Source: Flavobacterium terrigena (lineage in GTDB: Bacteria; Bacteroidota; Bacteroidia; Flavobacteriales; Flavobacteriaceae). Taken from it: a stretch of DNA of 64,000 nucleotides. The stretch spans positions 124,001-188,000 of the forward strand of contig NZ_FNYA01000004.1 in assembly GCF_900108955.1 (NCBI RefSeq). Direction: 5' to 3'. The position numbers were made by a program, and so were the translations under genes. How positions within the stretch are numbered: position 1 is the first letter of the stretch; every line of letters starts with the position of its first letter. The notes beneath the pieces were generated by a model, which was not told the origin of the DNA, did not search any database, and worked only from the letters and a program-made list of their open reading frames with translations. Shown here piece after piece: positions 1-64,000 of the stretch.

Positions 1-259
1 TAGAACAGGAAAATTATTATTATAAATAAGGATGTCTATTTGTTTACTAGGTTCATGGCTACCACGTTCTTGATTTTGTTTAATTACAAAACCACTTGCT
101 ATAGAATAATTTTTTGGTAAAAATCTTTTAATTATTGTTTTCAAAACAGCCTCTTGGTAATTACCATCTTCACCCCAATGTGATATCAAAAGACGAACAC
201 GGTCTTTAATTGCAAGTAATTCTTTAGTTGTTGTTTTGTGAAATTCGACTGTATTCATG
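1..259 (-). CDS. DUF6602-like protein, N-terminal part (cut by window edge)
   Basis: The reading frame opens with ATG at 259 on the minus strand and runs off the window without a stop, giving 86 residues. The stretch RFLPKNYSIASGFVI followed by KQIDILIYN resembles the N-terminal part of DUF6602 proteins, where an alpha-helical start precedes an IDI-I-Y strand of a nuclease-like fold. The family has no firmly established activity; a nuclease role is inference. It is the first of a run of minus-strand accessory genes with nuclease-like signatures. Start choice: first ATG, preceded by an AT-rich leader. The remainder lies before base 1. Confidence 0.6.
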
Positions 260-470
260 GTGATTTTATTTGTTATTGCGGTTACAAGCCGTCATGAGCA
301 TTATTTTGTGATTATTTTTTATATCTTTTCTAGACTTAATTACTTTTGTGTTAAATACATAATTTTGTTTTAATCATTTATGACAAATAAACAACAATAT
401 TAATTCTTACATATACGTAGAAATACCTGTTTTTCAAATATTTTGTATTTAATTTTCAGTTGTTTTATAA

Positions 471-511
471 ACCTAAAAAATCCTGAAATAAACTTTCAGG
501 ATTTTTTAGGT
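471..511 (-). terminator. Strong hairpin terminator after the HNH gene
   Basis: A perfect 17-bp stem (471-487 with 495-511) encloses a 7-nt loop; both outer arms contain runs of A or T, so it could stop transcription from either side. It lies about 55 bases beyond the stop of the minus-strand HNH gene. The same hairpin core, AATCCTGAA with TTCAGGATT, recurs at 4550-4582. Confidence 0.75.
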
Positions 512-514
512 TTT

Positions 515-545
515 GTGGCACGGATTACCAATCCGTTCTATCTGG
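515..545. repeat. REP-like palindromic repeat, copy 1
   Basis: Contains CGGATT-ACC-AATCCG (521-535), preceded by GTGGCA and followed by TTCTATCTGG. Nearly the same palindrome with its flanks occurs at 2295-2309, and a degraded copy at 1381-1410. Every copy is just downstream of a minus-strand gene. Confidence 0.7.
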
Positions 546-566
546 GCTTTTTGTAACTGTATTTTT

Positions 567-1265
567 TTACAATCTAAAAATATATTCTCTGTGTAATTTC
601 AGATTATCATGATTTGGATTATCTGATTTTGGTATTTTAAATTTTTTGCTTTTTATCTGATTTACTACACTTTGACTTAATTCTTGAGAGATTAACATTG
701 AGTAATCTTCATTTAATGTAATAAATCCTTTATCAAATAATTTATCATGAAAATTACATAGTAATATACAATTATCTAAATCCAACCTTTTACTCTTATC
801 ACTTTTCCATGGAACAATATGACTAGCAACTAATAATTCAGATTGGTCATTATCACAAAAAGCACAACAATTATTATAATTTTCTGAAACATATTCTTTT
901 AAGACATCTTGATATACTCGTGTTTTTACAGTTGATAATCTTTCTGTTTCTTTATTATTAGGATTAATAGGTTTTCTTTCTATTAAAGCTCTTGCTTCAT
1001 CAAGTGTTGCTATATAACTTATTATAATTTCTTGAGCATCTGAATCTAGATTCCCTATTTCTTCTAAACTATCTTTTAAAATACCTTTTGACTCTTTTTT
1101 TAAGTCAAAATGATGGAGAATTTTCATTGTTTCATATCCACCTCCATTCTGGGGTGCTGGTAAACTTAATATTTTTTTTTGGATATCTCGATGACTTTTA
1201 GATTCAACTAAGTATGCAAATAGTACTTTGGCTATAATATAATTATCTAGTTTTTCAATTTTCAT
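567..1265 (-). CDS. HNH endonuclease family protein
   Basis: A 232-residue protein with a C-terminal HNH nuclease core. The visible core has a Cys pair C134-x2-C137, the general-base His of the ASHIVPW motif (H149), the central Asn (N165) and the final His (H173, in LLCNFHDKLFD), with C170 beside it as a possible zinc ligand. The ASHI-PW-x(n)-LCN-HD pattern is that of HNH proteins related to restriction endonucleases. The first 120 residues look helical and are not recognised. Start is an ATG. It sits in a run of nuclease-like minus-strand genes, so a restriction or anti-phage role is plausible, but no methylase is visible beside it. Confidence 0.8.
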   Translation of the reverse strand: MKIEKLDNYIIAKVLFAYLVESKSHRDIQKKILSLPAPQNGGGYETMKILHHFDLKKESKGILKDSLEEIGNLDSDAQEIIISYIATLDEARALIERKPINPNNKETERLSTVKTRVYQDVLKEYVSENYNNCCAFCDNDQSELLVASHIVPWKSDKSKRLDLDNCILLCNFHDKLFDKGFITLNEDYSMLISQELSQSVVNQIKSKKFKIPKSDNPNHDNLKLHREYIFRL

Positions 1266-1337
1266 GTGATTGGTATAAAATTTCTGCTAACTTGTTGGTG
1301 TACTCAATAAATTAGTTCCCTCCAATATACAAAACGT

Positions 1338-1410
1338 CCTAAAAACTTTAAATACTGAAAATAAAAATTTTTGGATTTTTTGTGGTACAGATTGTAAATT
1401 GGTACTGCCG
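1338..1410. repeat. Degenerate copy of the hairpin/REP intergenic module
   Basis: Between the PD-(D/E)XK-like gene and the HNH gene. TCCTAAAAACTTT, then TTTTTGGATTTTTTGTGG and CAGATTGTAAATTGG correspond in order to the hairpin, GTGG linker and palindrome of copy 1, but are decayed. It lies directly after the stop of the 1426-2178 gene. Confidence 0.5.
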
Positions 1411-1425
1411 AATTTTAGTTAAGTT

Positions 1426-2178
1426 TTAAACTCCTTCTTGCTTAAAATTGCTGTCATGCCTTGTTTTTATTTCAACAATTACCCCGACATAGTAATGCCA
1501 GTCATCTATAAAATCATTAATAGAATTTCCTTCACTTTTATCTATCTCCATATCTTTTTCGTATAACTGTGACATAACTTCATCGACATAAATATCGAGA
1601 TCAAGGTCATGATGATTTGCTAAGGCTTTTAAATTTATTGTCCAACTTTCATATCTCTTTTTTATAAAGTTTTTGAAATTTGACTCATCACCTTTGTGAA
1701 AATATTTTTTTGCCTCTTCAATACAGGCAAAATAAGATATTTGAAGATGTGACTTACCAGTTATCTCGTCTTCCAAAAGAAAGTATTCAAGATTTCTCTG
1801 TAAATCGTCAATAACTAATTGCTTGGCTGGATTAATTCCTTTGAGTTCAATTGGAAAAAGGGCAGGGTAATTTAAATTTTTTCCCATTTTGGGATTATAA
1901 ACGGCTACATCAATTCGTCCTTTTCTTGAACTATTATGTCTTTTAGAAGTTTCCCATTTTAATGTCATATTTGGAACACATGCTGAAGCAAAATCCTCTG
2001 TTGAATCTTCCAATTTCACAATGTATTTGTCAAGTATTTTTAAATCAGAGAATTGTTTTGCAACCAATACTGTCAAAAGATATTCTGGTTTTATTTCTGT
2101 AAAGTCACCATTCTTAAAAAAGAATGATGTATTACAGGCGTCTCTAAGACCGCTGAATATTAAATTACGATTTTCCAT
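1426..2178 (-). CDS. PD-(D/E)XK-like nuclease-fold protein, unknown role
   Basis: A 250-residue soluble protein that I cannot assign to a named family. It carries a PD-(D/E)XK-type signature: D90 in GRIDVAVYNP, then E111-x-K113 in FPIELKG, with hydrophobic strands around each and a helix after. This is the usual active-site pattern of restriction-type nucleases, though inactive relatives also keep it. The rest is mixed helix with a charged C-terminus. ATG start; the gene stands alone with a repeat module downstream. Neighbouring HNH and DUF6602-like genes point to a defence-related or mobile setting. Nuclease activity is inferred from the motif only. Confidence 0.6.
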   Translation of the reverse strand: MENRNLIFSGLRDACNTSFFFKNGDFTEIKPEYLLTVLVAKQFSDLKILDKYIVKLEDSTEDFASACVPNMTLKWETSKRHNSSRKGRIDVAVYNPKMGKNLNYPALFPIELKGINPAKQLVIDDLQRNLEYFLLEDEITGKSHLQISYFACIEEAKKYFHKGDESNFKNFIKKRYESWTINLKALANHHDLDLDIYVDEVMSQLYEKDMEIDKSEGNSINDFIDDWHYYVGVIVEIKTRHDSNFKQEGV

Positions 2179-2235
2179 AAAATAAGGTATAACGTTTCTA
2201 GTTATATGTGAAATGTTGTTTACTGCTCAAACATA

Positions 2236-2310
2236 CAATAAAATCCTACAAAATAAAAATCTTCAAAATAGAAGTTTTAGGATTTTTTTTGAAACGGATT
2301 ACAAATCCGC
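2236..2310. repeat. Hairpin plus REP-like palindrome, copy 3
   Basis: The hairpin arms AAAATCCT (2240-2247) and AGGATTTT (2279-2286) enclose a segment that also occurs around 4536-4582 with few changes. The palindrome CGGATT-ACA-AATCCG (2295-2309) follows, differing from copy 1 only in the loop. It lies just downstream of the frameshifted gene at 2359-3013 and probably also ends its transcription. Confidence 0.7.
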
Positions 2311-2358
2311 GTTATCTAGTTTATGGAATTGTTGCTATCGTGTTAAACCGTGTTATAA

Positions 2359-3013
2359 CTAGTTTGGTTCTATTTCGGTTAACATTTGACTTTGCCATAG
2401 GAATTTTATTTTCGACTTATAAAGCCCGAAAGCTGTATTCCAAATCCCCTTCTGTTTTAAAGTTAACCCATAATTTGGTGTCGATTCTGGTGAATAACCA
2501 CTTTTTATGGCTTCAAATTTTTGTCTTGCGGTTGATTTTCGGGAAAGAACTTTATGAAAAATTCTATCATCCATATAACATAATGATGGAATGCTATTTA
2601 TTAATTCCATTTCTTTTCTTTTCAATTCGCCCATGTTCTCTATTTACAACTCCAGGAAGCATACAAACTAACACATAATTGTAAATGTAGTGTCCAGCAA
2701 GGTTTTTTGCAAGAATGTGATCAATATGATAATCTTCTGGAATTTTATCTATGAATCTTAAAAATAATTTTCGGTAATCTTTATAATTTGGATTTACATA
2801 AATGTAAAATATGTCTTTTTCATCATATAATACAAATGCGTTTTTAATGTTAACTCTTCCAATTTTGTAGGATTTAAAATGCATTGCATTAGAAATTTCA
2901 AATATATTATTTCCTCCGATAACTGTTTGTTGTGGAGTTCGACTACTATAAATTTTTCCAATTCCACGTAAAGAATCTTCCGCTATTAATTTTTCAGGTT
3001 CTAATTTATGCAT
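2359..3013 (-). pseudogene. HNH-like protein, apparently frameshifted
   Basis: Two overlapping minus-strand frames read as one protein. The first (2594-3013, 139 aa) holds YHIDHILAKN at about residues 95-104, an HNH-like D-H core, and then VNREHGRIEK before an early stop. The second (2359-2634, 91 aa) continues as MELINSIPSLCYMDDRIF with normal-looking composition. The switch falls in an A/G-rich run (2609-2623 on the plus strand is T-rich), a typical site for slippage. Joined, the product would be about 215 residues. It could be a decayed gene, a sequencing error or programmed frameshifting; the first two are likelier. Confidence 0.5.
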
Positions 3014-3084
3014 GTGTTTAGAAATTGGTGTATTTGGTGTGCGGTTATTTCAATTTTATTAAGTTCTTAATAGTACTAGTGTTT

Positions 3085-4473
3085 CTATTTTACTACTTTA
3101 AATACATTTTCTTTTGCGTTTTCAGAAAGTATATATTTTTCCTCAAATTTTTTAAATTCAGTTTCTTTAACGCCACTTTTTAGTAGGGAACTTTTAAAGA
3201 AATCGTAATCTGTTTTTACTAATTTTTCTGAGTTTAAAATGGTTCTTAGCCAGTTCCAAACTTTTTCTTTTCCAACTTCTTTTTCTAAAGCTGTAATTAG
3301 TAAGGGAACATAATTGTATCTATAGGTGTTATCAATTTCACTATTCTTGATAGTTGAAAGTGGTTTAATCGTATACTCTTTAGTGCTTTTTAAGTAGTTG
3401 TCTATTTTCTTTTGATAATTTTCTTCTCCTAAAACTTCTTTCACGGTTTGAAGTGCTAAATATTCGGTTAAGCCTTCAAGAAAAACCCATCGTAATTCTG
3501 AATTTGGAACCATCACTGTTCCAAAATAGTAATGTCCGAGTTCGTGAGAAAAATATTCAATATTAGAAGTGTTTTTTAGAACATTTGTATTGGGTTTGAA
3601 ATAACTTTTTACGTTATATTCTTCATGCCCAATGATGGCAATAGTAGGATAGGTTACAAACATCCAAGCATTGTTTTTAGAAATAGGTGTGGTGTATAAA
3701 TACGTTACTGGATTTCCGTAGGGAATTTTGAGTTTACTTTCATAAAAGCTTATGATTTTATCGGTCCAATTTGCTAAAACAGTTTCTTGTTCTGAATTTA
3801 AGTCGGTATTGATAAAATAGGTTTTTTTGTTTTTTGTAAAATCGAATAAACCCGCAAAAAGCATCATAGTAATGGGTTTTTCTGATTTGAAATTCGCTAC
3901 ATTTCCACGGATTGGCTCTGAACCATTTAAGTAAATACTTTTACAGTCGATGCAATTAATTGTAATATCATAAGTGATATTATTGATTTCCACATCGTTT
4001 TCAATATCATATAAAATTGGATACCAAACAGATTGTTCGGTTGCTCTTATACTTTCGCTGTTAAATGCTATGTTTCCTTTCCAATCGCCAGTATTACTAC
4101 TTTTTAAAGTATCATTTATAACTGGAAATTTACCTACATAATTGATTTTAAATTTATTCGGCAAAAATTTGCTTTTATTGTCATTTGCTGGGAAATAGTA
4201 TTGAAATGCTTCGCTTTTTATACCGTTATTATATTCTTTTTTAAATCCGTAATTAGCATTGTCCTCTGCATTTCTGAAATATTTGATGTTTAACCCTGTA
4301 TTTAAAAAAATGCTGTAGTTTTTTAGACTTGGTAAATTGGAATATTCTAAATCGCTTTCTATAGTTCCGTTAAGAATTGAAACTTTTACTTCACCTGTTA
4401 GATGTGGAATTTGGGCGAATAATATTTGAAGATTGGCAATGAATAAGATGATTGAGATTTTTGATTTTTTCAT
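3085..4473 (-). CDS. Secreted gluzincin (M1-like) zinc metallopeptidase
   Basis: A 462-residue protein with a signal peptide (MKKSKISIILF to about residue 20, ending FAQ). The zinc site is H310-E-L-G-H314 followed after exactly 18 residues by E333 in FLEGLTEY, the HExxH-x18-E arrangement of gluzincins such as the M1 aminopeptidases. The N-terminal 200 residues look like a beta-rich domain, as in M1 enzymes. It is shorter than typical M1 aminopeptidases (over 600 aa), so it is better called M1-like. Probably periplasmic or surface-exposed, acting on peptides. No type IX sorting domain is visible. ATG start; single gene with a terminator behind the next upstream gene. Confidence 0.8.
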   Translation of the reverse strand: MKKSKISIILFIANLQILFAQIPHLTGEVKVSILNGTIESDLEYSNLPSLKNYSIFLNTGLNIKYFRNAEDNANYGFKKEYNNGIKSEAFQYYFPANDNKSKFLPNKFKINYVGKFPVINDTLKSSNTGDWKGNIAFNSESIRATEQSVWYPILYDIENDVEINNITYDITINCIDCKSIYLNGSEPIRGNVANFKSEKPITMMLFAGLFDFTKNKKTYFINTDLNSEQETVLANWTDKIISFYESKLKIPYGNPVTYLYTTPISKNNAWMFVTYPTIAIIGHEEYNVKSYFKPNTNVLKNTSNIEYFSHELGHYYFGTVMVPNSELRWVFLEGLTEYLALQTVKEVLGEENYQKKIDNYLKSTKEYTIKPLSTIKNSEIDNTYRYNYVPLLITALEKEVGKEKVWNWLRTILNSEKLVKTDYDFFKSSLLKSGVKETEFKKFEEKYILSENAKENVFKVVK

Positions 4474-4539
4474 GTTTTTTTGAAGCGTTTTTTTTTGAAG
4501 ATTAGATACGTTGTATCTTTTTTCAAATATATAAAAAAT

Positions 4540-4600
4540 CTTACAAAATAAAAATCCTGAAAACAGAAGTTTCAGGATTTTTAGGTTTTTAGACGGAGCA
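4540..4600 (-). terminator. Hairpin terminator after the lipoprotein gene (repeat family copy 4)
   Basis: A 13-bp stem (4550-4562 with 4570-4582) followed on the minus strand by T-rich sequence. The preceding ATAAAAAATCTTACAAAATA and the hairpin closely match copy 3. Here the CGGATT palindrome is replaced by a different short element, GACGGAGCAAGTTGTCCC. Confidence 0.65.
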
Positions 4601-4620
4601 AGTTGTCCCCATTATATGGT

Positions 4621-6228
4621 TTAATTAATTTTCATTCTGAAAATATAAGAATAGGATGGTGAGCCGTCATTTGGATCGTAGGTTTTATTTGTAAAGATGG
4701 TGTTTTCATCTGTAAAATAAATATCGGAATCATGATATTCATTCGATCCGAAATTTGGATAAGTTATGATGGTATTCATCGTATTGTAATCGTATATTTT
4801 GTATAAATCTGAAATATATTGGTTTGAAGGGCTACAAGCATGGATATGAATGTCATTAAACTGGCGAATAACATTTAGGTTGGTGTCTAGTTGGAATTCG
4901 TCCCAAAAAATGTGGTTACCATTATCTGAAATTGTTACGACAGGATACGGATAGGAAACACCACTTGGAAATTCTGGATATTGAGGTAAGGTTAAATATG
5001 TTCCTGTTCCGATATTTGAAGAATTAAGTTTGTAAAGACGCCCGCTTGAATTGGCATTACCATAATACAGGTTGTCGTTTGAACTGTTATAACGCATTTC
5101 GCCAAGATTAAAACCGTTAAAAGATTCTGTGTAGCTTCCGTTTGTAGCATTAATCATTTGAAAACGTTCATTGTCATTATAAACGTTGGCATACAAAAGA
5201 TTGTTATTACCAGCTTCTATATTATTAAAACCATTGCCACTTGTATGTGTAGCTATACCATTATAAGAATAGTTATTCAGGTTAACTTTTGTTATGAAAT
5301 CTACATGACGTTGGGTTAAATACATATATTGCCCATCAGGTACCACGGATATATCTGTAAATCTTTTTGTTGTAAGTATATGATTTTCTATAGTGAACGT
5401 GTCGGTATTGATAATTATTATTCCGTATTTATCTGCCTCTTCCGATAAGTCTTTTGGTGAACAAATAGCATATAGTTTGTTTCTTATTGGATCTTTTACC
5501 ATTTTTTTGATGTAGTAGGGAATGCTAAGAAAATCGCCTGTTATCTTTGTTACGATATTACTCCCTAACGTTTCATATTGCCAATTAGGATTGCTCGTTT
5601 TGACTACAATTTGGTATGGAATTTCTTCGGTTGCGAAATGAGGTTGCGTATAGTCGAATTGCAGTGTATTGATATCTGTAATTTCTGCTAATGGTTGACT
5701 GTTATTACGATATACTAGATAAGATACAAAATCACTACCTTCATATTTAGTCCAGTTTAACCTCATAAACCTTCCTAGTTGTGGCGTAGCTTCTAATTTG
5801 ATAATATTAGAAATCACAATGGTGTCTTTTTGTAGTAATTCTGGGTTGTTTACAAGATAGACTTCAAAGGAAATGGTATGCAAACCTTTACTTAAAGATG
5901 TAGTAAGCGTACTTTCAAAATTACCATTAGGATGACCAGCGTATAATTCGCCATCTATGTCGCTAATCCACTTTACTATAAGATCGTCAGGAGAAACACC
6001 TAAGTCTCCAGTTAAACCTATTTTTGCTTTGAGATTTTTTTGATTTGTTGGTATATCGTATACTCCATAATCCCCATAGTTATGAAAAGAATAGTCTCTG
6101 TCTTTTAGTGGAAGAACGATACCAACATTTATATTTTGTTGCACTTGTTGTACTGTCGGTCCGTCATCTTCAGGATTACATCCGACAGTTATTAACAGTA
6201 CTAATATGAAGTAGAAATAAGCTTTCAT
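4621..6228 (-). CDS. Lipoprotein with Fn3-like and beta-propeller-like regions
   Basis: A 535-residue lipoprotein: the signal peptide ends in the lipobox VGC, with the acylated Cys at 17. Residues about 30-140 form an immunoglobulin-like segment, about 150-225 resemble a fibronectin type III domain (FMRLNWTKYEGSDFVSYLVYR), and 240-530 look like a beta-propeller with recurring strands such as NKLYAICSP, QYMYLTQR and DNLYYGN. The propeller resembles YVTN/DPP6-type folds but I cannot name the family. It is probably anchored in the outer membrane; its ligand is unknown. Transcribed alone; ATG start. Related surface lipoproteins are common in Flavobacteriia. Confidence 0.65.
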   Translation of the reverse strand: MKAYFYFILVLLITVGCNPEDDGPTVQQVQQNINVGIVLPLKDRDYSFHNYGDYGVYDIPTNQKNLKAKIGLTGDLGVSPDDLIVKWISDIDGELYAGHPNGNFESTLTTSLSKGLHTISFEVYLVNNPELLQKDTIVISNIIKLEATPQLGRFMRLNWTKYEGSDFVSYLVYRNNSQPLAEITDINTLQFDYTQPHFATEEIPYQIVVKTSNPNWQYETLGSNIVTKITGDFLSIPYYIKKMVKDPIRNKLYAICSPKDLSEEADKYGIIIINTDTFTIENHILTTKRFTDISVVPDGQYMYLTQRHVDFITKVNLNNYSYNGIATHTSGNGFNNIEAGNNNLLYANVYNDNERFQMINATNGSYTESFNGFNLGEMRYNSSNDNLYYGNANSSGRLYKLNSSNIGTGTYLTLPQYPEFPSGVSYPYPVVTISDNGNHIFWDEFQLDTNLNVIRQFNDIHIHACSPSNQYISDLYKIYDYNTMNTIITYPNFGSNEYHDSDIYFTDENTIFTNKTYDPNDGSPSYSYIFRMKIN

Positions 6229-6353
6229 AGGCTAAGTGATTTTTTCAAAAGTTGGACAAATTTACTTTATAACTTATTTATTTCCTAATGTTTGTTTTTA
6301 TTGGAAATACTATAGATTATTAGAGTAGTGGATAAGAGTAAGATGTTTTATTA

Positions 6354-6779
6354 TTAGTTTGGCAATTCAAATCGGTATTGTATGGCTTCTTTAAGGACGT
6401 CGATATCGATATCTTTAAGGTTCTTAAATTTAATGCAATAGCCAGTTACGCTTGCTTTGCCAATTTTATCGCCATAGGTTTTGGCTAAAAAGGTTTTATC
6501 CTCAATACCCATAATATATACAGAGATTCCGGTTGTGTTGGCGCTTAAACCAATTCGATAAAACTCTTTGGTTTTACCATCAGCATAGGTTATGGTGTAG
6601 GTTCCATATCCGATATTCGGATTAGAAACTATTTTTCCTTCACTGTCTGTGCCATCCAAAAACCATAATTTACAAGCTGGATTAAGTTCCAGAACGATGA
6701 GATGCAACACTAGCAAGTCATTACGTTTCGATTCTGGTTGACTAGAAATATACGATTGAATTTGTTCTTGAATGTCCAT
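6354..6779 (-). CDS. DUF1801 (YdhG-like) domain protein
   Basis: A 141-residue cytoplasmic protein matching the DUF1801/YdhG-like pattern: an N-terminal helix with LVLHLIVLELNPACKLWFLDG, then NPNIGYGTYTITYADG, a beta-strand KTKEFYRIGLSAN, YIMGIEDKTFLAKTYG and a final KFKNLKDIDIDVLKEAI. The family resembles small ligand-binding folds but its biochemical role is not known. Length is normal. ATG start; it stands alone about 40 bases upstream of meaB's 3' end on the same strand and may be transcribed separately. Confidence 0.75.
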   Translation of the reverse strand: MDIQEQIQSYISSQPESKRNDLLVLHLIVLELNPACKLWFLDGTDSEGKIVSNPNIGYGTYTITYADGKTKEFYRIGLSANTTGISVYIMGIEDKTFLAKTYGDKIGKASVTGYCIKFKNLKDIDIDVLKEAIQYRFELPN

Positions 6780-6822
6780 GTTTCTTATATGTTTTTATGA
6801 GGAAAAAATTTGTGTAGTAACT

Positions 6823-7908
6823 CTAAACCTTCTTAAACACATCCAACAGAAACTGTGCACCCGTAAAAGGAGAAATTTCATGATTCAAAACTTGTTGTTT
6901 TACGAGTTCTAATTGTTTGATTATTTCAGGATGGTTGTAAAAACTACTTTTCAATTGTTCATTGATGGTTTCTAACATCCAATATTGGTTTTGTTCTTCA
7001 CGTTTTTCGTTAAAATAACCAGAAGTTGTGGTTAATGTAATATATTCGGTAATTAAATCGTACACATCGGCAATTCCGTCTGTGGTTACGGCACTACAAG
7101 TGGTCACTTTCGGTTGCCAACCAGAGCTTTTCGGAGGGAAAAAATGCAAGGCTCGATTGAATTCTACTTTTGCCATTTTGGCTTTTTGTATGTTGTCGCC
7201 ATCCGCTTTGTTAATCACTACAGCATCCGCCATTTCCATGATTCCGCGTTTAATACCTTGTAATTCATCGCCAGCTCCCGCAATTTTTAATAGTAAAAAG
7301 AAATCCACCATGCTGTGAACTGCAGTTTCACTTTGTCCGACACCAACGGTTTCAATAATAATTGTATCAAATCCGCACGCTTCGCATAAAATAATTGCTT
7401 CACGCGTTTTTCTCGCCACACCGCCTAAACTTTCGCCAGAAGCACTTGGTCTAATAAAAGCATTTTCATCTTTTACCAATTCTTCCATTCGGGTTTTATC
7501 GCCTAAAATACTTCCGTGACTCAGCGTACTACTTGGATCGATAGCCAAAACAGCTACTTTCTTACCTAAACCTGTTAAATGTTTTCCGAAAGCTTCAATA
7601 AACGTACTTTTTCCAACGCCAGGCACACCAGTAATTCCAATTCGTACCGATTTATTCGCATAAGGCAAACAACCATTGATAACTTCGTTCGCCTTTTCTA
7701 AATGTTTGATATTCGTACTTTCAATTAAAGTGATGGCACGACTCAAAGCGACTTTATCGCCAGATATAATTTTTTCAATCAATTCAGCAGCAGAAATTTC
7801 TTTCTTTCTAAATTCTTGAATATGCTTAGCCACCTGAGAACTTAGTATTTCAGGTTTATTTACTCCGTCTTTTTCGGAAAGTGCAGATATTTTATTAATT
7901 TTACTCAA
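6823..7908 (-). CDS. meaB: Methylmalonyl-CoA mutase-associated GTPase MeaB
   Basis: A 361-residue G3E-family GTPase that protects and reloads the B12-dependent methylmalonyl-CoA mutase. Visible motifs: Walker A GVPGVGKST (residues 94-102), the metal-binding VLAIDPSS stretch, TVGVGQSE and the guanine-specifying NKAD. Length and full co-linearity are normal. The start is TTG at 7908: the preceding in-frame codon is a stop and no ATG occurs before the conserved core, so TTG must be used. The cobalamin adenosyltransferase at 14883-15452 serves the same pathway. The mutase subunits themselves are not in the window. Confidence 0.93.
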   Translation of the reverse strand: MSKINKISALSEKDGVNKPEILSSQVAKHIQEFRKKEISAAELIEKIISGDKVALSRAITLIESTNIKHLEKANEVINGCLPYANKSVRIGITGVPGVGKSTFIEAFGKHLTGLGKKVAVLAIDPSSTLSHGSILGDKTRMEELVKDENAFIRPSASGESLGGVARKTREAIILCEACGFDTIIIETVGVGQSETAVHSMVDFFLLLKIAGAGDELQGIKRGIMEMADAVVINKADGDNIQKAKMAKVEFNRALHFFPPKSSGWQPKVTTCSAVTTDGIADVYDLITEYITLTTTSGYFNEKREEQNQYWMLETINEQLKSSFYNHPEIIKQLELVKQQVLNHEISPFTGAQFLLDVFKKV

Positions 7909-7950
7909 TTAAATTGCTTTGTGTAAAAGTAAGAATTTTTTTTCAGAAGC

Positions 7951-8037
7951 CAAATCCTGCTATCCGCTATATCTTTTCTTTTTGCTGTTCCAAAAAAACA
8001 TCAAAAACAAAAGGATGCCGCTACTATCAGGGCTAGG
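7951..8037 (+). repeat. Dispersed Bacteroidota intergenic repeat, copy A
   Basis: The blocks CCGCTATATCTTTT and AAAAGGATGCCGCTACTATC occur in the same order and spacing style as TCGCTATATTTTTT and AAAAGATGCCGCTACAATCC at 37885-37986. The outer ends of copy A are more degraded. Both copies lie in intergenic DNA with no gene inside. Confidence 0.7.
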
Positions 8038-8067
8038 GTAAACGTTTTCAAAACAAAATAAATTTAA

Positions 8068-8086
8068 GCCACGAATTCACTAATTA
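8068..8086 (+). repeat. Flanking repeat upstream of the GxxExxY gene
   Basis: GCCACGAATTCACTAATTA ends eight bases before the GxxExxY start codon and matches the repeats at 8540-8557 and, inverted, at 8629-8646. Confidence 0.65.
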
Positions 8087-8093
8087 AAAGTAA

Positions 8094-8468
8094 ATGTCAA
8101 ATATAATTTACAAATCTGAAAGTTATAAATTAATGGGTATCATGTTTGATATTCATTCAAATTTAGGTAAAGGTTTTTCTGAAATTGTTTATAAAGATGC
8201 AATTGAATACGAATTAGAAAAATCTTTGATTTTTTTCGAAAGAGAAAAAGAATATAGTGTTAAGTATAAAGATATATATTTGAAGCATAAATTTTATGCT
8301 GATTTTGTATTATTTGATAAAATCATTTTAGAAGTAAAATGTTGTAGCAATATTTCTGATTCACATATTGCTCAAACAATGAATTATTTAAAAGTTTCAA
8401 ATAATAAATTAGCAATAATTGTAAATTTCAATAACAATTCTTTAGAATACAAAAGAATTGTTTTGTAA
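8094..8468 (+). CDS. GxxExxY family protein
   Basis: A 124-residue protein with the defining motif GFSEIVY (about residues 24-30) followed by KDAIEYEL, then a central D-F-V, ILEVKCC and a C-terminal VNFNN segment. The YADFVLFDKIILEVK arrangement resembles a small PD-(D/E)XK nuclease-like fold, an inference from the D...E-x-K spacing. The family (TIGR04256) is widespread in Bacteroidota and has no settled function. The gene is a lone insert bracketed by GCCACGAATT repeats, which suggests it moves, or once moved, as a small element. ATG start, normal length. Confidence 0.85.
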   Translation: MSNIIYKSESYKLMGIMFDIHSNLGKGFSEIVYKDAIEYELEKSLIFFEREKEYSVKYKDIYLKHKFYADFVLFDKIILEVKCCSNISDSHIAQTMNYLKVSNNKLAIIVNFNNNSLEYKRIVL

Positions 8469-8539
8469 AATTAGAAAAATTCGAAATTTGCAAAACAAAT
8501 AATACTAATAATTATCAAAAAATATTTTTAAAAATTTTT

Positions 8540-8646
8540 GCCACGAATTAACGAATTTAAATTGTCAAAAATTTGTGAAATTTGTTCATCGAAGATGAAA
8601 AATTAAATATTACCAGTTTAAAAAAGAAAATTCGTGAATTCGTGGC
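8540..8646. repeat. Inverted repeat pair downstream of the GxxExxY gene
   Basis: GCCACGAATTAACGAATT (8540-8557) and AATTCGTGAATTCGTGGC (8629-8646) are inverted relative to each other, with one or two mismatches, and enclose about 70 bases. With the copy at 8068 they frame the GxxExxY gene. Confidence 0.7.
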
Positions 8647-8682
8647 AAAAAAAAACAAATTCACTAAAAATTAAAAATAACA

Positions 8683-10086
8683 ATGAATTTCAATAAAGAA
8701 GCCTTTCAAAAACTAACCGCTATTGTAGGCGAAAATTATATTTTTACCGATGCAGAAACCTTAATGCATTTCGGACACGATGAAACAGAAGATTTATCTT
8801 TTCCTCCGCAAGTTGTAATAAAACCTGCTAATGCTCAAGAAATTTCCGAAATTTTAAAAATCTCGAATCAATATAAAATCCCAACTACACCAATTGGTGC
8901 AAGAACGGGTTTGAGTGGCGGCGCTTTGTCCATTTATGGTGGAATTGGTTTGTCGTTAGAACGTTTGAATAAAATCTTAGAAATAGACGAAAATAATTTA
9001 CAAGTTGTTGTAGAACCAGCCGTTATCACACAAGTTTTACGTGAAGCAGTTGCCGAAAAAGGTTTGTTTTATCCTGTCGACCCAAGTAGTATGGGAAGTT
9101 GCTGGATTGGTGGTAATGTTGCTGAAAATTCTGGTGGTGCTCGTGCTGTTAAATATGGTGTAACGAAAGATTATGTGTTGAATTTAGAAGTAGTTTTACC
9201 AACTGGCGATATCATTTGGACAGGAGCAAACACCTTAAAAAACTCTACAGGATATAATTTAACGCAATTGATGGTGGGAAGTGAAGGAACTTTAGGTGTT
9301 ATAACTAAAATTGTTTTAAAGTTAATTCCGCAAAATAAACATAACGTGTTGTTATTAGTGCCATTTTATAAAGCAGAGCAAGCTTGTGAAGCCGTTTCAG
9401 CTATTTTTAGAGCCGGAATTGTACCAAGTGCTTTGGAATTTATGGAACGTGATGCGATTGACTGGGCAATAAAATTTTTAGATGGAATTTCTGTTGATAT
9501 TAGACCTGATCATCAAGCGCATTTGTTAATTGAAGTGGATGGAAATTATCCTGATGTTTTAATGATCGAAGCCGAAAAAATATTGGGTGTCGTGGAGCAA
9601 TTTGAAATCGATGAGGTTTTATTTGCTGATACAGATGAACAAAAAAATGCCCTTTGGAAAATGCGTAGAGGAGTAGCGGAAGCTGTGAAATCAAATTCAA
9701 TTTATAAAGAAGAAGATACGGTTGTGCCTCGTTACGAATTGCCAACTTTATTAAAAGGAATAAAAGATATTGGAAATAAATACGGATTTCAATCGGTTTG
9801 TTACGGACACGCTGGTGATGGAAACTTACACGTGAACATCATTAAAGGCCATATGAAAAACGACAATTGGCAAATTGAAGTCCCAAAAGGCATTAGAGAA
9901 ATTTTTGAATTGACAGTTTCTTTAAAAGGAACTTTATCTGGTGAACACGGAATTGGTTTGGTACAAAAAAACTATATGGATATTGCTTTTAGCAAAGTGC
10001 ATTTAGAATTATTAGAACGCATTAAAGCGATTTTCGATCCAAATAATATTTTAAATCCTGGGAAGATTTTTCCTGATGAGTTGTAG
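8683..10086 (+). CDS. FAD-binding oxidoreductase, GlcD/D-lactate dehydrogenase type
   Basis: A 467-residue flavoenzyme of the 2-hydroxy-acid oxidase family that converts D-2-hydroxyacids such as glycolate or D-lactate to 2-oxoacids. The N-terminal FAD-binding domain shows PIGARTGLSGGA and GNVAENSGGARAVKYG; the C-terminal FAD-linked oxidase domain shows GHAGDGNLHVN and SGEHGIGLVQK, with catalytic-type His residues. Length is typical for GlcD. No partner subunits (GlcE, GlcF) are nearby, so the exact substrate cannot be told from the sequence. ATG start; monocistronic, between two repeat-rich gaps. Confidence 0.88.
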   Translation: MNFNKEAFQKLTAIVGENYIFTDAETLMHFGHDETEDLSFPPQVVIKPANAQEISEILKISNQYKIPTTPIGARTGLSGGALSIYGGIGLSLERLNKILEIDENNLQVVVEPAVITQVLREAVAEKGLFYPVDPSSMGSCWIGGNVAENSGGARAVKYGVTKDYVLNLEVVLPTGDIIWTGANTLKNSTGYNLTQLMVGSEGTLGVITKIVLKLIPQNKHNVLLLVPFYKAEQACEAVSAIFRAGIVPSALEFMERDAIDWAIKFLDGISVDIRPDHQAHLLIEVDGNYPDVLMIEAEKILGVVEQFEIDEVLFADTDEQKNALWKMRRGVAEAVKSNSIYKEEDTVVPRYELPTLLKGIKDIGNKYGFQSVCYGHAGDGNLHVNIIKGHMKNDNWQIEVPKGIREIFELTVSLKGTLSGEHGIGLVQKNYMDIAFSKVHLELLERIKAIFDPNNILNPGKIFPDEL

Positions 10087-10097
10087 ATTTAAATTTT

Positions 10098-10325
10098 AAA
10101 CATATAAGTCATATAAGTTTAAAACGCATAGGAACATAGTTTGGATTGTGGGTAAAGTTGCTCCGCTCGAAATAGTTCACATAAGTTATGCGCTTAGTTT
10201 GTCATGCTGAAAGCATCTCACGCAATCTACTTTATTAATCTTTTCATACTGAACTCATTTCAGTATCTCATTAACAAATAAGTCATATAAGTTTAGTAGT
10301 TAAAGCTTATATGACTTATATGTTT
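10098..10325. repeat. Intergenic element bounded by inverted repeats
   Basis: AAACATATAAGTCATATAAG (from 10098) has a near-perfect inverted partner at 10303-10325, and a third, direct copy at about 10277-10295. The interior also carries GTCATGCTGAAAGCATCTCA and TCATACTGAACTCATTTCAG, two versions of a motif I recognise as common between Bacteroidota genes. No reading frame is visible. Confidence 0.65.
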
Positions 10326-10339
10326 AAAAAAGTTTGATT

Positions 10340-10729
10340 TTATTTCTTCAAGTATTCTAACAAAACTGGATCGGCATTTTTAAATGTGTTGTCCATTTCT
10401 GAAAGTGTGGCAATACGTTTTTTGTTTAGTTTGATTAAGATGTCTTTTTCTGTAGTAAATAAAATCACTGTCAAAAACGGATTGTTAATGTATTGACTTA
10501 AAATCATTACTACATCTTCAATAGGTTTTATTTCTACAACTTCTTCCGATAAATGTCTGAAAGTCACATTGAATTTCAATACGTCATTATCAACAATCGT
10601 ACGGAAATAAATATTCGTTAATTCTGTTTTTCCAATAGTTTTACCTAAGGTTAATTTGGCAAATGTTCCGTTGGCTAAACTTGTTTTTAGTGCTTCAAAT
10701 ATGGCGTGAATGGGTTCTAAGTAAATCAT
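10340..10729 (-). CDS. Conserved hypothetical protein, possible isolated N-terminal domain
   Basis: A 129-residue protein with strands and helices throughout and no signal or membrane segment. Stretches such as NGTFAKLTLG, NIYFRTI and ILFTTEKDILIKLNKK resemble the non-catalytic N-terminal domain that precedes the methyltransferase domain in a family of bacterial SAM-dependent enzymes. The methyltransferase part is absent here, so this is either a free-standing version or a truncated one. That resemblance is from memory and uncertain. ATG start; the gene ends in intergenic DNA full of repeats. Confidence 0.5.
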   Translation of the reverse strand: MIYLEPIHAIFEALKTSLANGTFAKLTLGKTIGKTELTNIYFRTIVDNDVLKFNVTFRHLSEEVVEIKPIEDVVMILSQYINNPFLTVILFTTEKDILIKLNKKRIATLSEMDNTFKNADPVLLEYLKK

Positions 10730-10761
10730 TTTAATTTTTTTGTAAAAGTACTAAAAGTATA

Positions 10762-10797
10762 CAAATAAAAAGTCCTCAATTATTGCTAATTCAGGAC
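10762..10797 (-). terminator. Terminator after the 36-residue gene
   Basis: An 11-bp stem with one mismatch (10772-10782 with 10787-10797) followed on the minus strand by TTTTTATTTG. It lies directly after the stop of the small Lys-rich gene. Confidence 0.7.
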
Positions 10798-10804
10798 GGA
10801 TTAT

Positions 10805-10915
10805 TTAATCTCTTTTCGGATTGTTTTTCTTATCTCTTTTTTCTTCTTTTTTCTCTTTTGGAGTTTTTAAAGGTTCTTTTTTGGCAACCTTTTTTGCGTC
10901 TTGACTTTTAGCCAT
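10805..10915 (-). CDS. Small Lys-rich conserved protein (36 aa)
   Basis: ATG at 10915 to TAA at 10805 encodes 36 residues starting MAKSQDAKKVAKKEP and continuing as an almost unbroken run of Lys, Glu and Arg. I recall near-identical short proteins (MAKS-x-AKK...KEKK) in many flavobacteria, so this is probably a real gene despite its size. It has its own downstream terminator. It is highly basic and likely disordered; an RNA- or ribosome-associated role would be a guess. Confidence 0.65.
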   Translation of the reverse strand: MAKSQDAKKVAKKEPLKTPKEKKEEKRDKKNNPKRD

Positions 10916-10969
10916 GATGTGTTGTTTTATAATTACTTCGCATTATTTGTTTAGTAAAGATAGACTTTT

Positions 10970-11007
10970 AAAACAAAAAATCCCTAATTATTTCTAATTA
11001 AGGATTT
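10970..11007 (-). terminator. secA terminator
   Basis: The stem 10978-10990 with 10995-11007 has a single mismatch and a 4-nt loop, and is followed on the minus strand by TTTTTTGTTTT. It begins 30 bases beyond the secA stop. Confidence 0.8.
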
Positions 11008-11036
11008 TGTACTTCAACTTTGATTAGTATGAAGTT

Positions 11037-14000
11037 TTATTCATTTACGATTACAAATTCACCAGATGCTAATAAAGCTTCTGCTTTTTTGTATTTCATC
11101 GTTTCGCTTTTTCCATTCATTACGTTTTTAATAGTCACGTTATCGTTTCTATTAATTTTTGGTTGGTCGCGAGTAATTGTTTCAGTTACAGCAGGTCGTT
11201 GTTGAGCATTATTACCAGCTTCTCTGTTTGTTTCAGCTAATTCATCAGAATTTAATACATCGTCTTTAGATTCTGTATAATTTGTTTTTTTAGCTTCTTC
11301 ACGCGCTTCATGAATATCGTTTGCGTTTTGTCTTGGTAATTCACCTTTAAATAAGAATGAAATAACATCTTTATTCACTTGTTCAATCATTGCTTTAAAT
11401 AATTTAAACGCTTCGAACTTGTAAATTAATAAAGGATCTTTTTGTTCGTGAACAGCTAATTGAACTGATTGTTTCATTTCATCCATTTTACGTAAATGTT
11501 TCTTCCAAGATTCATCTACAATGGCTAAAGTGATATTTTTTTCGAAGTCAGTAATTAACGCTTTTCCTTCTGTTTCGTAAGCTTTAGTTAAATTAGTAAC
11601 TACGTTTAATGTTTTAATTCCGTCTGAAAAAGGCACTACAATTCTTTCAAATTGACCGTTGTTATTTTCGTAAACATCTTTAATAATTGGATACGCTTCT
11701 TTGGCGTCACGAATTACTTTTTCTTCGTAATAGGCGTAAGCCGCTTTGTAAACTTGAGCAACAATTTGTTGTTGATTTAATTTCGCGAATTCTGCTTCCG
11801 TAACAGGAGAACTAATTGAAAAAGTTCTAATTAATTGGAATTCGAAGTTTTTGAAATCGTTTACAATTTTGTTGTTTTCTACAATTACTTCGCAAGTATC
11901 ATAAATCATGTTTACGATATCTACTTTCAATCTTTCACCTTGTAAAGCGTGACGACGACGTTTGTAAACGACTTCACGTTGTGAATTCATTACATCATCA
12001 TATTCTAATAAACGTTTACGAGTTCCAAAGTTGTTTTCTTCTACTTTTTTCTGAGCACGTTCGATAGATTTTGTCATCATAGAATGCTGAATCACTTCAC
12101 CTTCTTTTAATCCCATTCTGTCCATAACTTTTGCGACTCTTTCTGAACCAAATAAACGCATTAAGTTATCTTCCAATGAAACATAGAATTGTGAGCTACC
12201 AACATCTCCTTGACGACCAGCACGACCACGTAACTGACGGTCAACACGACGAGAATCGTGACGTTCTGTACCGATGATTGCTAATCCACCAGCCGCTTTT
12301 ACTTCTGGAGATAATTTAATATCCGTTCCACGACCAGCCATATTCGTTGCAATTGTTACGACACCTGGTTTACCAGCTTCGGCAACAATTTCAGCTTCGC
12401 TTTTATGCATTTTAGCATTCAATACATTATGATTGATACCACGCATTTTAAGCATTCTACTTAATAGTTCTGAAATTTCTACAGAAGTTGTACCAATTAA
12501 TACTGGTCTTCCTGCATTTGAAAGTTCTACAACATCTTCAATTACTGCATTGAATTTTTCACGTACCGAACGGTAAATTAAATCTTCTTTGTCAATACGA
12601 GACATGGCTTTATTTGTTGGGATTTCAACAACGTCTAATTTATAGATTTCATTGAATTCTCCTTCTTCTGTAATTGCTGTTCCCGTCATACCAGCTAATT
12701 TGCTGTACATACGGAAATAGTTTTGTAAAGTAACTGTCGCAAATGTTTGAGTAGCTGCTTCAATTTTTACATTTTCTTTTGCCTCAATCGCTTGGTGTAA
12801 CCCGTCAGAATAACGACGGCCATCCATAATACGACCTGTTGACTCATCAACAATCATTACTTTGTTGTCCATGATTACATATTCTGTATCTTTTTCAAAT
12901 ACGGCATATGCTTTTAATAATTGCGTAAGCGTGTGAATTCTTTCTGATTTCACAGAGAATTCTCTGTATAAATCTTCTTTTAATTCTGCTTCCGCATCTT
13001 TATCTAAATTTTGTTTTTCAATGGCTGAAATTCCAGTAGAAATATCTGGTAAAACGAAGAATGTTTCATCTGTATCTTGCGATAAGTATTTAATTCCGTT
13101 ATCAGTTAATTCTACTTGGTTGTTTTTTTCTTCGATAACAAAGTATAACGCCTCATCAACTTTTGGCATTTCTCTATTATTGTCTTGCATGTGTGCGTTT
13201 TCCGTTTTTTGAAGAATTTGTTTTACACCTTCTTCAGATAAAAACTTAATTAATGCTTTGTTTTTTGGATAAGCACGGTAAGTTCTTAATAATTGGAAAC
13301 CACCATCTTTAGTATTTCCTTCTTTTAATAAACGTTTTGCTTCCGTTAAACAATCTGTTGCAATTCTTTTTTGTAAGTTGAATAAGTTTTCAACTTTTGG
13401 TTTTAATTCTAAAAATTCATGTCTGTCACCATCTTCAACTGGTCCAGAAATAATTAATGGTGTTCTGGCATCATCAACTAATACTGAATCGACCTCATCG
13501 ACAATTGCGAAGTTATGTTTTCTTTGGACTAAATCTTCTGGAGAATTCGCCATATTATCACGTAAATAATCGAAACCAAATTCGTTATTTGTACCGTAAG
13601 TAATATCAGCGTTATATGCTTTTCTTCTTGCTTCTGTGTTAGGTTGGTGGTTGTCAATACAATCAACAGTTAAACCATGAAATTCAAATAAAGGAGCTTT
13701 CCAAGTACTATCACGCTTTGCTAAGTAGTCATTCACGGTTACTAAGTGTACTCCGTTTCCTGTTAGTGCGTTTAAGTAAAGTGCTAAAGTTGCTACTAAT
13801 GTTTTTCCTTCTCCCGTTTGCATTTCGGCAATTTTACCTTGATGTAAAACGATTCCACCCATTAACTGAACATCGTAGTGAATCATGTCCCATGTAATTG
13901 GTTTACCAGCAGCATCCCAAGAATTTGCCCAGTTTACTTCATCACCAACAAGTGTTATATAAGGTCTGTCTGCAGAAAGTTCTCTGTCTTTTGCAGTTGC

Positions 14001-14396
14001 AGTAACTGTAATAGAAGTATTTTCTTTAAAACGACGAGCGGTTTCTCTTAATACAGCAAAAGCTTCAGGTAAAATTTCGTTTAATGTTTTTTCAGAAATT
14101 TCGTAAGCTTCTTTTTCTAATTTGTCAATTTCTGAGTAGATATTTTCTCTTGCATCAACATCAACAGTGTTTTCTGCTTCAGTTTTTAAGGCTTCAATTT
14201 TGTTGTCTTTTTCAGCACGAGCTTGATTGATTTTATCTTTAAAGAAAGCTGTTTTTGCTCTCAATTCGTCGTGTGAAATTGATTTTAAAGCTTCTTGATA
14301 AGAATTGATTTTATTAACAATAGGCTGAATGGCTTTGATGTCATTGGCAGATTTATCACCTACAAATACTTTTAATATCGAATTTATAATACTCAT
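11037..14396 (-). CDS. secA: Preprotein translocase ATPase SecA
   Basis: The motor ATPase that pushes unfolded preproteins through SecYEG at the inner membrane. About 1119 residues, longer than the E. coli enzyme by insertions typical of Bacteroidota. Visible: Walker A MQTGEGKT, the DEAD-type DEVDSVLVDDA, the helicase II motif TNMAGRGTDIKL and LRGRAGRQGD. The C-terminus (KYKKAEALLASGEFVIVNE) lacks the usual zinc-binding SEC-C Cys motif. The frame is open upstream to 14474, but ATG at 14396 (MSIINSILKVF) is the conserved start. Monocistronic, with terminators on both sides. Confidence 0.97.
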   Translation of the reverse strand: MSIINSILKVFVGDKSANDIKAIQPIVNKINSYQEALKSISHDELRAKTAFFKDKINQARAEKDNKIEALKTEAENTVDVDARENIYSEIDKLEKEAYEISEKTLNEILPEAFAVLRETARRFKENTSITVTATAKDRELSADRPYITLVGDEVNWANSWDAAGKPITWDMIHYDVQLMGGIVLHQGKIAEMQTGEGKTLVATLALYLNALTGNGVHLVTVNDYLAKRDSTWKAPLFEFHGLTVDCIDNHQPNTEARRKAYNADITYGTNNEFGFDYLRDNMANSPEDLVQRKHNFAIVDEVDSVLVDDARTPLIISGPVEDGDRHEFLELKPKVENLFNLQKRIATDCLTEAKRLLKEGNTKDGGFQLLRTYRAYPKNKALIKFLSEEGVKQILQKTENAHMQDNNREMPKVDEALYFVIEEKNNQVELTDNGIKYLSQDTDETFFVLPDISTGISAIEKQNLDKDAEAELKEDLYREFSVKSERIHTLTQLLKAYAVFEKDTEYVIMDNKVMIVDESTGRIMDGRRYSDGLHQAIEAKENVKIEAATQTFATVTLQNYFRMYSKLAGMTGTAITEEGEFNEIYKLDVVEIPTNKAMSRIDKEDLIYRSVREKFNAVIEDVVELSNAGRPVLIGTTSVEISELLSRMLKMRGINHNVLNAKMHKSEAEIVAEAGKPGVVTIATNMAGRGTDIKLSPEVKAAGGLAIIGTERHDSRRVDRQLRGRAGRQGDVGSSQFYVSLEDNLMRLFGSERVAKVMDRMGLKEGEVIQHSMMTKSIERAQKKVEENNFGTRKRLLEYDDVMNSQREVVYKRRRHALQGERLKVDIVNMIYDTCEVIVENNKIVNDFKNFEFQLIRTFSISSPVTEAEFAKLNQQQIVAQVYKAAYAYYEEKVIRDAKEAYPIIKDVYENNNGQFERIVVPFSDGIKTLNVVTNLTKAYETEGKALITDFEKNITLAIVDESWKKHLRKMDEMKQSVQLAVHEQKDPLLIYKFEAFKLFKAMIEQVNKDVISFLFKGELPRQNANDIHEAREEAKKTNYTESKDDVLNSDELAETNREAGNNAQQRPAVTETITRDQPKINRNDNVTIKNVMNGKSETMKYKKAEALLASGEFVIVNE

Positions 14397-14458
14397 AATA
14401 TGTTTTTTAATATATGTTGTAAACCTTGCGGTTTTGTTTTTCGTATGCAAAGATAACC

Positions 14459-14484
14459 AAAAAAAAAGCCTCACCGAAGAGACT
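14459..14484 (-). terminator. Terminator after the DUF2795-like gene
   Basis: Stem AGTCTC/GAGGCT with a 6-nt loop (14467-14484), followed on the minus strand by nine T. It separates the small acidic-protein gene from secA, implying that secA has its own promoter in 14397-14458. Confidence 0.75.
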
Positions 14485-14505
14485 TTTTATTGGGTTATTT
14501 ATTTT

Positions 14506-14727
14506 TTAATATTCATCCTCGTTCCAAAGATAATCTTCGTCTGTTGGATAATCAGGCCAAATTTCTTCCATTGACTCATAAATTTCACCTTCATCCTCAA
14601 TAGACTGTAAGTTCTCTACCACTTCTAATGGTGCTCCAGCTCTAATCGCGTAGTCAATTAATTCGTCTTTTGTAGCAGGCCAAGGTGCATCACTTAAATA
14701 TGATGCTAATTCTAACGTCCAATACAT
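14506..14727 (-). CDS. DUF2795 family small acidic protein
   Basis: A 73-residue protein. The first half, WTLELASYLSDAPWPATKDELIDYAIRAGAP followed by EVVENLQSI, matches DUF2795, a small helical family whose role is unknown. The tail is strongly acidic (EDEGEIYESMEE...TDEDYLWNEDEY). This version is widely conserved in flavobacteria close to secA, from memory. ATG start, own terminator. No membrane segment. Confidence 0.8.
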   Translation of the reverse strand: MYWTLELASYLSDAPWPATKDELIDYAIRAGAPLEVVENLQSIEDEGEIYESMEEIWPDYPTDEDYLWNEDEY

Positions 14728-14882
14728 CTTATTTAGATTTTTAGTTTAATGCAAAAATAAATTTATTACTTAAAAAGACAAGTTTTTTTTGAATTATTTT
14801 TTAATAAATTTTAAGAACTTAATTTCAGTAGCTAATATTCAGTTTAATATGGAACTGAACACTACTTGCTGTAAACGGAATA

Positions 14883-15452
14883 CTATTTTCTAGGTATCCA
14901 TTTCACTTCATCAGCGTTCAAATCATGAGACAACTTTCGTGCCAATACAAATAAATAGTCAGAAAGTCGGTTTAAATACTTAATTGCTATGTCAGCTACA
15001 GGTTCATTATGACTTAAATGCACAGCTAAACGCTCTGCTCTTCTGCAAACACATCGCGCAACATGACAATATGACACAGTTGTGTGTCCGCCTGGTAAAA
15101 CAAAATGCGTCATTTGAGGTAAAGCTTCTTCCATAGTGTCGATTTCTTTTTCAAGAAATTCGATATCACTTTCAAGTATTCCAAGGTTTTGAAGACGTTT
15201 CTCACCATTCTTCATGACTTCTTTTTCAGGTGGTGTAGCTAAAATGGCTCCAACTGTAAATAATCTGTCTTGAATTTCGATTAAAACATCTTTATAATGC
15301 TGGTTAAAATCTTGATCACGAATTAATCCGATATATGAATTTAATTCGTCAACCGTTCCGTAACTTTCGATTCTGATATGATCTTTTGGTACACGAGTTC
15401 CTCCAAATAGGGCAGTAGTACCTTTATCTCCAGTTTTAGTATATACTTTCAT
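14883..15452 (-). CDS. Cob(I)alamin adenosyltransferase, PduO type
   Basis: A 189-residue ATP:cob(I)alamin adenosyltransferase, which makes coenzyme B12 (adenosylcobalamin) from cobalamin and ATP. Diagnostic stretches: the N-terminal ATP-binding TKTGDKGTTALFGG, YGTVDELNSYIG, the RRAERLAV helix and NRLSDYLFVLAR. Length is normal. The start ATG overlaps the terC stop by one base (TAATG), so the two are co-transcribed and probably translationally coupled. It likely supplies the methylmalonyl-CoA mutase served by MeaB at 6823-7908. Confidence 0.93.
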   Translation of the reverse strand: MKVYTKTGDKGTTALFGGTRVPKDHIRIESYGTVDELNSYIGLIRDQDFNQHYKDVLIEIQDRLFTVGAILATPPEKEVMKNGEKRLQNLGILESDIEFLEKEIDTMEEALPQMTHFVLPGGHTTVSYCHVARCVCRRAERLAVHLSHNEPVADIAIKYLNRLSDYLFVLARKLSHDLNADEVKWIPRK

Positions 15453-16399
15453 TATTTACCTTTGTTTTTATGAAGTGAAACCACAACACCAAGTGTAATA
15501 GATAAAGCAATAAATGCTAACGATAACCATTCAGGGAAAAACTCTGGAAAATGGTGAACCAATAACATTTTTATACCTACGAAAGTTAAAATAGCAATTA
15601 AACTGTATTCGATATAGCTAAATTTCTCAATCATATTTGCTAAAAAGAAATACATAGATCGTAATCCTAAAATCGCAAAAATATTAGAACTGAATACTAA
15701 AAACGGATCTGATGTAATGGCTAAAATAGCAGGGACACTATCTAATGCAAAAATTACATCCATTACTTCAATTACGATTAATGCAATAAATAAAGGAGTA
15801 ACATATCTGGTTCCATTTTTCTTTAGGAAAAAATTCTGACCTTCAATTTCATGATGAACTGGAAATATTTTGCCAATAAGTTTGTATATTTTAGAATCTT
15901 TAGGGTCAAATTCTTCTTCTTCCTTAGTGAAAAGCATTTTCATTGCTGTAAAAATCAAGAATGCTCCAAATACATATATGATCCATTCAAATCTATTAAT
16001 AAGTGCTACGCCTAAGAATATCATTAAACCTCTAAATACGATTGCTCCGATAATTCCCCAAAACAAAACTCTATGTTGAAATTTTTGTGGAATTTTGAAT
16101 GAAGCAAAAATAATGGCGATTACAAATATATTGTCGGCACTTAATGAAAGTTCAATTAAATAACCAGTAATGTATTTTATAGAAGCTTCAACTGGTTTTA
16201 AGTTGGTTGGATTGGCAATATGTCCGCCACTATATAATAAGTATACTACTCCAGAAAAAATAAAAGAAAGAGTTACCCATAAAATAGTCCATTTTGAGGC
16301 TTCTTTACTACTAATAATATGTGGGTTTTTGTTAAAAACACCTAAATCTAAGGCTAAGAAAATTGAAATAGCGACTAGAAAAATAATCCAAACGGTCAT
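15452..16399 (-). CDS. TerC/Alx family integral membrane protein
   Basis: A 315-residue polytopic membrane protein of the TerC family. Key motifs are ELSLSADNIFVIAIIF and EVMDVIFALDSVPAIL, whose acidic residues within membrane helices are typical; about seven to nine hydrophobic segments are visible. Members such as Alx are linked to manganese export and metal loading of exported proteins. It is named from the tellurite operon but stands here without other ter genes. ATG start; it forms an operon with the adenosyltransferase gene behind it. Confidence 0.9.
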   Translation of the reverse strand: MTVWIIFLVAISIFLALDLGVFNKNPHIISSKEASKWTILWVTLSFIFSGVVYLLYSGGHIANPTNLKPVEASIKYITGYLIELSLSADNIFVIAIIFASFKIPQKFQHRVLFWGIIGAIVFRGLMIFLGVALINRFEWIIYVFGAFLIFTAMKMLFTKEEEEFDPKDSKIYKLIGKIFPVHHEIEGQNFFLKKNGTRYVTPLFIALIVIEVMDVIFALDSVPAILAITSDPFLVFSSNIFAILGLRSMYFFLANMIEKFSYIEYSLIAILTFVGIKMLLVHHFPEFFPEWLSLAFIALSITLGVVVSLHKNKGK

Positions 16400-16466
16400 A
16401 ATAATTGATTTTTTAGCAAATATAAATTAAAATTCAGAATTTAGAAGCTTGGGTAAAGTTAAAGTT

Positions 16467-16505
16467 CAAACAAAAAGAAGTTAATGTTCTTTTTGTTTGT
16501 TTTTT
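16467..16505 (+). terminator. Terminator-like hairpin in the terC-glnN divergent gap
   Basis: A perfect 13-bp stem (16467-16479 with 16487-16499) with a 7-nt loop, followed on the plus strand by TTTTTT. No plus-strand gene ends here, so it has no obvious transcript to terminate; see findings. Confidence 0.6.
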
Positions 16506-16559
16506 ACTATCGCACCCTGTAATTGTTAACCAAAAATTAATAAAAAGTAATTTGTTTTT

Positions 16560-16589
16560 AATTTACCCCTAAAAATTTAGGGGTAAATT
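16560..16589. promoter_or_regulatory. 30-bp palindrome upstream of glnN
   Basis: AATTTACCCCTAAA and TTTAGGGGTAAATT are perfect 14-base inverted halves separated by AA. It ends about 20 bases before the glnN -7 box, where a regulator would act at the promoter. The GGGG/CCCC cores stand out in AT-rich DNA. A dimeric regulator site is likelier than a terminator; the regulator is unknown. Confidence 0.6.
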
Positions 16590-16610
16590 TTTTTATTTGT
16601 GTTTTATTTG

Positions 16611-16618
16611 TATTTTTG
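16611..16618 (+). promoter_or_regulatory. glnN promoter -7 box
   Basis: TATTTTTG matches the Bacteroidota -7 consensus TAnnTTTG and lies 40 bases before the glnN ATG. Confidence 0.6.
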
Positions 16619-16658
16619 TACCTTAAAATTAAGGATATAATTTTTAAAACACAACTTT

Positions 16659-18848
16659 ATGGCTATACTTCGTTTCCAAGCTTTAGACAAAGCTACTAGT
16701 AGAAAACCAGTTTCTTTTGAAGAAACGGCAAGAAAATCAGAAATTTTTGGTTCAAATGTCTTTGGTGACAAAGCAATGCGACAGTTTTTAACTCCAGATG
16801 CTTATAAAGCGGTTAAAAATGCTATTGAATTAGGAACTAAAATCGATCGTAAAATTGCTGATTATGTAGCAATGGGAATGAAAGAATGGGCGTTATCTAA
16901 AAACGTTACTCATTATACACACTGGTTTCAACCTTTGACAGGAACAACAGCTGAAAAGCATGATGCTTTCTTTGAAACATCTATGGATGGTTCAGATCCA
17001 GTTGAAAAATTTGGAGGAACACAATTAGTACAACAAGAACCAGATGCTTCTTCTTTTCCAAATGGAGGAATTAGAAATACATTCGAAGCTCGTGGTTATA
17101 CGGCTTGGGATCCTACATCTCCAGCATTTATTTTTGGGAGTACTTTATGTATTCCAACTGTTTTCGTATCGTATACTGGTGAGGCTTTAGATAATAAAAC
17201 ACCTTTATTAAGAGCATTAAGTGCTATTGATACGGCTGCAACTGAAGTAGCAAAATATTTCGATAAAAACGTTAAAAAAATTACGCCAACTTTAGGTTGG
17301 GAACAAGAATATTTCTTAATTGACGCCGCATTAGCTGCTTCAAGACCAGATATTTTAGCAACAGGAAGAACATTATTAGGACATACTTCTTCTAAAGGGC
17401 AACAATTAGATGACCATTATTTTGGTTCAATTCCAACTCGTGTATTACAATACATGAGAGAATTAGAATACGAATGTATGTTGTTAGGTATTCCGGTAAA
17501 AACACGTCATAATGAAGTAGCACCAGGACAATTTGAATTAGCTCCAATTTTTGAAGAGACTAATTTAGCGGTTGACCACAACTCTTTATTAATGGATGTG
17601 ATGGAAAAAGTAGCGGAAAGACATGATTTCAAAGTGTTATTCCACGAAAAGCCTTTCAAAGGAGTAAATGGTTCGGGTAAACACAACAACTGGTCATTAG
17701 CAACTGATACTGGAATTAACTTATTATCTCCAGGGAAAACGCCAATGAGTAACTTAATGTTTTTAACTTTCTTCATCAATACGATTAAAGCAGTTCATGA
17801 TTACGAAGAATTATTAAGAGCATCAATTGCTTCAGCAAGTAACGATCACCGTTTAGGAGCTAACGAAGCGCCACCTGCAATTATTTCGGTATTTATTGGA
17901 CAACAATTAACGAAAGTTTTAGCGGAATTAGAAGGTGTTACTCAAGGTAAATTATCTCCAGAAGAAAAAACAGATTTAAAATTAAACGTAGTAGGTAAAT
18001 TGCCAGACGTTTTATTAGATAATACAGATAGAAACAGAACTTCGCCATTTGCCTTTACAGGAAATAAATTCGAATTCAGAGCAGTGGGTTCTACAGCAAA
18101 TTGTGCGGTTTCAATGACAACTTTAAATTCAATCGTTGCAAAACAATTAATCGAATTCAAAAAAGAAGTAGATCATTTAATTGAAACAAAAGATTTAAAG
18201 AAAGACGAAGCGATTTTCAATACATTAAGAGAATACATCAAAGGAACAAAAGCGATTTTATTTGAAGGTGACGGTTATAGCGATGCTTGGGAAAAAGAAG
18301 CGAAAAAACGTGGATTAAGCAATCATAAAACAACTCCAGAAGCCTTAAAAGCTAAAGTTTCTAAAAAAGCATTCGATTTATTTGGTGAATTAGGAGTAAT
18401 GAACCATGTTGAAGTAGAATCTCGTTACGAAATTGAATTAGAAGAATACACTAAGAAAATTCAAATTGAAGGAAGAGTTTTAGGAGATATCGCTCGTAAT
18501 CACGTAATTCCAACATCTATTAAATATCAAAATACGTTAATTGAAAACGTTAGAGGTTTAAAAGAAATTTTCGGAAAAGATTTTGAGAAAATTGCAAAAG
18601 AACAAATTGCGTTAATCAAAGAAATTTCAGAGCATATTGAAAAAATTCACCACAATATTGATGAAATGATTTCAGAACGTAAAAAAGCAAACAACCTTAC
18701 TGATACAGAAAAAATGGCTGCGGCTTACTGTAATAAAGTAAAACCGTATTTTGAAATCATTAGAGAACATTCTGATAAATTAGAATTGTTAGTAGATGAC
18801 GAAATGTGGACGTTAACAAAATACAGAGAATTGTTTTTTATTAAATAA
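16659..18848 (+). CDS. glnN: Glutamine synthetase type III
   Basis: A 729-residue type III glutamine synthetase, the cytoplasmic enzyme that joins ammonium to glutamate using ATP. The length is that of GSIII (about 700-730), far longer than GSI. Recognisable parts: the GSIII N-terminal domain with MRQFLTPDAYKAVKNAIE, GWEQEYFLID, RHNEVAPGQFELAPIFEE, NGSGKHNNWSLAT and EFRAVGSTANCAVSM. ATG start. It has its own promoter with a palindrome just upstream and a terminator behind. No glnB or ammonium transporter is adjacent. Confidence 0.96.
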   Translation: MAILRFQALDKATSRKPVSFEETARKSEIFGSNVFGDKAMRQFLTPDAYKAVKNAIELGTKIDRKIADYVAMGMKEWALSKNVTHYTHWFQPLTGTTAEKHDAFFETSMDGSDPVEKFGGTQLVQQEPDASSFPNGGIRNTFEARGYTAWDPTSPAFIFGSTLCIPTVFVSYTGEALDNKTPLLRALSAIDTAATEVAKYFDKNVKKITPTLGWEQEYFLIDAALAASRPDILATGRTLLGHTSSKGQQLDDHYFGSIPTRVLQYMRELEYECMLLGIPVKTRHNEVAPGQFELAPIFEETNLAVDHNSLLMDVMEKVAERHDFKVLFHEKPFKGVNGSGKHNNWSLATDTGINLLSPGKTPMSNLMFLTFFINTIKAVHDYEELLRASIASASNDHRLGANEAPPAIISVFIGQQLTKVLAELEGVTQGKLSPEEKTDLKLNVVGKLPDVLLDNTDRNRTSPFAFTGNKFEFRAVGSTANCAVSMTTLNSIVAKQLIEFKKEVDHLIETKDLKKDEAIFNTLREYIKGTKAILFEGDGYSDAWEKEAKKRGLSNHKTTPEALKAKVSKKAFDLFGELGVMNHVEVESRYEIELEEYTKKIQIEGRVLGDIARNHVIPTSIKYQNTLIENVRGLKEIFGKDFEKIAKEQIALIKEISEHIEKIHHNIDEMISERKKANNLTDTEKMAAAYCNKVKPYFEIIREHSDKLELLVDDEMWTLTKYRELFFIK

Positions 18849-18868
18849 CATTTGTTTATAAATATGTT

Positions 18869-18900
18869 AAAAGCTTATCAGAAATGGTAAGCTTTTTTTT
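18869..18900 (+). terminator. glnN terminator
   Basis: AAAAGCTTATC pairs with GGTAAGCTTTT around a short loop and is followed by a run of eight T, 20 bases after the glnN stop. Confidence 0.85.
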
Positions 18901-18952
18901 GGTTAATAAAATAAAAAACCATACTTTTCAGCTGTTCTAAATTAATTAACCT

Positions 18953-19774
18953 ATGCGTTATTTCGTATTAATGCTAACTTTCTCATTATCTGCATATTCG
19001 CAGGAAAACTTTACTTTGTATTTCGATACAGATAAATATGTTTTAAATGAAAATCAAAATGAAATTTTTAATAATTTCCTAAAAAAGAAGGATATTAAAG
19101 TAAATAAAGTTTCTGGATTTTGTGATTTTAGAGCAAGTAATGCTTACAATTATCAATTAGGATTAAATCGTGCGAATCATATTTTAAATTTGCTTCCAAT
19201 TGCAGATAAATCTTCAATCACTGTAGTTTCTAAAGGTGAAGAATTCAAACAAAAAGCAGATTTATCTTTAAATAGAAAAGTGGAAATTGAGTACGAATTA
19301 AACCTACCAATTGTTGAAACTATTCCAACTAAAAAAATTGAAATACTACCAGAACCAGTTTCTAATGTTCAGGTAATTGATAAATATCCAACACCACTAC
19401 AAAAGAAAATTATTAGCAGTAAAGTTGGAGATAAAATTTTACTGAACAACCTAAATTTCTATGTTAGAACTGCAGAATTTTATCCTGAATCTATTCCTTT
19501 CTTGGAAGATTTATATGAAGTTTTAGAGAAAAACCCGAATATTAAAATTGAAATTCAAGGACATATTTGCTGCACACCAGGAAGAGATGAAGAAGAGTTT
19601 TCGTTGAGAAGATGTATTGCGGTGTATGACTTTTTAGTAGATTACGGAATTTCTCCAGACAGAATGACTTATGTTGGTTTTGATGCGACTCAACCACTTT
19701 TTCCAATCCCAGAAAAAAATGAAGAAGAACGAAAAGCCAATCGTAGAGTAGAAATTATGATTTTAGAAAAATAA
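18953..19774 (+). CDS. Double OmpA-domain secreted protein, paralogue 1
   Basis: A 273-residue protein with a signal peptide ending AYSQ. Two OmpA-like halves are visible. The first has GFCD (55-58), then RASNAYNYQLGLNRA and ends NRKVEI. The second has GHICC (203-207), SLRRC (217-221) and ends NRRVEI. In ordinary OmpA domains this site is GHTD, whose Asp binds peptidoglycan diaminopimelate; here the second domain carries Cys206-Cys207 instead. It is the first of four tandem paralogues. A periplasmic or outer-membrane location is likely. The altered site suggests lost or changed peptidoglycan binding. ATG start. Confidence 0.8.
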   Translation: MRYFVLMLTFSLSAYSQENFTLYFDTDKYVLNENQNEIFNNFLKKKDIKVNKVSGFCDFRASNAYNYQLGLNRANHILNLLPIADKSSITVVSKGEEFKQKADLSLNRKVEIEYELNLPIVETIPTKKIEILPEPVSNVQVIDKYPTPLQKKIISSKVGDKILLNNLNFYVRTAEFYPESIPFLEDLYEVLEKNPNIKIEIQGHICCTPGRDEEEFSLRRCIAVYDFLVDYGISPDRMTYVGFDATQPLFPIPEKNEEERKANRRVEIMILEK

Positions 19775-19812
19775 CTTGTTACAAAATATAGAAACGCTAT
19801 ACTAATACTGTA

Positions 19813-19856
19813 GCACAAAAAAATGTTTGTTATTCCTAGCAAACATTTTTTTGTGC
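19813..19856 (+). terminator. Terminator between OmpA paralogues 1 and 2
   Basis: A perfect 17-bp stem (19813-19829 with 19840-19856) with a 10-nt loop, T-rich on the 3' arm. It separates paralogue 1 from the next gene, so paralogue 2 probably has its own promoter. Confidence 0.8.
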
Positions 19857-19900
19857 AATAATTTCTATTGATTTGAGTTATAATAAAAACCAATTGTTTT

Positions 19901-20674
19901 ATGAAATCGGTATTAGTAAGTTTATTTTTTATTTTCTTTTTAAATTCTTTTTCACAGAAAAAAATCACCCTTTTTTTTGAAACCAATTCGAGTGAATTAA
20001 ACAAAACAGAATTAGAAAAGTTTAATAATTTCGTGAAAACAAAAGATTTAAAAATCTTAAAAGTTATTGGATTTTGCGACTTAAGATCGTCTAATCAATA
20101 TAACGATTCTTTAGCTTTAGCAAGAGCTAATTTTATTGCAAGTTTACTACGATTAGCAACTTTTAATTCTGTTTTTGAAGTAAAATCTAAAGGAGAAAAT
20201 TTTAATCAATTGAAAAATTTAGATTTAAACCGAAAAGTGGAAATTCATTTTAAAATTGAAAAACAAACAGCTATAAAAATTACGAAAGATAACGAATTAG
20301 CTGATGTTGTAAAAAAATCTAAAGTTGGTGATAAATTAGTATTAAAAAACTTGAGTTTTTATGACAGAACAGATATTTTGTATCCGGAATCTTATAAAAT
20401 TAGAGAAGAATTGTTGCAAGTTTTAAAAGATAACCCAAAACTAAAAATTGAAATCCAAGGTCATATTTGTTGTACGCTTGGTAAAGATGAAGAAGAAATA
20501 GCAAAAAAACGCTGCATTGGAACCGTTGAATATTTAGTCATAAATGGAATTGAGAAATCGAGATTAAGTTATAAGAGTTTCGATGCCACTCAGCCACTTT
20601 TCCCAATTCCTGAAAAAAATGAAGAACAACGAAAAGCCAATCGCAGAGTGGAAATTTTAATTGTCGATAAATAA
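19901..20674 (+). CDS. Double OmpA-domain secreted protein, paralogue 2
   Basis: A 257-residue paralogue of its neighbours with a signal peptide ending NSFSQ. The N-terminal OmpA-like half has IGFCDLRSSNQYNDSLALARA and ends NRKVEIHFKI. The C-terminal half has IQGHICC, then KKRC, and ends FPIPEKNEEQRKANRRVEI. The three Cys of the second half (the pair and the one in KRC) are conserved with paralogues 1 and 3. ATG start. It is followed after 41 bases by paralogue 3 and may be co-transcribed with it. Confidence 0.8.
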   Translation: MKSVLVSLFFIFFLNSFSQKKITLFFETNSSELNKTELEKFNNFVKTKDLKILKVIGFCDLRSSNQYNDSLALARANFIASLLRLATFNSVFEVKSKGENFNQLKNLDLNRKVEIHFKIEKQTAIKITKDNELADVVKKSKVGDKLVLKNLSFYDRTDILYPESYKIREELLQVLKDNPKLKIEIQGHICCTLGKDEEEIAKKRCIGTVEYLVINGIEKSRLSYKSFDATQPLFPIPEKNEEQRKANRRVEILIVDK

Positions 20675-20715
20675 TCTATTAATCTATTACGAACCAAATT
20701 CAAATCTATAAAACC

Positions 20716-21495
20716 ATGAAATCTATTTTTTGTATTCTATTTTCACTCATTGCGACAAGTTTTTACGCGCAAAAAACATTTATAGTTTATTTTGATACCA
20801 ATTCTCATCAATTGAGTTCATCGGAATTAAATAGATTAGATAAAGAATTTAAGAATAAAAATGTTGATATTTTGTCGGTTTCAGGTTTTTGTGATTCAAG
20901 AGCCACTAACGATCATAATGATAGTTTAGCGGAAAACAGAGCGAAATTTGTGGGTAATCTTTTAAAGAAAATAGTGAATGCTTCAGGATATAAATTGATT
21001 AACAAAGGTGAAAATTTTACTCAAAATAAAGATCTGTCTAAAAATAGAAAAGTAGAAATTGTTTACGAATATAAATTTGAGTCCAATGCTTCATCGGAAA
21101 CGCTAAAACAAGATGAACTAACTACGAATATAAACGCTTCAAAAATTGGTGATAAATTAGTGCTGAAAAACATGAGTTTTTACGACAGAACAGATATGTT
21201 GTATCCAGAATCGAAACCTATTCGAGAAGAATTATTGCATGCTTTAAAAGATAATCCAAAACTTAAAATTGAAATTCAAGGCCATATTTGTTGTTCACAT
21301 CAGGTTGATAAAGAAGAAATTGCCTTAAAAAGATGTATTGCAATATACAATTACTTGGTTTCCAACGGAATTGAAAAAACGAGATTAAGTTATAAAAGTT
21401 ATGACTCAACAAAGCCTATTTTTTCAATTCCGGAAAAAAATGAAGAAGAACGAAAAGCCAATCGCAGAGTAGAAATTTTAATTGTCAATAAATAA
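20716..21495 (+). CDS. Double OmpA-domain secreted protein, paralogue 3
   Basis: A 259-residue paralogue with a signal peptide ending SFYAQ. The first half shows SGFCDSRATNDHNDSLAENRA and NRKVEIVYEY. The second shows KIGDKLVLKNMSFYDRTDMLYPES, IQGHICCSHQVDKEE, KRC and NRRVEILIV. It is closest to paralogue 2, with which it shares KIGDKLVLKN / KVGDKLVLKN and FYDRTD, which points to recent duplication. ATG start with no terminator in the short gap before it. Confidence 0.8.
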   Translation: MKSIFCILFSLIATSFYAQKTFIVYFDTNSHQLSSSELNRLDKEFKNKNVDILSVSGFCDSRATNDHNDSLAENRAKFVGNLLKKIVNASGYKLINKGENFTQNKDLSKNRKVEIVYEYKFESNASSETLKQDELTTNINASKIGDKLVLKNMSFYDRTDMLYPESKPIREELLHALKDNPKLKIEIQGHICCSHQVDKEEIALKRCIAIYNYLVSNGIEKTRLSYKSYDSTKPIFSIPEKNEEERKANRRVEILIVNK

Positions 21496-21514
21496 TTGGC
21501 ACAGTTTTTAATTC

Positions 21515-21522
21515 TATATTTG
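21515..21522 (+). promoter_or_regulatory. -7 box before OmpA paralogue 4
   Basis: TATATTTG matches TAnnTTTG, 30 bases before the ATG at 21553. A TTG lies 16 bases upstream of it. It suggests separate transcription of the fourth paralogue. Confidence 0.5.
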
Positions 21523-21552
21523 TAAATCTCAAATCATTAAATGTTTTAAATA

Positions 21553-22413
21553 ATGAAAATCTTATTTGCTTTTGCCTTTTGCTTTTTGCCTTTTTTCTTT
21601 TTTGGTCAGGAAAGTGTGTCGTTTTATTTCGAAAACAACAAATCAACTTTAGATCAAAAAGAATTAGTTAAATTAAATATATGGATTGCTGCAAATAAAA
21701 CATCAAAAATTCTTTCTATAACTGGTTCTACGGATGAAGTAGGTTCAACAGGTTATAACGATACTTTATCGCAAAAACGTGTTGATTATATTTTTAATAA
21801 AGTGAAAACATCTGTAAAAATAAGAGAAGATTTTAAATCGATTTCACTTGGAGAAGCAGGAGCAAAATCGAAAACGAAAGCCGAAAACAGAAAAGCAATC
21901 ATAGTTTTTTTACAAGAAAAAGATTTAGCTAAAGAAGCGGAATTAATTAAGCCTAAGGTTGAAGAACCAAAAGATATTCCAACAAATGGATTAACACCAA
22001 TTGAAGAAGTGGATATGCATTTCCCTGAAGGTGCGACTTTAGCTGATAAAATTGAATTGTCTCGACCAGGAACATTAATCGTTTTGCCAGAAATTCAATT
22101 CTATAAAAACTCATTCGGAATTATGCCGTCTTCGCAAAGAGAAGTTTTTGAATTAATCCGAATTATGACAGAAAACCCAAGATTATATATTGAAATTCAA
22201 GGTCATATTTGTTGTGTAGATAACGATGTTAGAAAATTATCGTTAGAGCGTGCGAAACAAGTACGCCGTATATTGCTATCGAATTACATTTTAGAACGCC
22301 GAGTGAAAGTGAAAGGTTTTGGTGTTACTAAGCCAAAATTCCCAATTCCTGAAGCGACTGAAGAACAAGCTGCTGCGAATAGACGAGTGGAAATAATGAT
22401 TTTGGAGAAATAG
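21553..22413 (+). CDS. Double OmpA-domain secreted protein, paralogue 4 (divergent)
   Basis: A 286-residue member of the tandem family with a signal peptide ending FFFGQ. Its first half has a more ordinary OmpA site, TGSTDEVGSTGYNDTLSQKR, with the peptidoglycan-type Asp kept. A longer linker (about residues 125-160) follows. The second half keeps IQGHICC but has LERAKQV where paralogues 1-3 have a Cys, so the third Cys is missing. It ends FPIPEATEEQAAANRRVEI. It is the most diverged copy and may have a distinct role. ATG start. Confidence 0.8.
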   Translation: MKILFAFAFCFLPFFFFGQESVSFYFENNKSTLDQKELVKLNIWIAANKTSKILSITGSTDEVGSTGYNDTLSQKRVDYIFNKVKTSVKIREDFKSISLGEAGAKSKTKAENRKAIIVFLQEKDLAKEAELIKPKVEEPKDIPTNGLTPIEEVDMHFPEGATLADKIELSRPGTLIVLPEIQFYKNSFGIMPSSQREVFELIRIMTENPRLYIEIQGHICCVDNDVRKLSLERAKQVRRILLSNYILERRVKVKGFGVTKPKFPIPEATEEQAAANRRVEIMILEK

Positions 22414-22476
22414 ATTAATTCGACAATTTTTCAATATGCCGATTGAATAAATTATAAATAATTGACACATTGAAAA

Positions 22477-23931
22477 TTATCCTTTTCTCTTGATAACACT
22501 TCCTCTTGGTTCATCACCTTCATGTAGTGCCATTTCGGAATGCAAAAATTTTGCAGCATCAGCGGAATCTTTAACTTTAGTTGCACTTCTTTCAAGCATT
22601 TCTGATTCAAACTCAGTTAATACGCTTTTTCGTATTCCAATTTTTCTCCAATTGGAAGAAGGTTTGCATTTTTTTGTGATTTCTCGAGCCAATTTCAAAG
22701 CATCCAACAACGCTTGATTCGCACCTTGACCTTTAAATGGACTCATAGGATGTGCTGCATCGCCAATTAGTGTTATATTTTCTCCTTTCGATAATAATTC
22801 TGATGTGAGTAATTCTCTATCATAAACTGGGTAACCAGAAATTTGTGCTTCCAAAGTTGCCACTAATATCTGTGGAATAGGGTTGTGCCATTGTGTTCTT
22901 TTGCAAGCTTCTTCTTTTAGAGCTTTCGGGCCTTTTGCACTTAATTCTTTAGCTTCTTTTTCAGACATTGGAAAACTAAGTTGCCACATTATCGAATTAG
23001 AATCATAAGGCATCATATAAATTCGCTCATTTCCATTAGCAGTTTGAAATACTGTAGCTGAATCGAGTAGAGGAGAATCATTACTTTCGATAGTACTCAA
23101 AGGACAAATACCTAAAATTACAATACAATCTAGATAACGTAATGGAGTTTTATCTTCACCAATAAGTAATCTTCGCACCGAACTTCGAATACCATCGGCT
23201 CCGACTATTAAATCTGCTTTAGCGTTCTTAATCTCACCATTAACTTGAAAATTCAAATCAATACTATTATTTTTATTTCCTTTAAAATCTAATAATTGAT
23301 GACTCCATTTTACTTTATTATGTCCGCCAAGTTGTTCTAATAACGCTAAACGTAAAGCTTGCCTTGAAATATGCATATTAGTTTGCTTCGAAGTTGTTTT
23401 GGTTTCTGATGGTAGCCATTTTCTCATTCCCCATTCACCAACCACTTTTCCATCTGTGTTATGAACCAAGTGCCTTGTAGAAACTACGCCTTCTTTTAAA
23501 GAAATTAATCCTAATGCTTTAATTGCTTTACTTGCTTGTTGTAAGGTAAGTCCGTAACCTTGAGATCTGTCATCAAAACTATCATCACGTTCATACAATG
23601 TAAACGGAATTCCACGATGCAAGCAGGCTACAGCCAATGCTACTCCGCCAATTCCAGCACCAATAATAGCAATATGTGGATAATTTTCATTGTCTGTTTT
23701 TGGAAGATGATTGGAAAGAACTAAACCAGATCCAGAACAATTTAAGCAAGAATTTTGTTGAGGTTTAGGTTTAACTGGAGGAATTCCATCTTTTTTTGTT
23801 TTTTCAAATTCATCGCATGCTAATTGGTATCGGAGTAGCGCTTTCTTACTGAGCTTCCGGCTTTTTTTACCTAGACCTTTGCAACTTTCACAAATTGTCC
23901 AGTTGGTAGATGAATTTTCTAACTTTTCCAA
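22477..23931 (-). CDS. FAD-dependent monooxygenase with N-terminal zinc-ribbon-like region
   Basis: A 484-residue protein fusing two parts. Residues 14-21 and 62-69 each form CxxCxGxG, as in DnaJ-type zinc fingers, and could bind one zinc. From 86 on it is a flavin monooxygenase of the salicylate/kynurenine-hydroxylase type: IIGAGIGGVALA (90-101), LYERDD, VGADGIRSSVRRLL and GDAAHPMSPFKGQGAN. Such enzymes hydroxylate aromatic or similar compounds with NAD(P)H and oxygen; the substrate is unknown. The start is TTG at 23931: the preceding codon is a stop and no ATG precedes the Cys motifs. Monocistronic. Confidence 0.85.
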   Translation of the reverse strand: MEKLENSSTNWTICESCKGLGKKSRKLSKKALLRYQLACDEFEKTKKDGIPPVKPKPQQNSCLNCSGSGLVLSNHLPKTDNENYPHIAIIGAGIGGVALAVACLHRGIPFTLYERDDSFDDRSQGYGLTLQQASKAIKALGLISLKEGVVSTRHLVHNTDGKVVGEWGMRKWLPSETKTTSKQTNMHISRQALRLALLEQLGGHNKVKWSHQLLDFKGNKNNSIDLNFQVNGEIKNAKADLIVGADGIRSSVRRLLIGEDKTPLRYLDCIVILGICPLSTIESNDSPLLDSATVFQTANGNERIYMMPYDSNSIMWQLSFPMSEKEAKELSAKGPKALKEEACKRTQWHNPIPQILVATLEAQISGYPVYDRELLTSELLSKGENITLIGDAAHPMSPFKGQGANQALLDALKLAREITKKCKPSSNWRKIGIRKSVLTEFESEMLERSATKVKDSADAAKFLHSEMALHEGDEPRGSVIKRKG

Positions 23932-24046
23932 TTATTGTTTTATTGATTCGATTTTAAAATTTATCTGCAAAGGTTGTAAAATTTTCTGTTATTCCATTTG
24001 TTTCTAAATTGATTTGTTTCGAATTGCCTAATTGCCTAATTATTTA

Positions 24047-24054
24047 TATCTTTG
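24047..24054 (+). promoter_or_regulatory. purM promoter -7 box
   Basis: TATCTTTG is a consensus -7 box with TTG 20 bases upstream (24024-24026), 27 bases before the chosen purM ATG. Confidence 0.7.
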
Positions 24055-24081
24055 CCGCACACAACAAACAACATCATAAAA

Positions 24082-25260
24082 ATGAGTTCTGAAACGAGCC
24101 AACGCTACAATCTTAGAGGAGTTTCTGCTTCTAAAGAAGACGTGCATAATGCTATTAAAAACATCGATAAAGGATTGTTTCCTCAAGCGTTTTGCAAAAT
24201 TATCCCAGATTATTTAACGAACGAGGAAAAGTATTGCATCATTATGCATGCTGATGGAGCTGGTACAAAATCGGCTTTAGCCTACATGTATTGGAAAGAA
24301 ACTGGTGATATTTCAGTTTGGAAAGGAATCGCTCAAGATGCGTTAATTATGAATATTGACGATTTATTATGTGTTGGTGCAACCGATAATATTTTATTGT
24401 CTTCAACTATTGGTCGTAATAAAAACCTAATTCCTGCAGAAGTAATTTCAGCAATCATCAACGGAACAGAAGAATTAATCGCTGAGTTAAAAAAACACGG
24501 TGTGACGATTCATTCAACTGGTGGAGAAACAGCTGATGTAGGTGATTTAGTTCGTACAATTATTGTAGATTCTACAGTAACAGCTCGTATGGAAAGAAAT
24601 AAAGTTATCGATAATGCCAATATTCAAGCTGGTGATGTTATTGTTGGTTTAGCTTCTTTCGGACAAGCTTCTTACGAAACAGAATACAATGGTGGAATGG
24701 GAAGTAACGGTTTAACTTCTGCTCGTCATGATGTTTTTGCTAAATATTTAGCAACTAAATATCCTGAAAGTTTTGATGCTGCTGTTCCTAACGAATTAGT
24801 ATATTCTGGACAAACGAAATTGACTGATGCTGTTGAAAATAGTCCAATTGATGCAGGTAAATTAGTACTTTCTCCAACAAGAACTTACGCTCCAGTTATA
24901 AAAAAAATATTAGATACATATACACCAAAAGAAATTCACGGAATGGTGCATTGTAGTGGTGGTGCACAAACTAAAGTGTTGCATTTTGTAAAAGATGTTC
25001 ACGTAATTAAAGACAATTTATTTCCAGTGCCGCCATTATTCAAATTGATTCAAGAAAATTCTAAAACGGATTGGAAAGAAATGTATCAGGTTTTCAATTG
25101 TGGTCACCGTATGGAAATTTATGTTCCTGCTGGAATCGCCAATGAAATCATTGAGATTTCGAAGTCATTCAATATCGATGCGCAAATTGTTGGTCGAGTA
25201 GAAGCTTCTGAAAACACGAAATTAACGATCAATTCTGAATACGGAACTTTCGAATATTAA
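24082..25260 (+). CDS. purM: Phosphoribosylformylglycinamidine cyclo-ligase (AIR synthase)
   Basis: A 392-residue AIR synthase of the long Bacteroidota type, which closes the imidazole ring in purine synthesis using ATP. Visible: the N-terminal RYNLRGVSASKEDVHNAI, IMHADGAGTKSALAYMY, DALIMNIDDLLCVGA, HSTGGETADVGDLVR and the C-terminal GMVHCSGGAQTKVLHF. The frame is open to a TTG at 24052, but that lies inside the promoter box, so ATG at 24082 (MSSETSQRYN) is used. It is followed 39 bases later by guaA, another purine gene, and the two may be co-transcribed. Confidence 0.92.
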   Translation: MSSETSQRYNLRGVSASKEDVHNAIKNIDKGLFPQAFCKIIPDYLTNEEKYCIIMHADGAGTKSALAYMYWKETGDISVWKGIAQDALIMNIDDLLCVGATDNILLSSTIGRNKNLIPAEVISAIINGTEELIAELKKHGVTIHSTGGETADVGDLVRTIIVDSTVTARMERNKVIDNANIQAGDVIVGLASFGQASYETEYNGGMGSNGLTSARHDVFAKYLATKYPESFDAAVPNELVYSGQTKLTDAVENSPIDAGKLVLSPTRTYAPVIKKILDTYTPKEIHGMVHCSGGAQTKVLHFVKDVHVIKDNLFPVPPLFKLIQENSKTDWKEMYQVFNCGHRMEIYVPAGIANEIIEISKSFNIDAQIVGRVEASENTKLTINSEYGTFEY

Positions 25261-25299
25261 TTTCCGTCATAAATAATAAAAACACAACAAATCAACATA

Positions 25300-26829
25300 A
25301 TGAACAACGTATTAATTTTAGATTTCGGTTCGCAATACACACAATTAATTGCCCGTAGAGTAAGAGAATTAAATATTTTCTGCGAAATTTTTCCTTTCGA
25401 TAAAATCCCAACCGATTTATCTTCATACAAAGCTGTAATTTTAGGAGGAAGTCCTGCTTCAGTTCGTTCAGAAGAAGTTTTACATCCAGATTTATCTGAA
25501 ATTAGAGGAAAAAAACCTTTATTGGCTGTTTGTTATGGTGCACAATATTTGGCACATTTTTCTGGTGGAGAAGTTGCGGCTTCAAACACAAGAGAATACG
25601 GAAGAGCGAATCTTGCTTACATAAAAGAAAACGAAACATTTTTAGAAGGTGTTTCTGAAAATAGTCAAGTTTGGATGTCACATTCAGATTCGATAAAAAG
25701 CTTACCAACTAACGGAGTTAAAATCGCTAGTACGAAAGACGTTGAAAACGCCGCTTACAAAATTGAAGGTGAAACAACATATGCTATTCAATTTCATCCA
25801 GAAGTTTATCATTCTACAGATGGAAAACAAATGTTAGAAAACTTTTTGGTTAAAATAGCAAAAGTTGAACAAACGTTTACTCCAAATGCATTCGTAGAAG
25901 AAGTAATTGCGGATATGAAAGCGAAAATCGGAAACGATAAAGTAGTTTTAGGTTTATCTGGTGGTGTAGATTCTACAGTGGCTGCAGTAATTTTAAATAA
26001 AGCTATCGGAGATAATTTATACTGTATTTTCGTAAATAATGGATTATTACGTAAAAACGAATTCCAAAATGTATTAGATCAATACAAAGGAATGGGATTA
26101 AACGTAAAAGGTGTTGATGCCTCACAAAGATTTTATGATGCATTAGCAGGTTTAGATGATCCAGAAGCAAAACGTAAAGCTATAGGAAATGCTTTTATTG
26201 AAGTTTTCGATGCTGAAGCGCATTTGTTAACTGACGTGAAATTCTTAGGTCAAGGAACAATTTACCCAGATGTAATCGAATCAGTTTCTGCAACAGGTGG
26301 TCCTTCTGCGACTATAAAATCACACCACAATGTGGGTGGTTTACCAGATTTCATGAAATTGCAAATTGTAGAACCTTTACGTATGTTGTTTAAAGACGAA
26401 GTACGTAGAGTTGGAGCTACTTTAGGAATCGATTCAGAATTATTAGGTCGTCATCCTTTCCCTGGTCCAGGTTTAGCCATTCGTATTTTAGGAGATATTA
26501 CACCAGAAAAAGTAGCCATTTTACAAGAAGTTGATGCTGTATTTATTAACGGATTAAAAGAACACGGTTTGTACGATAAAGTTTGGCAAGCTGGTGCAAT
26601 TTTATTACCGGTAAACAGTGTTGGAGTAATGGGTGATGAACGTACTTACGAAAAAGTAGTAGCGTTGAGAGCTGTTGAATCTACAGATGGTATGACGGCG
26701 GATTGGGTACATTTACCTTATGAGTTTTTGCAAAAAATTTCAAATGATATTATCAATAATGTTCGTGGTGTAAATCGTGTTGTATACGATATTAGTTCAA
26801 AACCACCAGCAACTATTGAATGGGAATAA
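25300..26829 (+). CDS. guaA: GMP synthase (glutamine-hydrolysing)
   Basis: A 509-residue GMP synthase that aminates XMP to GMP. The N-terminal class I glutamine amidotransferase domain has the nucleophile Cys78 in [10 protein letters not shown] and FHPEV; the ATP pyrophosphatase domain has the P-loop [10 protein letters not shown]; the C-terminal dimerisation domain ends [17 protein letters not shown]. Length and motifs are complete. ATG start; directly downstream of purM. Confidence 0.97.
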
Positions 26830-26835
26830 AATTTT

Positions 26836-26905
26836 AAAAATCAATATCAAATTGCGATGGCAATGTCAATTTTAAGTTTTAATTTTGTCATTGCCATTGA
26901 TTTTT
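26836..26905 (+). terminator. Probable guaA terminator
   Basis: ATGGCAATG (26857-26865) pairs with CATTGCCAT (26889-26897), and outside it AAAATCAA pairs with TTGATTTT, ending in TTTTT. The loop is long and AT-rich, so the structure is less certain than others in the window. Confidence 0.5.
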
Positions 26906-26980
26906 AAAATGAAATTGTATATCTTGGCATTAAAATTGTTTCTTGTAGAGAAATCAATTTAAAATAATAAATATTTTTAT

Positions 26981-28891
26981 ATGAAAAAGGCACATTTATA
27001 TATCATCTTGTTTTTTGTAGGTTTTGTAGGTTATTCGCAAAGCAAACACACTGTTGTTAAAGGTGAAACGTTATATAGTATTTCTAAAAAATACAATATA
27101 AAAACTGATGATATTATAAAATTGAATCCTGATGCTAAAGATGGAGTAAAAGAAAACACAGTTTTAACTTTACCGAATGGTGTTAAAGCGGTTGCGACTA
27201 AAACTACTTTAAATAAGTACGATTACGAAGTACAACAAGGGGAAACTTTATATGCTATATCTAAAAAATTAGGTGTTTCTGTTGATGAAATGATTAAAAA
27301 CAACCCAGCTTCAAAAGAAGGTGTTGTTGCAGGTCAATCGTTAACTTATTTTGCTTCAAAAAAATATTTTTCTACCACGACACAAGTAGTTAAAAATGAT
27401 GTTGTTGTTAAAAAAGAAATCGCCAATCTTCATACGATTCAAGCGGAAGAAACAAAATATAGTGTTTCAAAAAAATACGGCATTTCAATTCCTGAATTAG
27501 AAGAATTGAATCCTCATATTAAAAATGTTTTTGAAATTGGAATGCAAATCCGATTAAACAAAAATACAGCTTTGCCAAAAATTGCTGCTACAGAATTTCA
27601 ACCAGTAGCTACTACAAAAACAATGTTTTATGCTGTTCAACAAGGTGAAACATTATTCTCTATTTCAAGAAAATTTGGTATCTCTGTAGATGAAATTACT
27701 AAAAAGAACCCAGCAGTTTCAACTGGTTTAACAGTTGGTATGGAACTGATACTCCCTGAGAAAAAAGAAATTAATTCTACCATTCAGAGTGAAGACGCTG
27801 ATGGATTAAAAAAAAAATTGAACTTATTAGGGACGGCGAATAAAACCAAACAAAGAAACCTTGTTTTACTGATGCCTTTTAATATTAATAGAATTGAAAA
27901 AGATTCATCAAAAACAAAACTAGAATATTTAAAAACTGATAAATTCCTAAATATTACACTTGATTTTTATGCTGGTGCGTTAAAGGCAATTGATTCGGCT
28001 AAAGTGTTAGGTTTGCCAATTAATGCTAAGGTTTACGACGCTGAAACTTCTAAATATTCTTCAAACGTTGCTACAATTATCAAGAACAATAACTTCTCAA
28101 ATGTAGATGTCGTTATCGGACCATTTACCAATTCATTTGTAGAAACGGCCGGATTATTATTAGATAAAAATACAGCTATAATTTCGCCATTAACCAATGA
28201 TGGTGGGAAAGGTGGAAGTAATGTTTTCTATGCGATGCCAAACGAAACTATTCAGAAAGTAAAGTTGATGTCGTATTTGAAATCGAAATCAGATGCGATT
28301 TTTGCCATACATTCCAGTGCAAAAACAAGTTTAAGTACGTATTTCGCATCCAATTATCCTGAAGTGAAATCATCTAGTTTTAATGATAAAGGACTTTTCG
28401 ATTACACTATTTTCAAAACCAATTTACAAAAAGGGAAAAAGAACTTTGTGATTTTAGATTCCGATAAAATTATGCAAGTAATTTCAGTAGTCAATAATTT
28501 AATAAAGTTGAAAAAAGAATTTGATATTCAATTAGTGGTTGTGGAAAGAAACGATGCGTTGGATTTTGAAGAAATTCCGTCTAAAAACTTAGCGGCTTTA
28601 CAAATGTTGTATCCTTCTGCTATTCGTGAAAACGAGTCGATTGAAGCGATGAATTTTGCAAAATCATTCAAAAAAGACAATAAAATACAACCTAATCAAT
28701 ACGCTACACGTGGTTTTGATGTCACTTTCGATGCGATTTTAAGAATGTGTCAAGAAGATGGTTTTATCAAATCAACAGAAAGCCAAGTTTCAGAGCAAAT
28801 TGAAAGTCAATTTAACTATGCAAATAACAACAATTGGGGAGTTTATATGATGTATTATAATTCCGATTTAACTATAAAACAAGCACAATAA
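26981..28891 (+). CDS. LysM-repeat protein fused to a periplasmic-binding-protein-like domain
   Basis: A 636-residue exported protein (signal peptide ending VGYSQ). Four LysM domains are visible, at about residues 22-67, 79-124, 148-193 and 212-257, each with the pattern V-x-GETLYSISKKY...NP; LysM binds glycan chains of peptidoglycan. Residues from about 290 to the end resemble a type 1 periplasmic-binding fold (VLLMPFN, FYAGALKAIDSA, DVVIGPFTNSFVETA). This fusion is conserved in flavobacteria; its ligand is unknown. The stop overlaps the osmC-like ATG by one base (TAATG), implying co-translation. Confidence 0.85.
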   Translation: MKKAHLYIILFFVGFVGYSQSKHTVVKGETLYSISKKYNIKTDDIIKLNPDAKDGVKENTVLTLPNGVKAVATKTTLNKYDYEVQQGETLYAISKKLGVSVDEMIKNNPASKEGVVAGQSLTYFASKKYFSTTTQVVKNDVVVKKEIANLHTIQAEETKYSVSKKYGISIPELEELNPHIKNVFEIGMQIRLNKNTALPKIAATEFQPVATTKTMFYAVQQGETLFSISRKFGISVDEITKKNPAVSTGLTVGMELILPEKKEINSTIQSEDADGLKKKLNLLGTANKTKQRNLVLLMPFNINRIEKDSSKTKLEYLKTDKFLNITLDFYAGALKAIDSAKVLGLPINAKVYDAETSKYSSNVATIIKNNNFSNVDVVIGPFTNSFVETAGLLLDKNTAIISPLTNDGGKGGSNVFYAMPNETIQKVKLMSYLKSKSDAIFAIHSSAKTSLSTYFASNYPEVKSSSFNDKGLFDYTIFKTNLQKGKKNFVILDSDKIMQVISVVNNLIKLKKEFDIQLVVVERNDALDFEEIPSKNLAALQMLYPSAIRENESIEAMNFAKSFKKDNKIQPNQYATRGFDVTFDAILRMCQEDGFIKSTESQVSEQIESQFNYANNNNWGVYMMYYNSDLTIKQAQ

Positions 28892-29295
28892 TGGCAACAT
28901 CTAAAGTAACTTATTTAGGCGATTTACGCACTTCATCAATACATTTAGCTTCGGGTTCAGAAATTATTTCTGATGCTCCAATTGACAATAATGGAAAAGG
29001 AGAAGCGTTCTCACCAACTGATACTGTTGCCAACGCATTAGCAAGTTGTATGTTTACAGTAATGGGAATTAAAGCCCGCGATTTAGATGTTGATTTTTCA
29101 AATTCAACTGCAGAAGTAACTAAGGTTATGGGAACAGAACCACGAAGAATTACTGAAATCCACGTAACTTTTAATATGAATATTGCTGTTTCTGATAAAG
29201 AAAAAACAATTCTAGAAAAAACTGCCATGACTTGCCCAGTTTTTCATAGTTTACATCCAGATATTAAAAAAGAAGTAGTTTTTAATTGGAAGTAA
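28891..29295 (+). CDS. OsmC family protein
   Basis: A 134-residue OsmC-like protein. The family includes thiol-dependent peroxidases with two conserved Cys; here ALASCMFTVMG supplies the first and KTAMTCPVFHSLHP the second, so the peroxidatic pair is intact. It likely detoxifies organic hydroperoxides in the cytoplasm. The start overlaps the stop of the LysM gene by one base, and a DUF3820 gene follows 7 bases after the stop, so the three form an operon. Confidence 0.9.
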   Translation: MATSKVTYLGDLRTSSIHLASGSEIISDAPIDNNGKGEAFSPTDTVANALASCMFTVMGIKARDLDVDFSNSTAEVTKVMGTEPRRITEIHVTFNMNIAVSDKEKTILEKTAMTCPVFHSLHPDIKKEVVFNWK

Positions 29296-29302
29296 TTTAA
29301 AA

Positions 29303-29530
29303 ATGACCAATCAAGAACAGCTTATAAAATTAGCACATACAAAAATGCCCTTTGGAAAATACCAAGGGCGTTTTCTTATAGATTTACCTGAATATTATGT
29401 CGTTTGGTATAGTAATAAAGGTTTCCCAGCCGGAACTTTAGGCGAACAACTCAAATTAGTTTACGAATTAAAACTAAACGGATTAGAAGAATTAATTCGA
29501 AACATTCAAAGAAAATATCCTAAGCCTTAA
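29303..29530 (+). CDS. DUF3820 family small protein
   Basis: A 75-residue protein. MPFGKYQGRFLIDLPEYYV and WYSNKGFPAGTLGEQLK are the hallmark of DUF3820, a small family found in many Gram-negatives. Some members are annotated as quorum-sensing-regulated virulence factors, but the biochemical role is not known. Normal length, ATG start; third gene of the LysM-osmC operon with a 7-base gap. Confidence 0.85.
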   Translation: MTNQEQLIKLAHTKMPFGKYQGRFLIDLPEYYVVWYSNKGFPAGTLGEQLKLVYELKLNGLEELIRNIQRKYPKP

Positions 29531-29592
29531 ATTTTACAAAAATTTAAGAGTAATTGACACATTTATTAATTGGCACATTGACTAATTAATAT

Positions 29593-29600
29593 TATCTTTG
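29593..29600 (+). promoter_or_regulatory. pyrG promoter -7 box
   Basis: TATCTTTG, a consensus Bacteroidota -7 box, with TTG 20 bases upstream (29570-29572) and 42 bases before the pyrG ATG. Confidence 0.7.
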
Positions 29601-29621
29601 CACGTTTTTTAAACACAATAA

Positions 29622-31250
<1,629 letters not shown>

Positions 31251-31325
31251 ATCGTAACGAATTATAATAAAAGCAGACAAATACAAACAAACTAAATCAA
31301 CTCTTCGGAGTTTCATATCTTAAAA

Positions 31326-33221
31326 ATGGAAGAAAAAAAGTTCGACATTAAGTCGTTAATTGGTTTCACATTAATCTTCGGAATTTTAATGTGGATGATG
31401 TATTCAAATCAACCTACAAAAGAAGAATTAGCCGAAAAAGCAAAAAAAGAACAAGCTGAAAAAGAAGCAAAAACACCTAAAAGTGTTGCTGAATCTGCAA
31501 CTCCAGTTGTTCAAAGTACTGATTCTACTGCAAAAGTTTCACCTGAAGCTTTAGCAAAATTAGGCGCATTTGCTTATGCTGGAACTTTACCTTCTGCTAA
31601 GGATTCAACAACTTTATTGAAAAATAACTTATTAAGTTTAAAAATCGCAAATAAAGGTGGTTACATTTCTGAAGCAACCATTTTAAACGAAGAGCAATTT
31701 AAAAAAGGGTCTGGAAAAGCGGTTCAAATTATTAAAGATAATAATGCGAACTTCAATTTAACTTTAACTACTAAAGAGGGTAAAGTTATCAATACTAAAG
31801 ATTTATACTTCGAACCAAAATTCACTAAAGAAGGAAAAAATCAAGTATTAACGATGCAATTAAAAACAGGTGAAAATCAGTTTTTAGAGTACCGTTATGT
31901 GATGAAAGATAACGACCATATGTTAGAGTTTTCTATCCGTACTCAAGGTTTAGAAAATGTATTAAATACGTCTAAACAACCAAGTTTAGAATGGAATTTA
32001 AAAGCATATCGTAATGAAAAAAGTATATCATATGAAAACAGATATACAGAAATAATTTACGAATTTGAAGGAGGTAAAGATGATTACCTAAGTAATGTTT
32101 CTGATAAAGAAGATACTGCGGATGAAGTTACTTATGTAGCTTTCAAACAACATTTCTTTACTTCAGTATTATTAACGAATACACCATTTAAAACGGCTGA
32201 ATTAAAATCCGATAATTTAGTTGATGATGATAAAATCGATACAGTTTTCACGAAAAACTTTACGGCTAAAATGCCATTAGAGTTTAAAAATGGAGCTTTA
32301 AATTATGATATGAACATGTATTATGGTCCAACGGATTATAAAACATTAAGTCATTACGATAAAAACTTAGATGAATTAGTTTCATTAGGTTGGGGGATTT
32401 TTGGTTGGATAAATATGTTTGTTTTCATTCCATTATTCGGATTGTTATCAGGTTTTATGCCTTACGGAATTGCAATTATTATTTTTACGATAATAATCAA
32501 AGTTGCGATGTCTCCAATTACATACAAATCATTCTTGTCGCAAGCAAAAATGAAAGTGTTGAAACCAGAAATTGCAGAATTGGGTGAGAAATTCAAAGAC
32601 AACCCAATGAAAAAGCAACAAGAAACAATGGCCTTGTATTCTAAAGCTGGCGTAAACCCAATGGCGGGTTGTATTCCAGCATTAATTCAATTACCATTCA
32701 TGTATGCTTCGTTTCAGTTTTTCCCTTCTGCATTCGATTTAAGACAAAAAAGCTTCCTTTGGGCAGACGATTTATCTTCATACGATTCAATTTATAAATT
32801 ACCATTTAATATTCCATTTTATGGTGATCACGTAAGTTTATTCCCGATTTTAGCGGCAATTGCTATTTTCTTCTACATGAAAATGACAACTGGTGATCAA
32901 GCAATGCAAGCGCCACAACAAGAAGGTATGCCAGATATGGGTAAAATCATGAAAATTATGATTTACTTATCTCCAATTATGATGTTAATTTTCTTCAATA
33001 ACTACGGTTCTGGATTGAGTTTATATAACTTTATTTCTAACTTAATTACTATCGGAATCATGTTAGTTATTAAAAACTACGTTGTTGACGAAAAGAAAAT
33101 CCATGCTCAAATTCAAGTGAATAAAACGAAACCCAAAACGGAATCGAAATTTCAAAAGAAAATGCGTGAAATAATGGAACAGCAAGAAGCTCAAAAAGCA
33201 CTGAATCAAAAGAAAAAATAA
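31326..33221 (+). CDS. yidC: Membrane protein insertase YidC
   Basis: A 631-residue YidC that inserts and folds inner-membrane proteins alone or with SecYEG. The first helix (about residues 8-25) is followed by a charged segment, then the large periplasmic beta-sandwich domain (about 80-350), then the conserved five-helix core with GWINMFVFIPLFG, SQAKMKVLKPEIAELGEKF, GVNPMAGCIPALIQLPF and a basic C-terminal tail. Gram-negative layout, complete. ATG start; probably in one transcript with pyrG, ending at the terminator behind it. Confidence 0.96.
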   Translation: MEEKKFDIKSLIGFTLIFGILMWMMYSNQPTKEELAEKAKKEQAEKEAKTPKSVAESATPVVQSTDSTAKVSPEALAKLGAFAYAGTLPSAKDSTTLLKNNLLSLKIANKGGYISEATILNEEQFKKGSGKAVQIIKDNNANFNLTLTTKEGKVINTKDLYFEPKFTKEGKNQVLTMQLKTGENQFLEYRYVMKDNDHMLEFSIRTQGLENVLNTSKQPSLEWNLKAYRNEKSISYENRYTEIIYEFEGGKDDYLSNVSDKEDTADEVTYVAFKQHFFTSVLLTNTPFKTAELKSDNLVDDDKIDTVFTKNFTAKMPLEFKNGALNYDMNMYYGPTDYKTLSHYDKNLDELVSLGWGIFGWINMFVFIPLFGLLSGFMPYGIAIIIFTIIIKVAMSPITYKSFLSQAKMKVLKPEIAELGEKFKDNPMKKQQETMALYSKAGVNPMAGCIPALIQLPFMYASFQFFPSAFDLRQKSFLWADDLSSYDSIYKLPFNIPFYGDHVSLFPILAAIAIFFYMKMTTGDQAMQAPQQEGMPDMGKIMKIMIYLSPIMMLIFFNNYGSGLSLYNFISNLITIGIMLVIKNYVVDEKKIHAQIQVNKTKPKTESKFQKKMREIMEQQEAQKALNQKKK

Positions 33222-33231
33222 ATAATTCTTT

Positions 33232-33264
33232 AAAAACCTGTTCTTATTGAGAACAGGTTTTTTT
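33232..33264 (+). terminator. yidC terminator
   Basis: Stem AAAACCTGTTCT/AGAACAGGTTTT with a 5-nt loop followed by a T run, 10 bases after the yidC stop. Confidence 0.9.
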
Positions 33265-33278
33265 ATTTAAATAATTTT

Positions 33279-34091
33279 ATGAAAATAGCAATAATTGGTT
33301 TTGGAAATATGGGACAAACTTACGCAAGTAGTTTTGTCAGTTCTGGTTTTATTAAATCGGAAGATATTTTTGTATTGACACGAGATTTTTCTAAAATTTC
33401 AAACCAATACAATATTCCCAACGAGAATTTTTTTACAGAAATCAGCGCATCATTTTTGTCAGTTGATATCGTAATTATTGCTGTAAAACCCCAGGATTTC
33501 GAGAATTTATGTTTTCAAATTAAAGATTTCATTACAGAAAATCATTTGATTTTATCCGTAATGGCAGGAATTTCGATTCAAAATATTGCCAATAAATTAC
33601 AAGTCAAAAAAATCATTCGTTCGATGCCAAATATTCCTACGCAAATAGGACAAGGAATGACCGTTTTTACAGCTTCTCAAGAGGTAGATAGAAAAGATTT
33701 ATTTATCATTCAGAATCTAATTAATACAACAGGAAAATCGTTATTTATTGAAAATGAAGAAATGATAAACGCAGCAACTGCTATTTCTGGAAGTGGTCCG
33801 GCTTATGTGTATTATTTCATGAATGCTATGGTTGATTCGGCTATAAATTTAGGTTTCTCAAAATCGGAAGCAGAATTTTTAGTACAACAAACTTTTTTAG
33901 GTTCAACTCAACTTCAAAATAGAAGTAATTTATCAAATTTAGAATGGATTGAAAAAGTAGCTTCGAAAGGTGGAACAACAGAAGCAGCTTTAAAATTATT
34001 TTATTCTCACGATTTAAATACCAAAATTAACGAAGGTATTATGCAGGCGAATGACAGAGCAAAAGAACTTGGCAAAGTAATTGATAAGTAA
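33279..34091 (+). CDS. proC: Pyrroline-5-carboxylate reductase
   Basis: A 270-residue enzyme for the last step of proline synthesis, reducing pyrroline-5-carboxylate with NAD(P)H. It starts MKIAIIGFGNMGQ (Rossmann GxGxxG), with VIIAVKPQDFE, RSMPNIPTQIGQGMT, the ISGSGPAYVYYFM segment and the C-terminal VASKGGTTEAALK that shapes the active site. Complete and of typical length. ATG start, 15 bases after the yidC terminator. No other proline genes are adjacent. Confidence 0.95.
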   Translation: MKIAIIGFGNMGQTYASSFVSSGFIKSEDIFVLTRDFSKISNQYNIPNENFFTEISASFLSVDIVIIAVKPQDFENLCFQIKDFITENHLILSVMAGISIQNIANKLQVKKIIRSMPNIPTQIGQGMTVFTASQEVDRKDLFIIQNLINTTGKSLFIENEEMINAATAISGSGPAYVYYFMNAMVDSAINLGFSKSEAEFLVQQTFLGSTQLQNRSNLSNLEWIEKVASKGGTTEAALKLFYSHDLNTKINEGIMQANDRAKELGKVIDK

Positions 34092-34172
34092 AATTTTATT
34101 ATCTACTTTTACCAAGCAATTTTTTAAGGGTTTTAACGTTAAGGATTTAAGGTAAAAAAACAAACATAACAT

Positions 34173-34949
34173 ATGAAAAATATAGTATTTATTGCGTTTT
34201 TAGCAATTTCAAATTTTATTTCAGCTCAAGATAAATTAAATCAATTTGATGATAAAGGATTGCGTCACGGACTTTGGAAAGGCTATCATGATGAAAGTAA
34301 ACGACCTCGTTATGAGGGAACTTTCGATCATGGAAAAGAAACTGGAACTTTCAAATATTTTGATGATACAAAAGCAGGAACTGTAATTGCAACTCGTGAT
34401 TTTTCTAAAGGTGATGGTTCTTGTTATACAATTTTCTTCGATCAAAAAAATAATAAAGTAAGTGAAGGTTTAGTGAAAAATAAACTTTTTGAAGGACAAT
34501 GGAAATATTATCATAAAGAATCAAAAGATATTATGACCATTGAAAACTACAAAAATGGAAAGTTAAACGGTCCAAGAAAAGTGTTTTACAAAGAAAATGA
34601 ATTAGCGGAAGAGGTTAATTATGTAGATGGAAAGAAAAACGGAGTCGGTAAAACTTTTGGAGAAAACGGAAAACAAATTGATCAACATAACTATGTAAAC
34701 GATGTTTTCGAAGGAAAAGCTACTTATTTTAATGCAAGTGGAAAAAAATTGTACGAAGGAGAATATAAAAATGATTCGAAAATAGGTACATGGAAATTTT
34801 ATGAAAATGACAAAGTTGTAAAACAAGTTAAAGCAGAAAAATTTTCAAAAGAATTAATCAAATTTGAAGAAAAATTAGCTAAAAAAGCTGAAAAAAATAA
34901 ACCAGTTGTTCAAACTGTAGAAGAGAAAAAAGTAGAGGAGAAAAAATAA
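34173..34949 (+). CDS. MORN-variant (YwqK-type) repeat protein, exported
   Basis: A 258-residue protein with a signal peptide ending FISAQ. The body is made of short repeats of the type DKGLRHGLWKGYH, YEGTFDHGKETGTFKYF, YKNGKLNGPRKVFY and YEGEYKNDSKIGTWKFY, typical of MORN-variant/YwqK proteins, which form extended beta sheets. The tail is Lys/Glu-rich. Some YwqK proteins are annotated as antitoxins, but an exported one without a toxin gene beside it is better seen as a surface or periplasmic protein of unknown role. ATG start. Confidence 0.8.
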   Translation: MKNIVFIAFLAISNFISAQDKLNQFDDKGLRHGLWKGYHDESKRPRYEGTFDHGKETGTFKYFDDTKAGTVIATRDFSKGDGSCYTIFFDQKNNKVSEGLVKNKLFEGQWKYYHKESKDIMTIENYKNGKLNGPRKVFYKENELAEEVNYVDGKKNGVGKTFGENGKQIDQHNYVNDVFEGKATYFNASGKKLYEGEYKNDSKIGTWKFYENDKVVKQVKAEKFSKELIKFEEKLAKKAEKNKPVVQTVEEKKVEEKK

Positions 34950-34951
34950 TA

Positions 34952-35035
34952 ATGAACTCGCTTACAATAAAATTTGCGCAAGCAAAACCAATAAATAGAG
35001 CGATACCATTTATGACCTCTAATAAATATAATTAA
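34952..35035 (+). CDS. Possible 27-residue peptide
   Basis: ATG at 34952, two bases after the stop of the MORN-variant gene, to TAA at 35035, encoding MNSLTIKFAQAKPINRAIPF plus seven residues. AGGAG lies 13 bases upstream. It fills most of the gap before mnmA. No family recognised; it may be chance. Confidence 0.25.
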   Translation: MNSLTIKFAQAKPINRAIPFMTSNKYN

Positions 35036-35040
35036 CATAA

Positions 35041-36228
35041 ATGAAACGAGTAGTAGTAGGACTTTCTGGTGGTGTAGATTCGAGTGTTGCAGCCTATCTT
35101 TTAAAAGAACAAGGTTACGAAGTAATTGGGCTTTTTATGAAAAATTGGCACGATGATTCGGTTACCATTTCAAACGAATGTCCGTGGTTAGAAGACAGTA
35201 ACGATGCTTTATTGGTTGCAGAAAAGTTAGGAATTCCTTTTCAAACTGTAGATTTATCTGAGCAATACCAAGAAAGAATCGTCGATTATATGTTTAAAGA
35301 ATATGAAAACGGTAGAACACCAAATCCTGATGTATTATGCAACAGAGAAATTAAGTTCGATGTTTTCATGAAAATTGCCATTTCTTTAGGTGCGGATTAT
35401 GTAGCAACCGGACATTATTGTCGTAAAAACACCATTGAAGTTGATGGAAAAGAAGTACATCAATTATTAGCTGGAAAAGACGATAACAAAGATCAATCGT
35501 ATTTTTTATGCCAATTATCGCAAGATCAATTAGCAAAATCCTTATTTCCAATTGGTGAATTAACCAAACCAGAAGTAAGAGAAATTGCTACTAAAATGGA
35601 ATTGGTTACCGCAGAGAAAAAAGATTCTCAAGGTTTATGTTTCATCGGAAAAGTGCGTTTACCTGAGTTTTTACAACAAAAATTACAACCAAAAGAAGGT
35701 TTGATAGTTGAAATTCCTTCAACAAACGCAATATATCATAACCCAAAACCGCGTTTTGAAAATTTAGAAGCAGAATTGGCTTTCGAATCTCAAAATAAAG
35801 AGTATTCAGATGCAAACGGAATTGTGAAAGGAAAGCATCAAGGTGCGCATTATTTCACAAACGGACAACGTCGTGGACTTAATGTTGGTGGTACAAAAGA
35901 AGGATTATTCGTCATTCAAACCGATGTGGTAAACAATATCATTTATGTTGGAGAAGGAGCAAACCATCCGGGATTATTCAAAAATACGTTATTCGTAAAA
36001 TCAGAAGAAGTACATTGGATTCGTCAAGATTTAAAATTAGCAGTTGGTGAAACAACTGAAGTTATGGCACGAATTAGATACCGTCAGCCATTACAAAAAG
36101 CGATTTTACATCAATTTGAAAGTGGTATGTATGTCCAATTTGAAAATCCGCAATCTGCTATAACTGAAGGACAATTTGTAGCTTGGTATATCGATGAGGA
36201 ATTGCAAGGAAGTGGCGTAATTTCTTAA
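35041..36228 (+). CDS. mnmA: tRNA-specific 2-thiouridylase MnmA
   Basis: A 395-residue enzyme that thiolates U34 of tRNA-Glu, -Gln and -Lys using sulfur relayed from a cysteine desulfurase. It starts with the PP-loop [18 protein letters not shown]; the catalytic Cys pair is in [10 protein letters not shown] and SQGLCFIGK; the C-terminal barrel has [15 protein letters not shown]. Complete. ATG start. The preceding gap is short and no terminator is seen, so it may share a transcript with the MORN-variant gene. Confidence 0.95.
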
Positions 36229-36240
36229 TTAGAAATTTAT

Positions 36241-36248
36241 TATATTTG
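36241..36248 (+). promoter_or_regulatory. Subtilase gene promoter -7 box
   Basis: TATATTTG matches TAnnTTTG, 13 bases after the mnmA stop and 16 before the next ATG. Confidence 0.5.
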
Positions 36249-36264
36249 GTAAAACTTTGTTGAT

Positions 36265-37881
36265 ATGAAAAAACTATACTTTTTACTAATTTTAGTTGTA
36301 GCCAATTTTGGATACGCACAAATTGAAGATGCTTGGGTTTATTTTAATGATAAACCAAGTTCGGCAACTTTTTTAGCGAATCCATTAACTATGCTAACGC
36401 AACGTTCTTTAGACAGAAGAACGGCTCAAAATATTTCATTAGACATTACGGATGTCCCCGTTGAACAAACTTACATCACTCAAATTACTGCTGCTACTGG
36501 AATTACAGTTATGGCAAAATCAAAATGGTTAAATGCCTTACATATTCGTGGTACACAAGCAGATATTCAGGCTTTAACAGCATTGAGTTTTGTAAATAAT
36601 GTAAAATTCGCCAATCATTCTTTAAATCCAGGCGGACGGATTTCTCAAAATGCTAATAAAATTCAAGCCGTTAATAAAAATTTAGATGCTCAAGTAACCT
36701 ACAATTATGGTGGTTCTCAAAACCAAATTGAAATGTTAAACGGACATTTATTGCATCAACAAAATTTCACAGGTCAGGGTAAAATTATTGCCGTTTTAGA
36801 CGCTGGTTTTCCTGGCGTAAATACAGCAGCTCCGTTTCAAAATTTAATAACAAATAATAAAATTTTAGGAGGATACAATTTCCCTGATGCGAATACTAAT
36901 TATTTTTCTCGTAACAATCACGGAACAAATGTTTTATCAACAATGGGTGGTTTTGTAGAAGGACAATTAGTAGGAACTGCGCCAAATTCACAATATTATT
37001 TGTTTATTACAGAAGACGTTAATTCTGAAAACCCTGTAGAAGAATCTTATTGGGTTGAGGCCGCTGAACTAGCAGATTATTATGGTGTGGATGTAATTAA
37101 TTCTTCTTTAGGGTATTTAAATTATGATAATACCAATTATTCGTATCAGTATGACGACATGATTGGAAATAAAACTTTTGCTTCACGCGGAGTAAACATG
37201 GCATTTAGTAAAGGAATTGTGGTGGTTATTAGTGCTGGAAATTCTGGAGCTACAGTAGAACCTCATATTGCAACTCCAGGTGATGCAATTGGTGCATTGA
37301 CTATTGGAGCTGTTAATAGTACAGAAGTTTATGCGAGTTTTAGCTCAATCGGACCTTCATTTGACGGGCGTGTAAAACCAGATGTTTGTGCAAAAGGAGC
37401 AGGAACAACAGTTAGTTCTCCAACTGGTACAATTTACACTTCTAATGGAACATCATTTTCTAGTCCAGTTATTGCTGGAATGATAGCTACATTTTGGTCG
37501 GCAGTGCCAACTTTAACCGCACAACAAGTTGTTAATTTTGTAAAGCAATCTGCAGACAATTATAATGCACCAACCAATCAAAAAGGATACGGAATCCCAG
37601 ATTTTCAATTAGCTTTAAACAATGCTTTGGGTTTAGAACCAATAGAGCCAAATCAAAGTTTTTTGGTATATCCAAATCCTGCTGAAAATCAAATTACCTT
37701 TCAATTAGAAAAAAAGCAGAAAGGCATCGTTTATTTATATGATGTTTTAGGCCAAAATATACTAATAAAAGAGATTTCAGAAAATAATAATGTAATTGAC
37801 ATTCAAAATTTGTCAAACGGAGTTTATTATTATAATTTTGAATCGGATAAAGCATTCAAAGGAAAAATTATTAAAAAATAA
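36265..37881 (+). CDS. S8 subtilisin-like protease with type IX sorting domain
   Basis: A 538-residue secreted serine protease. A signal peptide (to about residue 18, GYAQ) precedes a propeptide-like region. The catalytic triad is Asp in IIAVLDAGFPG, His in NNHGTNVLS and Ser in NGTSFSSPVIAG; the oxyanion Asn lies in ISAGNSG. Residues from about 455 form a type IX secretion (T9SS type A) sorting domain, with FLVYPNPAENQITFQ and LSNGVYYYNF. It is therefore exported through the outer membrane and attached to or released from the surface. ATG start, own promoter. T9SS confirms a Bacteroidota host. Confidence 0.93.
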   Translation: MKKLYFLLILVVANFGYAQIEDAWVYFNDKPSSATFLANPLTMLTQRSLDRRTAQNISLDITDVPVEQTYITQITAATGITVMAKSKWLNALHIRGTQADIQALTALSFVNNVKFANHSLNPGGRISQNANKIQAVNKNLDAQVTYNYGGSQNQIEMLNGHLLHQQNFTGQGKIIAVLDAGFPGVNTAAPFQNLITNNKILGGYNFPDANTNYFSRNNHGTNVLSTMGGFVEGQLVGTAPNSQYYLFITEDVNSENPVEESYWVEAAELADYYGVDVINSSLGYLNYDNTNYSYQYDDMIGNKTFASRGVNMAFSKGIVVVISAGNSGATVEPHIATPGDAIGALTIGAVNSTEVYASFSSIGPSFDGRVKPDVCAKGAGTTVSSPTGTIYTSNGTSFSSPVIAGMIATFWSAVPTLTAQQVVNFVKQSADNYNAPTNQKGYGIPDFQLALNNALGLEPIEPNQSFLVYPNPAENQITFQLEKKQKGIVYLYDVLGQNILIKEISENNNVIDIQNLSNGVYYYNFESDKAFKGKIIKK

Positions 37882-37884
37882 ATT

Positions 37885-37986
37885 GGGCGTTACCACAAGG
37901 GTCGGGCTTTTCGCTATATTTTTTAATTGTTTTTCTTCTTTAGTAAAATAAAACAATTAAAAAGATGCCGCTACAATCCCTAACGC
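37885..37986 (+). repeat. Dispersed Bacteroidota intergenic repeat, copy B
   Basis: About 100 bases beginning GGGCGTTACCACAAGGGTCG and ending ATCCCTAACGC, whose ends are partly inverted (GCGTTA...GGG against CCCTAACGC). An internal perfect 12-bp inverted repeat (37921-37932 with 37951-37962) could form a hairpin. Copy A lies at 7951-8037. It may also end the subtilase transcript. Confidence 0.75.
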
Positions 37987-38011
37987 AAAAAAGATAAAGG
38001 TAAAAACCAGA

Positions 38012-38956
38012 ATGAATAGAATAACACAATTATTTGGTATAAAATATCCAATTGTTCAAGGTGGAATGATTTGGAATAGTGGATATAAATTAGCAAGTGC
38101 TGTCAGTAATGCTGGCGGTTTAGGACTTATTGGTGCAGGATCAATGTATCCAGAAGTGTTAAGAGAGCATATTCAAAAATGCAAAAAAGCAACAACAAAA
38201 CCTTTCGGTGTTAACGTTCCAATGTTATATCCAAACATCGAAGAAATCATGCAAATTATTGTCGATGAAGGTGTGAAAATTGTTTTTACTTCTGCAGGAA
38301 ATCCGAAAACATGGACGTCTTTTTTGAAAGAAAGAGGAATTACGGTTGTACATGTAGTTAGTAGCTCAAAATTTGCCTTGAAAGCACAAGAAGCTGGTGT
38401 AGATGCTGTAGTTGCTGAAGGTTTTGAAGCGGGTGGTCACAACGGTCGTGAAGAAACGACTACATTGACATTAATTCCAATGGTTAAAGAAAATATTTCT
38501 ATTCCATTAATTGCAGCTGGCGGAATTGCTACTGGAAAAGGAATGTTAGCGGCCATGGTTTTAGGTGCAGATGGTGTACAAATGGGAAGTCGTTTTGCAG
38601 CATCAACTGAATCTAGTGCGCATATCGATTTTAAGAAAACGATTTTAGAAACGCAAGAAGGTGAAACGTTAGTAACTTTGAAAGAATTAGCACCAGTTCG
38701 TTTAATTAAAAATAAATTTTTCTATGATGTGCAGGAAGCTTATGCGAATTGTGCTTCGACAGAAGACTTGAAAACATTATTAGGCAGAGCAAGAGCAAAA
38801 CGCGGAATGTTTGAAGGTGATTTAGTAGAAGGGGAACTTGAAATTGGACAAATTGCAGGATTAATTCATGATATTTTACCCGTTGAAACCATTATTGGCA
38901 ATGTTATTGCTGAGTTTAATTCGGCAAAAGTTACTATTAACGAAATTCAATTTTAA
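38012..38956 (+). CDS. Nitronate monooxygenase / FabK-like flavoprotein
   Basis: A 314-residue FMN-dependent TIM-barrel enzyme of the 2-nitropropane dioxygenase family. Visible: KYPIVQGGMIWNSG at the N-terminus, AGGLGLIGAGSM, AVVAEGFEAGGHNG, PLIAAGGIATG and GADGVQMGSRFAAS, the FMN phosphate-binding stretches. The family includes nitronate monooxygenases and the enoyl-ACP reductase FabK, which cannot be separated safely by eye; AGGHNG with its His suggests the monooxygenase group. ATG start; a small exported protein gene follows after 12 bases. Confidence 0.88.
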   Translation: MNRITQLFGIKYPIVQGGMIWNSGYKLASAVSNAGGLGLIGAGSMYPEVLREHIQKCKKATTKPFGVNVPMLYPNIEEIMQIIVDEGVKIVFTSAGNPKTWTSFLKERGITVVHVVSSSKFALKAQEAGVDAVVAEGFEAGGHNGREETTTLTLIPMVKENISIPLIAAGGIATGKGMLAAMVLGADGVQMGSRFAASTESSAHIDFKKTILETQEGETLVTLKELAPVRLIKNKFFYDVQEAYANCASTEDLKTLLGRARAKRGMFEGDLVEGELEIGQIAGLIHDILPVETIIGNVIAEFNSAKVTINEIQF

Positions 38957-38968
38957 TAAATAAAGAAA

Positions 38969-39382
38969 ATGAAAAAATTAGTTGCAATCTTATTTTTTGG
39001 TTTGTGTACACAATTAGGATTTTCTCAAACCTATCAATTTAAAACTGTAAACTTTTCTGTTTCTCAAAAAAATGAAAAAGGACAATGGTCTAAATGGTCT
39101 AAAACACAACCTACAGAATTGTTAATCAATTTAGATAGAGATAAACACCGTTTTGTAATACATTCTGAAATTATTCAACTTTTTAGTATTGTAAAATATG
39201 AAGATAAAGTAGAAACTCCTGAAGGAACTTCAAACAAATATTTTTGTATTGATAATGTAGGTTTAGAAACGGTGATTACAATTGTTTCTCCAAAAAATGC
39301 AGGAAGCAGTAAACAAATTTACATTGCTAACGAAGAAATGATTATCGAATACGATTTAATTTATTTAGGCGAAAAAAAATAA
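38969..39382 (+). CDS. Exported hypothetical protein
   Basis: A 137-residue protein with a clear signal peptide (MKKLVAILFFGLC to GFSQ, about residue 19). The mature part is beta-rich with KGQWSKWSKTQPTELLINLD and an even spread of short strands; no known domain recognised. It sits 12 bases after the nitronate monooxygenase-like gene and 3 bases before pabB, so it belongs to that operon by position only. A periplasmic location is likely. Confidence 0.65.
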   Translation: MKKLVAILFFGLCTQLGFSQTYQFKTVNFSVSQKNEKGQWSKWSKTQPTELLINLDRDKHRFVIHSEIIQLFSIVKYEDKVETPEGTSNKYFCIDNVGLETVITIVSPKNAGSSKQIYIANEEMIIEYDLIYLGEKK

Positions 39383-39385
39383 TCC

Positions 39386-40690
39386 TTGCGTACAAATATT
39401 TCAAAATATATCCACAATGTTGCTCTTTTTAAAGAGCAACTTTTGTATTGGAGCAATCAGTTTAGAGAAGTTATTGTTTTAGATAGTAATATCGAAAGCA
39501 ATGAAAATCAGCTATATAAAACCTACGATTTGGTTGTGGCAGTAGAAGCTTTTACTTCTATACAAACCGATTATGAAAAAGCATTCGAAGATTTATATCA
39601 ATACCAATCCAAAGCAAACGATTGGTTATTTGGTTATTTATCTTACGATTTAAAAAACGATGTGGAACATTTAAAATCTCAAAATTTTGATGGTTTACAA
39701 TTTCCCGATTTGTACTTTTTTCAACCCAAGAAAATCTTTTTATTAAAAGGAAATACAGTTGAAATTCAGTATTTAAATATGTGTGATGATGAAGTAGAAT
39801 CTGATTTTGATGAAATTCTACAATTTCAATTATTGCAAGAAAAATGTCAGACTGAGCTTGTCGAAGTCAAACAACGTATTTCTAAAGAAAATTACATTAA
39901 AAAAACAGAAAAAATGTTGTCTCATATTCACCGTGGTGATATTTATGAAGCTAATTTTTGTATGGAATTTTTTGCAGAAGACGCCAATATTCAACCTGTA
40001 GAGATTTATCAGAAATTGAACCAAATTTCGGCTCCGCCATTTGCAGTTTATTTCAAGAAAAATCAGCATTATTTACTTTCAGCATCGCCAGAACGTTATT
40101 TGAAAAAAGAAGACGAGAAAGTAATTTCTCAACCTATAAAAGGAACTGCCAAACGCAATTTGGATGTAGCATTAGACAAACAACATACAATAGATCTTCA
40201 AAATAATCCGAAAGAGCGTTCAGAAAATATTATGATTGTCGATTTAGTTCGAAATGATTTGTCTCATACCGCTACAAGAGGTTCGGTAGAAGTGGAAGAG
40301 CTTTGCGAAATTTATTCGTTTAAACAAGTTCACCAAATGATTTCAACTATTGTTTCAAATGTGGAACACACGACTTCTCCGATTGAAATTTTGCGAACCA
40401 CTTTCCCAATGGGAAGCATGACGGGCGCTCCAAAAATTTCAGCCATGCAAATTATTGAAGAATTAGAAGAAACCAAACGCGGTTTATATAGCGGAGCAGT
40501 AGGTTATTTCACACCAACAGGAAATTTCGATTTCAATGTGGTAATTCGTAGTATTTTGTACAATTCTGAAAATAACTATTTGAGTTTTTCTGTCGGAAGT
40601 GCCATTACTTCTGAAGCTATTCCTGAAATGGAATACGAAGAATGCTTACTGAAAGCAAAGGCAATGTTTGAGGTTCTTCAGACTAATTAA
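39386..40690 (+). CDS. pabB: Aminodeoxychorismate synthase component I (PabB-like)
   Basis: A 434-residue chorismate-binding enzyme of the anthranilate synthase / PabB family. The C-terminal catalytic domain shows HRGDIYEANFCMEFF, SASPERYL, QPIKGTAKRN, ENIMIVDLVRNDLS, PMGSMTGAPKI and GLYSGAVGYF. PIKGT is typical of PabB-type rather than TrpE enzymes, so folate precursor synthesis is the likely role. The start is TTG at 39386, 3 bases after the previous stop; the flavobacterial N-terminus MRT fits this start. A dispersed repeat encodes CQTELVEVK in frame at about residues 154-162. Confidence 0.88.
   Translation: MRTNISKYIHNVALFKEQLLYWSNQFREVIVLDSNIESNENQLYKTYDLVVAVEAFTSIQTDYEKAFEDLYQYQSKANDWLFGYLSYDLKNDVEHLKSQNFDGLQFPDLYFFQPKKIFLLKGNTVEIQYLNMCDDEVESDFDEILQFQLLQEKCQTELVEVKQRISKENYIKKTEKMLSHIHRGDIYEANFCMEFFAEDANIQPVEIYQKLNQISAPPFAVYFKKNQHYLLSASPERYLKKEDEKVISQPIKGTAKRNLDVALDKQHTIDLQNNPKERSENIMIVDLVRNDLSHTATRGSVEVEELCEIYSFKQVHQMISTIVSNVEHTTSPIEILRTTFPMGSMTGAPKISAMQIIEELEETKRGLYSGAVGYFTPTGNFDFNVVIRSILYNSENNYLSFSVGSAITSEAIPEMEYEECLLKAKAMFEVLQTN
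39845..39870 (+). repeat. Dispersed repeat inserted in frame within pabB
   Basis: TGTCAGACTGAGCTTGTCGAAGTCAA is a version of a short repeat I recognise from many Bacteroidota genomes, usually intergenic. Here it adds CQTELVEVK to the linker between the N-terminal and chorismate-binding parts without breaking the frame. Confidence 0.7.
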
Positions 40691-40691
40691 T

Positions 40692-40699
40692 TATCTTTG
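40692..40699 (+). promoter_or_regulatory. -7-like box abutting the tilS start
   Basis: TATCTTTG matches the consensus perfectly but ends only three bases before the tilS ATG, so a transcript from it would be leaderless or begin inside the gene. Confidence 0.35.
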
Positions 40700-40702
40700 A
40701 AC

Positions 40703-42019
40703 ATGTTTATTAATTTTCAAAATCATATCCAAAAAAACTTTTCTTTTTTACAAGATAAGAAATTGCTTGTTGCTACAAGTGGCGGAATGGACAGTATGGT
40801 TTTGGTGCATTTATTTCAAAAATTACAATTCAAATTTGCTTTAGCACATTGCAATTTTCAACTTCGTGAAAAGGAAAGTGATGGTGATGAAAATTTTGTA
40901 AAAGAATATGCTAAATCTAATAATATCATTTGTTTTGTAACAAAATTTGATACTGAAAAGTATTCCCAAGAACATAAACTATCGACACAAGTTGCAGCTA
41001 GAAACCTTCGCTATAATTGGTTTAATGAGGTTTTAGAACATGAGAATTTCGATTATATTGTCACGGCACATCACGCTGATGATGTTGCAGAAACTTTTAT
41101 GATTAATCTTTCTCGCGGAACTGGTTTGGATGGTTTAACAGGAATTCCATCGCAAAATGGAACTATTATTCGTCCAATGTTGCCTTTCTCTCGTAAAGAA
41201 ATAGAAGATTATGTTTCAGAAAATGACTTGCAATGGCGTGAAGATAGTAGTAATGCTTCAGATAAGTATTTGAGAAACAAAATTCGTCATCATATTGTTC
41301 CCGTTTTTAAGGAAATTAATAGTTCGTTTTTACAATCTTTTCAAAATACCTTAGAACATTTAAATCAAGAACAGTCGTTGGTAAATGATGCCGTTCAAAT
41401 GGTGTATGAAAAAATAGTTTCTGAAGAAAACGGACAACTAAAAATTGATATTTCGGGCTTAGTTGAATATAAAAATTACAAAGCGTATTTGTACCAATGG
41501 CTTTATAAATATGGCTTTTCCGCTTGGGAAGATATCTATAGTTTAATTGTAGCGCAATCGGGAAAACAAATTTTTTCCGAAAATTATATTTTATTAAAAG
41601 ATAGAGATTATTTGATTCTTTTTAGAAAAGAGAATGATCATTTTGAAGAAATTATTATAAATTCTATAACAGAAAAACCTAATTTTCCGTTAAAATTGAC
41701 CTTATGTAACCTAAGTGACATTTCAAATCAATTGAAGAGCGTTATATTTGTGGATGAAAGTAAATTACAATTTCCATTAACGATACGAAAGTGGAAAGAA
41801 GGTGATTATTTTTATCCAGCTGGAATGCAAGGAAAAAAGAAAGTGAGCAAATATTTTAAAGATGAAAAATTTACACTATTTCAAAAACATGAAACTTGGA
41901 TTTTAGAAAGTAACAATCAAATTGTTTGGATAATTGGAAATAGAGCCGATGAACGATTTAAAACAGAAAACACAACTCAAACCACAATAAAAATAGCATT
42001 TAATGAAGAAGATATTTAG
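40703..42019 (+). CDS. tilS: tRNA(Ile)-lysidine synthase
   Basis: A 438-residue enzyme that attaches lysine to C34 of the CAU tRNA-Ile, switching it from Met to Ile decoding. The PP-loop [18 protein letters not shown] lies near the N-terminus, followed by [27 protein letters not shown] and, at the C-terminus, the TilS-C domain with [30 protein letters not shown] at 40697 extends the frame by two codons but lies in the promoter-like box, so ATG at 40703 is preferred. Its 3' end overlaps the DsbD-like gene by 17 bases. Confidence 0.93.
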
Positions 42020-44021
42020 TTTATTAGCCTTATTAATTACCTTTTTAGGAACTGCACAAATTTTAGAACCCGTAAAATGGAGTTCTAGTGTTGTAAAAGT
42101 TTCAGACACAGAATTAGATTTAGTAATTACTGCAAATATTGAAGATGAATGGCATTTGTATTCGCAATTTACTCCAGATGGTGGTGTAAATCCTTTAGTT
42201 TTTACTTTCAAAAATCAGAAAGGAAATTACCAATTAGTTGGTAAAGCTAAAGAAGGAAAATACAAAAAAGTGTATAGTGACGTTTTTGAAATTGACGAAT
42301 ACTTTTTTTCAGGAACTGCTAAATTTACTCAACGTGTAAAAGTTTTGAACCCAAAATTAAAAACAATTGATGTATTTGTAGACGGACAAGCTTGTATTGA
42401 AGGAAGATGTACGTCAACTTCATCAAATTTAAAATTTATATTACCGGTTTTAAAAATTGCAGAAACAACAACAGCAGAAACTGCTTCTGATTCCGTTTCA
42501 AAGCCTATAGATACTGTTGCTGCAACTACAGCAACTGATACAACAACAACTGAAGTTGCACCAGTAAAAGATGCAAACATTGAAAAGCCTTCAAATAAGG
42601 AAGGAAAAAGTTTGTGGACTATTTTCTTTTTAGCCTTTTTAGGGGGATTTGCAGCGCTTTTAATGCCATGTATTTTCCCTATGATTCCAATGACTGTTAG
42701 TTTCTTTACAAAACAAAGTAAAACCAAAACGGAAGGAATTAAAAATGCTATTATTTATGGTTTAGCAATTATTGCTATTTATGTTTTGTTAGGTTCTTTA
42801 ATTACTGGAATTTTTGGACCAAAAGTACTTAATGAATTATCTACAAGTGTAACATTTAATATCATTTTCTTTGTATTATTAGTTGTTTTTGCTTTATCAT
42901 TTTTAGGTGCTTTTGAAATTGTTTTACCAAGTTCTTGGGCTACAAAAATTGACTCAAAAGCAGATAAAGGCGGAATTGTTGGTATCTTTTTTATGGCATT
43001 AGCCTTAGCCGTAGTTTCTTTTTCTTGTACAGGACCAATTGTTGGTGCTTTACTAGTTGAGTCATCATCAAAAGGTGGAATTGCACCTATAATCGGAATG
43101 TTAGGTTTTTCATCAGCAATTGCTATTCCTTTTATGTTATTTGCTATGTTTCCAGGTTGGTTAAATTCATTACCTAAATCAGGTGGATGGATGAATACTA
43201 TTAAAGTTTCATTAGGATTTTTAGAATTAGCCTTTGCATTCAAGTTTTTATCTAATGCCGATTTAGTTTTACAAAAACATTGGTTAGAAAGAGAATTATT
43301 TATTGCTATTTGGATTGCCATTTTTGCAGCTTGGGCTTTATATTTATTCGGAAAATATATGTTACCTCACGATTATGAAAAAGCGGATAAAATTGGAGTA
43401 GGGCGTTTAGTTATGGGAATGATTGTTACAGCTTTTACATTTTATATGATTCCAGGATTATGGGGTGCACCATTAAAAATATTAAGTGGATTAACACCTC
43501 CAATGAATTATGCAGAAAGTGCTTCTGGTTTTGGAAATAGTGGTTCTAGTACAACGGAATTACCAGAGCATGCACACAAAGGACCTCACGGAATTGTAGC
43601 TTTTGAAGATTATGAAATTGGATTAGCTTACGCGAAAAAAGTAGGTAAACCAGTGTTGTTAGATTTTACTGGTGACGCTTGTGCGAATTGTCGAAAAATG
43701 GAAGATAATGTTTGGTCTGATAAATCTATTTTACCAATTTTAAAAGAGAAAGTAGTTTTGATTTCATTATACTGTGATAGAAAAATTGAATTGCCAAAAG
43801 AACAACAATTTGTTTCAAAAGTATCTAAAGACAGTATTATAACAATTGGGAATAAATGGACTGATTTTCAAATTACAAGATACAAAAGTAATTCACAACC
43901 ATTATATGTAATATTGAACAACAAAGGTGAAGACGCATCAAAACCGATAGCTTATACAACCGATATTCAAGAATATAAAAAATGGTTAGAAGATGGAATT
44001 GCAGAAGCTTCTAAAAAGTAA
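42003..44021 (+). CDS. dsbD: DsbD-like thiol:disulfide interchange protein
   Basis: A 672-residue inner-membrane protein that carries reducing power from cytoplasmic thioredoxin to periplasmic proteins. After a signal peptide (to about residue 19) comes a DsbD N-terminal-like domain with Cys in GQACIEGRC, a Thr-rich linker, then about eight membrane helices whose first Cys is in [12 protein letters not shown] and second in FSCTGPIVG, and a C-terminal thioredoxin domain with CANC in [14 protein letters not shown]. Complete. It overlaps tilS by 17 bases, so it is co-transcribed; a strong terminator follows. Confidence 0.92.
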
Positions 44022-44047
44022 TTCTTTAAATAAAATTTTTAAAAAAA

Positions 44048-44079
44048 AACCTAACAGTAATTGCTGTTAGGTCTTTTTT
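44048..44079. terminator. Bidirectional terminator between dsbD and the XRE gene
   Basis: Stem ACCTAACAG/CTGTTAGGT with a short loop, A-run on the left and an eight-T run on the right. The flanking genes converge, so it can serve both. Confidence 0.9.
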
Positions 44080-44280
44080 TTAATCATCACTTTCTAATGT
44101 GAAAATTGATTCTACTGGTGTTTCGAAAAACATTGCCAGTTTTAATGCCAATACAGTTGATGGAACATATTTTCCCTTTTCCATAGCATTTATGGTTTGT
44201 CTACTGACTTGAATTTTCTTCGCTAAATCTTCTTGAGAAATATTTTTTATGGCTCGAAGCACTTTTATATTATTCGTCAT
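44080..44280 (-). CDS. XRE-family small transcriptional regulator
   Basis: A 66-residue protein that is almost entirely one Cro/C1-type helix-turn-helix: NIKVLRAIKNISQEDLAKKI then VSRQTINAMEKGKYVPS. Members of this short type commonly pair with a membrane protein gene. Its ATG lies within the end of the upstream membrane-protein gene (11-base overlap), so the two are co-transcribed. It probably represses its own operon through the palindrome at 44775-44792. Confidence 0.9.
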   Translation of the reverse strand: MTNNIKVLRAIKNISQEDLAKKIQVSRQTINAMEKGKYVPSTVLALKLAMFFETPVESIFTLESDD

Positions 44281-44746
44281 GATTAGAATTATTTAATTTA
44301 TAAATCATGTAATGAAAGCGTATGATGAAAAATAAAAGCAAGGTAAAAATATTATAAAATAAAACATTCAAATAAGGTAAACCAAACAAAAACAATGTAA
44401 AGAATAGTATAATTCCATAATTTAAATAAGTTGCCCAAACTAAACTTTCATATCTTATTTTAGAGATCATTTCGTCTTCTTCTTTTAGTTTAGAAAAACC
44501 AACTAAAATTCCTCCAACAATAATTCCGATTGTTAGTATTTCATCTAAAATACTATTTTTTATAAATTTAAAAAAACCTGATGCCTCACCAATGCTTCCG
44601 TTGTAAATTGAAAATACGGTAATATTTAAATAATCGTCTGTTGAAATATTCATTACAGAAATGATTAGTGTTGCTAAAACACTTGGTACAAATAATAACC
44701 AACCTATTTTTTTTAATTGATTTGGAAATAAAAAATGTGATTTCAT
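44270..44746 (-). CDS. Small membrane protein paired with XRE regulator
   Basis: A 158-residue protein with four hydrophobic segments (roughly residues 14-34, 66-84, 102-122 and 125-146), short loops and no catalytic motif. I do not recognise the family. Its end overlaps the XRE gene by 11 bases. Comparable membrane-protein/XRE pairs are frequent and probably sense a membrane or envelope signal, but this is inference. ATG start. Confidence 0.75.
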   Translation of the reverse strand: MKSHFLFPNQLKKIGWLLFVPSVLATLIISVMNISTDDYLNITVFSIYNGSIGEASGFFKFIKNSILDEILTIGIIVGGILVGFSKLKEEDEMISKIRYESLVWATYLNYGIILFFTLFLFGLPYLNVLFYNIFTLLLFFIIRFHYMIYKLNNSNHDE

Positions 44747-44774
44747 AAATTAAAGTTTAAAATTATTTTTCAAA

Positions 44775-44792
44775 TGTAAAGTTTATTTTACA
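44775..44792 (-). promoter_or_regulatory. Candidate operator of the XRE/membrane operon
   Basis: TGTAAA-GTTTAT-TTTACA, an inverted repeat with a six-base spacer, 29 bases upstream of the membrane-protein ATG. A related TTTTAC element recurs about 20 and 45 bases further on. The position suits autoregulation by the XRE protein. Confidence 0.5.
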
Positions 44793-44983
44793 TATTGACA
44801 AATAAATTTTACAAAAAGTATAATTTGTTTTACTTTTTTGAAAATAAAATTATCATTTCAGCCGTATTAGAGTAAATGTCCTCGCAAAGATAAAGTCGAA
44901 AGCACGTTAAAATAATATAAATTATTTTTTTATGTTGTTTTTTTAAGTAAATTCGTGTTAATATTTAATTAAAACCAAAATAA

Positions 44984-45184
44984 ATGGAAAATTTTAAAAA
45001 CCTTAAAGGCACAAAAATCTTAACAGTAAATGAATTAAAAAGTATTAATGGTGGGAGAGTTTGGACCGTTACATGTAATGATGGTACTCAATACTGTCCA
45101 AATCCAAATGGAACAACTCAACAGCAATTAGTTGATATGTGTTATGGACACGGAGGATTTAAACGTCAATCTTTAGAAGATTAA
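44984..45184 (+). CDS. Double-glycine-leader peptide, bacteriocin-like
   Basis: A 66-residue peptide. The first 24 residues form a leader of the Bacteroidota type, ILTVNELKSINGG, with the Gly-Gly cleavage site at 23-24. The 42-residue remainder starts RVWTVTCNDG and has three Cys (CNDG, YCPN, MCYG) and several Gly. Such leaders are cut by C39-peptidase ABC exporters, giving bacteriocins or signalling peptides. No exporter, modification enzyme or immunity gene is next to it, so those would act from elsewhere. ATG start; own terminator behind. Confidence 0.75.
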   Translation: MENFKNLKGTKILTVNELKSINGGRVWTVTCNDGTQYCPNPNGTTQQQLVDMCYGHGGFKRQSLED

Positions 45185-45206
45185 TTTAATTGATTTAAAA
45201 ATTAAG

Positions 45207-45239
45207 CCAAACATTTCTTTTACTGTTTGGTTTTTTTTT
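45207..45239 (+). terminator. Terminator after the double-glycine peptide gene
   Basis: CCAAACA (45207-45213) pairs with TGTTTGG (45224-45230), followed by nine T. Confidence 0.85.
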
Positions 45240-45275
45240 GCAAAAAATAAAAACTTACATTTTCTAATATTTTTC

Positions 45276-45283
45276 TATATTTG
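45276..45283 (+). promoter_or_regulatory. yifB promoter -7 box
   Basis: TATATTTG, 33 bases before the yifB ATG, matches TAnnTTTG. Confidence 0.6.
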
Positions 45284-45316
45284 TAACCTTATAAGCCAAT
45301 TTTTAAAGTACAAGCC

Positions 45317-45763
45317 ATGTTAGTAAAAGTCTTCGGAAGCGCCGTTTTTGGTGTAGACGCCACAACCATTACTGTAGAAGTAAATATCGATAAAGGAATC
45401 GGATACCACTTGGTAGGATTGCCAGATTCTGCCATAAAAGAAAGCAGTTATCGAATTGCTGCCGCTCTCAAAAACAACAATTACAATCTTCCTGGAAAGA
45501 AAATTACCATAAATATGGCACCTGCCGATTTAAGGAAAGAAGGTTCTGCCTATGATTTAACTCTCGCTATCGGAATTTTAGCGGCTTCTGGCCAAATTAA
45601 TACGGAAGAAGTTGGAAAGTATATCATAATGGGTGAAATGTCCTTAGATGGAGGTTTACAGCCTATTCGTGGTGCGTTATCAATCGCTATAAAAGCAAAA
45701 GAAGAAGGATTTACAGGAATTATTCTACCGATTCAAAATGTTAAAGAAGCGGCTATTATTTAG
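45317..45763 (+). pseudogene. yifB: YifB/ComM family ATPase, truncated after 148 residues
   Basis: The start is that of YifB/ComM (Mg-chelatase-like ATPase): MLVKVFGSAVFGVDATTITVEV, GYHLVGLPDSAIKESSYRI, NMAPADLRKEGSAYDLTLAIGIL and GEMSLDGGLQPIRGALSIA. It stops at NVKEAAII, where intact proteins continue for another 350 residues or so with the AAA+ domain. The Walker motifs are therefore missing and the product cannot work as a branch-migration helicase in DNA uptake. Everything after the break is metal and mobile-element DNA, and no 3' part of yifB occurs in the window. Insertion of an island is the simplest reading. Confidence 0.9.
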
Positions 45764-45845
45764 TTGTGGCTAATAAAATTTCTAATTATGATAAAAAAAA
45801 AACATATCTAGACAAATGTATTACATCTAAATAATTTTAAAGTAC

Positions 45846-45853
45846 TAAGTTTG
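45846..45853 (+). promoter_or_regulatory. -7 box before the first Cys-rich gene
   Basis: TAAGTTTG matches TAnnTTTG and ends four bases before the ATG, like the spacing at tilS. Confidence 0.4.
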
Positions 45854-45857
45854 TAAC

Positions 45858-46181
45858 ATGAAAATAATGGTTGGCATATTATCATTTATTGTTGTGGTAC
45901 TTTCTGTAGTGCCATGCTATGCTTGTCATGGAGATACTAAACATCAAATTGAAACTCAGCACGAGGAACATTCTGGTAAATGCGATGATAATTGTGATGG
46001 TAATTGTTCTCCATTTTATTCCTGTGGCACATGTACGGGTTTTATTTCTGAAGTGACAGTATCATTTACAATTCATAAAATTTTCATGACTGACGATACT
46101 TCAATGCAACCTTACATTTACGAAAATCCTTTTTATTCTGCCTTTTTTTGCAAAATCTGGCAACCACCAAAAATAACTTAA
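45858..46181 (+). CDS. Cys-rich exported protein, DUF6660-like
   Basis: A 107-residue protein with a signal peptide (MKIMVGILSFIVVVL to about residue 20). The mature part is His- and Cys-rich (ACHGDTKHQ, CDDNCDGNCSPFYSCGTCTG) and ends in a hydrophobic, aromatic stretch. Such small proteins usually stand first in heavy-metal TonB receptor operons of flavobacteria and are labelled DUF6660. Metal binding in the periplasm is likely from composition. A TonB receptor follows 70 bases later. The protein at 59797-60171 is a related copy heading the second block. Confidence 0.75.
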   Translation: MKIMVGILSFIVVVLSVVPCYACHGDTKHQIETQHEEHSGKCDDNCDGNCSPFYSCGTCTGFISEVTVSFTIHKIFMTDDTSMQPYIYENPFYSAFFCKIWQPPKIT

Positions 46182-46251
46182 TGCTTTTTCATTCATGCAA
46201 ATGGTAAAACTATTTGCATAAAATCGATTATAAACATTAAGTAATTAAATA

Positions 46252-48414
46252 ATGCAAAAATATTTTTTCATAATCTCTGCAATATTCATTGTTGGGATAG
46301 CGCAAGCACAGAATAATTTTAAAGCTGTTATTAAAGACGAGCAAACAAATGAGCCAATTGTTGGAGTAACAGCTGTAGTTAATAACACAAGTACCATATC
46401 AAATGATGAAGGTTTAGTAATGTTTGCCAATATTCCAAATGGGGAGTATGTTATAACGTTTTCTTCTGAAGGTTACAAAAGTAAAACCGAAACATTTGTT
46501 TTTCCTCTACCAACTAATGATACTTTGGAGCTGTTTTTGGAATCCGAAACGGAAGAAATTGAAGAGGTAATAATTACTTCAACAAGAAGCAGTAGAACCA
46601 TTAGAAACATTCCTACAAGGGTCGAATTTATTGCTGGTGAAGAATTAGAAGAAAAAAGCAACATGAAGCCAGGAGATATCAGAATGTTGTTAAACGAAAG
46701 TACTGGTATTCAAACACAACAAACTTCAGCAACTTCAGCCAATTCCTCTATTCGAATACAGGGACTAGATGGAAGATATACACAAATACTGAAAGATGGT
46801 TTTCCCTTGTATTCAGGTGCATCAAGTGGTTTAGGACTTTTACAAACACCACCACTGGATTTAAAACAAGTTGAAATCATTAAAGGTTCTGCTTCTACTT
46901 TATATGGTGGCGGAGCAATTGCAGGATTAGTCAATCTAATTTCAAAAACACCAACAACGGAAAGAGAATTACGTTTTCATATTAACGGGACATCGGCATT
47001 AGGACTTGATATTAATGGGTTCTATTCGCAACGCTTTAACAAAATTGGATTCACACTATTTGCTTCTCATAACAGAAATGCTCCTTATGACCCAGCCGAT
47101 ATTCATTTGACTGCTATTCCAAAATTTGAGAGGTTCAATATAAACCCAAAATTGTTTATTTATTTTAACGATAAAACAAAACTAGATTTTGGACTAAATA
47201 CTGCTTTTGAAAACCGTATCGGTGGTGATATAGATTATATTAAAAATGATAAAAATTCAAGTGGATATTTTGAAAAGAATGACACTAAGAGAATAAGTAC
47301 TCAGCTAACATTAACACATCAACTTAAAGAAAACCAACAATTGGTATTCCGTAATAGCTTTAATAATTTTAATCGAATTGTATCAATTCCAAGCTACACT
47401 TTTGATGGCTTACAGAACAGTACTTTTTCAGAAGCCACCTATTCTCACAATGGCGAAATTTCGGATTGGGTAACAGGAGCAAATCTTTACACGGATAACT
47501 TTTCCGAAAAAGCAACCACTTCATTTCCTTTACGTGATTACAACCAAGTTACTATTGGGGCATTTGCTCAAAACACATTAAAAGTTAAAGAATGGCTACA
47601 TATTGAAACAGGTTTGAGAGGTGATTATATTGCTGATTATGGGTTTGCTTTCTTGCCAAAAGTATCAACGCTTTTTAAAGTAACAGATAAATTATCTTCA
47701 CGTATTGGTGGGGGTTTAGGTTATAAAACGCCAACTATATTTACAGAAGAAAGCGAGAGAATTCAATACAAAGATGTATTGCCGATTAATAGCAATTTTA
47801 ATAGTTTAGAAAGAAGTTACGGAGCGAATTTTGATGTTAATTACAAAACCAATATTACTGATGAAATTTCATTCAGTATCAATCAATTGTTTTTTTATAC
47901 CTACATCAATAATTCGTTAATACTAACACCGCTTCCAAATAGTACATTTCAGTTCGTTAATATTGATGGGCATATTGACACTAAAGGAACAGAAACCAAT
48001 ATTAAGTTGGGATATGAAGATTTTAAATTATTCATGGGTTATACTTTTACCGATGCTGTGGTTAATCAGAATGGTACTAAATCACAAAATCCACTTACAT
48101 CAAAACACCGCCTTAATAATGTTCTGATGTATGAAATTGAAGAAAAATGGAAAATTGGTTTGGAAGCTTACTATTATAGTCCGCAAAAATTAAATGATGG
48201 CTCAATAGGTAAGAATTATTGGGTTTTCGGAGCAATGATTGAAAAGCTATGGGAACATTTTTCCATATATGCTAACTTTGAAAATTTCTCAGATACAAGA
48301 CAAACAAAATTTGGAAGTATCTATACAGGGACTATTTCAAATCCAACATTCAAAGATATTTACGCTCCATTAGATGGTTTTGTTATTAATGCTGGAGTAA
48401 AAATTAAATTATAG
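46252..48414 (+). CDS. TonB-dependent outer-membrane receptor
   Basis: A 720-residue TonB-dependent receptor: signal peptide (to about residue 19), a carboxypeptidase-D regulatory-like domain (about 22-105), the plug with FIAGEELEEKSNMKPGDIRMLL, QGLDGRYTQILKDG and IEIIKGSASTLYGGGAIAGLVN-like strands, then a 22-strand barrel to the C-terminus ending in an aromatic-rich strand. It imports a ligand across the outer membrane with TonB energy. Its neighbours (Cys-rich protein, HMA-CDF transporter, MerC-like) suggest a metal or metal chelate. ATG start; the transporter gene begins 3 bases after its stop. Confidence 0.9.
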   Translation: MQKYFFIISAIFIVGIAQAQNNFKAVIKDEQTNEPIVGVTAVVNNTSTISNDEGLVMFANIPNGEYVITFSSEGYKSKTETFVFPLPTNDTLELFLESETEEIEEVIITSTRSSRTIRNIPTRVEFIAGEELEEKSNMKPGDIRMLLNESTGIQTQQTSATSANSSIRIQGLDGRYTQILKDGFPLYSGASSGLGLLQTPPLDLKQVEIIKGSASTLYGGGAIAGLVNLISKTPTTERELRFHINGTSALGLDINGFYSQRFNKIGFTLFASHNRNAPYDPADIHLTAIPKFERFNINPKLFIYFNDKTKLDFGLNTAFENRIGGDIDYIKNDKNSSGYFEKNDTKRISTQLTLTHQLKENQQLVFRNSFNNFNRIVSIPSYTFDGLQNSTFSEATYSHNGEISDWVTGANLYTDNFSEKATTSFPLRDYNQVTIGAFAQNTLKVKEWLHIETGLRGDYIADYGFAFLPKVSTLFKVTDKLSSRIGGGLGYKTPTIFTEESERIQYKDVLPINSNFNSLERSYGANFDVNYKTNITDEISFSINQLFFYTYINNSLILTPLPNSTFQFVNIDGHIDTKGTETNIKLGYEDFKLFMGYTFTDAVVNQNGTKSQNPLTSKHRLNNVLMYEIEEKWKIGLEAYYYSPQKLNDGSIGKNYWVFGAMIEKLWEHFSIYANFENFSDTRQTKFGSIYTGTISNPTFKDIYAPLDGFVINAGVKIKL

Positions 48415-48417
48415 CTT

Positions 48418-49212
48418 ATGAAAAAGAGCATTTATAAAATAACCAAAATGGATTGTCCTAGTGAGGAACAATTGATACGAATGAAGTTGAATGGTATTGA
48501 GCAAATTCAACATCTTAGTTTTGATATTCCAAATAGGAAATTAGAAATTTTTCATTTAGGTGATACAGAACCAATAACTGCTAAAATTGACAGTTTAAAC
48601 TTTGATAGCGCATTACTAGAAACTAAAATTTCAGAAGAGAACTTCCAATTTTCAGATGATTCTCAACAAAGAAAATTACTTTGGCAAGTATTAGTAATCA
48701 ATGCTTTTTTCTTCGTATTAGAAATGATTACAGGCTTTGTTTCCAACTCGATGGGATTAGTTGCTGATAGTTTAGATATGTTGGCGGATAGCGTTGTTTA
48801 TTCGTTCGCTTTATTTGCTGTTGGTGGTGCAGTTGCCCGCAAAAATGGCATTGCCAAAATCAGTGGTTACTTTCAATTGACACTAGCTATTTTAGGCTTT
48901 GTGGAAGTACTTCGAAGATTTTTAGGTTTTACCGAAGTGCCCGCATTCCAAACCATGATACTAATTTCTTTGCTTGCGCTTATTGGGAATGCTATAAGTT
49001 TGTACCTATTGCAAAAATCCAAAAGCAACGAAGCTCACATGCAAGCCAGTATGATTTTCACATCCAATGATGTGATTGTAAACCTTAGTGTGATTGTAGC
49101 TGGCGTGTTGGTATATTTCACCAATTCCAAAATTCCTGATTTGGTCATTGGGGTTTTTGTGTTTATCCTCGTAGGTAAAGGAGCATTTAGAATTTTAAAA
49201 CTTTCAAAATAA
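48418..49212 (+). CDS. Cation transporter: HMA-like domain fused to a CDF efflux domain
   Basis: A 264-residue protein. Residues 1-75 resemble a heavy-metal-associated fold (YKITKMDCPSEEQLIRMKL), though with a single Cys rather than CxxC. The rest is a six-helix cation diffusion facilitator core, with SMGLVADSLDMLADSV bearing the transport-site DxxxD and HMQASMIFTSNDVIVN bearing the second acidic site. No C-terminal cytoplasmic domain is present. It probably exports a divalent metal from the cytoplasm. Start 3 bases after the TonB receptor; the MerC-like gene follows after 6 bases. Confidence 0.85.
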   Translation: MKKSIYKITKMDCPSEEQLIRMKLNGIEQIQHLSFDIPNRKLEIFHLGDTEPITAKIDSLNFDSALLETKISEENFQFSDDSQQRKLLWQVLVINAFFFVLEMITGFVSNSMGLVADSLDMLADSVVYSFALFAVGGAVARKNGIAKISGYFQLTLAILGFVEVLRRFLGFTEVPAFQTMILISLLALIGNAISLYLLQKSKSNEAHMQASMIFTSNDVIVNLSVIVAGVLVYFTNSKIPDLVIGVFVFILVGKGAFRILKLSK

Positions 49213-49218
49213 TAACAA

Positions 49219-49827
49219 ATGAAAAATATTTTAACTAATAATATTGACAAGCTTGGAACAGTTGGAGTTTTCTTAACTGCTATTTTTTCACCATGTTGTT
49301 TCCCTATTTTCGCATTCGGTGCTTCCGCTCTTGGATTGGGTAGTTTTGAATTATTTGGTGGTTGGACAATGTGGATTTTCCAAGCTATGGTTTTGGTTTC
49401 GCTAATTGGACTTTATATTTCATATCGCAAACATCGATGTACATATCCGTTGATAGTAGGCATACCAAGTGGATTTTTGATATTTTATGGTTATCATTTT
49501 GCCAACGATGGTACATATTTCATTTATGCTGGAATGTTTGGTTTGTTTGTTAGTACAGCAATAAATTATTATAGCAACAAACTTCATGGGGATTGTGACA
49601 CATGTACAATTTACAACGGTAAAAAAGTTGAATTGGAATCAACGATTACTTGCCCGAAATGCGGGCATAAGAAAACGGAAATGATGCCAACCAATGCTTG
49701 TGAGTTTTTTTATGAATGTAAAGGCTGTAAAACGAGATTGCGACCATTGGAAGGTGATTGTTGCGTATATTGTAGCTATGGAACGGTGAAATGCCCACCC
49801 ATTCAAGCTGGTGATAATTGTTGCTAG
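49219..49827 (+). CDS. MerC-like membrane protein with Cys-rich C-terminal domain
   Basis: A 202-residue protein. The first 130 residues hold four membrane helices with the MerC-type FSPCCFPIFAFG near the first. The soluble C-terminal part has repeated Cys: GDCDTCTIY, TCPKCGHKK, YECKGCKTRLRP and GDCCVYCSYGTVKCPP, probably zinc-ribbon-like metal sites. MerC imports mercuric ion in mercury-resistance operons; no merA is present here, so another metal is possible. Third gene of the receptor-transporter operon, 6 bases after it. ATG start. Confidence 0.8.
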   Translation: MKNILTNNIDKLGTVGVFLTAIFSPCCFPIFAFGASALGLGSFELFGGWTMWIFQAMVLVSLIGLYISYRKHRCTYPLIVGIPSGFLIFYGYHFANDGTYFIYAGMFGLFVSTAINYYSNKLHGDCDTCTIYNGKKVELESTITCPKCGHKKTEMMPTNACEFFYECKGCKTRLRPLEGDCCVYCSYGTVKCPPIQAGDNCC

Positions 49828-49867
49828 TTTTTTATAGAATAAAAGTATAGTAAAACAAAAAAATCTT

Positions 49868-50119
49868 ATGTTATCAGACAAAAAATGCAAGCAGATATTA
49901 AATCAAAATGGCTTTTTCTATACTGATGTAGAAGTAATTTTAATCAAAGAAACACTTTATAAATTAATTGAGATAATTCATAAAGACGATTTACAAAATA
50001 AATTTAAAAGTGAGAAGAACGTCTCGGTAAACGACATTCAACAGAGAAATGAGAGCACAATCATGTGTTCAACCTTTCCTTTTCTGCCAAATCCAAAACC
50101 AATCTATAAACTGGTATAA
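49868..50119 (+). CDS. Small hypothetical protein at the metal block end
   Basis: An 83-residue protein starting MLSDKKCKQILNQNGFFYTD followed by VEVILIKETLYKLIEI. This pattern (iLn-x-G-x2-Y-x3-E-V-x2-I-x2-x-LY) resembles short proteins I remember from flavobacterial mobile elements, none with a known role. The C-terminal half is low in recognisable structure. ATG start, 41 bases after the MerC-like gene. It may be a translated remnant. Confidence 0.5.
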   Translation: MLSDKKCKQILNQNGFFYTDVEVILIKETLYKLIEIIHKDDLQNKFKSEKNVSVNDIQQRNESTIMCSTFPFLPNPKPIYKLV

Positions 50120-50245
50120 TATCTCAAAGATATAAATATTATTTTGTTGTAGGAATAAAATGATATATAACTCCTTGATTTGCAATTTAATAAAAATTAG
50201 TTTATTTTGTTTGTAAATATTTTCACTAAATATCAAACTAAACCT

Positions 50246-50253
50246 TAAATTTG
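50246..50253 (+). promoter_or_regulatory. -7 box before the ShosTA-like pair
   Basis: TAAATTTG matches TAnnTTTG, 28 bases before the ATG at 50281. Confidence 0.45.
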
Positions 50254-50280
50254 TAATTAAAGGTTTAACAAAATTACAAT

Positions 50281-51444
50281 ATGAAATTATTAATAACATC
50301 AATTGACGCTTTAATAGATAATTTAACTGAAGATTATTTTGATGGTATTAAAGAAGCATTAGATTATTTTGAATCATTAAATGAAGATAATACAGTTGTT
50401 ATTATTTCAATTCATCAAGATAGGCTTGATGCAATTCCAAATGATTTTGAAAAAGTTTGTGTAAATGCAAATTATAGAAGAGGTACTGGTTTAATTCAAT
50501 ATATTAACAATAAAATAAAAATTAATTTTAGTGATATATTAATTTTAGGAGCTAAGGAAGATGATTTGTTTTTGGCAGCAAATTCAAAATTAGTTTTATT
50601 GACAGCTGATTATGCACGAGAAAACAATCCAGATGATAAATTATATACTTATAGATATGGAATTGGAATATTATCACCAGCAAGACTAAGGTATTTTTTT
50701 GAACATTTTTTAAATATAAATAACCCTTGGTATTATAGATTAAAAGTTGATGATAGTACTGAATTGTATGGGCTTACCAATGCAATGACAAATATGGAAT
50801 TAAATCCAGATGTTAAAGCTATTGGCAATAGTTTAAAAGGATTTTTAAAATCTGGAATTACTGAATTTAAAAATCCTTTTCTAATTTATTCATTAATTAG
50901 TGCTTATCAAAATCATAGCGAGTTTAATGAAATTAATTATTGGGGTTATTATCCTTCTTCAACTGGAAAAGAAAATGAAGTACTTAAAACTTTTAAAGAA
51001 GTTTTAAGAAAAACATTTAGTTCAAGTAGAAAAACAGATGATATTTTAATAAGGCATAAACCATCAGCTGCTAGAAAAAATATGTCAGCAGCTGAAAGAA
51101 TTTCTAATGGTTGTAATTCAGAATTTGATACAATCATTTTGAATCCAGTTTATAAACATTTATTAAGAGGTAAGAATGTATGTATTATTGATGATTATAC
51201 AACACACGGTTCATCTTGTGAAACAGTTAGAAAACTTCTAAAAAAAGCTGGTGTCAATAAAATTATTTTTATTGCTTTAGGTAAATTTAAAGTCGATTAT
51301 AAAATTTATGATTATGAAATTGATGGTGATGTTTATAAAGTTGGATATACTTATAAATGTTCTGGTGAATTTACTGCTGTAAGAGGTACAATAAATCCAG
51401 ATTATAAAACCAACTTAATTGAATCTTTAAATCATTTATTGTAA
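50281..51444 (+). CDS. HAD-like/phosphoribosyltransferase protein, ShosT-like toxin candidate
   Basis: A 387-residue two-domain protein. The N-terminal part looks like a HAD fold: LLITSIDALIDN (residues 3-13) takes the place of motif I, but Ser7 replaces the nucleophilic Asp; VVIISIHQ (39-46) and LILGAKEDDL follow as motifs II and IV. The C-terminal part is a phosphoribosyltransferase with the PRPP loop VCIIDDYTTHGSS (300-312). ShosT of the published ShosTA anti-phage pair also combines a PRTase-type toxin with a DprA-like partner. The stop overlaps the partner's ATG by one base, so the two are translationally coupled. Confidence 0.75.
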   Translation: MKLLITSIDALIDNLTEDYFDGIKEALDYFESLNEDNTVVIISIHQDRLDAIPNDFEKVCVNANYRRGTGLIQYINNKIKINFSDILILGAKEDDLFLAANSKLVLLTADYARENNPDDKLYTYRYGIGILSPARLRYFFEHFLNINNPWYYRLKVDDSTELYGLTNAMTNMELNPDVKAIGNSLKGFLKSGITEFKNPFLIYSLISAYQNHSEFNEINYWGYYPSSTGKENEVLKTFKEVLRKTFSSSRKTDDILIRHKPSAARKNMSAAERISNGCNSEFDTIILNPVYKHLLRGKNVCIIDDYTTHGSSCETVRKLLKKAGVNKIIFIALGKFKVDYKIYDYEIDGDVYKVGYTYKCSGEFTAVRGTINPDYKTNLIESLNHLL

Positions 51445-52337
51445 TGATATTAAATTTAAAACAAATAATTTTATTAAAATACTTAACAAAGTATAATATT
51501 AAAATCATTAAAGATTATGCTAATCTTTATGAAGATTTTGATACTTTGTTATTTTCATTAATTCAAAATTTTTTAATTTCTGATAAAGTTGTTAATGAAT
51601 CTTATGTGTTTTCTGAAATTGCAATTGATAAATTAAAGTATTATGATATTCAAACAATAACTTGTTTTGATGATGATTACCCAATTCAATTAAAAAGAAT
51701 CAATGATTCACCACTTGTTATTTATTACAAAGGTGTTTTGAAGTTAGATAAATTAGCGGCTGTTGTTGGTAGTAGAAAAGTTTCAAAACACGGTAAAAAA
51801 ATTACTTATCAAATTGTAGATTGGTTAAATGAATTGAATTTTGGTGTCGTTTCTGGTTTGGCTTTAGGTATTGATACTTTTGCTCATGAAAAAGCAGTTC
51901 AAAATAAACAATATACTATTGCCGTTTTACCAAATTCATTGGATTCAATTTATCCACCAACAAATTTTAAATTAGCTAATGAAATAATTGAAAGTGGTGG
52001 CTGTTTAGTTTCAGAAATGATTTTTGGAATCAATAGAGGCAATCAAAGTTTTGTTCAAAGAAATAGAATACAAGCCGCATTATCAGATACTGTAATTCCA
52101 ATTGAAATGGGTGTTAATTCTGGAACAATGCACACAATAGATTTTGCAAAAAGATATAAAAAGAATATTGCATTATTTAAACCAACACCTATGTTAAGTG
52201 AAATTGAAAATTACTTTGGAATACTTCATTTAATAAATAATCCTCACCAGTTTCAATCAATTTTTACAGATAGAGATTCATTTTTTAATCTAATCAATTC
52301 ACTTGGAACAACAGAACAATTTGATTTAGGTATTTAA
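51444..52337 (+). CDS. DprA/Smf-like protein, ShosA-like antitoxin candidate
   Basis: A 297-residue DprA-type Rossmann protein. Visible: an N-terminal helical part, then AAVVGSRKVSKHGKK, FGVVSGLALGIDTFAHEKAV, IAVLPNSLDSIYPPTN, GGCLVSEM, FVQRNRIQAALSDTVIPIE and NSGTMHTIDFA, the full DprA core. Housekeeping DprA loads RecA in transformation; this copy lacks the C-terminal winged helix and is coupled to a PRTase gene, as ShosA is to ShosT. The role is therefore more likely antitoxin or sensor in defence. It starts with ATG inside the preceding stop (TAATG). Confidence 0.8.
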   Translation: MILNLKQIILLKYLTKYNIKIIKDYANLYEDFDTLLFSLIQNFLISDKVVNESYVFSEIAIDKLKYYDIQTITCFDDDYPIQLKRINDSPLVIYYKGVLKLDKLAAVVGSRKVSKHGKKITYQIVDWLNELNFGVVSGLALGIDTFAHEKAVQNKQYTIAVLPNSLDSIYPPTNFKLANEIIESGGCLVSEMIFGINRGNQSFVQRNRIQAALSDTVIPIEMGVNSGTMHTIDFAKRYKKNIALFKPTPMLSEIENYFGILHLINNPHQFQSIFTDRDSFFNLINSLGTTEQFDLGI

Positions 52338-52398
52338 GATTTATAGTAATCGTTAAGAACCTCATTTAATTTCCTAAATAATGGTGTAAGTTGTAAAA

Positions 52399-54003
52399 TT
52401 ATTTAATTAAAGAATAAACATCATGATAATCTTCAATTGAATAAGCAGATAGATTCCAAGCCATAGGTTGTAACTTTGATTTTAATTCTTCTGGAACTTC
52501 ATCATTAAACAATTTTCTATTAATTATTTTACTTATTTCTTCTTTTGATAACAATTCAATTGTTCCATTAGCTTCATTTGATGTGTTATTTGAAACGATT
52601 TCTGTTTTCTTAATATCTAACTCATAATCAAAATTTTGTGCTTTAAAATAAGCTGTAATTAATTCAAGTATTTCTTGTTCATTTTCAGCTTTAACAATTA
52701 CAGAATCGTGTTTTGTCAAACCGAAAAATTTCTTCTTTTTAAGGTCCATAAAAATATCATCAATAAACATTTTTGATTCCATTAGCTGCAATTTTATTGC
52801 AAAATTATTATCACCATTTTCTTTTTTATAATTATCAATAAAAGCAATAACAGTTTGAAATAATTCTTGCAATTTCTTTTTGTTTGCGGTTGTGTTTTTA
52901 TGTGAACTAAAAAGAATTTCAAAGGCAGCGTTTTTACCTTCTTTTCTATCTTTTAAATCTAGGTTATCTTTGATGTATTCATAAAGTTTACCAGATGCTG
53001 AAAGTTCTTTAAATAACTTGAAATCACTTGTGTGTAATTTATCTTGTAACATAAATGAAAGAATAGCAAATTGACTATTTTTTAAATCAATTTGTATCAA
53101 GTTATTTTGGTTACAAATTTCATCAACCATTTTAGAACACATATTAGTAAAGTTGGTGTCTAATCGATTATTTGTTTGATTTCTTTTAGCACGATAATTA
53201 CCGTTTTTAAGGTTCATTAATGCTTGATTATACATAATATCAATCATTTGCTTTTTAGTTGAAATAAAAGCTTCTGGTGCAGCAATTACAAATCGCTTAT
53301 TATCTTTAATCAGTACCATATTCATTTCTTTTGCTTTTGCAATTGCATTTTCACGTTTCATCCAGATTGAAGATTTGTTGATTGTTAGATTAATTATTTC
53401 ATCAAGTATTTTTTCATTTGTTGCAAATGATTCAATTGAAATACTATCAATTTTATTTTGAATAATTTCTTCTAATTTAGTGTAATCAATATTTAATTGT
53501 TCAATATCTTTTTTGAAGTAATTTAAGTGTAATATATCTTCTTTATCTAATTTAATAATATCTCTATAACTCACTATTGATAAGGGTTTACATTGATTGT
53601 CTACACATAGTACATTAGATGATTTATCAATATAATTATCATATAAATTATTAATAAAATAATTAGAATTAATTGAATAATTATAACAAGTATTATTATC
53701 TTTTGAATAATAATCATTTCTAATAATAATGTTATTATCTAAAAGTGGTTTTAACCAATTTTGATAATTTTTATCATTGAATGATTTCTTGATGTATTCA
53801 ATTGGAATTGCAGTTTCTTCAAATAAGTCTTTGTAATCATTGAAGTTATTTCTTAAAATAATTCCAATGAATTTGAAAGAATAAGATTGATTTTCTTTTG
53901 ATAGATTTAAAGCTTTTACATCTTCAACTAATTGTGAAGGTAATTTTAAATAAGAAGTAGTTTTAATTTTGTGTTCTTTCTGAACATTTTTTTTGTGTTT
54001 CAA
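52399..54003 (-). CDS. Divergent family-A DNA polymerase-like protein with winged-helix-like N-terminus
   Basis: A 534-residue protein. Residues about 40-115 look like a winged helix. From 278 on, features of family-A polymerases appear in order: NNRLDTNFTNM (cf. GRLSS-x-PNLQN), motif A IDLKNSQFAILSF with D306, a motif B-like R353-x3-K357-x3-F361 in DRKEGKNAAFEILF, a helix ESKMFIDDIFMDL and motif C GLTKHDSVIV with H432-D433. Both catalytic Asp are present. No exonuclease domain is seen. A replication protein of an integrated element is likely. Start is TTG at 54003; an in-frame stop lies 11 codons upstream and no early ATG exists. Confidence 0.6.
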   Translation of the reverse strand: MKHKKNVQKEHKIKTTSYLKLPSQLVEDVKALNLSKENQSYSFKFIGIILRNNFNDYKDLFEETAIPIEYIKKSFNDKNYQNWLKPLLDNNIIIRNDYYSKDNNTCYNYSINSNYFINNLYDNYIDKSSNVLCVDNQCKPLSIVSYRDIIKLDKEDILHLNYFKKDIEQLNIDYTKLEEIIQNKIDSISIESFATNEKILDEIINLTINKSSIWMKRENAIAKAKEMNMVLIKDNKRFVIAAPEAFISTKKQMIDIMYNQALMNLKNGNYRAKRNQTNNRLDTNFTNMCSKMVDEICNQNNLIQIDLKNSQFAILSFMLQDKLHTSDFKLFKELSASGKLYEYIKDNLDLKDRKEGKNAAFEILFSSHKNTTANKKKLQELFQTVIAFIDNYKKENGDNNFAIKLQLMESKMFIDDIFMDLKKKKFFGLTKHDSVIVKAENEQEILELITAYFKAQNFDYELDIKKTEIVSNNTSNEANGTIELLSKEEISKIINRKLFNDEVPEELKSKLQPMAWNLSAYSIEDYHDVYSLIK

Positions 54004-54306
54004 TTTTAAGTTAATATTTCGCCTTTGTTATTTTCGCCTTATTTTACTTCGGTGGCGAAACCTATGGGAGCAACCCCATAGGAAACCGAAGGTTTTTCTA
54101 AAAACTTTACTGTTTATTATTAAATATCTAACTTTTCTTCAAAGGTTTTTCAATTTGATAAAATTTACGATTTTTTTTTGATATAGTCAACTACTTTACA
54201 GTCAAATGTTAAAGTTTTGGACAAAAAACGTATAAAAAATAGTTATTGAAATAATATTATTAATTTAGCTTAAATACTATAAAAACAATTTTTTTAAACA
54301 CAACTT
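54004..54306. other. Structured non-coding region between divergent genes
   Basis: No gene is seen here. CTTCGGT (54047-54053) pairs with ACCGAAG (54085-54091), and inside lie CCTATGGG and CCCATAGG (54061-54082), together a strong two-step hairpin. TTTCGCC (about 54018 and 54033) can pair instead with GGCGAAA (54054-54060), giving an alternative fold. The rest (54100-54306) is AT-rich. An origin, copy-control RNA or leader of the polymerase-like gene are possible. Confidence 0.55.
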
Positions 54307-54804
54307 ATGACAAATTTCCTAGTAATTAGAGGTACAGCAGATGGTGGTAAGACAACTACAGCTGGGCTATTATTTGAACAACTTAAACCAAAAGCATCAC
54401 AATTCAAGCTTTTCAATTGGGCTTGGAAAGAAATAGATAAATTACATTATAATTCAGAAGGTGAATTAATTGATTTTATTGCTGTTTTGGTAATTGATGG
54501 CAAGGTTATAATTATCATTAGTCAAGGTGATAAACCAAATGTTTTACAAAAGGTATTGGATTTTTTAAAAGATTTAATTTCTTTAAGTAAAATAACTGGA
54601 ATTAATATTTCTAAAATTGATATTGTAATTTGTTGTGCAAGAAGTCGAAATGTAAATGGTTCAACTTACAAAATGCTAACAAAAAGAATTAATTCAAATA
54701 ACTTATTCGATTTTTGGACTTCAAAAGATGATGATATTTCTAAAAAATTATCTTGTAAACAAAAAGTAGTTGATGAATTGGTTCAAAAAATCAAATCATT
54801 ATAA
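54307..54804 (+). CDS. P-loop NTPase-like protein
   Basis: A 165-residue protein with a Walker A motif at the very N-terminus, FLVIRGTADGGKTTTAGLLF (residues 4-23). A hydrophobic strand FIAVLVIDGKVIIIISQGD follows, and KIDIVICCARSRN may be the later strand of the fold. It resembles small AAA/kinase-like P-loop proteins, but no substrate can be named. It is transcribed away from the polymerase-like gene across the structured region, so the two may belong to one replication or maintenance module. ATG start; terminator behind. Confidence 0.65.
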   Translation: MTNFLVIRGTADGGKTTTAGLLFEQLKPKASQFKLFNWAWKEIDKLHYNSEGELIDFIAVLVIDGKVIIIISQGDKPNVLQKVLDFLKDLISLSKITGINISKIDIVICCARSRNVNGSTYKMLTKRINSNNLFDFWTSKDDDISKKLSCKQKVVDELVQKIKSL

Positions 54805-54825
54805 ATTACATTTTTAAAATTATTA

Positions 54826-54862
54826 AAATGCTATCTAAAATTTAGGCAGCATTTTTTTTTTG
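54826..54862 (+). terminator. Terminator after the P-loop gene
   Basis: AATGCTATCTA pairs with TAGGCAGCATT, allowing one mismatch and a G-U pair, and is followed by ten T. Confidence 0.8.
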
Positions 54863-54966
54863 GGAACATGACACAGCCCACCCACAGAAATTAAGGTTGT
54901 TAAGATATATTTGATAGTTGTGTTTGTAAAACAGAAATTAGTTTAAAGAAAGAGGGTGAGACTCTA

Positions 54967-55221
54967 TTATTTTGAATCGGTTTTTTTGATTCCATGAAAA
55001 AATTCTTCTAAACTTACATCAAGTACCCTACAGATTTTAATTAATGTTTTAAGTTCAAAATTAGCACCAGTTTCTAATCTCCAGTATGCTGAACGACTCA
55101 TTCCTAATGCAAATGCAATATGTTCATAATTAGAAAATCCTTTAGTTTTTCTAAGTTCTTTTAGTCTCAGAGCAATTGCTTCAAGCTCTTCAAGATTTGG
55201 TTTTTCAGTAGAATCTTTCAT
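54967..55221 (-). CDS. XRE-family regulator
   Basis: An 84-residue helix-turn-helix protein of the Cro/C1 type: ALRLKELRKTKGFSNYEHIAFALGMSRSAYWRLETGANFELKTL, then KICRVLDVSLEEFF. It stands alone and diverges from the GloVer-repeat gene. The shared gap contains a direct repeat (GTACTCTATAG / GTACACTATAA), likely its operator, so it may control itself and that gene. ATG start, normal size. Confidence 0.85.
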   Translation of the reverse strand: MKDSTEKPNLEELEAIALRLKELRKTKGFSNYEHIAFALGMSRSAYWRLETGANFELKTLIKICRVLDVSLEEFFHGIKKTDSK

Positions 55222-55253
55222 ACTCCAAATCTCAATATTTTTATTTTTCTGTG

Positions 55254-55302
55254 GTACTCTATAGTTTAGTACACTATAAAATAGAATTTTATTTTATATT
55301 TG
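55254..55302 (+). promoter_or_regulatory. Operator repeats and -7 box of the GloVer-repeat gene
   Basis: GTACTCTATAG (from 55254) and GTACACTATAA (from 55269) are 11-base direct repeats 15 bases apart; TATAGT and ACTATA within them also form an inverted repeat. TATATTTG at 55295-55302 is a consensus -7 box, 22 bases before the ATG. Binding by the divergent XRE protein is likely. Confidence 0.5.
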
Positions 55303-55323
55303 TTAAAATTTTAAAAAAGAAAA

Positions 55324-56715
55324 ATGATGAAAAAATATTTTTTAATCTTAACAATTCTAATTACTTCGTTATCAAATGCTCAATTTACCAATTTGCATAA
55401 TTTCTCAGCAGTAGGTAGTGGTGGTTATAGCTCATTGACTTTTGCAAACGGTCTTTTGTATGGAACGACAAACATAGGCGGAACAAATAATGCAGGTTAT
55501 GTTTATTCAATAAATCCAAATGGAACTGGATTTACAATACTGCATAGCTTTACGGAAACTTATAGTTTTCCATGCGGTTCGTTGTTATATGATAATGGTA
55601 TATTGTATGGAATGTCTTCCCAAGGTGATGGAATCTACAAACTAAACATAGATGGAACTGGATATACAGTTTTACATTTATTTACTTATCAAAATCCTCT
55701 TGATGGAAATAATCCGCAAGGTTCTTTAGTTATTTCAGGTAATACATTATATGGTATGACCCGAAAAGGTGGTGCCGTTTATGCTGATATATTAGGTGGT
55801 GAAGGAACAATTTTTAAAATAAATACTGATGGGAGCAACTTCAATATACTTCACAGTTTTAATTTGGGTGAGGAAAACCCATACGGTTCATTGCTTATGG
55901 ATGGTAATTTCCTGTATGGTATGACTTCCACGTATGGTTCAAATAATAATGCTGGTAAAATATTCAAAATCAATAAAGACGGAACTGGTTATACAATATT
56001 ACACAATTTCAATTATACAAATGGTTCAAAGCCAAACGGAACGCTTGTATTGGGTGGAAATACCTTATATGGGATGACTGCTTTGGGTGGAGCAACAGGT
56101 AAAGGAAATATTTTTAAAATCAATACGGACGGCACGGGATTTCAAAGTCTATTTAGTGAATTAAACGGCTCAACTAATTATACTTGGTCATATGGCTCAT
56201 TGGTGCTGGTGGGAAATGTTCTTTACGGGAAATCAAACGTAAACTTATATTCAATCAATACAGACGGAACGGGTTACCAATGGTATAATTGGAGTCAGTA
56301 TGGAACTGCTCCACAAAGTTATGATATTCAAGAAAACGGAACGCTAACTTACGATGGTAGCGCATTATATGGCGTTAATAACCGCTATGGTGGGACATTA
56401 GACAGAGGTGTTATTTATAAGTTCACGCCAGCCAATCTAAGTATTGAAACAAATAATTTATCTAACAATTCAATAAAAATCTATCCCAACCCAGCAACTG
56501 ATTGCATAACAATCGATTTTGATAATCAAATAAATGTTAGCGGTTGGAATGTTAAAATCATCAATACAATAGGACAAGAAGTGTTTAACCAAAACATAAA
56601 TCAACAACAAAATATAGTGCCATTTAATAACCTGAACGGAACTGGAATTTATTTTGTGAGAATTTACGATGACAGCAATAAATTAATCGATACCAAAAAA
56701 ATCATTTTAAAATAA
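55324..56715 (+). CDS. GloVer-repeat secreted protein with type IX sorting domain
   Basis: A 463-residue protein with a signal peptide ending SNAQ. About seven repeats run through residues 30-370, each with GTTNIGGTNNAGYVYSIN-type and GTGFTILHSF-type strands (the choice-of-anchor GloVer repeat), which fold as a propeller-like structure. Residues from about 380 form a type IX sorting domain, KIYPNPATDCITIDF to GIYFVRIYD. It is therefore a secreted or surface protein; the ligand is unknown. ATG start behind an XRE-type operator. A SHOCT-domain gene follows 6 bases after the stop. Confidence 0.85.
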   Translation: MMKKYFLILTILITSLSNAQFTNLHNFSAVGSGGYSSLTFANGLLYGTTNIGGTNNAGYVYSINPNGTGFTILHSFTETYSFPCGSLLYDNGILYGMSSQGDGIYKLNIDGTGYTVLHLFTYQNPLDGNNPQGSLVISGNTLYGMTRKGGAVYADILGGEGTIFKINTDGSNFNILHSFNLGEENPYGSLLMDGNFLYGMTSTYGSNNNAGKIFKINKDGTGYTILHNFNYTNGSKPNGTLVLGGNTLYGMTALGGATGKGNIFKINTDGTGFQSLFSELNGSTNYTWSYGSLVLVGNVLYGKSNVNLYSINTDGTGYQWYNWSQYGTAPQSYDIQENGTLTYDGSALYGVNNRYGGTLDRGVIYKFTPANLSIETNNLSNNSIKIYPNPATDCITIDFDNQINVSGWNVKIINTIGQEVFNQNINQQQNIVPFNNLNGTGIYFVRIYDDSNKLIDTKKIILK

Positions 56716-56721
56716 AATAAT

Positions 56722-57363
56722 ATGGAATCAAAACAACCAAACCCGAAAACATTCGATTTTAAAACTGGCGTGACAGTTGAAACAACCAATGACAAGGTTA
56801 CTGCAACTGCTCAGAACAGTAATAAAACGATTCAATCAACTGATTTAGACAATTTTTCCTATGCTGAACACACGGAGCAACGCATGACGTTTGTGGGTGT
56901 ATTGTCTCGTATGTTCGTTATTGGGCTATTGCTAGTAATATTGAATAAAGTACTGTTTGGTAAATTACAACTGGAATCACAAGCAATCATTATCGGTTGT
57001 ACGTTGATGGGATTAGCGTTTGTTCTATTTTTAATTACGGTGATTGATTCATTTTTAGAACTAGGTATTACTAACAACATAATAAATAATTTCTTTTCAA
57101 ATCGAGGCTATTATATAACTATAGGAAATAAAAGCGGGAACAACATCGAATTTATAACAGAACTTAACGAACTGGAATTGATAAAAGAACTTGAAACGAA
57201 AATATACGAGCTGAAGAAATCTGCTGTTAAAAATGATGCGACAGTAATACAGCCAAATAGTAATTTAGATGAACTAAAAAAATTATCTGAACTTCTAAAC
57301 GCTGGAATTATTACTCAAACCGAATTTGACCAAAAGAAAAAGCAATTATTAAAGTTGAATTAA
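56722..57363 (+). CDS. Membrane protein with SHOCT-type C-terminus
   Basis: A 213-residue protein. A soluble N-terminus precedes two membrane helices (about residues 58-75 and 88-112). The middle part, YYITIGNKSGNNIEFITELNE, then ELETKIYELKK, resembles DUF6232-type domains. The C-terminus, LDELKKLSELLNAGIITQTEFDQKKKQLL, is a SHOCT motif, a short helical hairpin found at the ends of many proteins. Function unknown. It starts 6 bases after the GloVer gene and is probably co-transcribed. Confidence 0.75.
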   Translation: MESKQPNPKTFDFKTGVTVETTNDKVTATAQNSNKTIQSTDLDNFSYAEHTEQRMTFVGVLSRMFVIGLLLVILNKVLFGKLQLESQAIIIGCTLMGLAFVLFLITVIDSFLELGITNNIINNFFSNRGYYITIGNKSGNNIEFITELNELELIKELETKIYELKKSAVKNDATVIQPNSNLDELKKLSELLNAGIITQTEFDQKKKQLLKLN

Positions 57364-57666
57364 TCGGTGCTTTTATGTACCTAAAATGTAGTTTTAATGT
57401 TCCTTTTTGTACCCCATTTGTTCTGTCAAACACACGTAAAAGTTTAAGGTTCAAACAGAAAAATACACCCCCTCTGGGGTAAAAACACCCCTTCCCCCGT
57501 GTAAATGGCAAGAAAAATTGGGAAATGCTTATTTTCAGTTATCCGCCTCATTTAGGAAACACTTACTTATGTATTATGGTGTGCATGAAGTGGCTCAAAA
57601 ATTTTCTAGGAAAAATTTTGAAATCAATTTTCGCTTTTTAGTTGATATTTATTAATAAACGGAAAA
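57364..57666. other. Non-coding region with C-rich structured segment
   Basis: No gene is seen. TTCTGT (57421) and ACAGAA (about 57455) are inverted, followed by an unusual C-rich patch (57464-57501) in which TACAC and GTGTA enclose CCCC-TCT-GGGG. Further on, AAAATTTT repeats flank CTAGG. This GC-rich patch stands out from the AT-rich surroundings. Confidence 0.5.
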
Positions 57667-57825
57667 ATGAAAATAATTATCACACTCGAACAATTAAAAA
57701 TGATACTTCAGACTGAAGACCCAAAATATCCAATCATATTCGAAGTATCGAATTTCACACCAAAAGAACTAAAGGAGTTTTCAAAATTGTTACAATCAAA
57801 AAAAGAACGAAGGCATAGCTTTTAA
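57667..57825 (+). CDS. Small hypothetical protein (52 aa)
   Basis: ATG at 57667 to TAA at 57825 encodes MKIIITLEQLKMILQTEDPK and 32 further residues, ending in KKERRHSF. Regular alternation of helix-like and hydrophobic stretches, a preceding GGAAAA, and its place in a gene gap favour a real gene. No family recognised. It lies upstream of a convergent XRE gene. Confidence 0.5.
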   Translation: MKIIITLEQLKMILQTEDPKYPIIFEVSNFTPKELKEFSKLLQSKKERRHSF

Positions 57826-57862
57826 TAAAGTTTGACTTTTATTAATTTATAATAATTTTGTA

Positions 57863-58138
57863 TTATTTGTTTTCAAGAATTTTAAGAGATTTTTCTAATA
57901 ATTCTTTTACTTGATTTACTTCAGATTGTAAAACAACTGAATTTTTTGTTGCAACAAACATTTCTCTAATATCCACATCAAGTGCTTCAGCCAACTGGAG
58001 TAATAAATTTATTGTTGGCAAATTTTTTTCCGAATTAATATTACTGATAGTCGTCATAGATACTCCAACCTTATTGGCTAATTCTTCCCTACTTATTCCT
58101 TTTTGATTCATCAATTCTTTTAGGCGTAATACTTCCAT
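57863..58138 (-). CDS. XRE-family regulator
   Basis: A 91-residue Cro/C1-type helix-turn-helix protein: EVLRLKELMNQKGISREELANKVGVSMTTISNINSEK, then LLQLAEALDVDIREMF, plus a helical tail with QVNQVKELLEKSLKIL. The frame is open to a TTG at 58159, but ATG at 58138 is the natural start just before the domain. The divergent gap to 58275 contains two copies of a perfect operator-like palindrome, so autoregulation and control of the two divergent genes are likely. Confidence 0.9.
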   Translation of the reverse strand: MEVLRLKELMNQKGISREELANKVGVSMTTISNINSEKNLPTINLLLQLAEALDVDIREMFVATKNSVVLQSEVNQVKELLEKSLKILENK

Positions 58139-58172
58139 TTTATTTTTTTTAGAATACAAATATATAAAAAAT

Positions 58173-58243
58173 AAAGTAAAGCTTTATTTTTTATTAAATT
58201 AATTAAGTATTATTTGTTTTTTAATAAAATAAAGCTTTACTTT
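58173..58243. promoter_or_regulatory. Paired operators in the XRE divergent gap
   Basis: AAAGTAAAGCTTTATTTT (58173-58190) and its exact inverse AAAATAAAGCTTTACTTT (58226-58243) are each near-palindromic around AAGCTT. They lie on the two sides of the gap, one near each divergent start, as expected for an autoregulating XRE repressor. Confidence 0.7.
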
Positions 58244-58274
58244 GTAGTGTATTAATAAAGTAATACTTGATTTT

Positions 58275-58598
58275 ATGAATGCTGCAGAATTTAAAAACGG
58301 AATTAGATTAATTAAAGAAAATTTGAAAGGGTTAACCTTACAGTTGGCAAATTCTAATGGTTATATATCTTTTAAAACTTTAAATGAATTTGGTGGTGCT
58401 ATTTTAGAAGAAGAAAAAAAAGGTTATGATTTCAGAATTAAAAAAGTTTGGACTATAGATGGAAGTGTTGGAGTTAAATCAATTAAGCATTTAGCAGAAT
58501 TATTCAAAACTAGTAATGTAACTGCAATACAATTTGAAAGCTTCTGGAATCCAAAAACAAAAGAAGAATTTATGAGAAGTTTTGGAGCTTTAGATTAA
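58275..58598 (+). CDS. Hypothetical protein under XRE-operator control
   Basis: A 107-residue protein with no recognised domain. It has an N-terminal helix FKNGIRLIKENLKGLTLQLAN and a mixed core; there is no signal or membrane segment. It is divergent from the XRE gene with an operator 32 bases upstream, and the next unknown gene starts 18 bases after its stop. The pair may form an operon switched by the XRE protein. ATG start. Confidence 0.55.
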   Translation: MNAAEFKNGIRLIKENLKGLTLQLANSNGYISFKTLNEFGGAILEEEKKGYDFRIKKVWTIDGSVGVKSIKHLAELFKTSNVTAIQFESFWNPKTKEEFMRSFGALD

Positions 58599-58615
58599 TA
58601 TTAAAATATAACAAA

Positions 58616-58927
58616 ATGGAAGATATATCAAAAACAATGGAAATAGCACAAACAATATTAGACCAAATAAAATTAGCAGACCGTTCTGCTCTTATTGCTT
58701 GGGGAGCAACAAATTTTTGTGCATTAGAAGAATCAAAAGAATTTCAAGGTGGATTGTCTTTTAAGGTTAATGGGGTAATTCATAGAGGATGGGTGAAAGT
58801 TTGTTTAAGATGGGTTGATGATTATAACATAGTATTTATTAATCGTAATCGTGAGACTGTTAAAACTTTTGAAGGAGCTTATTGTGATATGTTAGTTCCA
58901 GTTATTGATTGGATTGAAGGAAAGTAA
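58616..58927 (+). CDS. Hypothetical protein, second gene of XRE-controlled pair
   Basis: A 103-residue protein. After an N-terminal helix (MEIAQTILDQIKLADRSALIAW) it has short strands such as GGLSFKVNGV, GWVKVCLRW and YNIVFINRN, then a helical end. No family recognised by eye. Trp- and Cys-containing strands suggest a compact alpha-beta fold. It starts 18 bases after the preceding gene and shares its likely regulation. ATG start. Confidence 0.55.
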   Translation: MEDISKTMEIAQTILDQIKLADRSALIAWGATNFCALEESKEFQGGLSFKVNGVIHRGWVKVCLRWVDDYNIVFINRNRETVKTFEGAYCDMLVPVIDWIEGK

Positions 58928-59071
58928 TTTTAATTTTTGTTTTAGATTTAGACTATGGTTATTTTTTAAAACGAAAGTATAAAACTAAATCCCAACAAAA
59001 TCAGCAATAATGTTTTAAAAAAACTTGGAGTCTAAAACTAAAACAAAACTAACTACAAATATCAAAATATT

Positions 59072-59701
59072 ATGACTTACTATTTTTATTCTAGGACTTC
59101 AACCGTGCTTCAAAACAGTGCTAGGCAAATCGAATCGTTTAAATCTCACGAAGGTTTTGACCCATCAAGATTGTTTGTTGAAAGAATACAAGGTAATGTA
59201 CCTTTTATGGAAAGACCTGAAGCTGTCAAAATGTTTGATGAAATAACCAATCAATCTGAAAGATGCACAGTCGTTGTGGATTCTACCGATAGGCTCGGAA
59301 GGAATTTATTGGATATTTTAAATACCATTTCTGTATTCAAAAAAAATCAAATTAATTTAAAATCTCTTAAAGAAGGGTTTTCAACTTTTTTAGATAATGG
59401 AGAAGAAAATCCGATGGCTAATCTAGTTATTTCGGTGATGGGTAGCATCGGAGAGTTAAGTCGTAATCAAATCAAATCTAGGAGTATGGAAGGGATTAAG
59501 GTAGCTCAAGCTCTTGGAAAATTTAAAGGGCGAAAAATTGGAAGTGTTCAATCCATAGATAAAACGATTCAAAGACATGCTGATGTAGTTTTGAAAATCA
59601 AAAAAGGATTATCTGTAAGAGATATTAATACAATAACTGGAAAATCATCCACCACAATAGTCAATGTTAGAAAAATACTTTTGAATAGAGGTGAAATTTA
59701 A
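59072..59701 (+). CDS. Serine recombinase (resolvase/invertase family)
   Basis: A 209-residue serine recombinase that cuts and rejoins DNA at specific sites. The catalytic Ser is in YFYSRTST (residue 7 or 10), with the Arg-rich VVDSTDRLGRNLLDIL and the long helix ELSRNQIKSRSMEGI. The C-terminal part is a helix-turn-helix with GLSVRDINTITGKSSTTIVNVRK. Size fits the small resolvase/invertase type rather than large serine integrases. It lies at the junction between the defence segment and the second metal block, so it may be the recombinase of that segment. ATG start. Confidence 0.9.
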   Translation: MTYYFYSRTSTVLQNSARQIESFKSHEGFDPSRLFVERIQGNVPFMERPEAVKMFDEITNQSERCTVVVDSTDRLGRNLLDILNTISVFKKNQINLKSLKEGFSTFLDNGEENPMANLVISVMGSIGELSRNQIKSRSMEGIKVAQALGKFKGRKIGSVQSIDKTIQRHADVVLKIKKGLSVRDINTITGKSSTTIVNVRKILLNRGEI

Positions 59702-59769
59702 ACTTATAACTAAAAAATGAAATTTTAACATTTTAACATCATTTTAAACATAAAATAATAAGTTTTTAT

Positions 59770-59777
59770 TAGTTTTG
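59770..59777 (+). promoter_or_regulatory. -7 box before the second Cys-rich gene
   Basis: TAGTTTTG matches TAnnTTTG, 20 bases before the ATG at 59797. Confidence 0.45.
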
Positions 59778-59796
59778 TCATGTTATAATTTTTTTA

Positions 59797-60171
59797 ATGA
59801 AAAAATACCACATCATATTAGTAGTTTTTTTAAGCATATTCTTTATGCCTAATAGTACTATGGCTTGTGGTAGTGATTCAAAGCATACTTGTGAAAAAGA
59901 GGTTTCATCTACAGAGACAGAGAAAAAGTGTTGTTGTAGTAATGACAGTTCTAAAAGCAAAGATGAAAAAGGATGTAATGGTGATTGTGGTCATTCAAAA
60001 TGTGGTTGTTCTTCAACTTGTCCAGCTTCTTCAATAAGTTTTTTACCAGAAATTATTTTTAAAATTGACTTTATTCGCTATTCTTCAATAGAGAAAGTTA
60101 ATTTTTTATATACAACTCCATCAATCTCAGATGGTTTTCATTCAATTTGGCTAATACCAAAAATAGGCTAA
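59797..60171 (+). CDS. Cys-rich exported metal-binding protein
   Basis: A 124-residue protein with a signal peptide (to about residue 23, TMA). The middle is exceptionally Cys-rich (KKCCCSNDSS, GCNGDCGHSKCGCSSTC), with thirteen or so Cys, and the end is hydrophobic and aromatic (SFLPEIIFKIDF... FHSIWLIPKIG). It is a longer relative of the protein at 45858-46181 and heads the second metal block. Metal binding in the periplasm is likely from composition. ATG start with its own promoter. Confidence 0.7.
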   Translation: MKKYHIILVVFLSIFFMPNSTMACGSDSKHTCEKEVSSTETEKKCCCSNDSSKSKDEKGCNGDCGHSKCGCSSTCPASSISFLPEIIFKIDFIRYSSIEKVNFLYTTPSISDGFHSIWLIPKIG

Positions 60172-60361
60172 ATTCATTTTTTGACAGCCATTAGTGTGTC
60201 AAATTTATAGCAGTTTGCTATCGTATCAATCAGCAGTTTGTTTTCCGTTTTTAGGATAATTATTTTTAATTATTTCTAAAATAGTCAACTCAACTGTAAT
60301 TCAATTATTTTTTATCAACTTATCAAAGTAATTCACTTTGATTACTAATACATTATTTAAA

Positions 60362-61234
60362 ATGAAAAATTCATTTAAAAATATAATGTTAGCAACTTTT
60401 GTATTGCTATCTATTACAATCAATGCACAAATTAAAAATTCAAAAACTGAAACAGTTAAAATCTATGGTAACTGTGGGATGTGCGAAACTAAAATCGAAA
60501 AAGCAGGAACTATCAAAAAGGTTGCTATGGTTGATTGGAATCAAGAAACTCAAATGGCAACTTTAACTTATGATGCCACTAAAACGAATCAAGACGAAAT
60601 ACTGAAGAGAATTGCATTAGCTGGTTATGATAGCGATAAATTCCTTGCTCCTGATGATGTCTATAGCAATCTTCATGGTTGTTGTCAATATGAAAGAGTA
60701 GCCAAAGTTCCTGCTAAAGAAGAAGTGAAAACAGAAGAAACTACTGAAAATCATAATAATCATGGAAATTATACAGAAACACCAAAAACAGAAGTTCAAG
60801 AAGTCAATCAACTTAAAGTTGTTTTCGATAATTATTTTATTGTAAAAGATGCTATGATTTCTTCTGATGGTAATGTTGCTTCAATTGCTTCAAAGGAATT
60901 GTTAGTATCAATAAACAATATTAAAATGGAAAAATTAGAAATGAATGTTCATATGGTTTGGATGAAAGTTTTAAATCAAATAAAAGAAGATGCTGAGCAC
61001 ATTGCAGATACAAAAGATATTAAACATCAACGTGAGCATTTTGCAACATTATCAAAAGACATTTATGAATTAATTAAAGTAGCAAAATACAATGTACCTG
61101 TTTACTTCCAATTCTGCCCAATGTATAACGATGGTAAAGGTGCGAATTGGTTAAGTAAAGAAAATGCAGTGAAAAATCCTTACTATGGTTCAATGATGTT
61201 AACTTGTGGGAAAACGGTTGAAACTATTAAATAA
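60362..61234 (+). CDS. HMA-domain plus DUF3347 periplasmic protein
   Basis: A 290-residue exported protein. After the signal peptide comes an HMA metal-binding domain with KIYGNCGMCETKIEKAG (CxxC), a His/Asn-rich linker, then a DUF3347 domain with FDNYFIVKDAMISSD, helices and the CPMYNDGKGANWLSKE motif. DUF3347 occurs in copper-efflux components of Bacteroidota (CusB-like). The frame extends to a TTG at 60338, but ATG at 60362 fits the signal peptide. The next gene begins 6 bases after its stop, so it heads an operon. Confidence 0.85.
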   Translation: MKNSFKNIMLATFVLLSITINAQIKNSKTETVKIYGNCGMCETKIEKAGTIKKVAMVDWNQETQMATLTYDATKTNQDEILKRIALAGYDSDKFLAPDDVYSNLHGCCQYERVAKVPAKEEVKTEETTENHNNHGNYTETPKTEVQEVNQLKVVFDNYFIVKDAMISSDGNVASIASKELLVSINNIKMEKLEMNVHMVWMKVLNQIKEDAEHIADTKDIKHQREHFATLSKDIYELIKVAKYNVPVYFQFCPMYNDGKGANWLSKENAVKNPYYGSMMLTCGKTVETIK

Positions 61235-61240
61235 TCTAAA

Positions 61241-61705
61241 ATGAGAAGAATAGTTTTTGCGTTTTTTTTAATCGCTAATATAACGACTGCACAGATTAAC
61301 GATGGTGATTCAATACCATCTGTTACTTTAAAAAGTAGTAGTAATAAAGATGTAAACATTACATCTTTTAAAGGGAAATATGTACTTGTTGATTTTTGGG
61401 CATCTTGGTGTGCACCGTGCCGTTTAGGTAATAAAAAATTAGTAAAGTTACATAATGAAGTTACTTCGGATAAAATTGAAATTATAGGAATTTCAATAGA
61501 TACTGATACAAATAAATGGCTAAAAGCTATTGAAAAAGATAAAATTAAATTTACTCAACTGATAGATTCTAAAGGTTTTGATGCTGAAACAGCAGTGCTG
61601 TTTGGTGTTGATGAATTACCTTCAAAATACTTGTTTAATCAAGAAGGTATTCTAATTGCAAAAAATCCATCAGATGAAGAAATAATTAAATTAATAAAAA
61701 AGTAA
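61241..61705 (+). CDS. TlpA-like periplasmic thioredoxin
   Basis: A 154-residue thiol-disulfide oxidoreductase with a signal peptide (to about residue 18, TTAQ). The thioredoxin active site is VDFWASWCAPCRLG (CAPC), followed by the TlpA-type IIGISIDTD and the cis-Pro region DELPSKYLF. It probably keeps Cys of metal-binding partner proteins reduced. Second gene of the metal operon, 6 bases after the DUF3347 gene and 2 bases before the next. ATG start. Confidence 0.9.
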   Translation: MRRIVFAFFLIANITTAQINDGDSIPSVTLKSSSNKDVNITSFKGKYVLVDFWASWCAPCRLGNKKLVKLHNEVTSDKIEIIGISIDTDTNKWLKAIEKDKIKFTQLIDSKGFDAETAVLFGVDELPSKYLFNQEGILIAKNPSDEEIIKLIKK

Positions 61706-61707
61706 AA

Positions 61708-62205
61708 ATGAAAAAAATAAACAAAGTTTATGTTTTATTAGCATCGGTTGTTTTGATGTTTTCAATGAAAAGTAATGCGCAAATTGTAAAAGCCGAAATT
61801 AGAGCAACAGGTTTAACTTGTTCAATGTGTTCAAATGCGATAAATAAACAACTTAAAGCATTACCAGAAGTTACTAATGTAGAAACTGATTTAAATACAA
61901 ATACTTTCACAGTAACACTTAAAGAGGGGAATGAATTAAGTCCAAAAACATTTAAAGAAAAAGTAGAAAAAGCAGGTTTTTTCATTGGCTCATTAATAAT
62001 AACTGCAAAATCAGAAACCGTTAGTAAAAGTCCTTACATTATAGTTAATGATAAAAAAAATGACGCTACTGAAGTTCAATTTCAAGTAGTTGACAAAGGG
62101 TATGTAACAGAAAAAGAGTTTAAAAAATTATCTAAATCGTATAAGGATATTGCAACTTATGTGGCTAATAGCGAAGATGATTTTCACATTAAAATTTTAA
62201 ACTAA
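61708..62205 (+). CDS. HMA-domain exported protein
   Basis: A 165-residue protein with a signal peptide (to about residue 24, SNAQ). Residues about 27-95 form an HMA domain with ATGLTCSMCSNAINKQLKAL (CxxC metal site). The C-terminal part has strands and no known domain. It is a periplasmic metal chaperone candidate, probably for copper. Starts 2 bases after the TlpA gene; its stop overlaps the next ATG by one base (TAATG). Confidence 0.85.
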   Translation: MKKINKVYVLLASVVLMFSMKSNAQIVKAEIRATGLTCSMCSNAINKQLKALPEVTNVETDLNTNTFTVTLKEGNELSPKTFKEKVEKAGFFIGSLIITAKSETVSKSPYIIVNDKKNDATEVQFQVVDKGYVTEKEFKKLSKSYKDIATYVANSEDDFHIKILN

Positions 62206-63020
62206 TGAGGAAAATTCTTTTATTTTTTGTTGTAATAACTTGTCAAAATGTTTTTAGTCAGGAATTATTTGTAATTACCGACCCTGCAAGCAATGTTCCC
62301 GCAAATTCTCTTGGAGTTAATGTAATGCAGTCACTTTTTAAAGAAGAAATGAAATCGGGTTACAATTACCATTTTATGCCTGAAGTATCTTATGGATTAA
62401 ATAAAAATATAATGTTTCGTGCTTCTGCTTTTGTTAGTAATAGAAATAATGATTTGGTTACTGAAGGTGGTAGTTTTTATACAAAATATCGTTTTTATTC
62501 TGCTGATGATTTAAATAGCCATTTTAGATTAGCAGCTTATGGAAGATATAGTTTCAACAATGCAGATATCCATCAAGAACAAATAGAAATCTTAGGACAT
62601 AATTCTGGATTTGAAACAGGAATTATAGCTACAAAATTGATTAAAAAAGTTGCTATAAGTTCTTCAGTAAGTTTTGAAAAAGCATTTGATAATAAACCAA
62701 GTTATCCATTTCCTGATAATATTGGTGATAATGCTACTAATTATACACTATCTTTAGGTAAATTAATGTATCCTAAAAAGTACACCAATTACAAACAAAC
62801 AAATATTAATCTAATGGTTGAATTTGTGGGACAAACTATTAATGAAAATGGTAAATCATATTTGGATGTTATGCCTGCTGTACAATTTATTTTTAATAGT
62901 CAAGCACGTTTAGATTTTGCATACCGTCAAGAACTAATTAGTTCAATGGTACGTTCTGCACCAAATGGATTTTATTTCAACCTATATTACACTTTTTTTG
63001 ATTTAAAAAGTAAAAAATAA
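62205..63020 (+). CDS. Outer-membrane beta-barrel-like protein of the metal operon
   Basis: A 271-residue exported protein (signal peptide to about residue 18, FSQ). The mature part is rich in alternating strands with aromatic ends, such as YNYHFMPEVSYGLNKNIMFRAS, YTKYRFYSA, FRLAAYGRYSF and the terminal FYFNLYYTFF, typical of an outer-membrane barrel. No family name recognised. It is coupled to the HMA gene by a one-base overlap, so it probably acts in metal transport or sensing in the outer membrane. ATG start. Confidence 0.7.
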   Translation: MRKILLFFVVITCQNVFSQELFVITDPASNVPANSLGVNVMQSLFKEEMKSGYNYHFMPEVSYGLNKNIMFRASAFVSNRNNDLVTEGGSFYTKYRFYSADDLNSHFRLAAYGRYSFNNADIHQEQIEILGHNSGFETGIIATKLIKKVAISSSVSFEKAFDNKPSYPFPDNIGDNATNYTLSLGKLMYPKKYTNYKQTNINLMVEFVGQTINENGKSYLDVMPAVQFIFNSQARLDFAYRQELISSMVRSAPNGFYFNLYYTFFDLKSKK

Positions 63021-63079
63021 TTGTTACAATAATAGAATTTCAACAACATAAATTTAATACTAATTTAAAATTTAATAAA

Positions 63080-63322
63080 ATGAAAAATTTAATTCTTTCA
63101 GCCTCAATACTGGCTTTCGTATTGGTTTCTTGTAACCAAAAAAATGAAAAAGTAGAATCTACAGATTCCAAAACCGATACAACTCAATCAACCGAGAAAG
63201 TTCAGCCAACTGAAGCAACTACTGAGTTGTATTCTTGTTCGATGCATCCAGAAGTAACTGGAAAAAAGGGCGAAAAATGTTCTAAATGTAGTATGGAATT
63301 AACTGAGCCTGTTGCAAAGTAA
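63080..63322 (+). CDS. Heavy-metal-binding lipoprotein
   Basis: An 80-residue lipoprotein with a lipobox VSC (Cys at about 18). A Ser/Thr/Lys-rich linker follows, and the C-terminal half is a heavy-metal-binding domain, LYSCSMHPEVTGKKGEKCSKCSMEL, with Cys-x-Met-His-Pro and CSKC sites. This domain occurs in copper- and silver-efflux components. It is likely the last gene of the operon before a 15-bp inverted repeat. ATG start. Confidence 0.85.
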   Translation: MKNLILSASILAFVLVSCNQKNEKVESTDSKTDTTQSTEKVQPTEATTELYSCSMHPEVTGKKGEKCSKCSMELTEPVAK

Positions 63323-63330
63323 ATAAGCTA

Positions 63331-63372
63331 ATTTTAACTAACCCTATTTTCAATCTAAGGGTTAGTTAAAAT
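63331..63372. promoter_or_regulatory. 15-bp inverted repeat before the AraC regulator gene
   Basis: ATTTTAACTAACCCT (63331-63345) and AGGGTTAGTTAAAAT (63358-63372) are perfect inverses with a 12-base loop. There is no clear T run after it, so it may be either a terminator for the lipoprotein operon or a regulator site; its position 24 bases before the regulator ATG allows both. Confidence 0.5.
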
Positions 63373-63395
63373 CATTAAGTTTAATACGTGTCCCT

Positions 63396-63956
63396 ATGAA
63401 ACTGTACATTAAAAACATGGTATGTAGCCGATGTAAAATGGTTGTCAAAACTGTGTTTGAAAATATTGGAATTATACCCATCTCAGTTGAATTGGGTGAA
63501 GTCGAATTGAAAAATGACATGCAGCAAGAGCAAAAACAGGAAGTACTAAAAAGCCTTCTTAGTATTGGTTTTGATTTAATAGACGACAAGAAAAGTAAAA
63601 CTATCGATAAGATTAAAACGCTCATTATTGATTTAGTTCAGAATAAAAACAATGATTTGAAAATTAACTTATCCGATTATCTTTCACAAGAATTGCATCA
63701 AGACTATAATACCTTGAGCAATCTCTTTTCTGAGGTAGAAAACACTACTATTGAGAAGTATTTTATCAATCAGAAAATTGAAAAAGTAAAAGAGTTAATT
63801 ATTTACGATGAACTCTCATTAAGTGAAATAGCCTATTCTTTAAACTATAGTAGTGTATCACATTTGAGCAACCAATTTAAAAAAGTAACAGGTTTTTCAC
63901 CAACATATTTCAAGAATTTGAAATCCATCAAAAGAAAACAAATCGAAGATATATAA
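63396..63956 (+). CDS. AraC-type regulator with N-terminal HMA-like domain
   Basis: A 186-residue regulator. The N-terminus (residues 1-70) is HMA-like with KNMVCSRCKMVVKTVF (C10-x2-C13) as a possible metal sensor. The C-terminal 90 residues are an AraC helix-turn-helix pair, with LSLSEIAYSLNYSSVSHLSNQFKKVTGFSP. Such HMA-AraC proteins usually control copper resistance genes in Bacteroidota, which fits the operon before it and probable metal genes beyond the window end. ATG start; the gene is complete. Confidence 0.88.
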   Translation: MKLYIKNMVCSRCKMVVKTVFENIGIIPISVELGEVELKNDMQQEQKQEVLKSLLSIGFDLIDDKKSKTIDKIKTLIIDLVQNKNNDLKINLSDYLSQELHQDYNTLSNLFSEVENTTIEKYFINQKIEKVKELIIYDELSLSEIAYSLNYSSVSHLSNQFKKVTGFSPTYFKNLKSIKRKQIEDI

Positions 63957-64000
63957 ATCTTGCAAATCAAACCCAAAATTATGCAACTCTTATAGACAGT

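Follow-up and report, generated by a model that had tools for sequence, protein, structure and literature searches.

An integrative element within comM

The window analyzed here, a 64,000-nucleotide stretch of the Flavobacterium terrigena genome, contains a gene (P0001; 52399-54003, minus strand) that encodes 534 amino acids in one unbroken frame from a TTG start, and that a first-pass annotation had described as a divergent family-A polymerase-like protein and possible replicase of a small integrated element. The gene lies within DNA that splits comM. The 5′ part of comM (45317-45763, plus strand) is cut after 148 codons at window position 45763, and the remainder (contig C12:197540-198619, beyond the window) starts 27.8 kb to the right. 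Imperfectly matching repeats lie at the two joints, GAAGCGGCTATTATT on the left (45746-45760, plus strand) and GAAGCGGCCATTGTT on the right (contig C12:197513-197527), and the inserted element between them, ~27.8 kb long, occupies 45761-64000 of the window and continues to contig C12:197512. A 616-aa large serine recombinase is encoded beside the right joint (contig C12:195660-197510, minus strand) and, judging from this arrangement, is probably the enzyme that inserted the element into comM. The split gene, joint repeats and recombinase agree with the annotated integration, but at ~27.8 kb the element is not small; neither the split comM nor the folded leader described below had been mentioned.

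Among the relatives searched, comM forms an open frame of 509-554 codons in 21 of 24, and the insertion site is uncut in 12 of the 14 genus loci examined, the search pattern having missed the other two. Five Flavobacterium-type genomes have a comM split by integrative elements, at one place in G000 (the present genome) and G479 and at another in G350, G556 and G341, with large serine recombinases adjoining the split gene where seen. Just before comM in the window, a 66-aa ORF (44984-45184) has the look of a GG-type leader peptide (KILTVNELKSINGG) and possibly encodes a small secreted peptide.

The element carries cargo for resistance to copper and other metals (window 46252-49827 and 60338-63956, on to contig C12:193087), comprising a TonB receptor, cation efflux, MerC and HMA proteins, a copper-type ATPase and a multicopper oxidase. 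Its defense cargo includes a ShosT-like phosphoribosyltransferase (50281-51444, plus strand) and a ShosA-like DprA protein (51444-52337, plus strand), a DprA-PRTase pair being credited with anti-phage protection in E. coli in the available text of PMC9122126; an Abi_alpha protein is also among the cargo, and a 209-aa small serine recombinase is encoded at 59072-59701 (plus strand). A Pfam scan that took in 27 of the 34 element ORFs of at least 50 aa found no phage structural gene among those 27. A prophage of F. aquaticum occupies the same comM codons as this element and encodes the closest relative of P0001, with 69% identity where the two match. Its large serine recombinase (599 aa) is 41.6% identical to that of the element and its small one 32%; it also has a terminase (Pfam), along with further phage-like genes recognized by eye. 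A 103-aa protein without a Pfam match (window 58616-58927) has relatives in two leader-bearing elements (76% in L144 and 74% in L146) and a 29% relative in the F. aquaticum prophage.

The polymerase and its relatives

The motif A, motif B-like and motif C residues of P0001 stand where the first-pass annotation had placed them (R280-L-D-T-N, D306-L-K-N-S-Q311-F, R353-x3-K357-x3-F361 and K431-H432-D433-S434), with the codons of D306 (motif A) and D433 (motif C) located from alignments at 53086-53088 and 52705-52707, both on the minus strand. R280, D306, Q311, G338, Y341, K357, E409, H432 and D433 are invariant in an alignment of 21 sequences, P0001 included; residues invariant in all 25 sequences of a second alignment, which also includes P0001, are, among others, R280, D306, N309, S310, Q311, Y341, K357, Q406, E409, H432 and D433. 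The R-x3-K of motif B is present and its K357 invariant, but R353 is not conserved, being I, A or D in three of the five members of P0001's closest clade. Q311 lies five residues after D306, and F361 ends motif B. By our own reading, Q311 would stand at the place of E710 of Pol I and F361 at that of F762, two residues named in the accessible text of PMC7581432, which gives E710 as one of two residues that discriminate against ribonucleotides.

An AlphaFold model of P0001 built from 25 sequences had a mean pLDDT of 84.2 and a pTM of 0.77. KlenTaq, T7 DNA polymerase and the apicoplast polymerase stood at the top of the Foldseek list against the PDB (E = 7e-5 to 1e-4), and VIA-align gave Z scores of 14.3 for apPol (268 residues, 4.0 Å), 13.9 for T7 (255 residues, 3.8 Å) and 13.7 for Klenow (282 residues, 4.3 Å), all of these matches spanning approximately residues 151-468 (52600-53553, minus strand). 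Because a family-A core is predicted over these residues, a fold without a palm domain, which the annotation had named as its own refutation, falls away. In the model, strand 302-307 contains D306, and D433 falls between two further strands (429-431 and 434-438), a predicted placement that is as expected for motifs A and C, while R280 sits in a beta-hairpin (strands 272-274 and 281-283). The predicted fold and the conserved residues together bear out a family-A palm with motifs A, B and C, and on this modeling we consider the polymerase-like observation confirmed, with P0001 predicted to be a genuine family-A polymerase. In a viral library the matches were to phage proteins and to the replication proteins of two virophages, Qinghai Lake virophage (6e-5) and Zamilon (3e-4).

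Two domains were recognized in P0001, the polymerase core and a predicted winged helix (approximately residues 21-113; 53665-53943, minus strand; AlphaFold and VIA), residues 470-534 having been searched as part of the whole protein. The winged helix, anticipated in the annotation, appeared both in the whole model and when residues 1-119 were predicted alone (pLDDT 81.2). Its best VIA match was the plasmid initiator 4pt7 (Z = 7.7), with the winged helices of TFIIE, Orc and CodY close behind; a Z below 8 is a sign of a common fold and not of kinship. The suggested initiator-polymerase fusion is plausible in view of the predicted winged helix and its best match, although the score is one that many winged helices reach. 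Consistent with the annotation, no exonuclease domain was matched in P0001 by Pfam, and the VIA alignments cover only residues 151-468, tools that cannot prove absence.

Searches of Pfam, PHROGs, NCBIfam and the PDB with the P0001 sequence gave no match better than E = 0.07, and neither the first viral scan, made with P0001 only, nor a PLSDB search returned a relative; these sequence comparisons did not identify the protein. Within the class, P0001 matched in 7 of 295 genomes (its own, five others and one, L007, rejected since the ORFs there look sigma-factor-like by eye). Within the genus it matched in 22 of 398 genomes, its own included, although L024, L025 and L028 (frames of 1,042-1,134 codons) were later left aside for want of a TV-Pol HMM match at 1e-5. 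The 21-row profile matched in 38 of 397 genomes of the family, again with its own. A relative in F. croceum is 43% identical to P0001, and 25 uncultured phage contigs of 24-476 kb (L070-L094) encode TV-Pols of ~30% identity; a tblastn search of INPHARED with a leader-bearing TV-Pol gave five records, all huge uncultured phages without annotation. None of the 21 family members scanned matched a TV-Pol-like family in Pfam (four unrelated families were matched, each by a single member), and in PHROGs no more than 3 of the 21 had a match. A second TV-Pol-like stretch in this genome, outside the window at contig G000:C13:83958-85100, has an in-frame stop.

P0001 almost certainly belongs to the TV-Pol family, a known but little-studied family of mobile-element polymerases. 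The family was described in 2008 by Iyer, Abhiman and Aravind (PMC2579912), in whose available text it includes Sputnik V13 and Bacteroidetes members and is predicted to consist of primase-polymerases. The placement is based on the motifs as described there, the 2008 sequences being compared by description only, and on the virophage structural matches: P0001 has a family-A core, the hairpin arginine, two aspartates, the RxxxK of the fingers and serine recombinase neighbors, and no nuclease was found. Fitting this family, as far as its published description goes, and matching in 22 of 398 genus genomes, P0001 is not an orphan. No co-oriented ORF of at least 60 aa that could encode a small OB-fold partner lies within 960 bases upstream or 1.2 kb downstream of P0001, and among the 27 of 34 element ORFs scanned with Pfam no helicase family was matched, D5/COG3378 and DUF927 being those sought.

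A folded leader upstream of P0001 and other genes

The surprising part of the finding is the leader upstream of P0001, which follows a plan of two nested stems with a joining strand, J, in the 3′ junction that is complementary to two downstream repeats, R1 and R2. Its core, comprising outer stem, inner hairpin and J, was located with a pattern finder and by alignment at 54047-54091 (minus strand). J (7 nt, TTTCGCC) occupies 54054-54060, R1 (GGCGAAA) 54032-54038 and R2 (GGCGAAA) 54017-54023, all on the minus strand; R2 ends 13 nt before the TTG start, and both J complements are perfect. In 8 of 25 leaders a TATATTTA box is found 23-26 nt upstream of the outer stem, and the window leader has no such promoter box at that spacing. 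A short sequence, ACAGTAAAGT, just upstream of the outer stem (window 54098-54114) is also seen before leaders L010, L012, L138 and L140 and occurs at both TV-Pol and non-TV-Pol leaders. Rfam gave a best score of 15.1 bits for the window leader against a gathering score of 60, and six further leader loci matched only Flavo-1 and tRNA, elsewhere in the sequence. In the literature as accessible to us, nothing was found on the leader, nor on TV-Pols in Flavobacterium beyond the 2008 paper (PMC2579912), and the folded leader is apparently undescribed so far.

The pattern finder, which looked for nested stems with a downstream complement, was run on 77 upstream regions and matched 19, compared with a single match among 385 dinucleotide shuffles and none among 77 control stretches of coding sequence. 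Seventeen matches were judged real and two (L003 and L122) were dropped as chance; with L019 added by eye, this gave 18 TV-Pol leaders. They precede TV-Pols only 20-25% identical to P0001 as well as close relatives, and are present at 14 of the 17 genus TV-Pols with a readable upstream region (absent at L015, L018 and L026; L011 and L013 lie at contig edges). The other four of the 18 (L061, L062, L064 and L065) are in records labeled Bacteroidetes, Crocinitomicaceae, Flavobacteriia and Flavobacteriaceae. The finder gave no leader at large-phage TV-Pols, including those examined among contigs L070-L094, or at most TV-Pols of other genera. The distance from the end of R2 to the start codon ranges from 1 to 17 nt over the 18 leaders and is 9 nt in nine of them; for L010 and L012 it was first taken to an out-of-frame ATG, the in-frame TTG being 12 and 13 nt away.

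Watson-Crick pairs filled 90 of 90 outer-stem and 124 of 126 inner-stem cells in the 18 leaders, and 118 of 119 J-R2 and 107 of 119 J-R1 cells in the 17 leaders with a 7-nt J, percentages that are inflated because leaders were chosen for their stems and R1 and R2 for best pairing, although the diversity of pair types is not. In 1,000 shuffles of the columns, not one of the four paired totals was equaled. A covariance model that held only the two stems as pairs, with no J-R pairing, gave 19 matches, spread over 19 of the 398 genomes of the genus. Ten are at TV-Pol genes and the other nine are not, and the leader as a TV-Pol-only feature was rejected on that count. Downstream of J, a perfect 7-nt complement was present in 6 of the 9 non-TV-Pol leaders versus 1 of 68 swapped pairs, and in 22 of 25 leaders versus 15 of 564 swapped pairs. 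Complements of at least 6/7 were found in all nine non-TV-Pol leaders but also in 23 of 68 swapped pairs, and by chance in 224 of 564; these being so common, only perfect 7-nt complements were relied on. Applied to individual non-TV-Pol leaders, a shuffled-J control had little power, with 17 to 355 of 500 shuffles reaching the best, owing to purine-rich downstream DNA.

In an alignment of 25 leaders, fitted to the stems and not to J-R2, 94.9% of cells pair versus 65.7% when shuffled, and the covariation score was 0.760 versus 0.195 shuffled (reached by 0 of 500) and at most 0.127 with slid partners. Less extreme measures on the same leaders were pairs with changes on both sides, reached by 3 of 500 shuffles, and further pair types, reached by 2 of 500. 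Run with strict filters on 397 genomes of the family, a second covariance model recovered the leader of the window and no other, indicating that the leader is rare outside the genus and that false matches are few. Finder matches L012 and L014 were not recovered by the covariance model, and two loci were not counted: L054, with a decayed-looking leader ~390-470 nt upstream of its gene (E = 0.22), and L118, a chance-level match (E = 0.77). On a 76-protein tree the leader was clustered, with 6 changes versus 16.3 when labels were shuffled; supported branches force at least 5 changes, which places it in several separate TV-Pol lineages.

The nine non-TV-Pol Flavobacterium loci with the leader include a PriCT-type primase and winged-helix-like proteins, and the TV-Pol profile matched no ORF in the seven longer stretches examined (L144-L150). 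The primase (L143; first 400 of 491 residues scanned) matched BT4734-like_N above and PriCT_1 just below the cut-off. Three loci (L132, L134 and L135) encode proteins of 272-274 aa that look winged-helix-like by eye, and L132, the one of these scanned, had no Pfam match; L138 and L140 encode proteins of 253 and 209 aa that matched HTH, HrcA or DnaD_N only weakly and short of the cut-off. At L139 the leader precedes a 603-aa protein of no recognized kind (L144 is the longer stretch of this ORF), with a similar one at L141, making two genomes, and at L133 an IS21-like transposase gene, recognized by eye. The leader loci of G350, G341 and G556 lie near comM fragments interrupted at the second site, with phage-like genes by eye. 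Varied genes behind the leader near comM suggest that different replication-type genes fill a slot comparable to that of the TV-Pol in the F. aquaticum prophage, and we propose that the leader is a portable control unit placed before unrelated replication-type genes in Flavobacterium elements.

Proposed function and comparison with known systems

Computation shows the polymerase fold with its conserved catalytic residues, the extent of the element and a leader that covaries; the best explanation overall, which we consider likely, is a TV-Pol replication protein of the comM element whose translation is controlled by a portable folded leader. That P0001 is the replication protein of the element can be proposed with good confidence; we lean, with more reserve, toward a leader acting on translation as RNA, and put forward a two-state J-R1/J-R2 switch only tentatively. 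After excision of the element, the winged helix would bind element DNA and the polymerase would prime and copy it, in the manner proposed for CcPol-MP on SCCmec, with a helicase supplied by the host. Transcription would begin at a promoter not far upstream, and the 5′ leader would fold into its two nested stems, leaving J to pair with R1 or R2. Pairing with R2, where the ribosome would bind, would turn translation off and pairing with R1 would free the start, so that the switch would hold synthesis of the replication protein low. The switch is proposed since only J-R2 covers the ribosome-binding zone, and the place of R2 before the start and the spacing of the TATATTTA box suggest a 5′ leader that acts on translation.

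The pairing itself bears on whether RNA is the folded strand. Stem and J-R2 cells comprise 484 Watson-Crick pairs, 1 G-U pair and 11 others out of 496. Such a near absence of G-U pairs is odd for RNA stems. Folded alone as RNA, the window leader preferred the inner hairpin with J-R1 and paired its outer arms elsewhere; L016, L062 and L017 gave both stems, L009 did not, and folding z-scores for five leaders were only -1.4 to -3.4. Palindromes or iterons in double-stranded DNA were set aside as the whole explanation, because the stems are nested and asymmetric with J in the 3′ junction, which we infer suits a folded strand. The G-U count and the folding of the window leader make folded single-stranded DNA possible, and the leader could then be an origin or priming site, built of the hairpin and the 7-nt pairing, recognized by the winged helices of TV-Pols or other initiators, its closeness to start codons reflecting compact organization. 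We regard this as unlikely, even though the genes behind the leader are replication-type and the TV-Pol has a predicted winged helix: the position of R2 relative to the start codon is fixed (9 nt away in 9 of 18), the promoter-like box at fixed spacing before the stems in 8 of 25 suits an mRNA 5′ leader, and no origin activity is known.

A similarly low probability attaches to the leader being a site where the replication protein represses its own translation, instead of a two-state switch. There are phage T4 precedents, gp43 binding a hairpin ~40 nt upstream together with the ribosome-binding site and gp32 binding a pseudoknot, according to the accessible text of PMC3014915. The leader also precedes proteins without a TV-Pol profile match, however, which lowers the likelihood of an operator specific to one protein, except where recognition is by a winged helix that these proteins share. 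Somewhat more doubtful is that mobile elements of Flavobacterium use the folded element as a portable, origin-like module, in which the folded single strand serves for recognition and priming by whichever replication protein is encoded behind it; if so, replication proteins of unrelated folds (TV-Pol, PriCT-type primase, winged-helix-like initiator) would be exchanged behind one conserved structured site. Very improbable is a reading in which element and polymerase gene are cargo in decay and the protein is out of use. In its favor, the 27 scanned ORFs lack phage structural genes though a prophage uses the same comM site, the second TV-Pol-like copy carries an in-frame stop and P0001 starts with TTG, but the P0001 frame is intact over 534 codons with catalytic residues present and its leader has two perfect J complements.

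Returning to translational control by a folded leader as the preferred reading, P0001 is a TV-Pol in an uncommon setting: it has a predicted winged helix, neither a helicase nor an SSB partner was found for it, the element around it splits comM, and no Rfam family matched its structured leader. Members of its group are compact candidates that contain their own winged helix and for which no partner gene was found, so that priming and extension can be tested in one protein, and the leader is a sharply defined covarying element. The presence of TV-Pol, PriCT-type primase and winged-helix-like genes in a comparable slot supports the proposed exchange of replication modules, and changes to J, R1 and R2 would give a direct handle on how integrative elements keep replication genes quiet.

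Folded leaders of replication genes have precedents in plasmids and phages. Asano and Mizobuchi reportedly described, in 1998, an RNA pseudoknot that switches translation of the initiator repZ in the IncI-alpha plasmid ColIb-P9. In such plasmids an antisense RNA controls the pseudoknot. There, too, a replication gene has a folded leader on its mRNA, in which a short sequence pairs over a distance close to the start, a trait present here in the perfect J complements (22 of 25 leaders versus 15 of 564 swapped pairs); the Flavobacterium leader differs in having two nested stems, a 7-nt J in the 3′ junction, both R1 and R2, and unrelated genes that share it. The T4 gene 43 operator and gene 32 pseudoknot, as covered in the accessible text of PMC3014915, are also folded leaders directly before a replication gene and beside the ribosome-binding site, but no common sequence or layout is shown, that of gp43 has no pseudoknot and the T4 leaders are gene-specific.

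Across residues 151-468 the predicted fold of the polymerase is that of Pol I (Klenow, Taq) and T7 DNA polymerase (Z ~14), with which it also has motifs A, B and C in common, yet it is only 10-13% identical to them, has no exonuclease domain found and, compared with Pol I, has Q311 at the putative place of E710 and S434 after the motif C aspartate. Closer in setting is CcPol of SCCmec, assigned to the TV-Pol group, for which de novo DNA primer synthesis together with MP has been shown experimentally and which operates with MP and a helicase (accessible text of PMC7581432 and PMC10061031); its authors stated in 2020 that they were aware of no other biochemically characterized TV-Pol (PMC7581432). 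Like the CcPol-MP and PolA-SSB primases as those texts present them, P0001 is an apparently exonuclease-less A-family polymerase in an integrative element with a large serine recombinase; unlike them, it has no adjoining co-oriented partner ORF and no helicase found, carries a fused winged helix instead and comes from a host in Bacteroidota, not Bacillota. Relative to TV-Pols as described in the available text of PMC2579912, its N-terminal domain is predicted to be a winged helix where that paper calls it all-helical and uncharacterized, no D5-like helicase was found in its element, a folded leader precedes its gene and the RxxxK arginine is lost in three of five close members. With that family it shares the family-A core without recognized nuclease domains, the hairpin arginine, the two catalytic aspartates, the RxxxK of the fingers, a mobile-element setting with serine recombinases and, as in a subset of members, an N-terminal globular domain.
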